Source: Nitrososphaerota archaeon (GTDB lineage: Archaea; Thermoproteota; Nitrososphaeria; Conexivisphaerales; DTJL01). Taken from it: a stretch of DNA of 45,376 bases. The stretch lies in contig JAJPJS010000012.1 in the NCBI GenBank assembly GCA_021324115.1, forward strand, positions 1-45,376, read 5' to 3'. This document shows positions 1 through 45,376 of the stretch, one piece after another. Position numbers and translations under genes: made by a program. Under the pieces are notes generated by a model. The model had not been told where the DNA came from and searched no databases. It worked only from the letters and a program-made list of their open reading frames with translations. The number at the start of each line of letters is the position of its first letter. The stretch's first letter is position 1.

Positions 1-98
1 AGGCTGAGGGCACCCCTCCTCCCGCCGTACTTTTCCTTTACTATCTTCCTGACCTCCTTCGCGAGGTCATCGTCCACCCTGACCAGAATCTGAGCCAT
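1..98 (-). CDS. Ribbon-helix-helix antitoxin-like protein, N-terminal part
   Basis: Only the first 32 codons are inside the window; the gene runs off the left edge. The start MAQILVRVDDDLAKEV followed by a Lys/Arg-rich stretch and GGRRGALS resembles archaeal ribbon-helix-helix (VapB/CopG-like) DNA-binding proteins, where the opening beta strand contacts DNA and the following helices dimerise. The ATG is preceded by an AT-rich TATA-like stretch about 30 bases upstream. Whether a toxin partner exists cannot be seen. The family call is inference from a short sequence. Confidence 0.5.
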   Translation of the reverse strand, partial: MAQILVRVDDDLAKEVRKIVKEKYGGRRGALS

Positions 99-375
99 AT
101 CTTAAGAATTCATAGCATATCAGATAAACCTTGTGCTGGGCAAGGCGCCACCAACTAGGCCTTGAGAAGCAGTTAACTATGGTACACTTCATCATACTCA
201 TAACCTGAATCTGGAACATAACAAACCTCTTGTCAGAAACCATTTCTGGCTCATCTCTGAGGATGATGCAAAGGGCGCAGCATTCCACTATTCCACCCGC
301 GCTTTGAACCACGGCCGCAAAGTTGGGAGGGAAGACATCTTCGCCATTCTTCAGAGCCTCGTCGAACTCGGCTAG

Positions 376-651
376 CGATTTACGATTCACGAAGTGATAG
401 CTGAAGGCGAACGGGTCGTATGTCGCGCAACTGCATCAGGCAGACTCAACTCCAGAGTGATCAGGCCGGTAGGAGGAGGTGTATATTCGATGATCGAACC
501 AAAAGCTCAAGTATATAGGATGCAGCACATTCACATCTTCAAGGCCGTTAATGGCGAGATAGTCGAACACTGGGCTAATAGGAATGACCTCCGCGCCGCA
601 AGACAGCTTGGTCTGAGGCTAACCAATAGCGACATCAGTCAGGCAAGGTAA
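376..651 (+). pseudogene. SnoaL-like ester cyclase, C-terminal fragment
   Basis: The readable frame resembles the C-terminal half of SnoaL-like polyketide or ester cyclases: an IAEGERVVCRATASG strand, then HIHIFKAVNGEIVEHWANRNDL and a terminal LGL. Family members are about 130 to 150 residues; here a TAG at 373-375 closes the frame and only about 90 residues remain. The first start codon is GTG at 394, inside the domain. The N-terminal strand and helices are missing, so the fragment is probably non-functional. It lies beside a GC-rich accessory gene. Confidence 0.5.
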
Positions 652-784
652 GAACAAGCCCGCCTGCATCTGCAAAGGAAAAGATTTTCCAACCGAGGGT
701 GAACGCGTCCTCAGCCCCCGGTCGTGCTACAAGAAAATTGACGCGGACAATCAGTTTCCAGACCCACCGACTCGACTCTGCGCC

Positions 785-1984
785 TCACGCGATTATCGTT
801 TTCACGTCCTGGCATCCGAGGAAGCTACCAAGATTTGCAGCCTCCTCCGGAATCCGTGACAGGACCTCTCCCGAAAGCGTCGAGAAGGGTGTAACGCGGA
901 CCTCAAGTTGCTCCTTGCGCCTGTCAATGGACCAGACACCTCTGGCTCGACCGTCAACTAGGAGAACAGGGGAGACCCAGCCCTGTGCTCTGTAAACCTT
1001 CTTCCTGTTCTTCTCATCGACGATATTTGCATGTGATCTATGGCCCAATAGGAAGGAGTCGAAGAATGGCAAGAGGCGGACGACAGGCAAGTCTAGCTTT
1101 GCCATCTCGAGCTCCGGAAGGTCAGCATGGAGGACCGCCGCCGTTTGACCATCAACCTCGACCTTAGCCATCTTACCGGTCTGGCGGGACCATATTTCCT
1201 TCACATCTCGGATGTACACGCCCAGCCACAGCGCGAAATCCGCTTGCGTCGCAGGACCGAACGCCCTCATGTATCTAACGAAAAGTCCGTCTTCCGCCTT
1301 ATCAACGGGCATGTCTTTCCAATCACGGACCCACCTATCTGCTCGGACGTAGGTCGGTTCGTTTCCCTTGTTCGGCCCGGAGCAGATTACGTCGCGTCCG
1401 TCGACCATGTGAAGGAGGTAACCCAAGGAAAGCGTCAGCCCTCCGACTTCTACATGAGTTACGGGCCGGCTGTTCCCCCAACCTCCGCCAGCCTTGAGCT
1501 TCAGCCTGTAACCCAACAACCTCAGATTCTCGGCGATTTCGTTCCGAGTTCTTGGCTGACTTAGGATTTCGATTATGTCGTCCAATAACTTCTCGAGCTG
1601 CTGCCTGGATGAAATGCGTGAGAGCGCCCATTCGCTATGATACCTGGCTCGCCGAAAAGTTCCCCTGGCGAACAGTGCTAGCTCGTCGGAAGGGAGGAGG
1701 AAAAGGGTTCTTCTCATGCACCACGCCCTGACCAGTGACCGCTTCTTCCACAGTGCGTCATCGACGTCTTGGATTCGTGCGCCTGTGACCCGTGCCCATA
1801 TCGAAATCTGACCCGCTGACAGGACCTGCGCCTGAGCCCCCGCCATGTAGGCGGCCGCAGATACCAAGGCCGTGGCCGGGACCCGCTCGGAAAGGCAGTG
1901 CCTCCTCAATCTGAAAGCAGCCACCTGGGCTTGGGAAAGTAGGCTTGCGCTACCTTTAGGGAGCCGAGCGACACCATCAGGCAT
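785..1984 (-). CDS. Winged-helix DNA-binding protein, AlkZ/YcaQ-like (HTH_42 family)
   Basis: The 399-residue product matches the plan of the HTH_42 winged-helix family that includes the interstrand-crosslink glycosylases AlkZ and YcaQ. Recognisable parts are an N-terminal LSQAQVAAFRLRRHCL segment, a central WCMRRTLFLLPSDEL motif near residues 88-102, and the C-terminal LPFFDSFLLGHRSH segment near 310. Family members unhook DNA crosslinks or bind DNA; glycosylase activity here is inference. It is read alone, away from the DNA repair genes at 36.6-38.9 kb, and by eye is clearly GC-richer than the rest of the window, which fits recent transfer. The start ATG at 1984 is the first in frame. Confidence 0.7.
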   Translation of the reverse strand: MPDGVARLPKGSASLLSQAQVAAFRLRRHCLSERVPATALVSAAAYMAGAQAQVLSAGQISIWARVTGARIQDVDDALWKKRSLVRAWCMRRTLFLLPSDELALFARGTFRRARYHSEWALSRISSRQQLEKLLDDIIEILSQPRTRNEIAENLRLLGYRLKLKAGGGWGNSRPVTHVEVGGLTLSLGYLLHMVDGRDVICSGPNKGNEPTYVRADRWVRDWKDMPVDKAEDGLFVRYMRAFGPATQADFALWLGVYIRDVKEIWSRQTGKMAKVEVDGQTAAVLHADLPELEMAKLDLPVVRLLPFFDSFLLGHRSHANIVDEKNRKKVYRAQGWVSPVLLVDGRARGVWSIDRRKEQLEVRVTPFSTLSGEVLSRIPEEAANLGSFLGCQDVKTIIA

Positions 1985-2229
1985 GAGAAACTCTCAGCAC
2001 CTGGGGCGTCATAGACCTTTCGACGCGACTCCAGACGACTCGTCGGATATCGAAGGCTAAACTGTCTGTTGAAGCCACTCGCGGTTCAGCTGTGCGCTGG
2101 AACCGCTTCTGGAGAAGTGCACAGAAGATCTTTCCGACCATCTTTTCCCCCGCTTTAGCTGCGTGGGCGAAGGACGCAGCTATTCTGAGACATTCGGGAA
2201 TCCAAGATAGGCTCAAATCCGACTTTACG

Positions 2230-2311
2230 GGTCGGGCAGGACTCGAACATACCACATAACAAAGCGCTGAATCAAGCTAAGCATTCCTTGCGTCTTCACG
2301 GCTACGACCCC
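2230..2311 (-). pseudogene. Possible tRNA remnant (T-loop and acceptor-like ends)
   Basis: Read on the minus strand, the 3' end carries a T-loop-like TTCGAGT followed by CCTGC and CCGACCCG. About 60 bases upstream is GGGTCGTA, which could pair with CGACCC as an acceptor stem followed by T8-A9. The 5' side of the T-stem (GTATG) does not pair with CCTGC, and no convincing D- or anticodon arm is visible. It may be a decayed tRNA or an integration scar made from a tRNA 3' end. Low confidence. Confidence 0.25.
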
Positions 2312-2828
2312 TTCTCTGTCTTCGGAGGCCTAATCCTTTCGACGTCTGAGACCTAGATGACTGAGAAGCAAGAGGAATATGCCGTTCTAGTAGCGATTCT
2401 GGCTAGTTGACTGCAGTGTAAGCCGTGAGTGGCACATAAATGTCGAAGGTTCATCATAAACAACATGACAAGAAAGTTCGAAACCCTCTGCGGCCTGAAC
2501 CATGTCTGGTTCTTTGCTAGTTTGGGTGTGTAAACCTGCCGAGCTGTATATATCTTGATTCTGAATCGCAGATAATTTCTTAGCAATATTGTCGCCAGCG
2601 GCTGACTACTCAACTTACTTATGGACAGCTCTGACTTGCTCGATTAAGTGGCTTAATAATGATGAGCTTAGTCCGTTTTTCCAGCCAGATATAACGTAAT
2701 CGCTACAGGAATGCAAGATAGGTGTATTTTATGCATTGGTTGAAGGAGCTGAAAATAATGGGAAATAATAACAATATCACGAGCGTTTATACAGTCAAAT
2801 GATTTGAGACTATACAGCAGCCATCATA

Positions 2829-3002
2829 ATGGGAATTATTCTTATAACTGCTAGAATATTTGGAGTCTTTTGTTTTATTGTGTTTATTCATGATAATTCA
2901 GTAGCTAATCTGATAACCTTTTTCTTGCCTGTTGCTTTAGGACTCTGCCTTTTGTATACCCGGACACAGAGGAGAAAGCAAAGAAGATTACAGAATGTCT
3001 GA
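2829..3002 (+). CDS. Possible small membrane protein (57 aa)
   Basis: An ATG opens a 57-codon frame with two hydrophobic segments (about residues 2-20 and 27-43) and a strongly basic tail TRTQRRKQRRLQNV, which would stay in the cytoplasm by the positive-inside rule. A TTTATA-like box lies about 40 bases upstream; there is no Shine-Dalgarno sequence. Its TGA overlaps the ATG of a second tiny frame. No family recognised, and a chance frame in AT-rich DNA remains possible. Confidence 0.3.
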   Translation: MGIILITARIFGVFCFIVFIHDNSVANLITFFLPVALGLCLLYTRTQRRKQRRLQNV

Positions 3003-3061
3003 TGGAATGGTTAAAACTGGGAATTATATCTATCTATTTAGTTCTCGTCCTTACTTTGTAA
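3002..3061 (+). CDS. Possible coupled membrane micropeptide (19 aa)
   Basis: The frame MEWLKLGIISIYLVLVLTL starts inside the stop codon of the preceding small frame (TGATG junction), the arrangement used for translational coupling throughout this window. The product would be one short membrane helix. Length alone gives almost no statistical support; the coupled position is the only reason to list it. Confidence 0.2.
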   Translation: MEWLKLGIISIYLVLVLTL

Positions 3062-3156
3062 GCTGTTGTTTTGATAATAAATATTATGGCTTTCCTCTCG
3101 ATGAATGTCACAGATAACGGGCTTATATTATACATGGCTGCCCTAAATTAACGGGA

Positions 3157-3228
3157 TGGACTGGGGGGGACTCGAACCCCCGACCTCTCCCATGCCAAGG
3201 GAGCATTCTACCCCTGAACTACCAGCCC
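3157..3228 (-). tRNA. tRNA-Ala (anticodon GGC)
   Basis: On the minus strand a complete cloverleaf is visible: acceptor GGGCTGG/CCAGTCC, T8-A9, D-stem GTTC/GAAT, anticodon arm CTCCC TTGGCAT GGGAG with anticodon GGC, T-arm GGGGG TTCGAGT CCCCC and discriminator A. The acceptor has the G3-U70 wobble pair that is the alanine identity element. CCA is not encoded and no intron is present. A TATA-like box (minus strand GGATAAATATTC, around 3250-3261) lies about 30 bases upstream, inside the last codons of the topoisomerase gene. Confidence 0.93.
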
Positions 3229-3243
3229 CATTTGTCGTCCCGA

Positions 3244-4905
3244 CTACCGTGAATATTTATCCTTACCCTGAACAGTTTTCACTATAGTTTTGACCTCGGT
3301 TGTAATATCATCGGTCTCCTTCCATTGCTGACGCGACTTTGAAACCCATTCAAATTTTCTTTGAAGGGACTTGGTATACAGTCTGCGCCAGTCCAAGCCT
3401 ATCACTGAGCACCACGATTTATACACCCGGGGGTCTATGTAATTCTTGAGGGATGTGTTCAGGTTATAATCCTTCGTTTTTTCCGCAAGCTCTATTGCCA
3501 GTTGAAGCTTTCGCTTTCTGTTTTCAATCTTCATAGCTTCGTTTTCTGTTTTGGGCTTGGCATTCTTCAGAAGGTTCAATTGCTCCCTTTTCTTCTTTAG
3601 AGATTCTTCCCAATTCTTTGGCGGCGTCCGTTTATGGTTGCACATGACAGCTGCTTCTAGGTTAGCAAGCTTCGCATAATAGACCTTGGTTTGCTCATCG
3701 GCGTCGGAAAGGTCAGCCTTGATTGATTGCAGGAAAGATTTTGCTGTCACAGTCGCATGAAAGGTCCTAAATGCCTTCGCGGATATATCTTTGGATATTC
3801 GTTGAAGGAACCCATTCACCATTCTGGAGTTAATACCATCAAAGATCTGGTCTTTCTCGGATTTCCCTTTCATAAATTCCTTGAAGTTTCTGATAACGTT
3901 AGGCTCAGCCGAAACAATACTTTTCTCCCATCTCACCGAGTCCTTCCCCAAGAAGTCAAAATCTATCCTGTTTCCTGAGATCCATACGTGCTCCACTCTT
4001 AATGTCGTGGCGCCGACGGTGTCAGCCTCATCTTCATCCTTTTCGTCACCGACCCTCATTCCCAATCTGTCTATAAGGTAGCAAACAGTAGCAATCTTCC
4101 TGGTCTTTGGGTCAGCAGAGTCCATACCCTTTGATATTCTTGCCCTTAGCTTGGCCAGATGGGTGCCCAGTCTCATGGCCTTGTCGTACTTTTCCTTGTT
4201 TTTCTCCTGAAGGAGCAGAGAGCTGTCATGTGGCCAAACATACTTCGTCTTTCCGGTTAATTTGTCCGTCCACCTTGCAAGCCATATCGACTGATTATCA
4301 TGCACTATTTTGGACCACTTTCCTGGTGGTCTGAAATTCTTACTGACATTCAGTTCAATGTCGCTCTCTTCAACGCGACTCTTCCATCTACCCCGAAGGG
4401 GATGAGCTCCCCTCCCCATGTATAAACCCGGAGGCTCGATCATCCAGTTTGCGACTTCGATTTTGTTGCCGTCCAGTAAAGCATATCCATGACGTTCCTT
4501 CAACTGCTCCCTCAGAGTCTTTCTATCAAGAGCGAGTTTCTTCCTTTCTTCCTTTGTCATCTTCTCCTTCATTGCTTTTTCTATGTCTACGTACCGATAG
4601 AATTCTCCGAAGTCTATCTTTTCAAATGGAACATCACGGTACTCCTCAGGCAACACCCGTGCAAAATCGCGCATGAAATTTGAGATGAATACCGGGTCCC
4701 TTACATAAGGTGTATCCTTCTTCTTTGCCAGATGATATGCCATCTCCTCGGCGAGCGGGGACAAGTGTACCCTTCTGTTACCAATCACCAGACAAAGTCC
4801 TTTTGGAACGTAGGCGGGATAAACGGCCGGCCCATTATATTCTAGTGTCGTCCAATACCTTGTGAGTTTCATCAATTGATTCCACCTGATCAGCGCGTTG
4901 GTCAT
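3244..4905 (-). CDS. topIB: DNA topoisomerase IB, eukaryote-like
   Basis: This type IB topoisomerase relaxes supercoils by a transient 3'-phosphotyrosyl bond. The N-terminal core has the eukaryotic WWTTL-like region (YWTTLEYNGPAVYPAYVP) and a lysine-rich linker. Active-site blocks are present: the first arginine in LIDRLGMRVGDEKDEDEADT, the second in KAFRTFHATVTAKSFL, the histidine in MCNHKRTPPKNWEESL, and the nucleophile in TSLKNYIDPRV, near residue 489. At 553 residues it matches the short thaumarchaeal form and lacks the long eukaryotic N-terminal tail. The ATG at 4905 overlaps the peptidase stop (TGATG); a GTG at 4908 is an alternative. Probably cotranscribed with the peptidase. Confidence 0.92.
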   Translation of the reverse strand: MTNALIRWNQLMKLTRYWTTLEYNGPAVYPAYVPKGLCLVIGNRRVHLSPLAEEMAYHLAKKKDTPYVRDPVFISNFMRDFARVLPEEYRDVPFEKIDFGEFYRYVDIEKAMKEKMTKEERKKLALDRKTLREQLKERHGYALLDGNKIEVANWMIEPPGLYMGRGAHPLRGRWKSRVEESDIELNVSKNFRPPGKWSKIVHDNQSIWLARWTDKLTGKTKYVWPHDSSLLLQEKNKEKYDKAMRLGTHLAKLRARISKGMDSADPKTRKIATVCYLIDRLGMRVGDEKDEDEADTVGATTLRVEHVWISGNRIDFDFLGKDSVRWEKSIVSAEPNVIRNFKEFMKGKSEKDQIFDGINSRMVNGFLQRISKDISAKAFRTFHATVTAKSFLQSIKADLSDADEQTKVYYAKLANLEAAVMCNHKRTPPKNWEESLKKKREQLNLLKNAKPKTENEAMKIENRKRKLQLAIELAEKTKDYNLNTSLKNYIDPRVYKSWCSVIGLDWRRLYTKSLQRKFEWVSKSRQQWKETDDITTEVKTIVKTVQGKDKYSR

Positions 4906-6854
4906 CACTCTGCGGATTGACTTTGTTCAGCCTTCAGGTGCTTGTTAAACCATCTAAGATAGTGGTTTAGTCTGGCGACACGATGCTTTGGCTTGCCCCC
5001 CCTCGAAAGATCATGATTTTCGCCCGCAAAGAGCACCAGTTCAACATCCTTTTGCAGATATTTCAATCCCGTAAACATCTGCAACGCCTCGACCATCCAG
5101 CATCTGTAGTCCTCCTGTGAATGTATTATAAGGAGAGGCGTAGTCACATTCTGAATATATCTAAGGGGGGACATATCGAGTAGTTTCTGTTCAAGCTTCC
5201 AGGGGTCGCCACCTATCTGGTCGTTTGTGAAATGTGGGCCGATATCAGAGGTAGAAAAGAAACTTATCCAGTTCGCAATACTCCTGTCGGTTACTGCAGC
5301 TTTGAATCTGTTTGTGTGACCGATGGACCAGTTTGTCATGAACCCACCGTATGAACCACCGGCGATTCCAATTCTTTCCGCATCGATGAACGGAAACTTT
5401 TCTATGACATAATCTAGACCCTCCATCAGATCTTTGAAGTCTCTGTTCCCATAATCTCCCCTGATATCAGCAAACCTTTCACTGTAGCCGTCACTTCCGC
5501 GAGGATTCATGAAGATCACGGCAAACCCATTTGCTGCATATACCTGGAACTCATGAATGTATGTACTGCCAAACGCGGTCTTCGGGCCTCCATGCACATA
5601 AAGTATAACAGGATACTTGTTCTGCGATGTTTTTGGTTTGAGAAGCCATCCATCTACGTTCTCTCCATCGCTTGCATTGAAGCTGAAAGATAATGGCTCA
5701 ATCGTCTCAAGTTCCTCCCTGACGCCTCTGTTAAAATCCGTAAGCCTGACGACATCGTCTTTGACAAGATAAAGCTCTTCCGGATGAGAAGCATCCATGC
5801 TAACTATGGTGACCACACCTTTCTTGATATCATACCCTTCGACGCTGCGATTTCCTCCCACACAAACTGCTGGTTTATCACCGGGCTTCGTACGGTACAG
5901 GTGAACATCTCCTCCATCCGCCTGCAGAAAGTAAATGTAACCATCGTCACTCCAGATTATATTATGGGATCCATGGGCCTTTGATCTTACATCTGAATTG
6001 AGGCTATTACCTTTGTTTCTATCCACGTTTTCAATTTCTCTTGGTTTGGAAGCTCCGTTTGACGAAACCAACCAGATATGGCTATTTGATGCGAAGCCCG
6101 AAGGCAATTTGCTTCCATTAAAGGCTATCAACTGATCATCAGGACTCCAAGCCAGGCTGGATATTTCCATATTAGATTCCGTCAGTTTCTTTGTTTGATT
6201 ATTCTCGGTATCTAACACAAAAAGGTCTGAAATGTAGGGCTTGTAATCATCTGTCGACGCGATGTAGGCCAGCTTCTTTCCATCATGAGAAAATCTAGCA
6301 TATTCGACATCGATATCGCCTGTAGTCAGCTGCGATGATTTGTGATCCTTCAGGTCAAGAATGAAAAGGTGTTTGCGCATGTTATGGGTCCAGCCAATCC
6401 CGTTAAACCAGAATTGTATTCTGTCTATTACACGAACATCGTTCTTCTCTTCATTTACCACGGACGACAAATACGCTATCTTCTGAGAATCGGGGGCCCA
6501 TACTGGCGAGTCTATTCCCTCTTTTCTCTTCAGGAGCCTTTGGGCTTCTCCGCCATCTGCCGGTATAACGTACAGCTCGTTGCCTTTTTCATCTTTTGCC
6601 ACACCCCTTTTTGATGTAAAAAGAATACTCTTTCCATCTGGAGACCACACCGGGTCGGAATCCTTACCTGATGTTGTGAATTTTTTGCTTGTTCCCTTCG
6701 CGACGTCGACCATCCATATGTCGGAGATGTACAGGTCATTTTCTAGGTCAGCCTGTCCCACAGATATAACTACCGTGGAACCATCTGGAGAAACAGAAGG
6801 ATCAGACAACGTCCTGAACTTAATTATGTCTTCTGGAGTCTGAGGCTTGGACAT
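4905..6854 (-). CDS. S9 family prolyl oligopeptidase / acylaminoacyl peptidase
   Basis: The first 370 or so residues contain repeated propeller blades with motifs such as DPVWSPDGKSILFTS, SPVWAPDSQKIAYLS, ARFSHDGKKLAYIA and LAWSPDDQLIAFNG. The C-terminal alpha/beta-hydrolase domain carries the triad: Ser501 in GGSYGG, Asp582 in HSQEDYRC and His614 in ENHDLSR. Family members cleave short peptides or N-acylated residues in the cytoplasm; there is no signal peptide. A TATA-like box on the minus strand at 6881-6887 is about 30 bases ahead of the ATG, so the gene probably has its own promoter between it and dnaJ and reads on into topoisomerase IB. Confidence 0.9.
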   Translation of the reverse strand: MSKPQTPEDIIKFRTLSDPSVSPDGSTVVISVGQADLENDLYISDIWMVDVAKGTSKKFTTSGKDSDPVWSPDGKSILFTSKRGVAKDEKGNELYVIPADGGEAQRLLKRKEGIDSPVWAPDSQKIAYLSSVVNEEKNDVRVIDRIQFWFNGIGWTHNMRKHLFILDLKDHKSSQLTTGDIDVEYARFSHDGKKLAYIASTDDYKPYISDLFVLDTENNQTKKLTESNMEISSLAWSPDDQLIAFNGSKLPSGFASNSHIWLVSSNGASKPREIENVDRNKGNSLNSDVRSKAHGSHNIIWSDDGYIYFLQADGGDVHLYRTKPGDKPAVCVGGNRSVEGYDIKKGVVTIVSMDASHPEELYLVKDDVVRLTDFNRGVREELETIEPLSFSFNASDGENVDGWLLKPKTSQNKYPVILYVHGGPKTAFGSTYIHEFQVYAANGFAVIFMNPRGSDGYSERFADIRGDYGNRDFKDLMEGLDYVIEKFPFIDAERIGIAGGSYGGFMTNWSIGHTNRFKAAVTDRSIANWISFFSTSDIGPHFTNDQIGGDPWKLEQKLLDMSPLRYIQNVTTPLLIIHSQEDYRCWMVEALQMFTGLKYLQKDVELVLFAGENHDLSRGGKPKHRVARLNHYLRWFNKHLKAEQSQSAE

Positions 6855-6876
6855 AGCCGCAGCCTAAAACGAAAGG

Positions 6877-6890
6877 ACACTTATATGTTG
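6877..6890 (-). promoter_or_regulatory. TATA-like promoter of the peptidase-topoisomerase pair
   Basis: The minus strand reads AACATATAAGTG in the 50-base gap between the dnaJ stop and the peptidase ATG. The spacing puts transcription start within a few bases of the ATG, as in leaderless archaeal transcripts. Judged by eye only. Confidence 0.4.
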
Positions 6891-6902
6891 CCTGTCATAC
6901 AT

Positions 6903-7982
6903 TCAGAGTCCTGTCTTTTCAAGCTCCTTGAAAAGCTCTCTCTGATCACGGGTAAGGTTTGTGGGAATCTTAACCTTCACATGAATAAAGAGGTCTCCCC
7001 TTCCCCATCCGTTCATTTTGGGTAACCCTTTTCCTTTCAGCCTGAAAACAGAATCGCTCTGCGTCCCCGGCGGTATTTTGATCTCCGTGTCACCATCCAG
7101 GGTTGGAACTTTAACTGATGTCCCCAGCGTAGCCGCAACAAGCCCAATCTCAAGATCATGATAAATATCTGCGCCTTCCCTGCGGAAATTCCTGTCTGGT
7201 TGCACCGTTACAACAACATATAGATCGCCAGGAGTACCCCTTCCGGTGGTAAGGTCGCCTTCTCCGCGTAATCGCAGGGTCGCCCCATCTTCGATGCCTG
7301 CAGGTATTTTTATATTGATGGTCCGGTTCGCGTTGACGATTCCTTTTCCTCTGCACGATTTACACAAGTTTTGAATAAGTTGTCCACGCCCGTTGCACTG
7401 AGGACACTCAATCACTCTGACTAGCCTTGCAAAACCGGCCGATGTGATCTGCTGTACCCTGCCCTGTCCGCCACAGTTAGGACAGGTGCGCACCTGACTT
7501 CCAGGCTCAGCTCCTGACCCGTTGCAGGTAGAGCACTTCTGTTTCCTGGTATAGGAGATCTGCTTCGTTGCACCCTTCATCACATCTTGCAGGTTTACGG
7601 AAATCTGAACCGACCGGTCCTGACCGGCATTTGGGTCACGCATTCCCCCGAATCCGAAGAACCTCTCGAAAATATCATCAAAGCCTCCAAAACCGAACCC
7701 TCTGAATATCTCATCAAAGTTGACCCCTCTGAATATATCTTCCTGGCTATATCTGCTGTCTATACCAGCATGTCCGAACCTGTCGTATTGAACTCTCTTT
7801 TCATCGTCAGATAAAACGGCATAAGCTTCGCTTATTTCTTTGAACTTCTCCTCGGCTCCGGGTTCCTTGTTTCTGTCTGGGTGATACTGCAGGGCTAACT
7901 TCCTGTAGGCTGCCTTGATTTCATCCTTGGAGGCATTCTTCGAAACTCCAAGAACTTCGTAGTAATCCCTCTTCTGGCTCAT
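6903..7982 (-). CDS. dnaJ: Chaperone DnaJ (type I Hsp40)
   Basis: The 359-residue product has all type I features in order: a J-domain (residues 4-68) with HPD for stimulating DnaK, a Gly/Phe-rich linker rich in GFGGFDDIF repeats, a zinc domain with four CxxCxGxG-type motifs ([32 protein letters not shown]), and a C-terminal substrate-binding region. The start is placed at the ATG at 7982 ([12 protein letters not shown]), which matches family N-termini; GTG at 7991 is possible. It follows dnaK by 29 bases and completes the grpE-dnaK-dnaJ operon. Confidence 0.96.
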
Positions 7983-8011
7983 CAAAGTCACAAGCTTTTA
8001 TTATGCCCTGT

Positions 8012-9883
8012 TCACTTTTTATCTTCGTCTACCACCTTGTAATCTGCATCAACCACTTTCTTGCCTTCATTGGACTCAGCTTCGCTCTGAGGCTGGGCCT
8101 GGGTCTGCGTTGCCTGAGCAGCCTGGTACATCGACGCACCTATTTCACCTAACGTTTTCTGAAGGGATTCTACGGCCTGTTTTATCTGGGAAACATCCTT
8201 TCCTCCGAGCGCGGTTCTCAGGTCGGCCTGTCCCTTCTCTATGGATGAAACCTGTTCCGGTTTGAGCTTATCCTTAAGGTCTGTTTTTGTCTTTTCGGCG
8301 GTATACAGCAGAGAGTCCGCGGTATTCCTGAGCTCTGCTTCCTCCTGTCTTTTCTTGTCTTGCTCGGCATACTGTTCGGCCTCTCTTACCATTCGTTCCT
8401 TCTCTTCCTTGCTCAGTTTCGTAGATGCCGTGATTGTTATTTTCGATTCTTTGTTGGTTGCCAGATCCTTAGCAGTAACATTCAGAATCCCGTTAGCATC
8501 AATATCAAACGTAACTTCTATCTGGGGTACGCCCCTTGGAGCAGGAGGTATTCCTGTCAGATTGAACATTCCAAGGGACACGTTGTCCGCTGCCATCGGC
8601 CTTTCACCCTGCAAAACGTGAATTGTAACCGTGGTTTGATAGTCGGCGGCCGTGGAAAATACCTGACTCTTCTTTGTTGGAATCGTGGTGTTCCGTTCAA
8701 TGATCTTGGTGAATATCCCACCAAGAGTTTCAACTCCAAGCGAAAGAGGGGTTACATCCAGAAGCAGAAGGTCCTTGACTTCTCCCGTCAGCACCGCACC
8801 CTGAATGGCAGCCCCCACGGCAACGCACTCCATCGGGTCCACGCCTCTTTCGGAAGGTTTGCCAATGGTGTCTTCTATGAATTTTCTTACGAGGGGCATT
8901 CTTGTCTGACCCCCAATGAGAATTATCTTGTCAACATCCTTTGGCTCCACCTTCGCATCTGCAAGCACCTTCATGATAGGGTCAGCCACCCGTTTTACGA
9001 TTGGGTAAGCCAATTCTTCGAGCTTCGACCTTGTAATTGTCATGTGAAGATGTTTCGGAGAGTTACCCTGCATCGCAATGAAAGGGAGATCTATATCCGT
9101 GGATAATACATTCGAGAGTTCGATCTTGGCCTTTTCAGCGGCCTCCTTCAACCTCATCATTGCCATCTTATCGGTGGTAAGGTCTATTCCGTTCTGTACT
9201 CTGAATTCATTGACGATATAGTCGATGAGCGCATTATCGATGTCCGCTCCTCCTGTTTTGGTGTCCCCGCTTGTAGCCAATACCTGGAAGACGCCACCCC
9301 CGAACTCCATAAGAGTAACATCGTGAGTGCCCCCACCGAAACTGAAGACCAAAATCTTCATTTCTTTATCAGCTTTATCTAATCCGTACGCAAGGCAGGC
9401 TGCGGTTGGCTCGTTTATGATCCTGACGACTTCCAGCCCCGCAATTTCGCCGGCGTCTTTTGTGGCCTGCCTCTGATTATCATTAAAATGAGCTGGGACA
9501 GTGATCACGGCCTTTCGTATCGAGCTTCCCAAGTATGTCTCGGCATCTTTTTTGATTTTCTGAAGTATGAATGCAGAAATCTGTTGCGGCGTGAAGCTCT
9601 TGCTATCAAATGTGACTTTGTAATCAGTACCCATCTTTCGCTTGATTTCATATATGGTTCGCTCCGGATTGGTGGTTGCCTGCCTTTTTGCTGGCTCACC
9701 CACCAACAACTGACCATCGGCCGTGAAAGCCACAACAGAGGGGAACATCTTGCCCGCCACGGTGGGCCCTTCTGCACTGGGAATGACAACAGGTCTTCCC
9801 GCCTCCATAACAGCGGCGGCAGAGTTAGTGGTCCCCAGGTCGATTCCAATTATCTTTTCCCGAACAGCCTGTTCTTTACTCAA
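8012..9883 (-). CDS. dnaK: Chaperone DnaK (Hsp70)
   Basis: Cytoplasmic ATP-dependent foldase of 623 residues. The nucleotide domain has [10 protein letters not shown] (12-21), [15 protein letters not shown] (156-170) and [12 protein letters not shown]; the substrate domain has [14 protein letters not shown] and the usual lid and acidic tail. The second phosphate motif, normally DLGGGTFD, reads SFGGGTHD at 181-188, so the usual leading Asp is Ser. The TTG start at 9883 overlaps the grpE stop (TTGA) and follows a strong Shine-Dalgarno, AGGAGGA. Works with GrpE (exchange factor) and DnaJ encoded on either side. Confidence 0.96.
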
Positions 9884-10452
9884 CTGTGATTCCTCCTTTC
9901 CAGCACTCCTATCTTAACTGAACTCGGGCGAAGCACCTTGCCATCGAACATAAATCCCTTGCGTATTTCTTCCACCACCTTTCCCACCTTCTCCAGAGGG
10001 ACAGCCACCTCACCGACAGCCTCGTGAAGGTCTGGGTCAAAATCTTTGCCAACGGATTCAATGGGTTCAAGCCCTTCCTTCCGGAGCAGTGCAACAGTCT
10101 TGGTGTAAACCACCTGTATTCCATTGATCATCTCCTGTTTATCATCGCTCCTCTTGATCGCTTCGAGCGCCAGTTCCAGTTCATCAAGTATCGTCAGTAT
10201 TTCAGATACAAGCTTTGATACATTGACCTTTTCAGCTTCAATTCTCTCCCGTTCGACTCTTTTCCTGAAGTTCTCAAAATCGGCTTGAAGGTACTGAAGC
10301 CTCTTCAGATATTCTTCAGCCCGTGCGTGCTCTCTGTCCAGTTCAGTCTTCAGTGATTCGATTTCCTTCTCATGAGTGGTGTTAACAACCTCAGAGCTCT
10401 GAGGTTCTGTTTCACTCCTTGCATTTTCTGCGCTATGCGATTGTTCACTCAT
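9880..10452 (-). CDS. grpE: Nucleotide exchange factor GrpE
   Basis: The 190-residue product has an acidic, Ser-rich N-terminus, a long coiled coil (about residues 26-90, with [22 protein letters not shown]) for dimerisation and the GrpE signature [17 protein letters not shown] near the end. It promotes ADP release from DnaK, encoded directly downstream with a 4-base overlap. It is first in the heat-shock operon; the divergent spacer to the ABC transporter holds the inverted repeat GCAATT-N5-AATTGC and TATA-like sequences. Confidence 0.95.
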
Positions 10453-10490
10453 TCAGCATGTTCCCCCTAGGGAATTCTTGCCTGATAGAA

Positions 10491-10507
10491 GCAATTTCTA
10501 TAATTGC
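10491..10507. promoter_or_regulatory. Inverted repeat in the grpE/ABC divergent promoter region
   Basis: GCAATT and AATTGC are perfect inverted arms separated by TCTAT, 39 bases upstream of the grpE ATG and next to TTTAAG elements that could serve as TATA boxes for either strand. It could be an operator for a heat-shock regulator. A short AT-rich repeat can occur by chance. Confidence 0.3.
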
Positions 10508-10586
10508 TTTAAGTCTTTTCATGGTTTTATGTGTTAAGATAATCGTGAAAAACTTTAAGGTATCGACAAGCATCAGACGGCCAGAT

Positions 10587-11381
10587 TTGGCAGGCATAGT
10601 CGAGGCTCAGAACGTAACCAAGCGCTTTGGCACGCTGTACGCCCTTTCAGGTCTGAGCCTCAGCGTCAAGCCGGGCGAAATATATGGTCTGCTCGGGCCA
10701 AACGGTTCCGGTAAGACTACAACGATAAAGATCATCTCTGGAATCCTTCAGCCTGACGATGGCCGAGTCAACGTGCTCGGGATTGACCCTGCTTCCGATC
10801 CTGTGGGAGCCAAATCAAAAATAGGTTATGTACCAGAGAATCCCTTGCTCTATGAATCACTTACCCCGAGGGAATTTTTTGAATTCGTGGCTTCAGTAAG
10901 GAAGATGTCGAAAACCGATGCTCAAGAGAGGGCGACCAAACTCGTGAAGGCTTTTGATATAGATCAATATTTTGATTCACCCATCGCTACACTGTCTATG
11001 GGTACCAAGCAAAAGATAGCGGTTATCTCTGCTCTTATACATGAACCTCCTCTTCTACTGATGGACGAACCGCTTAACGGGCTGGATGCGAAGAGTAGCA
11101 GGATACTGAAGGAACTTATGGCGTATCACACGGAAATGGGCGGATCCGTGCTATTTTCCACCCATATAATGGAGGTGGCCGAGAACATCTGCACCAGGAT
11201 CGGCATCATCTATCAGGGGAGAATAGTGGCTGAGGGTACAATGGACGAGCTACGGAGTTACGCCGGAGGGTCCGGCACCACTCTCGAACAGGTGTTTCTG
11301 CGGCTAACCAACGAAGAATCGGAAATAGCCGATACCATAAGAGTTTTGCGGGAAGCTTTTAGTGCGGCTAGGGTGAAATGA
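10587..11381 (+). CDS. ABC transporter ATP-binding protein
   Basis: A 264-residue ATPase with Walker A GPNGSGKT (residues 37-44), the signature LSMGTKQK, Walker B LLLMDEP, and the switch histidine in LFSTHIMEV, which is the layout of ABC-2 type exporters. TTG at 10587 (LAGIVEAQNVTKRFG) is chosen because the domain begins there; the open frame extends upstream to 10419 but that part overlaps the grpE promoter region. The next gene encodes a polytopic permease with almost no gap, so the two form one exporter. Substrate unknown. Confidence 0.88.
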   Translation: MAGIVEAQNVTKRFGTLYALSGLSLSVKPGEIYGLLGPNGSGKTTTIKIISGILQPDDGRVNVLGIDPASDPVGAKSKIGYVPENPLLYESLTPREFFEFVASVRKMSKTDAQERATKLVKAFDIDQYFDSPIATLSMGTKQKIAVISALIHEPPLLLMDEPLNGLDAKSSRILKELMAYHTEMGGSVLFSTHIMEVAENICTRIGIIYQGRIVAEGTMDELRSYAGGSGTTLEQVFLRLTNEESEIADTIRVLREAFSAARVK

Positions 11382-11382
11382 A

Positions 11383-13050
11383 CTGTCTGCAAAGTCAACA
11401 GCCAGACTCGGATACAGTGAAGCCTGGCGACTGAGCAGAATACCGTACGAAGAGCTTGTTTTCAGGTCCTTTATGCAATCCAGAGGTGCCGGGGGATTTA
11501 ATCCAGTCTTTACGTTCGGAGACCAATCTAAAGCGATCCAGAATAGAGAACGAACCATACGCAGGATTATCCAATCGGCAAGATGGAACAAGCTCGCAGT
11601 CGCTTTGGTGGTTGCTTTTGCATCCACCGTACCCATGATAGGCTACGCTATAAATCCAAGCGAAGGGGGCCTGTTGGCAGCCGATTCACTTGGCCTTCTG
11701 ATGTTGTTCTGTTACTGTATACTTTACGGCATTCAGGTTCTTCCTGGATTGGTAAGTGCGGAGTCTGTAGCGTCTCTCGAGACTCTTCCACTTTCAGTTC
11801 AGGACACGTCGCTCATATCCACCTTCTCATTTGTGAGGACGATGGACTACATACTGATAGCTGGAATCGTGACTCCGACGATTCTGATAGGCATCCTTAC
11901 ACATTCTGTCTTGGGCACCATCACCGAACTGCTTGCAACATCAGTCAATATGATATTTGCGATAGCTATCTCACTCTATCTTGCAGGCATGTTCTACAGA
12001 AACCTGTCAGGAGGAATCCACTCCAAGATGGAATCGGTTCTGAGGCTTGGTTTTGTTCTGATGTGGGGGCTGCTAATAATGGGGCTCGGCTTCTTCTTCA
12101 ATTATGTCAGTTATGTTGCACCTTTGATTAATACTTCACTTCAGGATGGTAGCATAGCTGTACTCATGGTACTTTCCACACTTCATCCGTTTTCTTTTTC
12201 ATTCATGTTAATGAGTTCGATTTATCATCAACCCACCTTCTTCTTACTTGTATCTTTAGTCTCAATATGCATTTATTCCGTGCTGGCCCTATTCGCAATC
12301 AGATGGAGTATCTCGGTTACAGCAACAATCGGATCTTACAAGTTCACCGCAATTAAACGGCATCTCATCAATAACTATAACCTGCATACTTTTCGACCGA
12401 TGTTCGCATATGCGCTGAAAGATTTCAGAATTGCATATCGCAATCCGTCCACTGCATTCCTTGTGGCTGCTCCGGTCTTCGAAACAGTTGTGGTGATACT
12501 ACCTTTGGTTTCTGCGAATGTTGTCGGTACCCTTCCCACACTTATTGGCACCTTCATAGGTGGTTTGTTCTCTTCCTTTACAACTGTTGGCCTGTTAAAT
12601 GCTGAAGGCGCTGGATTTGAATACACAAAAACACTTCCAATTCCTCTGAAGACAACGATTCACGCAAAAGCCATGACAGCAACTGTCACATTTCTGCCCA
12701 TCCCATTCGTCTTTGCTATATTGAGTTATCTCAAGCCCCTGACTCACGAGCTGTTGTACCTTGTCCCCATATTCAGCGTATTTTCTGTAGCCAGCGCAAG
12801 CATGGCCGAGATAACGGTCTTTCTTGCTATGGCAGGAGCCGGAAGAATGGTCGCATTTAACGCCTCATCTGGAATGTTGCAATTCTTCTTGGCGATGGTA
12901 GTTGGCGCAGTGATTGTGGGAGCTCCATTGATCGCGTTTGGAATGGTAGAACTATTGTTTGGAAACCTATCGTTGTCACTCATTAGCTCAGGCCTGATAT
13001 CGATCCTTGAATTCGCTGTCATGAATACATTGATTTCGAGGAGAAGCTAA
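11383..13050 (+). CDS. ABC-2 type transporter permease
   Basis: A polytopic membrane protein with about a dozen hydrophobic segments, partner of the ATPase just upstream. A CTG at 11383 follows GGGTGA by six bases and begins one base after the ATPase stop; in-frame residues from there (TARLGYSEAWRLSRIPYEE) look protein-like, giving 555 residues. The conventional alternative is the ATG at 11473 (525 residues), which has no clear ribosome site and leaves a 91-base gap. Membrane segments start about 50 residues after the ATG. Exported substrate unknown. Confidence 0.8.
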   Translation: MSAKSTARLGYSEAWRLSRIPYEELVFRSFMQSRGAGGFNPVFTFGDQSKAIQNRERTIRRIIQSARWNKLAVALVVAFASTVPMIGYAINPSEGGLLAADSLGLLMLFCYCILYGIQVLPGLVSAESVASLETLPLSVQDTSLISTFSFVRTMDYILIAGIVTPTILIGILTHSVLGTITELLATSVNMIFAIAISLYLAGMFYRNLSGGIHSKMESVLRLGFVLMWGLLIMGLGFFFNYVSYVAPLINTSLQDGSIAVLMVLSTLHPFSFSFMLMSSIYHQPTFFLLVSLVSICIYSVLALFAIRWSISVTATIGSYKFTAIKRHLINNYNLHTFRPMFAYALKDFRIAYRNPSTAFLVAAPVFETVVVILPLVSANVVGTLPTLIGTFIGGLFSSFTTVGLLNAEGAGFEYTKTLPIPLKTTIHAKAMTATVTFLPIPFVFAILSYLKPLTHELLYLVPIFSVFSVASASMAEITVFLAMAGAGRMVAFNASSGMLQFFLAMVVGAVIVGAPLIAFGMVELLFGNLSLSLISSGLISILEFAVMNTLISRRS

Positions 13051-13056
13051 AATCAT

Positions 13057-13860
13057 CTAATAGAATGCCGCCGCCAGCATGCCATAGTAGCTTGGGCGAT
13101 CATACTGTAGGTATTGCAACTTCATTGAATGGGATGCGATCGCTCCTGCGAGCATGAGCATCTGCCACAAACTGTCCGGCTTCGCATCTTCAACAAGCGT
13201 TTTATCGATGGACAGAAGCTCTTTCAACCTTTCTCCTTTCAGTATGCTCAAAACCAGCTTGTCAAATTTTGCAGCGGCCGGGTCGTATCCGTAAGGACCA
13301 TTTTTGTCATGCGCATGAGCCTGGTCAGCACTTGCAACGAAAAGCACCCTTCTTTTGAATTCTGATGCGGCTTTATCCACACAAACACCCATGTCTACTA
13401 GGTTGGACCATGGAATCTCTCTTGATGGCGTAAGTAACACCGCTTTCTTAATGGAGCGGAGAAAATGAAGGGGGATGATTGTCCCCCAGTCAAGCGGCAT
13501 CCTGGAGTTGCTTCCGGAATCGGTGCCATAGTTGACAAATGCAACTGGTAACTTCATCTTTTGGGCGACAGAATATATCCGATTGGCCAGTTCTCTATCG
13601 GTTGGTATGTCGATCTTTATCCTATGCCGTCCATTTACCACGGTTCCTGTGAGATACTCTGTACCAATCACGCCCATCACCCCCCTGATTCTCAGATTGT
13701 GTGGGGTTACTATCACAACCGTTTCTGGAGACTTCGACAGCACCTTTTTGCTGCATTCCACCACCGAGTGTCTGAGCAGAGCATAGTCTCCTTCTGCCTC
13801 TTCGAAACCCCTGACAAGTCCCCCACCGTGCGGTAGTATGGCAGCTGTAACAATTGGCAA
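13057..13860 (-). CDS. LigB-type class III extradiol dioxygenase family protein
   Basis: The 267-residue product resembles the LigB/DODA/AMMECR1-associated family: an early metal-ligand motif in AAILPHGGG, a second histidine in VIVTPHNLRI, the Asp/His segment SADQAHAHDKNGPYGY near residues 177-192, and a conserved C-terminal YYGMLAAAF. Family members open catechol rings with non-haem iron or have related, poorly known roles. Nothing around it suggests aromatic degradation. A perfect 10-bp palindrome (GTTACGTAAC) sits directly upstream of the start. Substrate unknown. Confidence 0.75.
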   Translation of the reverse strand: MPIVTAAILPHGGGLVRGFEEAEGDYALLRHSVVECSKKVLSKSPETVVIVTPHNLRIRGVMGVIGTEYLTGTVVNGRHRIKIDIPTDRELANRIYSVAQKMKLPVAFVNYGTDSGSNSRMPLDWGTIIPLHFLRSIKKAVLLTPSREIPWSNLVDMGVCVDKAASEFKRRVLFVASADQAHAHDKNGPYGYDPAAAKFDKLVLSILKGERLKELLSIDKTLVEDAKPDSLWQMLMLAGAIASHSMKLQYLQYDRPSYYGMLAAAFY

Positions 13861-13964
13861 TGTGTTACGTAACGATATGCGAACTGTCTTATGAAATTTT
13901 AGACGTACTTGTCAATGATTTATGTACCAAGTCGTGATATATTCCATCATAACATATTATTGGT

Positions 13965-14261
13965 ATGCCGAGTAACAGGCTGCGTTATACAGAGGAGTAT
14001 ATAGCTACAAGAGATAGGATCGCTAAGGCCTGTACCGATGTTGGTATGGATGTACTTAGAGTGATTCGTCCCCCCTACCTCAATGGATTGTGGCTGCTGA
14101 TTGTACATACGTTGACCGATGATGCGTATGTCAAAATGCGAGAGAAGGTGATGAAGATGAACCTGCAACCGGATACAATCTTCATAAGAGAAGTGGGTTC
14201 GGGTGAACGAACACTGTGCATCACATTGAAGGAAACCGGCAAGGTGCAGGACTCCTGGTAA
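13965..14261 (+). CDS. Conserved-looking hypothetical protein (98 aa)
   Basis: An ATG-started 98-residue protein with no recognised family. It is soluble, has no cysteine pair typical of zinc binding except scattered Cys, and shows alternating charged and hydrophobic stretches (RLRYTEEYIATRDRIAKAC, then IRPPYLNGLWLLIVHTL) consistent with a small alpha/beta fold. A TATA-like GATATATTCC lies about 30 bases upstream. It precedes the MoeA-like gene by 35 bases on the same strand and could share its transcript. Confidence 0.6.
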   Translation: MPSNRLRYTEEYIATRDRIAKACTDVGMDVLRVIRPPYLNGLWLLIVHTLTDDAYVKMREKVMKMNLQPDTIFIREVGSGERTLCITLKETGKVQDSW

Positions 14262-14296
14262 TCACGCAGTAAACAAAACCATAACAGAGAGTACGG

Positions 14297-15613
14297 GTGA
14301 GCCAACCAAGAACATTTATCTTGGTTAACCGCAGTGCATACTTTGTGAGTCGTGATATTGAAAGGATTTCGTATGAACGCTTGAGGCCTAGAATCAGCGC
14401 AAGGCTGCCAGTGTTATCTCCTGAATCCGTCGAAATCTTTTCAGCCGACGGTAGATATTTGGCGGCAGCAGTACGCGCAGCAAAATCCGTTCCTCCTTAT
14501 GATGTAAGCGAAAAGGACGGATTCGCGGTTTCAAGCAGGGCTTTGGCCGAAGCAACATCAGACAACCCGATCACATTACGCGTAACTGATACAGTTAGTC
14601 CTGGGAGGATTTCCAGAAAACAACTTGGTTCAGGTGAATGTATGAAAATACTCACCGGTGCTTATCTTCCTCCAGGAGCGGATGCTGTGGTAATGCAGGA
14701 AGATGTGGAGTTTGTCAGGGGAAGGGCAACATTTACCAAAAGCATCAACGTGGGGGCCAATCTTTTCAGGGCTGGCTCCGATATAAAGAAAGGCGAAGTA
14801 CTTTTTGATAAGGGTCATCGGCTCTCTTTTGAGGATACCTACATACTTGACTCTGCAGGGATCAGTGATGTACCGGTCACGCAAAGGGTAAAAGTTGGGG
14901 TTCTTGCGACGGGAGACGAACTTACGGGGGAGCGTTCCAAAACAAGGGATGGTTTCATACTGGACATAAACAGACCCGTGATAATGAGTCATCTTGAGAG
15001 ATGCGGTTTTCTGGCGACGGATGCAGGTCTGGCGAGAGACGATATAGATGACATTTCCGGACACATTGAAAGGGTATTGTCCAAGGTAGACGCTCTGATT
15101 ACGACCGGTGGTTCTTCAGTCAGTAATGTCGACCTTGTTTCCGAATCTCTAAGTTCGATGAATACGAAAAGAGTTTTCCACGGGGTAAAAATGCGCCCTT
15201 CAAGTACAGCCGGTTTGAGTTTGCACGGGTCCAAGCCGATCTTCATTTTATCCGGATTGATTCAATCCTGCCTGGTGGCCTTGTATTCTTTCGTGATTCC
15301 CTCTTTGCGTTTCATGGCCGGACTAGGATACACATTCCATTCAGCTATAGAAGCGAAGATTGAGGACGATTTCAAGTTATGGGGAGAACCTGGCTTCAAG
15401 AGAGCCGTGTGGGTTCACATAGAAAACAGGAACGGCGTACTGTATGCCATACCCTCTCCCGCTTCGAGTCACTCCCGTTCGGTTCTTCGAACAAGCCATG
15501 GCTTTTTCATTGGGAACTCTGGATCAATCATAACCAAAGGTAGCACGATACAGATAATACAGGTCAGAGACCTAAACCAGCAGCAAAACATCAAAAGGGT
15601 TAATACGAGATAG
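14297..15613 (+). CDS. moeA: MoeA-like molybdopterin molybdenumtransferase, divergent
   Basis: MoeA inserts molybdate into adenylated molybdopterin. The 438-residue product has the family order: PPYDVSEKDGFAV (near 70), GSGECMKILTGAYLPPGADAVVMQED (105-130), GVLATGDEL and DINRPVIMSHLER, then DALITTGGSSVSNVDLV. The usual LPGNPVS block is replaced by LSGLIQS, and SGGVS-D by TTGGSS, so catalysis may be altered. No other cofactor gene is nearby; the class V aminotransferase follows by about 20 bases. The GTG start at 14297 is the first in frame. Either a MoeA paralogue or a neofunctionalised relative. Confidence 0.82.
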   Translation: MSQPRTFILVNRSAYFVSRDIERISYERLRPRISARLPVLSPESVEIFSADGRYLAAAVRAAKSVPPYDVSEKDGFAVSSRALAEATSDNPITLRVTDTVSPGRISRKQLGSGECMKILTGAYLPPGADAVVMQEDVEFVRGRATFTKSINVGANLFRAGSDIKKGEVLFDKGHRLSFEDTYILDSAGISDVPVTQRVKVGVLATGDELTGERSKTRDGFILDINRPVIMSHLERCGFLATDAGLARDDIDDISGHIERVLSKVDALITTGGSSVSNVDLVSESLSSMNTKRVFHGVKMRPSSTAGLSLHGSKPIFILSGLIQSCLVALYSFVIPSLRFMAGLGYTFHSAIEAKIEDDFKLWGEPGFKRAVWVHIENRNGVLYAIPSPASSHSRSVLRTSHGFFIGNSGSIITKGSTIQIIQVRDLNQQQNIKRVNTR

Positions 15614-15635
15614 ACCGCGGTTGGATGTGATGAAT

Positions 15636-16769
15636 ATGAGCAACAGGAATTCGCCTCTGCTTATGATACCTGGCCCCACTAACCTGGATTCAAGAGTGAT
15701 CGGGGCTCTCTCGTTACCCCAGGTCGCCCACACGGGTCAAACATTCTATTCCGAATTCAAAGACATAGTTGAACTGACTAGATACGCGTTCAAAACGAAT
15801 GGCAGGGTGATTATTTTTTCGGGGTCAGGAACATCAGGGATGGAAAGCTCTGCAGCGTCGTTGCTTGAGCGTGGAGATAAGGTGCTAAGTGTTGAGACCG
15901 GATTCTTCGGTCGGCGCTTCACCACGATTGCCAAGATATACGGTGCCGACGTGGACACTCTGAGCGTTCAGGAGGGAAAGGCAGTGACGCCGGACCTCCT
16001 AGACGAGAGACTTTCTCGCGGTTCCTACGATGCGGTATTGCTAACCCATGTAGAAACGAGCACGGCCGTAGCGAACCCGATAAAGGAGCTTTCTTCTGTA
16101 GCCAGAAGGCATGGCTGTCTGGTGATCGTGGATACCGTCTGCGGTCTGGGTGGGTCTGAATTCAGGTTTGACGAGTGGGGAATAGACGTTGCATTCGCTG
16201 GGTCTCAGAAGGCTCTGGCGGCCCCACCGGGAGCGATGCTCATGGCGATCTCTGACCGTGCAACGGAGAAGCTGACAAGCAGAAAATCCCCAGTAGTCAG
16301 CTATTACTATGACCTGAGACGATGGATCCCGATAATGGATGATCCCCATATCTACCTGACAACTCCTTCGACAGCCGTTCTACGTGCCTTACGGGTTGCG
16401 TTGCAGATGGTAAGAGATGAAGGTCTTGAAAATAGGTGGCAAAGGCATGCAGAACTATCCCGCGCATTTCAGGACAGTCTGGTGTCGGCAGGGGCACGCC
16501 TTTTCTCCGAAAGTCCGGCGCCCACCGTAACCGCAATATCGGTAAAGGATTCTGCAAGTTTAGCCAAGAGGATACTTGCAGAGCATAACATAATGGTGGC
16601 CAGAGGCCTGGACTCGCACTCCAACGATATCATAAGAGTTGGGCATATGGGTATCGTAAACAAACAGATGCTTGACCTGACACTTTCAGCAATCCTTATG
16701 GAGATGAAGCAGCTGGGGGAGAAGGTCGATGTCAGGGAATCAATTGAATTGCACCAAAGGACACGATGA
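15636..16769 (+). CDS. Class V aminotransferase (serine/alanine-glyoxylate type)
   Basis: A PLP enzyme of about 377 residues with the family opening MIPGPTNL, substrate-binding HVETSTAVANP, VDTVCGLGGSEFRFDEWGID, the PLP lysine in GSQKALAAPPG, and the C-terminal RVGHMG. Members move amino groups between serine, alanine or phosphonates and glyoxylate or pyruvate. The exact substrate is not readable. The ATG at 15636 (MSNRN) matches family length; an in-frame TTG at 15621 and ATG at 15630 are alternatives. It probably shares a transcript with the MoeA-like gene. Confidence 0.88.
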   Translation: MSNRNSPLLMIPGPTNLDSRVIGALSLPQVAHTGQTFYSEFKDIVELTRYAFKTNGRVIIFSGSGTSGMESSAASLLERGDKVLSVETGFFGRRFTTIAKIYGADVDTLSVQEGKAVTPDLLDERLSRGSYDAVLLTHVETSTAVANPIKELSSVARRHGCLVIVDTVCGLGGSEFRFDEWGIDVAFAGSQKALAAPPGAMLMAISDRATEKLTSRKSPVVSYYYDLRRWIPIMDDPHIYLTTPSTAVLRALRVALQMVRDEGLENRWQRHAELSRAFQDSLVSAGARLFSESPAPTVTAISVKDSASLAKRILAEHNIMVARGLDSHSNDIIRVGHMGIVNKQMLDLTLSAILMEMKQLGEKVDVRESIELHQRTR

Positions 16770-16864
16770 GTTTGATTGTAATTATATTCAAAATTGCTTC
16801 ATGCCGTAGCATGCAGCATTCTTTTGAGATTCACACTCGACCATGGTAGGCGCTTAAAGTTTCA

Positions 16865-17719
16865 ATGGATTTGCGAAGATCCATTCTTCTGGCATTGGCC
16901 AGGCGATACATTGCCGGAGAAGATGTCAGTGGCCTTGTCTCTTTGGCCAAGAGACTTAACAGTCAGGGTTTCAGGATTACAGCCAATTATCTGGGCGAAG
17001 ATGTAGCCACAGATGAGCAGGTACGAAGAAATGTAGATGAATACATCCTTCTTATGGAAGCCTTCGAGAAAGGCAAGCTGGCATCAAGCATCAGTATCAA
17101 ACCAACGCAGGTGGGTCTATCCTTATCCAGAGAAATCGCGTCGAAGAACGTCAATAGAATATTGGAACAGGCAGCAGACTTGGATCAGTTTGTTTGGATA
17201 GACATGGAAAGCTCTCCATACACAGATGATATACTCCGAATCTACCTTTCGCACAAACAGAGCTATTCAAACATAGGTATAACATTGCAGGCCTACCTAA
17301 AACGCAGTCAAGGCGACCTGAAACGCATGCTGGAAAATGAAAGCAAAATTCGAGTTGTGAAGGGAGCATACAACGAAACACCAGACATAATGTTGAAGGG
17401 CAAATCAGAAATCAGGAACAACTTGGCGGAAATGCTGAAGGCGTTGTTCAAACAAAATAATTTCTTTTCCATAGGTACTCATGACAACAAACTCATTGAA
17501 CTTGCAACAGCTCTATCGCATGAATTCTCAAACGACAATTTTGAATTCCAGTTTCTAAAGGGAATACGCGAGGAGAAGGCTTCAGAACTTCTGGACAGAC
17601 GGTTCAAGGTATCTATTTACACCCCCTATGGCAGAAGCTGGATGCCCTACTCCATCAGACGAATGAGGGAAAGAGATAGTGCAACCTACTTTGTGCTCAG
17701 GTCGATACTTCGTCTTTAG
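16865..17719 (+). CDS. putB: Proline dehydrogenase
   Basis: FAD-dependent oxidation of proline to pyrroline-5-carboxylate. At 284 residues it is the short monofunctional form. Family blocks are present: RVVKGAYNE, FFSIGTHDNKLI, FEFQFLKGIREE, and YTPYGRSWMPYSIRRMRERD, whose arginines bind the substrate carboxylate. No pyrroline-5-carboxylate dehydrogenase is in the window. The ATG at 16865 is used. An AT-rich 145-base stretch separates it from the aro leader. Confidence 0.9.
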   Translation: MDLRRSILLALARRYIAGEDVSGLVSLAKRLNSQGFRITANYLGEDVATDEQVRRNVDEYILLMEAFEKGKLASSISIKPTQVGLSLSREIASKNVNRILEQAADLDQFVWIDMESSPYTDDILRIYLSHKQSYSNIGITLQAYLKRSQGDLKRMLENESKIRVVKGAYNETPDIMLKGKSEIRNNLAEMLKALFKQNNFFSIGTHDNKLIELATALSHEFSNDNFEFQFLKGIREEKASELLDRRFKVSIYTPYGRSWMPYSIRRMRERDSATYFVLRSILRL

Positions 17720-17764
17720 TTCTCCTTTAGGAACGATCACTTTCGTGTATGTCAGCCTAGAGTG

Positions 17765-17784
17765 ATACATCAATGTATAAATAC
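17765..17784 (+). promoter_or_regulatory. aro operon promoter with operator-like ATACATCAATGTATA
   Basis: ATACAT-CA-ATGTAT is a short inverted repeat that runs directly into a good archaeal TATA box (GTATAAATAC, 17775-17784). A 15-base stretch, ATACATCAATGTATA, matches 13 of 15 positions with ATACATCAAAGTACA at 34479-34493 between trpE and trpB2. A protein bound here would block TBP. With this TATA, transcription would start near 17800-17810 and leave a 5' leader of about 120 bases. Confidence 0.5.
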
Positions 17785-17843
17785 CAAAGGATGGGTGGGG
17801 GGTCTGAGCAGGATTGACGCAGCCAATAAGGGGCGGTTTAGTT

Positions 17844-17885
17844 TATAGCTGGCCTTATTATGGCTATTATGCCAGCTATAGCTGG
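17844..17885 (+). promoter_or_regulatory. Palindromic leader element ahead of the aro operon
   Basis: TATAGCTGGC (17844-17853) and GCCAGCTATA (17871-17880) are perfect 10-base inverted arms with a 17-base spacer. The right arm also belongs to a perfect 14-base palindrome, CCAGCTATAGCTGG (17872-17885). In RNA the right arm can pair with the upstream arm or fold as a small hairpin by itself, which are exclusive choices. As DNA it is three half-sites of AGCTGG. It ends 28 bases before the AAGGAGG ribosome site of the first gene. Confidence 0.5.
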
Positions 17886-17926
17886 TAAATCCGGCTCGCG
17901 ACACTCTTTTCTAAGGAGGGTTTTTC

Positions 17927-19195
17927 GTGGGGCCAAGAAATCTATGTGACTGTATAGTAATCAAGCTCGGTGGGTCGGTTCTGGAAAACGAAAGTTCAAT
18001 CGCCAGATCCGCGCACCTGGTAAAATCCATTCTTGAGAAAGGGAATAAGGTTGTTGTAGTGGTTTCTGCAATGAAAGGAGTTACAGACAGTCTAATTTCG
18101 ATTTCGAGACAGGTAAATCCAAATATGGAGGCATCCATTCTGGACGAGCTTCTGGCTACAGGCGAAAAGACGAGTGCTCGTCTCATGGCTGCCGCGTTGG
18201 CTTTGCGCGGAATCGATACGGTCGTACTCGACCCGGATATGCCAGATTGGCCGGTAATTACAGATGATACGTATCAAGACGCAAATCCAATACTTGAACT
18301 CACTCGTGAACGAGTCGAGCAGAATGTGCTACCCATAATAGAAAGGGGGTCGGTACCGGTTATCTGTGGTTTCCTAGGTAAGACTGTTAGAAATAAAATA
18401 ACCACGCTCGGCAGAGGGGGAAGCGATACTACAGCGGTCTTGATTGGGAACTGTTTGAATGCAAAGGAAGTTCTTCTGATAAAAGATGTTGAAGGAGTTT
18501 TTTCAAGCGACCCTGACCGTGTAACTCAACCCAGGCTGATAGAGACACTCAACGGAGAGGAGGCAGAATTACTTGCTGCGGGCGGGGCCAAATTTCTGCA
18601 CTCTAAGGCTCTGAGGTTTCATGTAAATGGGATGAAAATCAGAGTCACGAGTCTGGCCAAGTCCGAAGCGGGCACGATTATAGAAAACAATTCATCAACG
18701 AAAGAGATGGATGTACAGATTACAAGCAAGTCAGTTTCAATGCTCACCGTAGTGGGTATAAGCACAAATGACTCGGGACCGCTCGACAGGATAGCCACGG
18801 CAATAAGAAGCGCCGGTGGAAACATCCTTTCTTTATCACTCGAGGAAAATTCGGCGATATTCTATGTAGATGGTGGGGAGGGCCTGCTCGATTCTGTGCA
18901 TTCGGAGATCGTGAATTCCGGCACGGCCAAAGCGGTTTCGTCTTATGACGGATTGTCAATGGTCACCATCAAGGGGAAAATGCTCGAAACAAAGCCGGGA
19001 ATCGTTCAGATTGTAACGCAGCCGCTCGCCAAAGCAGGGATTAACCTGTTCGGGATCATAACAATACACTCGTCCATAAGACTTTTTGTTTCCAATGAAC
19101 AGACAGACTCGGTCACCAGGCTCGTTCGGGAAGCCGTGGGGGACCAGAAAACTAACCTGAAGGGAAAAGCTGTTATCAACCAGGAGGTTACGTAA
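17927..19195 (+). CDS. lysC: Aspartate kinase
   Basis: Phosphorylates aspartate to aspartyl-4-phosphate. The 422-residue protein starts with the kinase motif VIKLGGSVLEN, has VVVVSAMKGVTD and TLGRGGSDTTAVLIG, and ends in a tandem ACT region (about 270-420) of the kind that binds feedback amino acids. GTG at 17927 follows a strong AAGGAGG. Its position as first gene of the aro operon fits the archaeal route, where aspartate semialdehyde derived from this product is a substrate of the next enzyme. Aspartate semialdehyde dehydrogenase itself is not in the window. Confidence 0.94.
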   Translation: MGPRNLCDCIVIKLGGSVLENESSIARSAHLVKSILEKGNKVVVVVSAMKGVTDSLISISRQVNPNMEASILDELLATGEKTSARLMAAALALRGIDTVVLDPDMPDWPVITDDTYQDANPILELTRERVEQNVLPIIERGSVPVICGFLGKTVRNKITTLGRGGSDTTAVLIGNCLNAKEVLLIKDVEGVFSSDPDRVTQPRLIETLNGEEAELLAAGGAKFLHSKALRFHVNGMKIRVTSLAKSEAGTIIENNSSTKEMDVQITSKSVSMLTVVGISTNDSGPLDRIATAIRSAGGNILSLSLEENSAIFYVDGGEGLLDSVHSEIVNSGTAKAVSSYDGLSMVTIKGKMLETKPGIVQIVTQPLAKAGINLFGIITIHSSIRLFVSNEQTDSVTRLVREAVGDQKTNLKGKAVINQEVT

Positions 19196-19990
19196 TTGGT
19201 TAGTGGTAAACAGGTCAGACTTGCAAGGCTGACAAAAAAGGGGAGGATGCTGTGCATACCCCTAGATCACGCCCTGACGGTTGGTCCCATATTTGGCTTG
19301 GAAAACCCTGGAACAATTATACAAAAGGTGGTGGCTGGTGGCGCTACATGCATTCTCGCCCACAAAGGAACAATCAGGTCGCTCGAAGCACCTGTACCCG
19401 TGGGAATGATACTTCATATATCAGCAAGCACGTCGATTGGAGTATCTCCAAACAGAAAGGTACTGATCTCGTCTGCCCGGCATGCGATCCGGCTAGGAGC
19501 GGACGCGCTCTCGCTACACATTAACATCGGTGGGAAGGAAGAATCCGAAATGCTTTCTGATCTTGGAATGGTAGCGGACGAATGCGATTCACTCGATCTG
19601 CCTTTGGTGGCTATGATGTACCCTCGGGGAGAGAACATAAAAGACGCAACTGACCCAGACACAGTTGCTCATGTAGCAAGAATCGGCGCAGAATCAGGAG
19701 CCGATATCGTGAAGACCGTCTACACCGGAAATACAGAGACATTCAGACAGGTGGTTAGGAAATGTCCCGTACCTGTAGTGCTCGCTGGCGGTTCCAAAAT
19801 GGATTCTGAGGAACAAATCTTGGAGGTCGCATCATCGGCTGTCAGGGCCGGAGCGATGGGGGTCGCGTTTGGAAGAAATGTCTTTCAATACAGGGAACCC
19901 GAAAAAATCGTCACGGCATTACGCAGAGTGGTTATCGATGATGAATCCGTCGCACAAGCCATGGAGGGGTTGAGGAGTGAACAAGCCTGA
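19196..19990 (+). CDS. aroA': 2-amino-3,7-dideoxy-D-threo-hept-6-ulosonate (ADH) synthase
   Basis: First step of the archaeal shikimate route: a class I aldolase-like enzyme condensing a sugar-derived C3 unit with aspartate semialdehyde. The 264-residue protein has the family start CIPLDHALTVGPI, the Schiff-base lysine in DIVKTVYTG, and phosphate-binding VVLAGGSKM and GVAFGRNVFQY. The TTG at 19196 directly follows the aspartate kinase TAA. It overlaps DHQ synthase II by 14 bases. The neighbour separates it from ordinary fructose-bisphosphate aldolases of the same family. Confidence 0.92.
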   Translation: MVSGKQVRLARLTKKGRMLCIPLDHALTVGPIFGLENPGTIIQKVVAGGATCILAHKGTIRSLEAPVPVGMILHISASTSIGVSPNRKVLISSARHAIRLGADALSLHINIGGKEESEMLSDLGMVADECDSLDLPLVAMMYPRGENIKDATDPDTVAHVARIGAESGADIVKTVYTGNTETFRQVVRKCPVPVVLAGGSKMDSEEQILEVASSAVRAGAMGVAFGRNVFQYREPEKIVTALRRVVIDDESVAQAMEGLRSEQA

Positions 19991-20969
19991 CGTAATAGTG
20001 GACTTTTCCGGGCATCCGTCCGAATCTCTTGACGAAATTGGCAAGCTAGACATAGAAAAGGTAATAATCGAAAAGAAGGCTTTTGACGATCGACTTTTCG
20101 CTCTTTCCGTCCGGGATGCAAAAGGTCACAGGCTCAACGCCGTCTGGGCAACGATCGGGAACGCCAACGACCTTCAAAAGGTAGTAAAAATCGCATCGGG
20201 TGACTACGATTTCGTTGTAATCGAATGCACCGACTGGAAGGTGATTCCTTTAGAGAACCTTATTGCAGAGTTCCGGAGAACTGGAAAGAAGCTCTATACA
20301 GTTGTGAAGGAGCCTTCAGAAATTGGCTTGACATCAACAATTCTAGAAAGGGGAGTAGACGGAATCGTAATATCTCCTGAACTCGTATCACAAGCAAGAA
20401 AATCCTTCACGAGCTCATCTGAAATTCATCTATCAGGGTCCACGGTAACCAGAATAATGGATGTAGGCCTTGGCGACCGCGTCTGCCTAGATACAACATC
20501 GCAGCTGGCCAAGGGCGAAGGAATGCTCGTTGGGAGCAAAGGCGGCTACTTTTTCCTGGTCCATGGAGAGACTATAGAAAACCAGTACATCGCAACGCGA
20601 CCATTCAGGGTAAACGCTGGCGCAATTCATAGCTACGTACTGACCCCAGGCCTGAAGACCAGATATCTCTCCGAATTTTCGGCCGGGGACAGAGTCCTTG
20701 TCGTTCAAACGAATGGAGGTACAAGGGAAACTGTGGTGGGCAGGATCAAGATGGAAAAGAGGCCAATGGTATTGATCGAAGCCACTCATGAAGGTGAGAC
20801 CGGCTCCATCATTCTTCAGAATGCAGAGACCGTCAGGCTCGTGAGGGTCACAGGTGATCCCGTCTCTGTGATGGAATTGAAGCAGGGGGACGAGATTTTG
20901 ACCGCCATACTTCCACCAAAAGCCAGGCACTTTGGAGGAGAGGTAGATGAATTCATCATCGAAAGATGA
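19977..20969 (+). CDS. aroB': 3-dehydroquinate synthase II
   Basis: NAD-dependent conversion of ADH to 3-dehydroquinate, the archaeal replacement for AroB. The 330-residue sequence matches the MJ1249-like family: VGLGDRVCLDTTSQLAKGEGMLVGS split around a catalytic region, ATRPFRVNAGAIHSYVL, and the C-terminal ILPPKARHFGGEVDEFIIER, which is highly typical. GTG at 19977 lies inside the end of the preceding gene. This pairing confirms the noncanonical shikimate entry. Confidence 0.95.
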   Translation: MNKPDVIVDFSGHPSESLDEIGKLDIEKVIIEKKAFDDRLFALSVRDAKGHRLNAVWATIGNANDLQKVVKIASGDYDFVVIECTDWKVIPLENLIAEFRRTGKKLYTVVKEPSEIGLTSTILERGVDGIVISPELVSQARKSFTSSSEIHLSGSTVTRIMDVGLGDRVCLDTTSQLAKGEGMLVGSKGGYFFLVHGETIENQYIATRPFRVNAGAIHSYVLTPGLKTRYLSEFSAGDRVLVVQTNGGTRETVVGRIKMEKRPMVLIEATHEGETGSIILQNAETVRLVRVTGDPVSVMELKQGDEILTAILPPKARHFGGEVDEFIIER

Positions 20970-20999
20970 TCGTCTCAGTTTTGAAGGAGTAAGTGATTG

Positions 21000-21677
21000 A
21001 TGTCAGGACCCAGAATTTGTACTAGCTTGGCCGCGAATACCATTGAGGAACTACTCGAAAAGGCGTCAACCGCCATGGACCTTGGTTCTGACCTGATAGA
21101 ATTAAGACTGGATTTTCTGGAAACATTCTCGGTCAGTCAAATCGAAAGATTCCTGGGCAGCTACGTGAAAAGAGCAATAGCTACCCTAAGACCCGTCTCT
21201 GAAGGGGGCAGGTTCGTTGGCCCTGAGAATACTCGTATTAGATTACTTGAGGAGCTGGCAAGCCTTCCCTTTTACCTGATCGACGTGGAGTACAAAGCGA
21301 TTTCATCTAACAGGAAGCTCCACGATTCGATCAAAAGGAGCAGACGAATCATATCCTGGCACAGCCTTTCTGGCACTCCGAGTATCAGGACAATGCATGT
21401 TATCGTGAGGAATGTCTCCATTGCAGGAGCGTACGCAAAGATCGTAACGGTGGCGAACTCCTATGAGGACAACGTTCGTACCCTTTCTCTTTACAGGTCA
21501 AGATACGCGAAAAGACTGATCGCTTTCTGCATGGGTGATCGAGGAGTTGCCTCACGCTTTGTTTCGGCTTCACTCGGAAGTCCGATAGTGTATTGTTCAC
21601 TCCCCTCGGAGCCGGTGGCCGAAGGGCAGGTCTCTCTTTCCCTCATGCAGGAAGTGTTAAGGGGGATAAGAAATTGA
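21000..21677 (+). CDS. aroD: 3-dehydroquinate dehydratase, type I
   Basis: Removes water from 3-dehydroquinate through a Schiff base. The 225-residue protein has the family motifs LIELRLDFLE, ATLRP, the histidine in IISWHSLSGTPS, the lysine in AKIVTVANS and the terminal substrate loop VAEGQVSLSLMQEVL. The ATG at 21000 follows GAAGGAG; TTG at 20997 is equally placed. Its stop overlaps the aroE start in a TTGA junction. Confidence 0.93.
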   Translation: MSGPRICTSLAANTIEELLEKASTAMDLGSDLIELRLDFLETFSVSQIERFLGSYVKRAIATLRPVSEGGRFVGPENTRIRLLEELASLPFYLIDVEYKAISSNRKLHDSIKRSRRIISWHSLSGTPSIRTMHVIVRNVSIAGAYAKIVTVANSYEDNVRTLSLYRSRYAKRLIAFCMGDRGVASRFVSASLGSPIVYCSLPSEPVAEGQVSLSLMQEVLRGIRN

Positions 21678-22510
21678 CCGACCATTATTATCTTTTAGGC
21701 ACCGACGTCTCGAAATCACCTTCACCTAGCATGTTCAATTCTGCATTCTCCGAACTCAAAATAGATGCGACCTATTATCCGTTGAACGTCCCAGCCGATG
21801 GCTTAACCAGCGAGTTTCATAGACTGGGAAAGGAGTCAACTAGAGGAATGAACATTACGATCCCATTCAAAACACAGATTTTGTCATTGCTTGATGAACT
21901 CGACCCTTCATCAAAATCGATCGGCGCGGTCAATGTGGTTAAATTTTCAGGCGGATGGAGCACCGGGTATAATACCGACATCCATGGGATAACCGAATCC
22001 CTGAGATGCCATGGCGTATCTTCCGTAGATAGCGCACTTCTTCTTGGTTCGGGTGGAGCTGCAAGAGCATTTTGCTCAGCCATCAACTCTTTAGGCTGTA
22101 AGGAGATATCGGTTGTCGTTCGTGATAAGGTCCGAGCAAAAAACTTCATCGAATCGATGCGAAACTCATTTCCAGCGATGAGGTTCGAGGTGTCGGAGAA
22201 TCATATCCCCAAAGAAACAAAATTTGACTTGGTCTTCAATGCAACTCCGCCCAATAGTCTGAGTAGTGACCTGCTGTTAGAATTGAGAGATGTAATATCA
22301 TTCAAGACAGTGGTTTTCGAAGCTGTATACTATCCTTTGAAGACTGATTTGCTCAGAATCGCTTCTGAACTTGGTGCAAAAACGATAAAGGGCTCAGAAA
22401 TGTTGCTCAATCAGGCACTTCTCGCATTCAAAATTTGGACAGGGAGAGAACCACCAAGAGGTATTATGGAGAGGTCGCTTCACAGTTCACTCGGAGATGT
22501 CGCAGGATGA
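21674..22510 (+). CDS. aroE: Shikimate dehydrogenase
   Basis: NADPH-dependent reduction of dehydroshikimate. From the TTG at 21674 the 278-residue product begins YYLLGTDVSKSPSPSMFNSAF, the shikimate-binding serine motif. NITIPFKTQIL contains the catalytic lysine, GAVNVVKF and GYNTDIHGI follow, then the nucleotide-binding LLGSGGAARAF and a C-terminal GSEMLLNQALLAFKIWTG. The longer open frame starting at 21593 overlaps aroD and lacks homology. Start and stop overlap its neighbours by four bases each. Confidence 0.94.
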   Translation: MTDHYYLLGTDVSKSPSPSMFNSAFSELKIDATYYPLNVPADGLTSEFHRLGKESTRGMNITIPFKTQILSLLDELDPSSKSIGAVNVVKFSGGWSTGYNTDIHGITESLRCHGVSSVDSALLLGSGGAARAFCSAINSLGCKEISVVVRDKVRAKNFIESMRNSFPAMRFEVSENHIPKETKFDLVFNATPPNSLSSDLLLELRDVISFKTVVFEAVYYPLKTDLLRIASELGAKTIKGSEMLLNQALLAFKIWTGREPPRGIMERSLHSSLGDVAG

Positions 22511-23385
22511 TCGGACGGGCGTTTGCGTATGGCGCTGTAAGTATCCTCAATGCCGTGGCCAATGGTAGGGGCGTGACTCTTGGAATCGACCTGAAAACCG
22601 CATCAAAGGTCGAGCTTCATAAAGGTGAAGGTAGGTGGAACCTGACTATAAACGGAGAAGACAAGGAATCAAGACTAGCTGAGGCGTCTGTCGACGCGGC
22701 GCTTCGGTTGGTTGGGGAGAGGATATCAAACTTTCATGGTACGATCGAGACGCAAAGTAACATACCGATGGGGGTTGGTTTGAAGAGTTCGTCTTCTTCC
22801 TCACTAGCGATAATTATGGCTACACTGCAGGCCATGGGTCAGGAAAGCTTCGAACCCTCAGAAGTTCTAAGGGCGAGTGTGGCTTCTTCGCTGGCCTCTG
22901 GCGTCAGCATAACGGGCGCTCTGGATGATGCAGCTTCATGTCTTCTTGGTGGTGTGAACCTTGCTGACAATCTGAAGAGGAAACTGATTTCGTCAAGGCG
23001 GTTACCCGATAGGAAGAAAGTAGTAATCAGGATCCCAAATGAAGAAAGCAGGAGACGGTTCATCAATATCAAACAAGTAAAAAGCTTCCGTAAGGTAGCG
23101 GATCGTATACTCATCTCAAGTCTGAAGGGTGAGTATTGGTCGTCGATGACGATGAATGGTATGCTATACTCCATGTTACTTGGATACGACGCCTCACCCT
23201 CCATCACCGCACTCGATTGTGGGGCGGTTGGTGCAGGACTGTCAGGCACCGGTCCCGCGATATGTGCTGTATTTGATTCATCTAACACACAGGGTATAGA
23301 TAAATTGAGAGATATGTGGGCAAAAGACGGCTCTGCCGTCATGACTGCAGACACCAATAACGAAAAGGGGGGCTTGGTTGTTTGA
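22507..23385 (+). CDS. aroK: Shikimate kinase, archaeal GHMP type
   Basis: Phosphorylates shikimate. It belongs to the GHMP kinase superfamily, not the P-loop AroK family: start GRAFAYGAVSILNAVANGRG, ATP-binding IPMGVGLKSSSSSSLAII near residues 88-105 and the C-terminal GAVGAGLSGTGPAICAVF. The 292-residue length is normal for archaea. ATG at 22507 overlaps the aroE stop (ATGA); the longer frame from 22435 has no homology. Confidence 0.93.
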   Translation: MIGRAFAYGAVSILNAVANGRGVTLGIDLKTASKVELHKGEGRWNLTINGEDKESRLAEASVDAALRLVGERISNFHGTIETQSNIPMGVGLKSSSSSSLAIIMATLQAMGQESFEPSEVLRASVASSLASGVSITGALDDAASCLLGGVNLADNLKRKLISSRRLPDRKKVVIRIPNEESRRRFINIKQVKSFRKVADRILISSLKGEYWSSMTMNGMLYSMLLGYDASPSITALDCGAVGAGLSGTGPAICAVFDSSNTQGIDKLRDMWAKDGSAVMTADTNNEKGGLVV

Positions 23386-24677
23386 GTAAAACAGTCACAC
23401 TGATTGCGCCTAAATCCGGGTTAAGCGGTTCAGTAACTCCTCCCCCAAGTAAGAGCTATACCCATCGTGCCATACTGCTTGCCAGTTTAGCAGAAGGGGA
23501 ATCCACAATTTGGAATCCTTTGCATTCTAGAGATACAGATGCCACGATAAGAGGCTGCATCTCATTTGGTGCCAAAATAGAGGATGGTGAAAACTCATTA
23601 AGAATCAGGGGCTGTCGGCCCCAGACGCCGGATGACATCATAAATGTCGAAAATTCAGGCACAACATTACGTTTCCTGTCCTCTGCTTTATCCCTCACTC
23701 CTTCCGGTTTCTCGGTACTGACAGGAGATTTAAGCATCAGACGACGACCAATGCAGCCTCTTCTGGATTCGCTCACACAACTAGGGGTGCATGCAAAATC
23801 TACTAGGGGAAATGGTTGTGCCCCGGTCATTATAGGTGGCGGAGGGCTCCGAGGTGGCGAAGTAAAGATAAGGGGTGATATCTCATCACAATTTATTTCT
23901 TCCCTGCTCATATCTGCTCCAATGGCAGATAAGGACGTCGTCATAAAAACAGACGACGTAGTATCCAAACCGTACATAGATGCTACCATTACTATGATGA
24001 GGAAGTTCGGAGCCAAGGTGACGAACCATGATTATAGCTATTTTATTGTGAGGTCTGGCACAGGCTACAGTGGCGAAGATTTTACGGTTCCGGGAGACTT
24101 CAGCTCGGCATCGTTCATTGCAGGCGCGGTAGCGATGATAGGTGGAGAGGTCGAATTATGCGGATTGAATGCAGAACTCCCGCAGGGGGACTCCTCGTTT
24201 CTTTCTATCCTAGGATCAATGGGTGTCGAAGTAAAGCAGCGAGAAAAGGGTTACATGATCAGATGGAACGGGGATAAACTTCAGGGAGGAACCTTCGATC
24301 TTACAGACACACCGGACCTGCTGCCTGTGCTTGCCGTGCTTGGTTTGAAGTGCAAATCACAGCTGGAAATCACCGGCGTGATGCATGCCCGCTACAAAGA
24401 GACCGACAGGATCTCTACAATAGTTCAGGAGCTTTTGAAGTTGGGTGTGGACATCACGGAGAGGCCGGACGGCATAGTAATAAAGCCAGGTAAACTGAGG
24501 CGGGCCAAACTCGACGCTCATGGCGACCACAGGATGTTCATGGCATTCTCGATGATATCCTTGCTGTTTCCTCAGGGAATACCAGTTTTTGGGGAAGAAA
24601 GCCTCGATGTATCTTATCCTTCATATCTGGAAGACATCAGCAAGTTGGGCGTAATCGTCAGGAGGCAGAACATTTGA
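23382..24677 (+). CDS. aroA: 3-phosphoshikimate 1-carboxyvinyltransferase (EPSP synthase)
   Basis: Adds enolpyruvate to shikimate 3-phosphate. The 431-residue protein has PPSKSYTHRAILLASLAEG (the phosphate-binding Lys and Arg), NSGTTLRFLSSAL, GDISSQFISSLLIS, the catalytic Asp in DTPDLLPVLAVLG and the RYKETDRIS and DHRMFMAFSM blocks. All catalytic landmarks are present. TTG start overlaps the kinase stop as TTGA. Confidence 0.96.
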   Translation: MSKTVTLIAPKSGLSGSVTPPPSKSYTHRAILLASLAEGESTIWNPLHSRDTDATIRGCISFGAKIEDGENSLRIRGCRPQTPDDIINVENSGTTLRFLSSALSLTPSGFSVLTGDLSIRRRPMQPLLDSLTQLGVHAKSTRGNGCAPVIIGGGGLRGGEVKIRGDISSQFISSLLISAPMADKDVVIKTDDVVSKPYIDATITMMRKFGAKVTNHDYSYFIVRSGTGYSGEDFTVPGDFSSASFIAGAVAMIGGEVELCGLNAELPQGDSSFLSILGSMGVEVKQREKGYMIRWNGDKLQGGTFDLTDTPDLLPVLAVLGLKCKSQLEITGVMHARYKETDRISTIVQELLKLGVDITERPDGIVIKPGKLRRAKLDAHGDHRMFMAFSMISLLFPQGIPVFGEESLDVSYPSYLEDISKLGVIVRRQNI

Positions 24678-25780
24678 GCGGAAATATCATCGGGGAGAGA
24701 TTTGTTACAGTAACATTTGGTGAAAGCCATGGCTCGTGCGTTGGGGCCGTGATCGATGGATGCCCAGCCGGTCTGCAGATTTCGGAAGCGGAAATCCAAC
24801 ATGACCTAGACCTAAGAAAGCCCGGGCAATCGATAGTAACAACTCAAAGAAAGGAAGAGGATAGGGTTGAGATACTTTCGGGGGTGTGGAGGGGTTTCAC
24901 GACCGGAGCACCCATCATGATGTATATCCGCAATATGGACAAGGATTCCCGATCTTACGACCTTATTATGAATACTCCCAGACCAGGGCACGCGGACCTT
25001 GTGTCTAGGATCAAATACGGTGGATTCAATGACTATAGGGGAGGCGGAAGATTCTCCGGTAGAATCACGGCCTCCTTCGTGATGGCAGGTGCCGTCGCCA
25101 AGAAGCTACTCAAATACACGCTGGGGATAGAAATAATTGCATATTCATTGGAAATAGGTGGAATCCGGGCCGAAAACTTCACACTGGATGAAGCTCGGAA
25201 TAACAGGTACAACAATGAGACGAGGGCACCGCTTCCAAGCGTAGCCGAAGAGATGAAGAAGAAGATAATAGAAACAAGAGGAAAGGGGGACAGTTTAGGT
25301 GGAATAGTCGAATGCCATGCGATAAACGTGCCCATCGGCCTCGGCGAGCCTGTTTTCGATTCGCTTGATTCGGATTTGGCAAAGATAGCCCTTGCAATAC
25401 CAGCTGCAAAGGGTGTGGAATTCGGCAGTGGTTTTGAAGCCGCAAGGCTCAGAGGAACACAGAACAACGATCAATACATTCTTGATGGAGAAAATATAAC
25501 AACAAAAACAAACAATTCAGGTGGAATCCTCGGCGGCCTCTCCAATGGAAGACCGATCGTGTATCGCATTGTGTTCAAACCCGCATCTTCGATAGCTTCC
25601 AAGCAGAGCACGGTCGACCTGGAAAAGAAGAAGCAGGTCGATATCATAGTCCCGGGTAGGCATGACCCTACCGTCGTCCCGAGGGCCGTACCTGTCGTCG
25701 AAAGCACCACCGCTCTTGTTCTTGCCGACCACGCAATTAGAGCCGGCTTTATTCCTCCCGTACTCAAGGTCAAGGTGTGA
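24674..25780 (+). CDS. aroC: Chorismate synthase
   Basis: Forms chorismate using reduced FMN. The 368-residue product shows the signatures FGESHGSCVGAVIDGCPAG, RPGHADLVSRIKYGGFNDYRGGGRFSGRITA (split here for length: RPGHADLVSRIKYGG and YRGGGRFSGR) and GRHDPTVVPRAVPVVE. TTG start overlaps the EPSP synthase stop by four bases. It is followed after three bases by the CTG-started chorismate mutase fusion. Confidence 0.96.
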   Translation: MSGNIIGERFVTVTFGESHGSCVGAVIDGCPAGLQISEAEIQHDLDLRKPGQSIVTTQRKEEDRVEILSGVWRGFTTGAPIMMYIRNMDKDSRSYDLIMNTPRPGHADLVSRIKYGGFNDYRGGGRFSGRITASFVMAGAVAKKLLKYTLGIEIIAYSLEIGGIRAENFTLDEARNNRYNNETRAPLPSVAEEMKKKIIETRGKGDSLGGIVECHAINVPIGLGEPVFDSLDSDLAKIALAIPAAKGVEFGSGFEAARLRGTQNNDQYILDGENITTKTNNSGGILGGLSNGRPIVYRIVFKPASSIASKQSTVDLEKKKQVDIIVPGRHDPTVVPRAVPVVESTTALVLADHAIRAGFIPPVLKVKV

Positions 25781-25783
25781 ACT

Positions 25784-27178
25784 CTGAAAGAAGACATTCA
25801 GCTTGGAAGATTAAGGGAAAAAATAACCGAAAGGACGCTGGAGATAATCAGGCTGGCCGGCGAACGCAATGAATTGGCCAGAGAAGCGGGTCGAATAAAG
25901 TCGATGAACTCAATTCCTATCCAGGATGAACGCGTCGAAGCCGCACTGTATGAAGCCGTAGCCATGGAATGTGAGAAGGTTGGCGTTGAAAAGCGGACCG
26001 GTTTCAAAATTCTCAGCAGCCTGTTAGCAGAGTCAAAAAGGGTACAGGGTGGAACTTCGCCGATTCCCCGCGAGACTCCCATGCAATCCTTCGCGAAAGC
26101 AGTGAAGCTGCAGAGTGAAGGCAAGAAAATCATACGTCTTGATGTAGGTGAACCCGACTTCAGACCTCCCGCGAGCGTGGTAAATGCATGTATCGACGCT
26201 CTGAGGAACTTCAAAACCCATTACACACTGACGAGGGGCATTCCAGAACTCGTCGAAGCGCTCAGAAACTATTTGAAATCAAAATGGGGTTTTGATGGCA
26301 CAGAAGACGAAATCATCATTACCACAGGGGGAAGGTTTGCCGTTTATTCCGGATTGGCAAGCGTCCTGAGCGAAGGGGAGAGTGCTATTGTCATAGATCC
26401 GAACTGGCCTGCTTACAAGCAGGCCATAGAATTCATCGGAGCCAGGCCTTTGACTGTCAGAAGCACGCTTGAAGAAAGATGGAATCCGCCTCTTGAGGAC
26501 ATAAAGAATTCAATAAGAGCGGACACCAGAGCCATAGTGATAAGCTACCCCAATAATCCAACCGGAAAGGTTCTGGATCGTGAAACTTTCAGGTCGATAA
26601 TTGAAATAGCGAACGACTATGGATTGACTATAATAAGCGATGAAACGTATGTGGACTACGCATTCAAATCCTGTCCCACTATCCTCAATTCGGATGCGGA
26701 GGACTTCATCTGCATCGGAAGTTTCTCCAAGACGTGGGCAATGACCGGTTTCAGGGTGGGTTATGCCATTTCTTCAAAAAATACAATCGACAAAATGCTC
26801 TCTATGGCTTCCTTGATGCTTACGTCTGCTCCCGAGTTCGTTCAGTATGCAGCTATCGCGGCACTTGGTTGTGACAGGGAAGCAAGGGAAAACTGCATAA
26901 CTATGAAGGAAAGGTCGGAAGCCGTCTGTGATTTGCTCGAAAAGACGCCCAACATCGAGGTCTATCGACCTAATGGGGCAATCTATCTCTTTCCAAGAAT
27001 CAAGAATACGAGAATTGTAGCGGGTGAATTCGCAGAAAGGCTGCTGAGCGAAAAACTCGTCAGTGTAACCCCCGGTATCGCATTTGGAGCCTATCCGGAA
27101 CACTTCAGGATATCTCTGTGTAAGCCAAAAGAAGTCCTGTTTGAAGGAGTTGAACGAATAGGTGAAGCATTACTTTGA
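25784..27178 (+). CDS. Chorismate mutase (AroQ)-aminotransferase fusion
   Basis: Residues 1-90 form an AroQ-type chorismate mutase: LREKI arginine, GERNELA arginine, GRIK lysine, the ERV region and a final SKRVQ match the E. coli active-site order. Residues 105-464 are a class I/II aminotransferase with DVGEPDF, YPNNPTGKVLD, SDETYVDY, the PLP lysine in SFSKTWAMTGFRVGY and the carboxylate-binding RISLC. It could therefore make prephenate and transaminate in the tyrosine branch. No ATG, GTG or TTG precedes the mutase domain: CTG at 25784, six bases after AAGGTG, is the only sensible start. ATG at 25874 would remove the first mutase helix. Confidence 0.9.
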   Translation: MKEDIQLGRLREKITERTLEIIRLAGERNELAREAGRIKSMNSIPIQDERVEAALYEAVAMECEKVGVEKRTGFKILSSLLAESKRVQGGTSPIPRETPMQSFAKAVKLQSEGKKIIRLDVGEPDFRPPASVVNACIDALRNFKTHYTLTRGIPELVEALRNYLKSKWGFDGTEDEIIITTGGRFAVYSGLASVLSEGESAIVIDPNWPAYKQAIEFIGARPLTVRSTLEERWNPPLEDIKNSIRADTRAIVISYPNNPTGKVLDRETFRSIIEIANDYGLTIISDETYVDYAFKSCPTILNSDAEDFICIGSFSKTWAMTGFRVGYAISSKNTIDKMLSMASLMLTSAPEFVQYAAIAALGCDREARENCITMKERSEAVCDLLEKTPNIEVYRPNGAIYLFPRIKNTRIVAGEFAERLLSEKLVSVTPGIAFGAYPEHFRISLCKPKEVLFEGVERIGEALL

Positions 27179-28017
27179 ACATCTCAATAGTCGGAGCAAA
27201 TGGTGCGATGGGTTCCTTCTTCGCAAGGTATTTTGCGTCGAGGGGTCATAATGTTTTAGGGTTTGATATCAAGAGACAAAAAGGGTCAGGCCAAGGCCCT
27301 GTAATGGTTGCTTCGCTCGAACTGGCTGTTCGACAAGCAGACGCCGTCATGCTTGCAACACCAATGACTTCAATGGGGTCGGTGGGAAGGAAAGCTCTAT
27401 TACACATGAAACGAGGGTCTTACTTGATTGAAATTTCTTCGGTCAAGGGAAACCTCTTACCAACTCTCCGCAGATTGTCCAGGGCCAGGGGGGTCGAACT
27501 TCTTTCCATTCACCCTTTGTTCGGACCCGCACAGAATGTAAGTGACAGAATGAAATTGCTTGTCGTGATGACAGGCAAAAATTCAAGAAGTCTGGCACAT
27601 ACCTTTTTTCCTAATGCAGAAATTTATACCACGAGTCCAGCACTTCATGATAGGCTGATGAGCCTCATACTGTCACTTACACATGCAACAAATGCGGCGT
27701 TTGTGTCCGTTGTAAAATCGAATATCAAACCACAAAGACTCAAAAGAATGGCTACGCCATTCTCCTATCTTCAGCTGATACTTGGTCAGGCAATACTTTC
27801 ACAAAGCCCAGAGCTCATGGCCGAGATCCAGGCTGAAAATCGCTACTCAGAAGAAGTGCTGAGATCTATGATTTCGGAGCTGACAAGAATTGCCGACCTC
27901 GTACGGGATAAGAACACGGAAGAACTAACTAGGGCGTTCGCAATCCAGAGACAGGATTCGTCATCAAGGAATGCTATCGACTCCGTATACAGGGCATATC
28001 GCTCGATTGTCAGCTGA
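27175..28017 (+). CDS. tyrA: Prephenate dehydrogenase
   Basis: NAD(P)-dependent oxidative decarboxylation of prephenate (or arogenate). The 280-residue protein has the Rossmann start ISIVGANGAMGSFFARYF, MLATPMTSM, EISSVKG and the diagnostic SIHPLFGPA. It carries no fused mutase or ACT domain; the mutase is supplied by the upstream gene. TTG start overlaps the previous stop (TTGA). It ends the aro operon and overlaps the convergent trpA stop by eight bases. Substrate preference is not readable. Confidence 0.92.
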   Translation: MNISIVGANGAMGSFFARYFASRGHNVLGFDIKRQKGSGQGPVMVASLELAVRQADAVMLATPMTSMGSVGRKALLHMKRGSYLIEISSVKGNLLPTLRRLSRARGVELLSIHPLFGPAQNVSDRMKLLVVMTGKNSRSLAHTFFPNAEIYTTSPALHDRLMSLILSLTHATNAAFVSVVKSNIKPQRLKRMATPFSYLQLILGQAILSQSPELMAEIQAENRYSEEVLRSMISELTRIADLVRDKNTEELTRAFAIQRQDSSSRNAIDSVYRAYRSIVS

Positions 28018-28813
28018 GCCTTGCGGCCTCTTTCAGCGATCCTACGAACTTTTCCACTTCTTCAAACAAGTTCGGAGACTCCTTCAAAGAAGAAACGAAG
28101 TCGACAATTGCGCTGCCCACCACGACCCCATCGGCGCCTGCGTTTATGAATCTCGAGACATGAGAAGGTTTGGAAACCCCGAAACCTACAACAAGCGGAA
28201 CCCTCCCATTAGTCAGCCTCTTGGCTTTGCTCACAAATTCCAAGCTGGCATCCTTGATTTCGGACCTTGCGCCTGTTACACCTACTACAGATACAAGATA
28301 AAGGAAACCATTTGTCAAACCAGCAATCTTCACCAATCTTTGGGAAGGGGTCGTTGGTGCCGCAAGCAAAATGACGTCTACACTCTTTGTACCTGCTTGC
28401 TCCCTAAGCAGATGCACCTCTTCCACTGGAAGGTCTGGTATGATTATGCCATCGATTTGACCTTTGTTCATGGCGTCAAAGAAATTTCGAATCCCCTTGG
28501 AATAAACCAGGTTGTAATAGGTCATGAGTACAATCGGAATATGAAAGTCTCTTTTCAATTTGGTACCCACTCGGATCACATCATCAGGTGTTGTCTTTGA
28601 TTGCAGGGCCCGAACCGAAGCTGCCTGAATCGACCTTCCGTCCGCGATCGGGTCAGAAAATGGAATCCCCAGCTCAATTATATCGGCACCTCCCGATATG
28701 GCTGCTTTGGCCAGTTTGTATGAGGCGTCGATATTCGGGTCACCACCCATCATATATGCAATTAGAACACCAGAATCCCCCCTAGACCTGAACACCTTTG
28801 AGATATCGCTCAA
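28010..28813 (-). CDS. trpA: Tryptophan synthase alpha subunit
   Basis: Cleaves indole-3-glycerol phosphate to indole. The 267-residue TIM barrel has [21 protein letters not shown] (catalytic Glu and the FSDP loop), the Asp in [23 protein letters not shown] and GFGVSKPSH phosphate-binding segments. TTG start overlaps the trpB stop. It is last in the trpEGDCFBA operon. Confidence 0.96.
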
Positions 28814-29979
28814 ATGTGTGAACCTTCCCTTTCGGCGACTACCTCCACGTCTTTGTCGCCTCTTCCAGACAGAGTCACTACAATCACCTTATCCTTGCCC
28901 ATCTTCCTGGCTACCTTCAATGCATATGCGATAGCATGTGCAGATTCGAGTGCCGGCAGTATTCCTTCCAATCTCGACAGCCTGTGGAATGCATCCAGCG
29001 CTTCAGAATCTGAAACCGTTACGTACGTCGCTCTTCCGGACTCCTTAAGAAAAGCATGTTCCGGACCCACGCCGGGATAATCCAATCCCGCAGATATGCT
29101 ATGTGTACTTGCGACCTGTCCGTCTTCGTCCTGAAGAAGGTAACTCAGCATCCCGTGCAATACGCCTTCCTTGCCAAATGAAAGTGATGCTGCATTGGCG
29201 TCTGCTCCGGTTCCTCCAGCCTCGACGCCAACCAACCTCACATCTCTATCTTTAACGAAAGGATAGAACGAACCGATGGAATTACTTCCTCCGCCGACAC
29301 ATGCGAAAACACAATCGGGATAACGTCCCTCACTTTCCAGCATCTGTTTCTTGATCTCCTTTCCTATGACACTCTGAAAATCTCTTACCATGGTGGGATA
29401 TGGATGCGGACCCACGGCGGAACCGATGAGATAGTATGTTGTGGAAAGGTTTGTCACCCAATCACGAAGCGCCTCATTGATTGCATCTTTGAGTGTCTTC
29501 GACCCCGATGAAACTGGAAGCACATTCGCGCCAAGCAGCTTCATTCTGTAAACGTTGAGTTTCTGACGCTCCATATCCTCGGTACCCATGTATACCTCAG
29601 ATTTCAGTCCGAGTACAGCACACGCCATGGCGGTGGCGACCCCATGCTGTCCTGCACCTGTTTCAGCTATTACCCTTGGTTTCCTCATCCTCTTTGCAAG
29701 TAGAGCCTGACCAAGTGTGTTGTTGATTTTATGCGCCCCGCCATGCAGGAGGTCTTCTCTTTTCAGATATATCTTGGCCCCTCCGGCATACTTGGTAAGA
29801 TTGGACGCAAAGTATAACGGTGTGGGTCTCCCGGCATATTTCCCGAGCAGCGATTCTAGTTCGACACGGAAATCCCTATCCTTCTTTGCCTCCAGGTATC
29901 CACGCTCCAGCTGTTCGAGCGCTGGCATAAGGGTCTCGGGTACGTATTGACCGCCGAATCTGCCGAACCTTCCCTTCAT
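28810..29979 (-). CDS. trpB: Tryptophan synthase beta subunit (trpB1 type)
   Basis: PLP enzyme joining indole and serine. The 389-residue product has [18 protein letters not shown], the PLP lysine in [40 protein letters not shown] and the C-terminal LSGRGDKDV. It is adjacent to trpA with TTGA coupling, as expected for the interacting alpha-beta complex, unlike the second beta gene at 34.5 kb. ATG start, six bases after trpF. Confidence 0.97.
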
Positions 29980-29985
29980 ACTGTA

Positions 29986-30624
29986 TCACATCACCCCGTC
30001 GGATTCCTTTGCCCTTTTAACGAACTCTTTCATGAGTAGGGGGTCCTTTATTCCAGGTGACCGCTCCAAACGTGATGAGGCATCGACTCCGTATGGGCGG
30101 ACTATTTTCACAGCATCTACAACATTGTCTGGCCCAACTCCGCCTGCCAGAATAAGGGGCTTTGGCGAGATCTCATCTTTTATCTTCGAACAAAGATCGA
30201 AATCCTGGGCTACACCTGTGCCTCCCCTCAAACCTGACCTGTAAGAGTCTACGACGAGACCATCGTATCCACTGACCGCCTTTCCTGCACTGACCCTTTC
30301 GTGTCCAACTATGTACGGCCTAAGTACATCCACGTTCAATGTTTCCCTAATGGGGACCGGGTCCGAACAATCGTACAATTGCAAAGTATCGATTTGCAGC
30401 TTGCTTATCACATTGAGGTTATGTTTCAGAAAGGTTTCCGTGGTGACCAATACTGCTGATACAAACGGGGGGACGGATGTGCTAAGGTCGGTGACCCTTT
30501 CCAGTGAGATATTTCTAGGAGATTCGGGAAACCCGGCTATAAAGCCAACCGCGTCGACACCAGCCTCAACTGCTGCCCGCAGGTCAACCTGTCGTGTTAT
30601 CCCACATATTTTTACTCTCACCAT
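29986..30624 (-). CDS. trpF: Phosphoribosylanthranilate isomerase
   Basis: Amadori rearrangement in tryptophan synthesis. The 212-residue TIM barrel begins VKICGITRQVDLRAAVEAG with the catalytic cysteine, has VDAVGFI, VDTLQLYD and PLILAGGVGPDNV, and ends with GVDASSRLERSPGIKD containing the conserved VDxSS motif. ATG at 30624, two bases after the trpC stop. Confidence 0.94.
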   Translation of the reverse strand: MVRVKICGITRQVDLRAAVEAGVDAVGFIAGFPESPRNISLERVTDLSTSVPPFVSAVLVTTETFLKHNLNVISKLQIDTLQLYDCSDPVPIRETLNVDVLRPYIVGHERVSAGKAVSGYDGLVVDSYRSGLRGGTGVAQDFDLCSKIKDEISPKPLILAGGVGPDNVVDAVKIVRPYGVDASSRLERSPGIKDPLLMKEFVKRAKESDGVM

Positions 30625-30626
30625 AT

Positions 30627-31409
30627 CTATTCCCCCTTTAGCTCCCTAAGCTTCGCAAGGGGATCATCGGCTTTCATCAGGGTAGATCCTACAAGAAATG
30701 CATCAATACCCAATTTTGAAAACCTTTCAATCTCTGACCTATCTTTGAATCCACTTTCACTCACAACCGGTTTGTCTGGTTTACCAATCGCTAGCAGTTT
30801 TTCCGTGGTTGCCAGCGAAGTCTCCAACGTCATGAGGTTTCTATTGTTTATGCCAATCAAGTCAGCATCAGTCTTGGCCGCTCGTATGTACTCCTCTTCG
30901 TCGTGAACTTCGAGAAGCACTTCAAGTCCTAACGAATGTGAATATGAAATCAAATCGGTCAGGGGGGAGTTGGCCAAGCCCGATTGGAACACGCCCATTA
31001 TAAGTAGAACCGCATCTGCACCAAGTCGACGACCCGCTTCGACCTGGATCCGGTCTATGATGATATCTTTCATCAGTACTGGAATCTTCACACGACTCTT
31101 GACCTCAGCAAGAGAATTCAAATTTCCACCAAAATGTTTTGGCTCTGTAATAACGGAAATTGCAGATGCACCTCCGCACTCGTATCTAATCGCAACATCT
31201 TCGGCTGGTCCGGCGCTTCTCAATCGACCTTCCGCCGGTGAGATGAACTTCACTTCTGCGATTATTGGTGTGGTATCACGTTTGATGGCCTCGAGCAGAC
31301 TTGTGTGGTGGAAATTAAGAGATTTTTTAACTGAATAATAACCTTGGGCAATAGACGTCTTGGCTGATTCCGTCAGGACAGAAAGGAAGTTACGTTGTGT
31401 TTTCTGCAA
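30627..31409 (-). CDS. trpC: Indole-3-glycerol phosphate synthase
   Basis: Ring-closing decarboxylation. The 260-residue protein has PIIAEVKFISPAEGRLR with the catalytic lysine, the substrate KDII in VLMKDIIIDRIQV, ADAVLLIMGVF, IGINNRNLMTLETS and VVSESGFKDRSEI. TTG at 31409 overlaps the trpD end by 20 bases in another frame. Confidence 0.95.
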   Translation of the reverse strand: MQKTQRNFLSVLTESAKTSIAQGYYSVKKSLNFHHTSLLEAIKRDTTPIIAEVKFISPAEGRLRSAGPAEDVAIRYECGGASAISVITEPKHFGGNLNSLAEVKSRVKIPVLMKDIIIDRIQVEAGRRLGADAVLLIMGVFQSGLANSPLTDLISYSHSLGLEVLLEVHDEEEYIRAAKTDADLIGINNRNLMTLETSLATTEKLLAIGKPDKPVVSESGFKDRSEIERFSKLGIDAFLVGSTLMKADDPLAKLRELKGE

Positions 31410-32445
31410 CCTGTTTCACCCCTACCGAATCCCTTTGCGCGAAACTTACCAATGCTTGGAGTTTCTTCAATGCTTCACCTGTTTCGATTGACAGATTGGC
31501 AAGTTCGCATCCTTCCTTGAAGTCATCCACCAACCCAGAAACCACTAGTGCACCAGCAGCGTTGACTACGACCATATCATGCGCAAGGCCATGAGCGCCG
31601 CCACTCAATATCTTCATGGTCAAGGTCGCACTTTCTTCTACATTCGAGATCCTTATCGGAGGTTCTGTGTAAAGTCTTACACCCATTTCTTCTGGGGTGT
31701 ATTCGAACGTCTCTATCTTTCCATTCTTCAGCCAAGACAGCACAGTTTTTCCCCTGACAGATATTTCGTCCACACCTTCAGAACCATGTACAACTATCGC
31801 CTCATCCAAACCGGAGATCTTCAGAACCTCCGCCATCACCGGCACGAGAGATTCAGAGTATACCCCCATCAGCTGTCCACGTATCGGCACAGGATTCAGT
31901 AAGGGACCCATCAGGTTGAATACTGTCCTTATCCCGAGTTCCTTTCTGATGCCAGCAACCTTTTTCAATGCAGGATGGAAAGCGGGAGCAAAGAGAAACC
32001 CGATACCTATCTCTTCCAATGACTTCTGCACCGAATCGGGAGAGGCATTCAGGTTCAGGCCGAGTTTTTCAAGCAGATCAGCACTTCCGCACCGGCTACT
32101 CACCGACCTGTTACCATGCTTTGCAACCTTTGCACCCGCCCCTGCAGCAACAATTGCAGCCAAGGTGCTCACATTGAATGTTCCGGACATGTCGCCTCCT
32201 GTGCCGCATGTGTCTATTATTCGACCGGAAATTTTGGGGAACAATCTGACGCTGAACTGCCTGAGTGCCTTGGCAAAAGAGGCCATTTCGGCCGGTGTTT
32301 CCCCCTTCATCTTCAATCCTAACAAAAGTGCACCAATCTGAGCTGCGGAGGCCCTTCCGTCGACGATCTCCTGGACGGATTCAGATATCAAATCAGAATC
32401 TAGGTCTGAACGGTCTGCCACTTTCTTAATCGCAAGTTCTATCAT
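31390..32445 (-). CDS. trpD: Anthranilate phosphoribosyltransferase
   Basis: Transfers phosphoribose to anthranilate. At 351 residues it is full length with IIDTCGTGGDMSGTFNVSTLAA (split: CGTGGD and FNVST are the PRPP motifs), AKHGNRSVSSRCGSADLLE and the GLNLN and RTVFNLMGPLLNP regions. ATG at 32445 follows GGAGGATA, which doubles as the end of trpG. Confidence 0.95.
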   Translation of the reverse strand: MIELAIKKVADRSDLDSDLISESVQEIVDGRASAAQIGALLLGLKMKGETPAEMASFAKALRQFSVRLFPKISGRIIDTCGTGGDMSGTFNVSTLAAIVAAGAGAKVAKHGNRSVSSRCGSADLLEKLGLNLNASPDSVQKSLEEIGIGFLFAPAFHPALKKVAGIRKELGIRTVFNLMGPLLNPVPIRGQLMGVYSESLVPVMAEVLKISGLDEAIVVHGSEGVDEISVRGKTVLSWLKNGKIETFEYTPEEMGVRLYTEPPIRISNVEESATLTMKILSGGAHGLAHDMVVVNAAGALVVSGLVDDFKEGCELANLSIETGEALKKLQALVSFAQRDSVGVKQVAENTT

Positions 32446-32447
32446 AA

Positions 32448-33035
32448 CTATCCTCCGACCTGCCGAAGAAAATTGTGGAGAATCTTGACCCCTTCCTTGG
32501 TCATTATCGATTCTGGGTGGAATTGGATCCCTTCGATCGGGTACGAAGCATGTCGGATTCCCATTATCTCCCCATCATCAAGGGAGAGCGCAGTAACCTT
32601 CAGAAAGCTGGGCAGGCTGTTTTTATCTATCACTAAGGAATGGTATCTTGTAGCAACTAAGGGATTCTCCACTCCACTGAGTACGCCCTTTCCGTCGTGG
32701 ATGATCCTGCTCGTCTTTCCATGCATCAAAACACCAGCACGAACTATTCTGGCACCGAAGGTGCAACCTATTCCCTGATTTCCAAGGCAGATTCCAAGCG
32801 TAGGAATAGTTGGCCCGAACTCCGATATCACAGTTCCGCAGATGCCAAAGGACCTGGCTTCCTCTGGATTTCCCGGACCGGGAGAAATGATTATTCTATC
32901 AGGAGCCAATTTCCTTATCTCTTCAACAGTTATTTCATCATTTCTCCTAACTATGGGGTCTGCACCAAGGGAGCCTACGTGCTGCGCTATGTTGTAAACA
33001 AAAGAATCATAATTATCGAGAATAAGCACCTTCAT
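32448..33035 (-). CDS. trpG: Anthranilate synthase glutamine amidotransferase subunit
   Basis: Supplies ammonia to TrpE. The 195-residue class I amidotransferase has DNYDSFVYNIAQ, SPGPGNPEEA, the nucleophile in LGICLGNQGIG, and the His-Glu pair in IQFHPESIMT. The usual GHQ after the cysteine is GNQ. ATG overlaps the trpE stop (ATGA), consistent with equal production of the complex. Confidence 0.95.
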   Translation of the reverse strand: MKVLILDNYDSFVYNIAQHVGSLGADPIVRRNDEITVEEIRKLAPDRIIISPGPGNPEEARSFGICGTVISEFGPTIPTLGICLGNQGIGCTFGARIVRAGVLMHGKTSRIIHDGKGVLSGVENPLVATRYHSLVIDKNSLPSFLKVTALSLDDGEIMGIRHASYPIEGIQFHPESIMTKEGVKILHNFLRQVGG

Positions 33036-34429
33036 CTATTTCCTGCCTCCGCCTGTCTGGCCGATTTCAGCAGTGCCGCGGCCTTGGCCTCGGTTTCATT
33101 CCATTCCCGGTCTGCTTGTGAGTCTGCCACTATACCGGCGCCGGCTTGCACCGAGCATCTCTCGCCATTCGCAAGCAGAGTTCTGATCGCAATCGCAAAA
33201 TCTGCATTTCCATTGAATGAGAAATATCCCACCGCCCCAGCGTACACCTCACGGTTGTCAGGTTCAAGCTCATCTATGATCTCCATCGCTCTGACCTTTG
33301 GTGCGCCGGACACCGTGCCTGCGGGAAAGACAGCCCCGATCACATCATAACTGTCTAGGCCTCTTCTCAGAACCCCGGTTACATGAGATACTATATGCTG
33401 GACATGACTGAACTGATGAACCGATGCGAAACTGGGAACTGCTACCGTTCCATACGTCGACACTTTGCCGATATCGTTTCTGGCAAGATCCACAAGCATT
33501 GTATGCTCTGCCATTTCCTTAGGGTCGCCAAGAAGATCTCTTTTCAGAATTTCATTCCTTTCTGGGTCTTTTAGTTTTGGTCTTGTTCCAGCTATGGGAA
33601 AGGTTTCAACACGTCCTTCATCAACACGAACCAGCATCTCGGGGCTGGAACCGACCACTCTTCTCCTTCCGAATTTCAGGAAATACATGTAAGGCGAGGG
33701 GTTTATCCGGCTCAGCTCGGAATAAAACCGAACCAGATCACCTTCGTAGTCAAATTCGAATCTCTTCGAAAGAACCACCTGGAATACGTCGCCAGCAAGT
33801 ATGTAGTCTTTGGCCCTCTCAACCATGTCGCCAAATCTTGCCTTGGTCACGGACCTTTGTGGCTTGGAGAAACGTACGGCTCCCTTGACCGCATCCAGTT
33901 TCAAAATCCTGATGAGTTCGTTATATCGGCTCTTACCCAGGTGCCAGTAAAACTTCAGCCCCCTTTTGTGATCAAATACTACACCATCAAGATAAACACC
34001 AAACTCCATCGTTGGGAAGCCGGAGTGGGGCTTCTTGCCGGAGGATAGTTTTTCCCAGTACCTTACGCTGTCATACCCTATGTATCCTACAGCCCCGCCA
34101 CCGAATCTGAACGGGCTGGCGAACATATTGGATTGTACAATCTTCTTAATTATATGAAGAGGGTCGGGGGCATATATTTCATCAACGGTATCTTTTTCCA
34201 GATCTTGCACCAAGACCCTGCTTGCATTGGCTTCGATCTTCATCGCAGGATCATAACCGATGAAAGAATAATCCGCCAGTCTTTCTATGCCGGTCGAAGA
34301 TTCAAGGAGGAAGGCATTCTCGCACTGCTCCTGAACCTTGATGAACAACTCTTGCGGGGTATCTGTTATGTCTAGCCTCTGAACCTTCAGATTCGATGCC
34401 ATTACTGTGCGCTCGGGTAGTACCTTCAA
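33032..34429 (-). CDS. trpE: Anthranilate synthase component I
   Basis: Makes anthranilate from chorismate. The 465-residue product contains FLLESSTGIERLADYSFIG; LLES is the tryptophan-binding feedback motif, so allosteric inhibition is likely. Catalytic blocks include SPYMYFLKFG, GSSPEMLVRVDEG, PIAGTRPR-like PIAGTRPKLKDPE, DLARNDIGKV, VFPAGTVSGAPK and QAGAGIVADS. TTG at 34429 is chosen because GGAGG lies seven bases before it; the frame opens further to 34474 but that part contains the presumed TATA box. ATG at 34402 is another candidate. Confidence 0.95.
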   Translation of the reverse strand: MKVLPERTVMASNLKVQRLDITDTPQELFIKVQEQCENAFLLESSTGIERLADYSFIGYDPAMKIEANASRVLVQDLEKDTVDEIYAPDPLHIIKKIVQSNMFASPFRFGGGAVGYIGYDSVRYWEKLSSGKKPHSGFPTMEFGVYLDGVVFDHKRGLKFYWHLGKSRYNELIRILKLDAVKGAVRFSKPQRSVTKARFGDMVERAKDYILAGDVFQVVLSKRFEFDYEGDLVRFYSELSRINPSPYMYFLKFGRRRVVGSSPEMLVRVDEGRVETFPIAGTRPKLKDPERNEILKRDLLGDPKEMAEHTMLVDLARNDIGKVSTYGTVAVPSFASVHQFSHVQHIVSHVTGVLRRGLDSYDVIGAVFPAGTVSGAPKVRAMEIIDELEPDNREVYAGAVGYFSFNGNADFAIAIRTLLANGERCSVQAGAGIVADSQADREWNETEAKAAALLKSARQAEAGNR

Positions 34430-34448
34430 GTACCGCCCTCCATCTGAT

Positions 34449-34505
34449 GCATATTTATAACCGTTTACGTACATTATTATACATCAAAGTACAGAATGTT
34501 TATAA
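34449..34505. promoter_or_regulatory. trpE/trpB2 divergent promoter with 10-bp phased repeats
   Basis: Three related sites, CGTACA (34468), TATACA (34478) and AGTACA (34488), recur at exact 10-base steps, one helical turn. They resemble TGTACA, the TRP box bound by TrpY in Methanothermobacter. The stretch ATACATCAAAGTACA (34479-34493) matches 13 of 15 bases with the aro promoter. TTATAAATATGC at 34449-34460 (minus) is a TATA box for trpE; TTATTATA at 34474-34481 could serve trpB2. No trpY-like gene is in the window. Confidence 0.5.
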
Positions 34506-35870
34506 GTGGTGGCTAAGCAGGCAGCCCGACCAAAATTGGAAGCGTTAACTTCCGTCCATCTTACACAGGAAGAGATACCGAAATACTGGTATAACATAAT
34601 ACCAGACCTGCCGGCACCTCTACCGCCTCCCCTTGATCCCTCAACCATGCAGCCGCTGAATCCGGCAAAAGGAGAGAGGCTCTTCGCCAAGGAGCTGATA
34701 AGGCAGGAGATTTCCTCCGAACCAACAATAAAGATTCCCGATGAAGTGATTCAGGCTTACCATATGATAGGGAGACCGACCCCTCTGATAAGGGCCAGGA
34801 AGCTGGAGGAAGCACTCAATACACCGGCCGAAATCTACTTCAAGTCGGAGGCACTCAACGCTAGCGGAAGCCACAAAATCAACACTGCGCTGGCTCAGGC
34901 ATACTATAACAAGGCGCAGGGCACAGAAAGGGTGGTAACAGAAACGGGGGCAGGTCAGTGGGGTTCGGCATTGGCCATGGCCGCAGGTCTTTTCGACCTG
35001 CAATGCGAGGTTTACATGGTAAGGGCGAGTTATGACCAGAAGCCAGGGCGAAGGATCATGATGGAGACCTACGGCGCGAAGGTTAGACCCTCCCCAAGCG
35101 ATAACACGGATTACGGCAAGAGCCTCCTGAAACAAGACATGAATCATCCAGGTTCTCTCGGCGTCGCTATTTCAGAAGCGATCGAGGATACCGTCAAGCA
35201 TGAAAATACCAGGTACTGCCTTGGTTCTGTCCTGAACCATGTCCTACTTCATCAGACCGTGGTTGGGCAGGAAGCTAAAAAGCAGCTAGAGATGATAGAC
35301 AGAACACCCGACGTTGTGATAGGTTGCATTGGAGGGGGCTCAAACTTCGCCGGTTTCGCCTATCCACTTCTCCGTGATAAGCTGAAGGGCAAACTTGATG
35401 GTACTCGTTTTGTTGCGGTGGAACCTACTGCTGTCCCCTCCACCACCAAGGGGAAGTATGAATATGACTTTGGTGACACGGGCGAAATGACCTTCCTGGT
35501 GAAGATGTACACACTCGGCCACAAATTTACCCCTCCGCCTATCCATGCTGGTGGGCTGCGATATCATGGCAAGGCACCCTCTCTCTGCTTGCTTATCAAC
35601 AAAGGGTTGATGGAATCGGTGGCCTACAGGCAGACAGAAGTGTTCGCAGCAGCGAAGATGTTTGCACGCTACACAGGTATAATACCGGCACCAGAATCTG
35701 CACATGCAGTGAAAAAGGCAATCGACGAAGCGTTGGATGCAAAGGCTAAGAATGAGCGAAAGGTGATAGTTTTCAATCTAAGCGGTCATGGATTGCTTGA
35801 CCTTAGTGCGTATGAACAATTTAACGCAAACAAACTCGTAGATTATGAATATAAGCCTCTTTCCAATTAG
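34506..35870 (+). CDS. trpB2: TrpB-like tryptophan synthase beta (TrpB2 type)
   Basis: The 454-residue protein belongs to the TrpB2 group: long N-terminal extension with YWYNIIPDLPAPLPPPLDP, RPTPLIRARKLEEAL, the PLP lysine in ASGSHKINTALAQAYY, TETGAGQWGSALAMAAG, CIGGGSNFAGFAYP and GLRYHGKAPSLC. TrpB2 enzymes generally do not need TrpA and may salvage free indole or act on phosphoserine. It diverges from trpE and shares its control region. GTG at 34506 (or 34509) starts within a few bases of the expected transcription start, so the mRNA may be leaderless. Confidence 0.94.
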   Translation: MVAKQAARPKLEALTSVHLTQEEIPKYWYNIIPDLPAPLPPPLDPSTMQPLNPAKGERLFAKELIRQEISSEPTIKIPDEVIQAYHMIGRPTPLIRARKLEEALNTPAEIYFKSEALNASGSHKINTALAQAYYNKAQGTERVVTETGAGQWGSALAMAAGLFDLQCEVYMVRASYDQKPGRRIMMETYGAKVRPSPSDNTDYGKSLLKQDMNHPGSLGVAISEAIEDTVKHENTRYCLGSVLNHVLLHQTVVGQEAKKQLEMIDRTPDVVIGCIGGGSNFAGFAYPLLRDKLKGKLDGTRFVAVEPTAVPSTTKGKYEYDFGDTGEMTFLVKMYTLGHKFTPPPIHAGGLRYHGKAPSLCLLINKGLMESVAYRQTEVFAAAKMFARYTGIIPAPESAHAVKKAIDEALDAKAKNERKVIVFNLSGHGLLDLSAYEQFNANKLVDYEYKPLSN

Positions 35871-35935
35871 ATCGAGAACCCAATACCTTTTTATCGCTTC
35901 CAATCAGGACCCTTGTTTGGTCCCGCCCCGCGGTA

Positions 35936-35955
35936 AGGGAAAAAATCCCCCGCAG
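35936..35955 (+). other. tRNA-Tyr intron 1 (between positions 9 and 10)
   Basis: A 20-base noncanonical intron that folds as GGGA-AAAAA-TCCC. The BHB is helix GCGG/CCGC with bulges TA|A and AG|G. The same GCGG belongs to the acceptor stem of the mature tRNA, so this intron must be cut while the acceptor is refolded. Confidence 0.85.
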
Positions 35956-35977
35956 GCTCAGCCTGGTAGAGCTTCCG

Positions 35978-36005
35978 ACGTCGGCGGATTCCGTCGATGG
36001 GAGAC
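35978..36005 (+). other. tRNA-Tyr intron 2 (between positions 30 and 31)
   Basis: A 28-base intron inside the anticodon stem. BHB helix CTTC/GGAG (one G-U pair) with bulges CG|A and AC|G. Its removal restores the TCCGG/CCGGA stem that intron 3 recognition depends on, so order of splicing may matter. Confidence 0.85.
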
Positions 36006-36012
36006 GCTGTAG

Positions 36013-36056
36013 TGGTTGGCCCTGGCTAACCCGTTCAGTCTACTAGGCTCACAGAA
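36013..36056 (+). other. tRNA-Tyr intron 3 (canonical 37/38)
   Basis: A 44-base intron at the standard archaeal and eukaryotic position, one base 3' of the anticodon. BHB helix CTGT/ACAG is fully paired, with bulges AG|T and AA|A. The helix uses three anticodon-loop bases including T33 and G34-T35. Confidence 0.9.
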
Positions 36057-36211
36057 ACCGGAGTGTCGCAGGCTCAAATCCTGCCCGCGGGACCAGCATA
36101 TTCGCTTAGTGGAAACTGTAAACCTTCCAAACTCGGCCGTGGTGTCCTTGAACAGATATATATTGCACAAGTAAAGGCAGGGTGTCGTTATAGCGAGGAT
36201 GTTGATTTAGG

Positions 36212-36661
36212 TTGAGTGAGGAAGAAAAACCAACACGGAAAAGGAGCACGAAAAAATCTGCCGTGAAGCCCAAGGCAGAATCCAAAAAGTCCAAGAAGAG
36301 TGAGGAAGTCGAAGAAAAGAAGCCCGAGTCAAAACCAAAGAAGAAGACCAAAACCACAGGGAAAGCAAAGGCAGAACCAGAGTCGGAAGCTGAGGGTGAG
36401 GCTGAGAGCACAGAAGAGCCTAAAATTAGGCCGAGCCCAACTCTCTCAATTAGATCAAACGTGAAAGGCTTATTCAGATCGCTTCCCAAAATCCGTCAGG
36501 GAAAGGGGTTTTCGGTGAGTGAGATTAAGGAAGCAGGTCTTACTATTGATCTCGCCACCCGGATGCGACTTTTCGTAGATCGAAGACGTCGATCCTCGCA
36601 CAAGGAAAACGTCGAGATGCTGAAAACCGCTCTAAAGGATGCCGGAATCGTCAAGCCTTGA
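36212..36661 (+). CDS. rpl13e: Ribosomal protein L13e with charged N-terminal extension
   Basis: The last 60 residues match eukaryotic/TACK L13e: RQGKGFSVSEIKEAGLTID, then FVDRRRRSSHKENVEMLK. L13e binds the large ribosomal subunit and is absent from Euryarchaeota, which supports the lineage call. The first 80 residues are low-complexity, Lys/Glu/Ser-rich and probably disordered, longer than in most archaeal homologues. TTG at 36212 is the only start in frame after a stop. Its 3' end overlaps the convergent glycosylase by 30 bases. Confidence 0.88.
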   Translation: MSEEEKPTRKRSTKKSAVKPKAESKKSKKSEEVEEKKPESKPKKKTKTTGKAKAEPESEAEGEAESTEEPKIRPSPTLSIRSNVKGLFRSLPKIRQGKGFSVSEIKEAGLTIDLATRMRLFVDRRRRSSHKENVEMLKTALKDAGIVKP

Positions 36662-37531
36662 TGCAAGGAAAAGACACTCCTGCAGCACTCCGCAATATCT
36701 GCCAAAATATCTCCTTGAGACTTCCGACAGGATAGAATATGTACGCAACGACATTGTTTTGGTCATCCGGGCCCCCTCTTCATTTGCGGTTCGAATCAAA
36801 ATCGGGTAGTACCTTTTGAGGCCCCTCAAAACCCATCTGTCGATTGGAAACGCCTCAAATTTATCCAGACTGAACAGGAGCACACAATCTGCGACTTTAG
36901 GACCCACTCCAAAGACATGCCTGTTTCCCTTTACGAGCGAGTTCCATGCATCATGGTAACCCATGGTTCTGTATTCGTCAAACAAATTACGATTCCGTAT
37001 CACGGTTTTGGCGAGCTTTTCGATATACTTCCATTTCTTACCAAGATAATGTCTACGTGGGGGCCTCATAGAGAGGAACTCTGACGGAGCGGGAATAGGA
37101 GGCGTGTCAATTGTGGGGTAAGCCTGACGACAAATTCTGTCTAGAACCGAGTTTATGGTTCTTATGCTCATGCTGGCGGAGATGATATAACTTACGAAGC
37201 ATTCCCACGGATCTTGTCTTAATATTCTGAGGCCCCTGTATTTTAGAATCAACTTCCTTGTCATTTCATCGTCAGGAAACCCGCGGTAAATCGCCTGGTA
37301 ATCGATGTCCAGAGTGAGAAAACTGGATATCGCTTCTTCGTCAAGCTCAGGATTTGACCTGTAAAGCAATTCATCGTCCTCGACCTTCAGAGCTACACTG
37401 CTCCCTTTCAACCATCCCTTCCAGTAATCATCTTGCTTATTCCATCGAAAGATCTGCCCGCAATCCATGGTGAGGTTCAGGTCAAGAGGTTCACCATGGA
37501 GCCTCAGTCGATGTAGCAAACTCGTCTTCAC
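36632..37531 (-). CDS. ogg: 8-oxoguanine DNA glycosylase, OGG1 type
   Basis: Bifunctional base excision enzyme removing 8-oxoG. The 299-residue protein has the OGG1 N-terminal domain start LDLNLTMDCGQIFRW, the helical core CFVSYIISASMSIRTIN, and the hairpin-helix-hairpin FGVGPKVADCVLLFSLDK followed by AFPIDRWV. Lys212 and Asp231 correspond to the catalytic Lys249 and Asp268 of human OGG1. It sits near a second DNA glycosylase at 38.2 kb. ATG at 37531. Confidence 0.92.
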   Translation of the reverse strand: MKTSLLHRLRLHGEPLDLNLTMDCGQIFRWNKQDDYWKGWLKGSSVALKVEDDELLYRSNPELDEEAISSFLTLDIDYQAIYRGFPDDEMTRKLILKYRGLRILRQDPWECFVSYIISASMSIRTINSVLDRICRQAYPTIDTPPIPAPSEFLSMRPPRRHYLGKKWKYIEKLAKTVIRNRNLFDEYRTMGYHDAWNSLVKGNRHVFGVGPKVADCVLLFSLDKFEAFPIDRWVLRGLKRYYPILIRTANEEGARMTKTMSLRTYSILSEVSRRYFGRYCGVLQECLFLASRLDDSGIL

Positions 37532-37614
37532 TGCCTAATGGATTTATGTTTAAACTGTTATCGGTGACGGTTATTAGGGATGCATCCGTACCAGGAAGTG
37601 TGAAAGGCAAGGCT

Positions 37615-38142
37615 ATGGATCGTCACGAACCGTTTACAAGAACGGGAGACAGCGGAACAACCACCACAGCCAAGGGCCGTGTGCCCAAGGATTCATCGGT
37701 TGTTGAGGCTTTGGGAGAAGTGGATGAATTGGTGGCTGCGCTTGGATTGGCAAAAGTATCGTTGGCACGCCACCAAGAAATTTACTCCTTGATCGATGAG
37801 ATTCAGCGATTACTGTTTCGATATGCAGCAGTAATACATAGGATGCCAGGTTTCGAAATCACAGAAAAAGATGTCGAATGGCTTGAAACTGTATCAGTAA
37901 GTTATGACCAGAAACTTCCACCTCTTAAGAAATTCATAATCCCCGGTGGCAGCGAAGCGGCCGCAAGACTTCACTTTGCGAGAACTGTGTGCAGAAGAGC
38001 GGAAAGGAGAGTTGTTGCTTTAAAGGAACCTTATGTGCCCAGCAAGCAATGCCTGAGTTTCATAAATCGAATGTCCAGCCTTCTTTTTGTGCTTGCGCGA
38101 TACGTGGACCATTTGGAGGGGTTTGAGGAAGAGAAGCTTTAG
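37615..38142 (+). CDS. Cob(I)alamin adenosyltransferase, PduO type
   Basis: Adenosylates cob(I)alamin to make coenzyme B12. The 175-residue product carries FTRTGDSGTTTTAKGRVPKDS (the ATP loop; counted as two motifs TRTGDSGTT and GRVPKDS), VEALGEVDELVAALGLA, FIIPGGSEAAARLHFARTVCRRAERR and INRMSSLLFVLARY. ATG at 37615 starts at the domain boundary; the open frame extends to 37546 but adds no homology and lies in the divergent promoter region with the glycosylase. Confidence 0.92.
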   Translation: MDRHEPFTRTGDSGTTTTAKGRVPKDSSVVEALGEVDELVAALGLAKVSLARHQEIYSLIDEIQRLLFRYAAVIHRMPGFEITEKDVEWLETVSVSYDQKLPPLKKFIIPGGSEAAARLHFARTVCRRAERRVVALKEPYVPSKQCLSFINRMSSLLFVLARYVDHLEGFEEEKL

Positions 38143-38186
38143 ATCCCATCTAACTTTTTATTACATGGCAAAGTGACAACTTTCCG

Positions 38187-38864
38187 TTGGTTAGTAGTCT
38201 GGAAGAAATAAATCGTAGAGTCATAAGTTGTAGAAAATGTCCGAGGTTGGTCAAGTACCGCGAGTCAGTAAAACCCAGAGCGTCGTTCAAAGATGAAATT
38301 TACTGGAGAAAGCCAGTTCCGGGATTCGGAGACCCACGGGCATGGTTGATGGTGGTTGGTTTGGCGCCAGCCGCCCATGGAGGTAATCGCACGGGCCGTG
38401 TATTTACAGGGGATGAATCAGGTAGATTTCTCGTAGAGGGGCTCCACGCGGTCGGGCTGGCCAACCAGCCCATTTCAAGGAGCAAGGACGACGGGCTTGT
38501 GCTGACCGGATGCTACCTTACGGCAGCAGTAAAGTGTGTTCCCCCCGAGAATAAACCCACGACAACAGAATACAGCAATTGCAGGGGTTACTTGCGCGAA
38601 GAGTTAGATGTACTTACGGGAATACATGCAATACTCGCACTCGGGGGCGAAGCGTTCAAACAATGCCTAAAGCTTGCCTCACTAAAGGGTTCCAACACAC
38701 AAAAAATTTCTTTTGCTCATGGTGGAAGATACAAACTGGAGAACTTCCCAGTCCTCTACGCATCATATCATCCATCGCCACATAATACATATACGGGAAG
38801 ATTGACTAAAAGCATGTTCGTAGAACTGCTAAATAGAATAATTATGGAAAACTCGAACAGGTAA
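38187..38864 (+). CDS. udgB: Uracil-DNA glycosylase, family 5 (UDGb)
   Basis: Removes uracil and deaminated bases from DNA. The 225-residue protein has the family 5 motif VVGLAPAAHGGNRTGRVFTGD (motif A, lacking the family 4 Glu) and the C-terminal YASYHPSPHNTYTGRLT. Cysteines C15 and C18 in ISCRKCPRL plus KCVPP and NCRGY match the Fe-S cluster ligands. A TTTTTATT box about 26-30 bases ahead of the TTG at 38187 suggests a leaderless mRNA. Confidence 0.93.
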   Translation: MVSSLEEINRRVISCRKCPRLVKYRESVKPRASFKDEIYWRKPVPGFGDPRAWLMVVGLAPAAHGGNRTGRVFTGDESGRFLVEGLHAVGLANQPISRSKDDGLVLTGCYLTAAVKCVPPENKPTTTEYSNCRGYLREELDVLTGIHAILALGGEAFKQCLKLASLKGSNTQKISFAHGGRYKLENFPVLYASYHPSPHNTYTGRLTKSMFVELLNRIIMENSNR

Positions 38865-38998
38865 TAGTCTGTTTGTTTTTCCAGACGAATAACTTTTGAC
38901 TATGAACTCGTGGAATCCACACATCGATCCAGTCCATAAGTAAAAGTTATGTGGTGCACATTCATAATCGCTTGAAAACGAGTCCCAACAGATTCGCA

Positions 38999-39994
38999 CT
39001 ACCGAAGACTACCTCCAAAGCCATAATGTTCTAAAGCTGCTTGACAACCGAACAGAATCCCGGTTGCTATATCCACACCCGATGTGCTCCCCATTCGCAG
39101 CAGTTTCCCTGTTGCAGGTTCCACATCCATTTCGCCCCCAAGAAATAAAGCTTCAATGGCACGAATCACACGTTCCGCACCCATACCCTCCGATGCCCAT
39201 TTAAGATACTCAAAACTCACAAGTGTGGTCCTGTCTTCTGCAGACAGAATTATTTTCTGAGAAACATCTTTCCAGTATTTTCTGTATCGGGTACCCTCGG
39301 GAGAGGCGGTTATTCCACCTACCATCAAGCCTGAAAGGAAGTCATCACCTGAAGGCGTGGAGCCCGGCCCTAATCCGATAAGTTTGGATGACCAAAAACC
39401 CACCCTGTCAAGATCGCCCTCCCTTATAGCGGATAGCAAACCCATAACATTCAGAAGGGCAAATCGAGCTAGCCTGTTTAGCCCATCGAACGCTTGGCTT
39501 CTCGTATCTGGAGAATAAAGGCACGCCAGATCAGCCAAGCCATCCACCCGACCCGACCTCAGCACAAAATTTTTCAAATACAATAGGTTCGATTGTATTT
39601 TGTCAAGATCCAATTCCTTCGATTGTATATGGGGTAGTGGGTCAAACTCCTTCGCCATATTCAGACCCTGGACTCTGATCGCGCCGCCTACCTCTATCAC
39701 GTTGGGCTTCAAGTAAACACGATCATGCTCTTTTATCGGAATATTCCTGAAAGAAAAATCAGCATCAAGGTCAAGCGTGATGGAAAACGGGCCACCACCC
39801 TGTAAATGGTCGACAAACGCGACAAGTGACCCATCTTCCAAGAGTACATTTATAGCTCTATCATATACACTATAAATCTCACCTTGAGCCGACGCCAATC
39901 TAGCTTTAAGAGGACGCGAAACTGATACAGCGTTCATCATATCTTCAAACTCTATTACCGGATTAATGTTCATTCCCGGTATTTTTGGATTCAT
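38999..39994 (-). CDS. DUF2877 (AllH-like) protein
   Basis: The 331-residue protein has the DUF2877 hallmark LIGLGPGSTPSGDDFLSGLM near residue 210 and the C-terminal GSTSGVDIATGILFG. In bacteria AllH of this family works with AllF and AllG in oxamate carbamoyltransfer during allantoin use. Neither partner is present here, so the function is open. It stands alone between 130- and 450-base gaps. Confidence 0.75.
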   Translation of the reverse strand: MNPKIPGMNINPVIEFEDMMNAVSVSRPLKARLASAQGEIYSVYDRAINVLLEDGSLVAFVDHLQGGGPFSITLDLDADFSFRNIPIKEHDRVYLKPNVIEVGGAIRVQGLNMAKEFDPLPHIQSKELDLDKIQSNLLYLKNFVLRSGRVDGLADLACLYSPDTRSQAFDGLNRLARFALLNVMGLLSAIREGDLDRVGFWSSKLIGLGPGSTPSGDDFLSGLMVGGITASPEGTRYRKYWKDVSQKIILSAEDRTTLVSFEYLKWASEGMGAERVIRAIEALFLGGEMDVEPATGKLLRMGSTSGVDIATGILFGCQAALEHYGFGGSLR

Positions 39995-40444
39995 ATTCTT
40001 TCACGTTCATAGTCTCTCTTAATCAGATAAATTCAACTCCCAGCATCTTTAGGGATGCATCAGTCCCAGAGGCTTCATCTCTACTAGCTTCCATTCTTAA
40101 ATCGTGGATCCCTTTTGACATTCAGTTCCTTTATCCAAGTCGAATTTTTTGTCATGTACATTCAGCGTCTCCATCAGACAGCTATTACACTTTTCATTTC
40201 TGTCCCACTTACAGCATCATAGCATAACGGGTAACTGCCTGAAAAGGTTAGAATATAATGAGATACACAATACTTACCCGTTCATGAGGTCAGATAGAAC
40301 TTGCAGGATGTTAAGCCAAGTTCGTCGCTCAAGAGATTGTTCTATTTTATCTTGAAGAACACGGTAAGCTTAACTCAAGGAGCGTCTTTGAACCTCAAAC
40401 ACAATATCCTAATACTCTTTGAACTTGAATAAACACGATAATCC
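39995..40444. other. 450-base gap without a recognised gene
   Basis: No convincing frame, RNA or repeat was found. It must hold the promoter of the DUF2877 gene (minus) and that of the zinc-finger gene (plus); AT-rich candidate boxes are present on both strands but none stands out. Confidence 0.5.
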
Positions 40445-40624
40445 ATGACCGAATTCAAATGTCAAGCCTGTGGAGCAACCTTTCCGTCACAAGAAACACT
40501 AATGCAACATGCAGCTTCAGCACACCCTCAACCACAAAAGCAATTTGCGTGCAAGGTTTGTGGCGTCACATTCAGTTCCGAATCCGAACTCCAAGCTCAC
40601 GCTAGGTCTGCACATGCGATGTAA
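40445..40624 (+). CDS. Small two-finger C2H2 zinc-finger protein (59 aa)
   Basis: Two C2H2 fingers fill the protein: FKCQACGATFPSQETLMQH ending HAASAH, and FACKVCGVTFSSESELQAH ending ARSAH. Spacing is C-X2-C-X12-H-X5-H, as in eukaryotic fingers. Such minimal zinc-finger proteins are common in Thaumarchaeota and are presumed DNA- or RNA-binding. ATG at 40445. It lies 86 bases ahead of the CARF-HTH gene on the same strand. Confidence 0.85.
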   Translation: MTEFKCQACGATFPSQETLMQHAASAHPQPQKQFACKVCGVTFSSESELQAHARSAHAM

Positions 40625-40710
40625 TCACGTCTTTTTGTTCTTTTTCAAGATTATTTTTTCAATCATTCCTACATACGTTTAAGTCCAAGTATTTTATACC
40701 TTGATCAGAC

Positions 40711-41415
40711 TTGTCAAAGCACGTATTGATTGTACCACTTGGCGGCGATTCGACCGGAGTCTTCATCGCGTTGAGAGAATTTCAGGTTGAAAGAGTATAT
40801 CTTCTATATCTAGAGGGTAACTTGATACAAAAAGAACAACTGCAACAGGAGCTCGATAAATTTAAGGTCCCCGTAACAGCAGAAATATTGAACGGCCCAC
40901 TACTCGAATCCATGTTTAAAACATTTGCCAAGATCAAAGCTTTGGAAGGTGGAGAGAGAGTACTGGTACTTACTTCCTCAGCCGATAAGATGGGTGCTTG
41001 TGCTGCATTATCGGCCTCTTTTGTGAACGGCCTGAAAGCCTTTGCAGTAGAAAACGAAAAAATCATGATGTTCCCTGTACTCAAGTTCTCATACTACAGA
41101 CTTCTTTCAAATAAGAAATTGTCCATCATGCGATATTTACGAACGCAACCGGATTGCTGCGCGTCACTGGAGGATCTTGCGAGGCGTACAAAAATGAGCC
41201 TTGCGCTTGTTTCCTACCATATAAATGGGAGTGCCAAGACGGAGGGACTGGTTTCTGAGGGGTTGGTGGATATAATGGAAGGATCACACGGAAGGAACCA
41301 AGTAATTCTTACGGAGTTAGGTAAGCTACTTGTCGACGGTCTCGTTGAATCGCCAACAGATCCTATGCAATATCAAACTGAAAATGTCAAACCTGCGTCT
41401 ATTAACTTTGCATGA
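40711..41415 (+). CDS. CARF-like domain plus winged-helix regulator (Csa3-like)
   Basis: Residues 1-120 have the Rossmann-like pattern of CARF domains (HVLIVPLGGDSTGVFIAL, then ALEGGERVLVLTSSADKMGACAALSAS). Residues 130-215 form a winged helix: LSIMRYLRTQPDCCASLEDLARR, MSLALVSYHINGSAKTEGLV and LTELGKLLVDGL. CARF domains sense cyclic oligonucleotides or other nucleotides, and Csa3/HFX_2341 proteins couple them to transcription. No cas gene or CRISPR array is present. TTTTATA at 40692 would place transcription start near 40720, so an in-frame TTG at 40726 may be the true leaderless start. Confidence 0.7.
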   Translation: MSKHVLIVPLGGDSTGVFIALREFQVERVYLLYLEGNLIQKEQLQQELDKFKVPVTAEILNGPLLESMFKTFAKIKALEGGERVLVLTSSADKMGACAALSASFVNGLKAFAVENEKIMMFPVLKFSYYRLLSNKKLSIMRYLRTQPDCCASLEDLARRTKMSLALVSYHINGSAKTEGLVSEGLVDIMEGSHGRNQVILTELGKLLVDGLVESPTDPMQYQTENVKPASINFA

Positions 41416-41637
41416 TATATACTCACGGGTATAACGACAAAAAAAGCGAGACGAAGGAATATGAGTCTATGCCGACAGCCCGGCCAAGTCAGAAAATTTC
41501 TCGCTGAAGTGATCTTTCAGTTCGGCCATCGACTTGGTTCTGCATACTGGGCGCTTGTGCCCTTGTAGTTTGGGCGAACATCAGATCCGATCAAGCTCTT
41601 CCTCTTCACTCGGGTTGGACCTATACTTGGTACTTAT

Positions 41638-42117
41638 TCATGATGCAGAACGAGGAAGAAGTGCTCCAACTGTAATTCCTAGTAAGGCTCCATAGATAAG
41701 GTGAGCAGCGAAACTCCCAGCCACCATGGTGCCCATGGACATCAGCGATGGCATCAACATAGCCATCATAGGCAGGAAGAACACTATCCACAAAATCAGT
41801 CCAGCGAGTACTCCTAGACCCAACCCCCTTGCGACCGAACGCACACTTAGTTTGCTGACTTTAGTGACTACGATTCCGAATATTGCTCCCACTATCAATC
41901 CTGTGAGTATATGCATCAACCACCCTGCTGTCCAGGCCATGGAACCTAGCCCCATGAGCATGGCAGCCGCCACGAAGAACGGAGCGCCACCCGTCCCAGG
42001 AATAGGCATCATCGAAGCTATGCCACCCATGATGAAAACACCTATGAATCCTCCAAGAAGTCCGTACAATACGCCCTTTGATACCGAGTACCTTGTTTCT
42101 TTTATTTGCATTGTCAT
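41638..42117 (-). CDS. Small polytopic membrane protein (159 aa)
   Basis: Four hydrophobic segments (about residues 13-31, 44-57, 62-85 and 97-125, with a final helix near 133-152) rich in Gly, Met and Ala, including GLLGGFIGVFIMGGIA and GLGLGVLAGLILWIVFFLP. No charged catalytic motif is visible. It resembles uncharacterised archaeal YagU/DUF6789-like membrane proteins. ATG at 42117; divergent from thioredoxin. Confidence 0.7.
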   Translation of the reverse strand: MTMQIKETRYSVSKGVLYGLLGGFIGVFIMGGIASMMPIPGTGGAPFFVAAAMLMGLGSMAWTAGWLMHILTGLIVGAIFGIVVTKVSKLSVRSVARGLGLGVLAGLILWIVFFLPMMAMLMPSLMSMGTMVAGSFAAHLIYGALLGITVGALLPRSAS

Positions 42118-42216
42118 TCAAATAGTGATTATCAAAGAAGAGTTTAGCCGTTGCCTTTAACTGTCAAACTTGGAATTTGACCCTTGAATGCATAGACTAA
42201 TAACTTGAAGATTTAC

Positions 42217-42585
42217 ATGGATTCTATGGAAATAGACCTGAAGAGAGAATTGGTAATACGAGTGTCGAGCTCCAATTTCAAAGAAGAAGTAATAAAATCG
42301 AATCTTCCTGTTGTCCTGGATTTCTATGCCGGTTGGTGTGGTCCCTGCAGAATGGTAAGCCCGGCGATGGAACATCTATCTCGAGAATATGAAGGAAGGG
42401 TCAAGTTCGTCAAAATTGACACCGACGAAAACTCAGATGTCGCTAACAGCTTCAATATTCTGGCGCTCCCTACCATTTTACTCTTGGAATCAGGAAAGAT
42501 AAAAGATACAATAGTGGGAGCTAACCCTGTGGAACTTTATCGTCAGCACATCGATAAAATATTCAGAATTCAAGCCTCTGACTGA
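42217..42585 (+). CDS. trxA: Thioredoxin
   Basis: Disulfide reductase of about 122 residues with the thioredoxin fold: VVLDFYAGWCGPCRMVSPAME containing the WCGPC active site, KFVKIDTDENSDVA, and the cis-proline in LALPTILLLESG. ATG at 42217 is preferred; TTG at 42205 and ATG at 42226 are alternatives. Cytoplasmic, no signal peptide. No thioredoxin reductase nearby. Confidence 0.95.
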   Translation: MDSMEIDLKRELVIRVSSSNFKEEVIKSNLPVVLDFYAGWCGPCRMVSPAMEHLSREYEGRVKFVKIDTDENSDVANSFNILALPTILLLESGKIKDTIVGANPVELYRQHIDKIFRIQASD

Positions 42586-42823
42586 AAGACCGAAAACAAA
42601 CTTGGCTTGGTGGATCGAGAACGACTGAAAAGTGCACGGAGTGCGACCTTTCACTGACGGAATGCAGGAGCAGTCAGTCGAACGAAAAACATATGAGTAT
42701 TCCCTTTGATGTCTGCCTGCATACTACTCTCGGGAACCGAGTATCGTGGGATGCGATGTTACCTTATGTGAACGGAAGATTTGATCCATTTCTGTCGAAG
42801 CCTCCTGCTCGGCGAACTAGCGA

Positions 42824-43120
42824 TTGTATGCTCTTGAGCAGGCTAAACGAATCCAAGACATCATCAAGTGTAGGCTCAAGCGGGGTGCGATTTTGAGCCT
42901 TCCAGAGCCATCTGATGTTCTGAAGGATAAAGAAGTCAAGAACAAGACAATCAGCTTGGAACAGGCTTTGCCTGGAAGGTTCTGCCAAGAGTGCTGGGAA
43001 GTTGTTGTGCCTGGCAGGGTATACTATAACGTACACACTGAATCGATCGATTCTGATGGCATGGTTGAGTCGCACGACTTCTATGTATGCCAGAAATGCA
43101 AGAACATACTGGATAAGTAA
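42824..43120 (+). CDS. Possible zinc-ribbon protein (98 aa)
   Basis: A TTG-started frame with an N-terminal basic helix (ALEQAKRIQDIIKCRLKRG) and two Cys pairs, FCQECWEVV and YVCQKCKNIL, about 35 residues apart, a zinc-ribbon layout. No family recognised. It is favoured over the 158-codon opposite-strand frame at 42764-43240 because of the cysteine pairs and ordinary composition. Its upstream stop is TAG at 42818. Confidence 0.45.
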   Translation: MYALEQAKRIQDIIKCRLKRGAILSLPEPSDVLKDKEVKNKTISLEQALPGRFCQECWEVVVPGRVYYNVHTESIDSDGMVESHDFYVCQKCKNILDK

Positions 43121-43615
43121 CAGGGCCGTAACCGATATTTTGAGCAGATCGATTTCATATGGGCCGAAAGGGACACACACCTTGCGGGCGGTGGAACCCC
43201 TGGTCAGGGCTCCAAGAGTCCGAGCCTCAGAGGGTTTCAAACCTTCTTGTCATGTGACAATTGTTCATGTTTCGGCATTTACCCAACACTCAACTGAGAC
43301 TTACAATCAGAATAGGTCTGCAGTAGCCCGGGAGTTCCGACTGGAAAAATGGTCGGAAATTCGCTACACAGGCGTGCCCAGAATGCTTTTCACTGGATAT
43401 GCCGAGTCGGGACCGTCAACTGGGAAAGTAAACTCATGAAGACACATGACAATACCACGTCGATAACGGTTTCGTCTAGGATGCCTGGGCGGAGGAAAGT
43501 GGCATGTAAAAACAACGGGCTAGACGCAGAGGGACTGTGGCCAGAACTCAGGGAAAAACTCGACATGTTCGGGCAGATTGCCGGCGAGTGGGACATCGTG
43601 GATGTTCTATGATTA
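43121..43615. other. 495-base gap without a confident gene
   Basis: Several short frames occur, the best being ATG 43436-43612 (58 codons, ending EKLDMFGQIAGEWDIVDVL), which has no recognised family. The stretch 43185-43250 has G/C-rich complementary segments but does not fold into a tRNA by eye. Possibly decayed coding sequence. Confidence 0.4.
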
Positions 43616-44419
43616 TCACACTACTTGAAAGTGAAAGATTAGAAGCTGCCCCCACACGTCTGCGATCGCGACGGTGTAATCACCCTTTGGGAAAAGGTGG
43701 AATACGTAGTTTTCCCCTGTCCCCGTCCAGTAGCCTTTCGCACCAACATTGATACCGCCCGAGCACTGCTCTTTCCCAAAACACGGCGGTACTTGAAACG
43801 GCGCCAGTCCGAACATCATATTCTCTGAATACGACCTCATCTGTCCGGTCACGTTGATGATGACCTGGGCCATAGTGCTGTCTGGTAACATGGTATAACT
43901 GGTTGCAGGGGTAAAATCAATGCAGGGTATCGGGATCGGGAATGGCTCGGCCACAAGCAACGGTTCACCAGCCAGTGATACGTTTTGAGCAGAGTAATAG
44001 CCTTCGAAGATGGCAAAGTCTACAGGAAGGTGATTGGTGCAGTCGTTGTTGCTATAAGACCCCCAGTCCGTGACGTTGGAGTAGGCATCGAAACCTGGGA
44101 TTAGCGTGACGTTGTGGTCAAGTGTGTTGAACAGCATGGCTTCTACACCGATCGCCTGCCCCTGACCAATTATGGTGGCGTTGATCGAACCCATCAGTTG
44201 AACGCCATCAACCTGAGTTGAATTAGCGCTTACCGAATGGGACAAGTTATGGCTCTGATTGGCAGCAAACATTCCTAGTATGAACAAGGAACCGATGAGG
44301 ACTGCCAAGAGCAGAATGAGGATGGCTATCACAGAAAGGGCCATCACCGACACGCCTTTCCGCCCCCCATTATAGAGAGGCTTCCCGCTTTTCGCAGAAG
44401 GGTGTGGCACCACCCTCAC
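43616..44419 (-). CDS. Membrane-anchored extracytoplasmic protein, Asn-glycosylation rich
   Basis: A 267-residue protein with a basic N-terminus (about 25 residues), one membrane anchor (ALSVIAILILLLAVLIGSLF) and an outside domain carrying many Asn-X-Ser/Thr sequons (NQS, NLS, NST, NAT, NVT, NVS), typical of S-layer-exposed archaeal proteins. Four or more cysteines (NDCTN, IPCID, PPCFG, EQCSG) could form disulfides. No enzymatic motif. The GTG at 44419 is supported by GAGGAGGT seven bases upstream. Function unknown. Confidence 0.75.
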   Translation of the reverse strand: MRVVPHPSAKSGKPLYNGGRKGVSVMALSVIAILILLLAVLIGSLFILGMFAANQSHNLSHSVSANSTQVDGVQLMGSINATIIGQGQAIGVEAMLFNTLDHNVTLIPGFDAYSNVTDWGSYSNNDCTNHLPVDFAIFEGYYSAQNVSLAGEPLLVAEPFPIPIPCIDFTPATSYTMLPDSTMAQVIINVTGQMRSYSENMMFGLAPFQVPPCFGKEQCSGGINVGAKGYWTGTGENYVFHLFPKGDYTVAIADVWGQLLIFHFQVV

Positions 44420-44978
44420 ACCAAATACCTCCTCTAGGTAAGATTCTTTCTCTGTAAATATAATACTAACCTGCAGAACAGCACCTTTATTCTTCGTTCA
44501 AGTCTTGTTCGCGTCTTCCGCAAGAATCCATCGCGTGGATTTCTGGTCGTCCTGTCGGTTGATCTTTTGCCAACGCATCGATGTATTTCGGAACAGAAGT
44601 CACGGAGGCAGACTCGGTTTAAGTCCTCAATATCACCCTTCAGAATGACGTTCGGAGAGTATGTTACATCAAGGTAAGGTAAGTGTATGATAAATGAGAT
44701 GTTCACAAAAACGAGGCTACAGTTATAACACGTTCCCAGTTTGTATCTGTCTAAGGTAGCTCTCGAGAGAATATAGTGCTGACCGAAAGATCAGACTGGA
44801 AATGAGGCTCTTTAGAAACGGACGCAGTCGAGCTTTCTTCACCGCTCCTTCTCTTCGAGCCAGTCATGAATGATTATTGCACCTTTAGGTAAATGCATCG
44901 AGTAAAACAGATGACGACGCCGTTGACTTGGGCCCTTTTTGAGTAGATTGTCTATCTGATTTCTCTCAATGAGAGACA
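44420..44978. other. Gap of about 560 bases before the transposase
   Basis: No recognised gene. A 90-codon minus-strand frame (44434-44706) is basic and lacks family features. The left end of the insertion element should lie near its right border, but no terminal inverted repeat can be assigned because the other end is outside the window. Confidence 0.4.
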
Positions 44979-45376
44979 TTGACGGGATGCATCCAATCCC
45001 TCATGCTTGTCTTCAAAAGAGAAAGGACGCATCCCGAGGCCGTATTGTACGGCCTCTATCTGTACTGGATGGGGTTGAGTTTAAGGTGTGTGGCAGATGC
45101 CTTAGACCCGTTTGTGAAAAGAAGTCATGTAGCTGTATGGAAGTGGATACAGCTGTTCGGCAAGAACACAGTATTCCACAGGAGAAGGGTGACTGCATTC
45201 CTGGTTGATGAGACGTACATCAGGGTAGGTGAATATGACGCTTGGGTGTGGGTTGCGATAGAGCCCATCCACAGGTACATCCTAGGGGTGTACCTGTCAA
45301 GGTTCAGGAACATCATGGTTGCGGAGTTCTTTCTAAGAACACTTGTTAAGATCTACGGAAGGCATATGGTGTACAC
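44979..45376 (+). mobile_element. DDE transposase (IS6-like), N-terminal part
   Basis: The frame begins at TTG 44979 or ATG 45003 and runs off the window. The N-terminal part has a helix-turn-helix segment, LYLYWMGLSLRCVADALDPF followed by VKRSHVAVWKWIQLFGK. The catalytic core starts with FLVDETYIRVGEYDAWVWVA (first DDE aspartate) and continues IEPIHRYILGVYLS and FFLRTLVKIYGRHMVY, as in IS6/IS240-type and related archaeal transposases. The second Asp and the Glu are expected beyond the edge. Intactness cannot be judged. Confidence 0.85.

Follow-up and report, generated by a model that had tools for sequence, protein, structure and literature searches.

The TRP box of TrpY has the sequence TGTACA. 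In Thermococcus, a single regulator, Tar (TK0271), serves both the aro and the trp operons and has the site TGGACA-N8-TGTCCA upstream of the BRE/TATA, and the excerpts of the same source describe both TrpY and Tar as almost missing from crenarchaeal genomes (PMC6737238). In translation, the closest described device is the RF2 (prfB) cassette, which is composed of a short ORF, a Shine-Dalgarno (SD)-like stretch 3 nt upstream, a CUU_U or UUU_U slip site and a +1 continuation (PMC5009743, in excerpts). According to the excerpts of this 2016 source, starvation frameshifting is not known to be used for making trans-frame proteins, and a +1 frameshift is very likely in the haloarchaeal virus HSTV-2 (PMC5009743). 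Among cellular archaeal genes, one -1 frameshift is the only demonstrated case according to the excerpts of a 2021 source (PMC8211752).

The window analyzed here is a stretch of 45,376 nt from a Nitrososphaerota archaeon, which corresponds to contig C13 of the source genome (G000; 2.14 Mb, 27 contigs). It carries an aro operon headed by aspartate kinase and a trp operon whose trpE is divergent from trpB2 (Table 1). An earlier note on this DNA proposed an operator shared by the two operons; this idea appears half right, and a +1 frameshift device in the aro leader, which appears to sense tyrosine and tryptophan, is judged more important. The favored reading, given a probability of roughly 0.7 from sequence comparison, is that two layers of control are combined, a TGTAC-type DNA operator and a starvation-sensing +1 frameshift leader. 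The compared genomes carry family (f) and genus (g) labels; f7, f9, f10, and f12 are taken by us to be ammonia oxidizers. A search for relatives gave one close relative, A_CRE_07 (L031), a Nitrososphaerales metagenome assembly with an AroC of 77% identity to that of the window, which holds every 31-mer of the kinase locus of G319 (f11); on the strength of this record, the class is taken to be Nitrososphaeria. Two other matches of this search had bacterial names and were dropped.

Table 1. Positions of the aro and trp features in the window.
Feature	Position	Strand	Remarks
Proline dehydrogenase	16865..17719	+	Directly upstream of aro promoter
Operator-like box of aro, ATACATCAAT	17765..17774	+	Directly upstream of TATA; matrix score; RTRCAY-like boxes in the same place in f11 aro promoters
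TATA box of aro operon, GTATAAATA	17775..17783	+	By inspection
Leader ORF of aro, MTQPIRGGLVYSWPYYGYYASYSW and stop	17814..17888	+	TTG start; 6 Tyr and 2 Trp in 24 residues
Shift cassette GGGCGGT-TTA-GTT-TAT	17831..17846	+	SD-like stretch, 3 nt, slip codon GTT 17841-17843, Tyr codon 17844-17846
Inverted repeat TATAGCTGGC (17844-17853) / GCCAGCTATA (17871-17880)	17844..17880	+	Begins at Tyr codon; by inspection; not the minimum-energy fold
+1 frame entered at slip site	17845..17949	+	Open through aspartate kinase start; stop TGA 17947-17949
Shine-Dalgarno of aspartate kinase, AAGGAGGG	17913..17920	+	Inside predicted hairpin
aro operon	17927..28017	+	Aspartate kinase, ADTH synthase, DHQ synthase II, aroD, aroE, archaeal shikimate kinase, aroA, aroC, aminotransferase, prephenate dehydrogenase
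trp operon	28010..34429	-	trpE-G-D-C-F-B-A
TATA box of trpE, TTATAAATA	34452..34460	-	Sequence on - strand; by inspection
trp operator, three boxes: GTACATTATT 34469-34478, ATACATCAAA 34479-34488, GTACAGAATG 34489-34498	34469..34498	.	10-bp spacing
TATA box of trpB2	34499..34506	+	By inspection
trpB2 (TrpB-like)	34506..35870	+	Divergent from trpE

The operator proposal started from two 15-mers, ATACATCAATGTATA at 17765-17779 and ATACATCAAAGTACA at 34479-34493, which lie where the earlier note placed them and are identical at 13 of 15 positions. There is indeed overlap between the first and the aro TATA box (17775-17783), and the second is flanked by the TATA boxes of the divergent trpE and trpB2. 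As a pair they are mildly unusual: a 13/15 match anywhere between these two 60-bp promoter windows occurred in 0.9% of 3000 shuffles (P = 0.009). A chance match between two AT-rich TATA regions is unlikely, though it has its grounds, as this P value is modest once a whole window has been scanned by a reader, and the joint pattern at up to three mismatches has three matches in the window (one of them being the first site on the opposite strand), equal to the 3.09 expected from shuffles. Against chance stands the placement of both sites at the operator position known from relatives. In the 2.14-Mb genome, the only exact matches to the joint pattern are the two sites themselves, with one further match at one mismatch and 12 at two; at up to three mismatches, there are 180 matches vs 111 for the reversed-pattern control. 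Eleven of the 13 one- or two-mismatch sites fall inside stop-free frames of at least 120 codons, and neither of the two intergenic near-matches (L012 and L015) has an aromatic gene beside it. Since the window matches are at shuffle level and long stop-free frames contain most genome near-matches, the 15-mer does not qualify as a regulon motif, and the genome scan that had been suggested as a check revealed no genome-wide regulon; the 15-mer was ruled out in that role. The register is also off, the aro site being the box directly beside TATA and the matched trp site the middle of three boxes. The aro box is a weak, mis-registered operator member, the counterpart of the TATA-proximal trp box and not of the middle one.

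At trp, the operator has more regular features. The trpE-trpB2 intergenic region of the source genome runs GTACATTATT ATACATCAAA GTACAGAATG TTTATAAG, that is, three boxes (containing GTACAT, ATACAT, and GTACAG) and then TATA. TrpE itself probably starts at TTG 34429 or ATG 34402, because the listed ATG 34474 precedes the trpE TATA box. The same build was found at both trpB2 promoters of G008, GTATCTTTTT ATACATTTCC GTACAGAATA TTTATATA at the first and GTACATTTAT GTACAGCACA GTACATAATA TTTAAATA at the second, and in all three promoters the RTAC/GTAT boxes follow an exact 10-bp period that ends 10 bp before TATA. On the trpE side, GTAC begins 11 bp before the TATA octamer in G000, G006, and G007 and 13 bp before it in G008. 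TGTACA is present in 19 of 31 trpE promoters of f11-f23, compared with 1.4 in shuffles (maximum 5 in 300), so that a TGTAC-type operator at trp is real in part of the class; it is found in none of the 17 trpE promoters of f7, f9, f10, and f12. In two f16 genomes, a PadR-type gene is divergent from trpE (L202:902-1381 and L208:892-1347, both on the - strand), and its product is a candidate TGTACA binder in those genomes. Among 20 further window proteins compared with Pfam, only one weak regulator candidate was detected, the protein of 40711-41415, with a weak match to HFX_2341_N (E 3e-7), a family presumably named after a putative haloarchaeal transcription regulator.

At aro, the box of the source genome ranks among the best 0.08% of window positions with a matrix built from relatives and lies exactly at TATA, and may be functional for these two reasons. 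The same two boxes occur at the aspartate kinase promoters of genus g35 (f11), A_CRE_07 included, for instance in G200 (GTACATCTTC GTGCACCAAT TCATAAATA). G006, G007, and G008, the nearest relatives, have no such operator ahead of aro, and TGTACA was counted at one of five aro promoters of f1 together with A_CRE_07, two of 13 in f11, one of 20 in f13-f24, and none of seven in f2-f4. Conservation at orthologous aro promoters, another suggested check, is therefore rejected by these counts for the nearest relatives and most families. Thus, of the shared operator, the trp part stands, while the aro part is conserved only in one relative lineage. The same evidence bears on promoter control as the whole explanation, by which one TrpY-like or other repressor would act at the trp and aro boxes and the leader features would be irrelevant. 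The 19 of 31 trpE promoters, the aro box at TATA in the source genome, and the PadR-type gene at the two f16 loci scanned agree with it, but the operator is missing at aro in the nearest relatives and nearly so in f13-f24, and it is absent at trpE in f7, f9, f10, and f12, where the cassette described below is common; this explanation is considered very improbable. The aro promoter may also have a history of its own. A proline dehydrogenase homolog (46%-49% identity) is directly upstream of both G008 trpB2 copies (L104 and L085), with the boxed promoter between (a trpB2 locus of G007, with alignment values equal to those of one G008 locus, is not taken as an additional case), and the aro operon of the source genome may have landed behind an old trpB2-type promoter, a promoter capture by rearrangement.

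The distance from the TATA box to the GTG of aspartate kinase (17927) is about 145 bases in the source genome. Aromatic-rich leaders are found in the same place in relatives, such as MRGYNKATKFNWPYYWYYF in G008, MVSIANRLYLSYSYWVSYYY in G162, MKNAATRVGTASRFTVYGYYGYSW in G145, and MKNAITRAERPAYWTVFGFFGYSW in G200, each followed by a stop, and in others; those of f11 relatives end in YGYSW before the stop. In six f11-type leaders, the codon pairs of the last nine alignment columns are synonymous in 20 cases and non-synonymous in 10 (2 differences at the first, 10 at the second, and 23 at the third codon position), compared with 42 synonymous and 152 non-synonymous pairs over the whole ORF; the coding signature is therefore confined to the aromatic end of the leader. 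Across aro leaders, aromatic residues make up 62 of 292 positions in the 0-frame tails vs 81 of 850 in the +1 frame, and a 0-frame tail rich in them would sharpen sensing. The leader ORFs of G000, G008, G162, and the g35 group, together with this enrichment, would suit classical ribosome-mediated attenuation, in which stalling on a Tyr/Trp-rich leader refolds the mRNA around the kinase SD in the absence of any frameshift. The AGCTGG/CCAGCT hairpin and SD-region pairings in f11, seen by inspection and in partial agreement with predicted folds, also fit this mechanism, which is nevertheless improbable as the full account, as it leaves unexplained both the open +1 frame ending on the kinase start and the start-less TrpE described below. 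In the g35 group (L142-L145 and L031), two pairings can form, one between GCGAGAA near the leader start and TTCTCGC ahead of the kinase SD and one between AGCTGG and CCAGCT after the last Trp codon; both are possible attenuator folds. The folds of f11 leaders, predicted from single sequences, differ between genomes. A search against the Rfam RNA families for a known leader RNA gave no match at E up to 5 in 17700-18000.

Within the aro leader, the pattern RGGYGRN-NNN-NTT-TAY is common to most families. The pattern RGGCGRTNNMYTTTAY has 30 matches in 35 genomes, 17 of which are before aspartate kinase, and the remaining 13 are at the level of the reversed control (14); the cassette is therefore a single-site cis element. 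By the same off-kinase counts, GGCGATNNMCTTTAY was rejected as a regulatory motif, of DNA or RNA, that is scattered over the genome. In 11 of 11 leaders of f13, f14, f17, f18, f21, and f24, an ATG, GTG, or TTG lies exactly six codons before the Tyr codon, and the 0-frame of aro leaders stops 2 to 18 residues after the aromatic codon. The +1 frame, in contrast, stays open past the kinase start or ends no more than 17 nt short of it in all 29 cassette leaders of 10 families (f2, f3, and f4 excluded), vs none of 29 for the 0-frame and five of 29 for the +2 frame; with the intervening bases shuffled, the +1 frame reaches as far in 8.8 leaders on average and in at most 18 of 29 (3000 trials). In 13 of the 29, its stop shares bases with the kinase start codon (-2 to +2; ATGA, TTGA, or GTGA in most cases; shuffle mean 4.4, maximum 11), and eight of the 29 +1 frames contain no ATG, GTG, or TTG. 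In f2, f3, and f4, the +1 frame and the kinase frame are one and the same.

The prediction, set beforehand, was then applied to a held-out set of 16 further kinase genomes, 13 of which were retained after the exclusion of G314 and G345 (contig end) and G319 (a repeat of A_CRE_07). Eight of the 13 carry the cassette (G305, G310, G342, G348, G361, G370, G375, and G381). In all eight, the +1 frame reaches the kinase start (null 3.2 on average, at most 7), and its stop overlaps the start codon in seven (null 2.5, at most 7). Of the others, G331 has an aromatic leader without the cassette, and neither cassette nor aromatic leader was found in G325, G326, G335, and G356. No aro cassette was found in G008 or the g35 group.

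Two groups of aro leaders depart from this build, and the first of them does not fit the frameshift reading. In f16 (L156, L157, L158, and L160-L163), the cassette bases are conserved and the +1 frames open, with a plausible 0-frame start codon in none of the seven genomes; three of these leaders (g55) have in-frame stops in the cassette (GAT TGA CTT or GAT TAA CTT). The cassette as purely a conserved peptide, RGDxLY, was rejected because of these stops. The leaders of G006 and G007 (L116 and L117) possess two overlapping tandem cassettes, the first with TGG and the second with TAT or TAC, in a shared 27-codon ORF, and only the first was counted among the 29. The aspartate kinase of the source genome is provided with a GTG and an SD of its own; a shift at aro is therefore not obligatory and would modulate rather than enable its synthesis.

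The counterpart at trpE has the form (ATG/TTG)-GGN-GRN-NNN-NTT-TGG, with TrpE in the +1 frame, and was found at 55 of 73 loci. The 73 comprise 69 scanned loci and four f10 loci that were viewed and lack the cassette; A_CRE_07 and G319 among them are near-duplicates, and the f3 and f4 loci, where trpE is not first in the operon, were left out. The nearest 0-frame ATG or TTG is exactly five codons before TGG at 40 of 48 scored loci, the 0-frame stop comes at a median of nine residues past TGG, and the slip codons are TTT (25), CTT (15), GTT (10), and ATT (5), all followed by T. A genome-level search with WTGGGTGRNNNNNTTTGG gave matches in 133 of 200 genomes, many at trpE coordinates, vs 68 of 200 for the version one base shorter that served as a spacing control. 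No trpE cassette was detected in G000, in f13 (2/2), or in several f10 genomes, and G170 has the cassette sequence in the wrong frame; these loci count against the frameshift reading. Comparison across loci shows the cassette, its frames, and the swap of the codon, Tyr at aro and Trp at trpE.

A rival to the shift at trpE is ordinary initiation, by which TrpE (and the aspartate kinase of f2-f4) would start at the GTG in GGTG, and the upstream ATG/TTG and the TGG/TAY would be by-products of a conserved N-terminus (M-x-x-F-G or M-x-x-F-I). A GTG is in the TrpE frame in 50 of 55 trpE cassettes, so that an ordinary GTG start is possible at those loci; one is likewise in frame at aro in f2-f4, and the FG dipeptide is conserved. 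However, the TrpE frame has no usable start at 10 loci in five families (G008; G267, G258, G270, G195, G277, and G268; G188; G288; G120), where the first ATG, GTG, or TTG lies 66-306 nt into the aligned gene or is missing from all 201 nt of available sequence. At the f16, G188, and G008 loci of this group, a TAG closes the TrpE frame immediately ahead of TTTGG. Ordinary initiation also does not account for the Phe codon of the +1 frame, which is always TTT, with no TTC version among 62 loci, whereas gene bodies favor TTC (in G006, 0 TTT and 19 TTC; P = 3e-6 with one value per family). Moreover, in the aro leaders of f13-f24, the codon is GCG and the kinase start is about 100 nt downstream, yet the +1 frame is open. 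Ordinary initiation is regarded as an improbable explanation.

The two-layer reading may then be laid out as follows. In the first layer, the TGTAC-type boxes beside TATA at trp, with a single weak copy at aro, would probably bind a putative repressor. In the second, a ribosome would start the short aro leader ORF and meet the SD-like stretch, 3 nt, and GTT-TAT. When Tyr-tRNA is plentiful, the Tyr codon would be read, and the ribosome would stay in frame and stop early at 17886. When Tyr-tRNA is scarce, the empty A site would let the peptidyl-tRNA slip +1 (GTT to TTT), and the ribosome would follow the +1 frame as far as the aspartate kinase start and across it, opening it or re-initiating there. 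At trpE of relatives, a Trp codon takes the place of the Tyr codon in the same cassette (NTT-TGG), and TrpE is what the +1 frame encodes, so that a slip would make the enzyme. We infer the slip, the response to starvation, the coupling to the kinase start, and the repressor. The wider proposal, that this is a class-wide archaeal sensor in which a leader of 5 to 13 codons slips +1 at NUU_U while awaiting Tyr-tRNA or Trp-tRNA and thereby yields TrpE or delivers the ribosome to the aspartate kinase start, is somewhat favored on the present alignments.

If this is true, hungry-codon frameshifting would for the first time be seen to serve a cell as a regulatory switch, no earlier +1 programmed frameshift would be known from cellular genes of archaea, and TrpE starts would be misannotated across a large archaeal class. 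In the open-licence literature, no earlier description was found of trpE frameshifting in archaea or Thaumarchaeota or of programmed frameshifting in Nitrosopumilus. The reading predicts a conserved trpE +1 frameshift with a distinctive N-terminal peptide: for ATGGGTGGACACCTTTGGAAA, a shift would give MGGHLGK or GGHLGK, while ordinary GTG initiation would give MDTFGK or DTFGK. A shift leader would also be a simple answer to aromatic amino acid sensing without TrpY or Tar.

Compared with described systems, the operator layer resembles the TrpY/TRP box of Methanothermobacter in having TGTACA-like boxes beside trpE and a divergent gene, but differs in the exact 10-bp spacing of its boxes; the TGGACA-N8-TGTCCA site of Tar is not what the source genome shows. 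Similar to bacterial trp and phe attenuation, a leader ORF with codons for the regulated amino acids precedes a biosynthetic operon, but the signal seems to lie in the frame rather than in a terminator hairpin. The proposed +1 slip promoted by a slow A-site codon is shared with hungry-codon frameshifting (Gallant; Ty1 CUU_AGG_C). The closest likeness in build is to bacterial RF2, in which a short ORF is likewise read in the 0-frame, the slip codon of a CUU_U or UUU_U site follows an SD-like stretch at a distance of 3 nt, and the downstream protein is in the +1 frame. Unlike RF2, the present cassette is archaeal, also uses GTT and ATT slip codons, and at aro has a +1 frame that runs to the start of the next gene rather than encoding that gene. 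Its A-site codon is that of Tyr or Trp (TAY or TGG) in place of the in-frame UGA of RF2; therefore, the device would sense amino acid supply, and it works like, but is not, an RF2 cassette.

Follow-up and report, generated by a model that had tools for sequence, protein, structure and literature searches.

The tRNA-Tyr(GUA) gene of a Nitrososphaerota archaeon is interrupted by three BHB introns, and in the explanation that we favor, with a probability of roughly 0.6, a short leader and the third intron hold its precursor in a non-cloverleaf fold. The locus is best explained as a functional, single-copy gene. It lies in a window of 45,376 nucleotides, the whole stretch of DNA that was analyzed (contig JAJPJS010000012.1 of assembly GCA_021324115.1), which is contig C13 of a source genome of 2.14 Mb in 27 contigs that is 95% complete. 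The leader is complementary to the 3' end of the tRNA and intron 3 carries a complement of the D-loop; both features were missed in the first-pass annotation of this DNA.

A tRNA-Tyr gene with three introns

Direct reading of the sequence gives four exons in order over 169 bp (35927-36095, forward strand), separated by three small introns (Table 1). The spliced 77-mer is recognized by ARAGORN as tRNA-Tyr(gta) with every stem paired. The unspliced gene was missed by both ARAGORN and Rfam, a warning that annotation tools pass over multi-intron tRNA genes of this kind. At all three junctions the central BHB helix is paired at four of four positions (with one G-U pair, in the helix of intron 2), and each junction has 3-nt bulges with the cut after the second bulge base, which is the pattern of BHB introns. 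None of the three has both outer helices of the strict hBHBh' form, and all are relaxed HBh'/hBH forms. Introns 1 and 2 have no proper outer exon helix, intron 1 being of the HBh' type, and intron 3 has only two continuous inner pairs and an outer helix that is possible only once the anticodon stem can form.

Table 1. Features of the tRNA-Tyr locus, in window coordinates
Feature	Position	Strand	Description
TATA-like box TTTTTATC	35888-35895	+	Direct reading
Leader element TGGTCCCGC, proposed acceptor decoy	35918-35926	+	Perfect complement of the tRNA 3' end, 36087-36095 (GCGGGACCA)
Exon 1	35927-35935	+	5' acceptor strand CCCGCGG, U8 and A9
Intron 1 (9/10)	35936-35955	+	20 nt; H1 = 35930-35933 (GCGG) : 35950-35953 (CCGC)
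Exon 2	35956-35977	+	D-arm up to position 30
D-loop A14-G22 AGCCTGGTAG	35960-35969	+	Complementary to 36040-36049 in intron 3
Intron 2 (30/31)	35978-36005	+	28 nt; H2 = 35972-35975 (CTTC) : 36000-36003 (GGAG); HBh' type
Exon 3	36006-36012	+	G31, C32, U33, anticodon GUA, G37
Intron 3 (37/38)	36013-36056	+	44 nt; H3 = 36007-36010 (CTGT) : 36051-36054 (ACAG)
CAGT (CAGY) segment of intron 3	36036-36039	+	Can pair with G31-G34 (36006-36009)
D-loop complement CTACTAGGCT in intron 3, proposed arm opener	36040-36049	+	Compensatory changes in many families
Exon 4	36057-36095	+	A38, 3' strand of anticodon stem, variable loop, T-arm, 3' acceptor strand, A73, encoded CCA

The exon joins are fixed independently of the BHB argument, since relatives that lack introns 1 and 2 read straight through: in families f2-f5 and f7, which have the 37/38 intron only, CCCxxxxTA-GCTCAGCC..CTTCCGG-CTGTAG is continuous. 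All three introns are kept, at 84-85% identity, in the three further genomes compared from the family, G001, G002 and G003. Retention within the family, together with the same exons joined in distant relatives, puts the three introns beyond chance as far as sequence comparison can tell, and by the standards of such comparison a three-intron tRNA-Tyr gene is a virtual certainty. The first-pass annotation had proposed just this structure, and the spliced form, the fully paired helices and the relatives' exon joins bear out every one of its coordinates. All exons lie in order within the 169 bp, and a split or permuted tRNA was rejected. Elsewhere in the family, a second tRNA-Tyr of G001 (L135, G001:C13, on an 11 kb contig) is identical to that of G002, flanks included; this contig was probably cross-binned and is probably not a second gene.

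A pseudogene or an assembly artefact might also escape the standard tools, as this gene does. The exons, stems and BHB helices are all intact, however, and the architecture is common to four genomes of the family. The first-pass annotation had raised the possibility of a separate intact tRNA-Tyr(GTA), and a search of the 95%-complete source genome turned up no further tRNA-Tyr; the next best match (C19:40671) is a tRNA-Phe(GAA). For practical purposes, a pseudogene or artefact is refuted. The tRNA-Phe(GAA) gene (L150, G000:C19:40671-40759, reverse strand) has a 14-nt D-arm intron of its own near 24/25, with a central helix of four pairs by eye. The window also holds an intron-free tRNA-Ala(GGC) at 3157-3228 on the reverse strand.

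A T-rich box lies about 29-31 nt 5' of GGTCCC in both the source genome and G002. By the usual archaeal spacing, transcription of the tRNA-Tyr gene would start near 35916-35920, that is, at the leader element. Upstream, the translations at 29986-35870 read as the Trp biosynthesis genes trpF, trpC, trpD, trpG, trpE and a TrpB2-like gene, whose end is 56 bp from the tRNA-Tyr gene. A TrpB synteny scan returned one close relative (L087), the remaining loci being unrelated.

Extra introns across the class Nitrososphaeria

Class-wide, tRNA-Tyr genes were sought with a covariance model built on the one-intron gene and with a search pattern for 30/31 introns; the pattern matches G173:C31 and G186:C2 proved not to be tRNAs. 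The 37/38 intron is present in every parsed member of the class, across which intron 3 is homologous, and in some families, such as the large f7, it is the only one. Additional introns occur at 9/10 (f1, f8, f14 [G345] and f22), in the D-arm (f11-f14 and f24), at 30/31 (f1, f8, f13, f14, f16-f19 and f21-f23), at 53/54 (f8, f14, f18, f22 and f23) and at 59/60 (f8, f10, f11, f14, f16, f18, f19 and f21-f23). The combination seen in the window, 9/10 with 30/31 and 37/38, is found in four families. The first-pass annotation had called such an arrangement unusual for a thaumarchaeal-type genome, a view that does not hold up given how widespread extra tRNA-Tyr introns are in the class and that noncanonical thaumarchaeal tRNA introns are documented (PMC8450103). 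The bin G345 holds two RpoB genes of different lineages (G345:C16, L297; G345:C39, L307) and is contaminated by an f7-like genome, yet its tRNA-Tyr looks f14-like.

Some genes go further. Four introns were parsed in the tRNA-Tyr genes of G257/G202, G325 and G173, and five in those of G039 and G282, both of whose spliced forms are tRNA-Tyr according to ARAGORN. The G039 gene (L136, G039:C185:900-1600, reverse strand) has introns at 9/10, 30/31, 37/38, 53/54 and 59/60, and all five central helices have four of four pairs. The G282 gene (L274, G282:C63, about 10149-10182, reverse strand) belongs to a different family; four of four pairs are present in three of its central helices and three of four in the other two, and its leader repeats the acceptor strand exactly. 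PMC8450103, PMC4390854 and PMC3293823 state a maximum of three introns for an archaeal tRNA, and the four- and five-intron genes go beyond it. The three-intron tRNA-Tyr is a known kind of intron structure, and the class holds more extreme genes.

A leader element accompanies the 9/10 intron

The first-pass annotation was right that the 9/10 intron overlaps the acceptor helix: BHB1 depends on bases 4-7 on the 5' side of the acceptor stem, and the 3' side competes for them. A leader of 8-11 nt perfectly complementary to the 3' end is present in seven of seven distinct genes with a 9/10 intron (four in f1 and one each in f8, f14 [G345] and f22), the f22 gene having come from a search that was blind to the leader. 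Genes without the 9/10 intron that were examined for a leader comprise 88 rows and about 40 more, partly overlapping. Among these, only f21 (G275:C17; L229/L270) has such a complement, of 11 nt, and the other controls reach at most 7 pairs (score 6). Two genomes of the same family as G345, G165 and G170, have neither the leader complement nor the intron. The association is significant at the family level (Fisher p = 0.0005, with f14 entered once per side and families treated as independent). In an RpoB tree, which leaves f8 unplaced, f1, G345 and f22 are placed apart and G165 is sister to G345; repeated joint gain or loss of leader and 9/10 intron is therefore probable.

Folding of the precursors gives results in the same direction. 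Pairing probabilities (P) and energies were calculated with ViennaRNA at 37 °C for the RNA alone, free of tertiary contacts and protein. For the window precursor, P(H1) is 1.00 with the leader and 0.01 without it, and BHB1 and BHB2 occur together in one minimum-energy structure. The corresponding values for the other five precursors are 0.92 and 0.00, 0.79 and 0.00, 0.87 and 0.00, 0.99 and 0.00, and 0.11 and 0.00; in f22, H1 (three pairs) reaches about 0.4 with the leader and 0 without. Shuffled leaders sometimes raise P(H1) as well (27 of 50 for the window, 1-18 of 50 elsewhere), and because this control is noisy, the co-occurrence is the stronger evidence for the leader.

An alternative origin of the leader is that it is a scar, left when the 5' acceptor end (UGGUCCCGCGG) was duplicated as the 9/10 intron was gained, in which case its complementarity to the 3' end would be passive. 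The f22 leader, an exact copy of the acceptor strand that abuts it, would fit such an event, as would f21, which has the leader and no 9/10 intron. In f1, however, the sequence upstream of the leader has fully diverged while GGTCCCGC is invariant across four species in three genera, which suggests selection, and the copies in f1, f8 and f14 have diverged and still keep 8-11 pairs. We therefore consider a scar improbable.

Complementarity between the D-loop and intron 3

With the introns aligned to themselves, the D-loop-complement columns keep their pairing in almost every one of 99 unique genes, and most departures are shifts by a single base. Sixteen families have C-G at position 17, eight have U-A, one has U-G and none has C-A. 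Position 20 is U-A, U-G or C-G within the class and A-U in f36, outside it; position 15 is G-C, or A-U in f6. In 21 variants anchored independently of the D-loop, 95.2% of cells are paired versus 16-52% in slid registers, and there are 10 double changes versus 4.0 in shuffles, of which none of 500 reaches 10. Pairing of the CAGY segment with G31-G34 is possible in 99 of 99 unique genes, with few informative changes. The covariation indicates that the helix is very probably a real, selected structure. It is found beyond the class too, in other families of the phylum, and an ancient origin of the pairing within the phylum, as part of a joint scheme of strand decoys, seems to us about evenly balanced.

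Other readings of intron 3 were considered. An internal hairpin, AGCCT/AGGCT, as the reason for the conservation of the D-loop complement was rejected because it is mismatched in U17 lineages while the D-loop pairing is kept. A guide-RNA intron of the box C/D or H/ACA type was also rejected: no boxes were seen by eye, and Rfam gave no match at E<=5 save one that was spurious. A pseudoknot of the D-loop:intron helix with H3 is possible, but energy folding favors a nested rod, which is the lowest-energy fold in seven of nine precursors and lies 1-4.5 kcal/mol below the alternative in which the anticodon stem and BHB3 form.

BHB2 requires C25-C28, bases of the D and anticodon stems that the nested rod leaves unpaired. 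In the window, intron 3 raises P(H2) from 0.02 to 0.63. In each of the 27 genes that carry a 30/31 intron, P(H2) drops once intron 3 is taken out or its complement is shuffled, the mean going from 0.19 to 0.00. Most species have modest values of P(H2) (0.1-0.4), and f13, f23 and f8 have values close to 0.

The D-loop:intron helix may have a different function, for instance as a precursor-specific fold for anticodon or D-loop modification or as a delay in forming the mature elbow, with its use by the 30/31 intron being secondary. The helix is conserved in genes that lack the 30/31 intron, including 37/38-only genes, and in other families of the phylum; its original role was therefore something else or more general, and arm opening is not its sole role. 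Modification of tRNA that depends on an intron is known from eukaryotes (PMC4090602), and the source genome has a TruD/Pus7-family gene. The tRNA-Tyr locus itself offers no positive evidence for modification, and the helix favors BHB2 in 27 of 27 genes with a 30/31 intron. We give this alternative a real but minority chance, and it is compatible with a precursor held in a non-cloverleaf fold by leader and intron.

Proposed mechanism of splicing

Introns 1 and 2 require strands of the acceptor (4-7) and of the D and anticodon stems (25-28), and for that reason the precursor appears to be kept in a non-cloverleaf fold. The leader would capture the 3' acceptor strand and leave the 5' GCGG free for BHB1, and intron 3 would pair with the D-loop and with G31-G34 and leave C25-C28 free for BHB2. 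As long as intron 2 remains, P(H3) is 0, so intron 2 is predicted to leave before intron 3; after its removal P(H3) rises in some species only. The anticodon stem could then form, followed by BHB3, and intron 3 would be the last to go. An ordered splicing path, which the first-pass annotation had thought possible, is supported as a prediction. That the leader and the D-loop:intron helix act as decoys for the splicing of introns 1 and 2 has, in our judgment, slightly better than an even chance. The wider proposition, that built-in strand decoys in pre-tRNA-Tyr delay the cloverleaf until the overlapping introns are out and thereby permit up to five introns, we would put at even odds.

One alternative is that this is an ordinary multi-intron tRNA whose complementarities are idle in splicing, the enzyme either opening the arms itself or acting co-transcriptionally, when the 3' half has yet to be made. 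Examples of multi-intron tRNAs whose BHBs are relaxed are on record (PMC8450103, PMC4390854, PMC4090602), and a nascent 5' fragment would, by this reasoning, be without the competing 3' acceptor strand. Neither the co-occurrence of leader and 9/10 intron in four families nor the compensatory changes between D-loop and intron would be expected of idle pairings, however, and we regard this alternative as unlikely, if less so than a scar.

As to the enzymes, the first-pass annotation had singled out the subunit type of the splicing endonuclease. The source genome has two different PF01974 subunit genes: that at G000:C26:195258 is closest to the Aeropyrum-type subunit in 3p1z_B/3ajv_B, and that at G000:C9:38571 is a divergent relative, with an RtcB gene directly upstream on the same strand (G000:C9:36927-38825). 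Judged from the genes alone, the pair matches a heteromeric (alpha2beta2-type) endonuclease. Such a two-subunit (alpha/beta type) enzyme would remove the introns and RtcB would seal the exons. If correct, the mechanism would explain how splicing copes with introns lying across the acceptor and anticodon stems, with competing strands postponing the folding of the tRNA.

Comparison with known systems

The intron of archaeal tRNA-Trp acts as a box C/D guide and, like intron 3 of tRNA-Tyr, has conserved complementarity to its own tRNA. In intron 3, no C/D or H/ACA boxes were recognized, and the pairing is with the D-loop and G31-G34. Among Thermoproteales, three-intron pre-tRNAs include tRNA-Glu(UUC) of Pyrobaculum calidifontis and tRNA-Pro(UGG) of P. 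islandicum, according to passages of PMC4390854. They resemble the tRNA-Tyr precursor in having three BHB introns per tRNA at canonical and noncanonical sites, and differ in the tRNAs and lineage concerned; those passages describe neither a leader complementary to the 3' end nor an intron:D-loop helix. Closer in lineage, and of the same intron type, are the 107 noncanonical tRNA introns of Thaumarchaeota (PMC8450103) and those of 'Ca. Caldiarchaeum subterraneum', in which three of 45 tRNAs have multiple introns (PMC3293823). The multi-intron tRNAs named for Caldiarchaeum are Leu, Glu[CUG] and Thr rather than Tyr (PMC3293823), and neither source gives a case with five introns.

In the open-access literature we found no earlier description of a leader decoy or arm opener, of the co-occurrence of leader and intron, or of a covarying D-loop:intron helix, and the architecture, as predicted here by computation, is apparently undescribed so far. 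Split and permuted tRNAs, of Nanoarchaeum and others, whose leader and trailer sequences are complementary, offer a further likeness in that base pairing by flanking sequence shapes the splicing substrate (PMC3218864, PMC4090602). In those tRNAs the flanks form the BHB itself, whereas the tRNA-Tyr leader would pair with the mature 3' end on behalf of a separate BHB.
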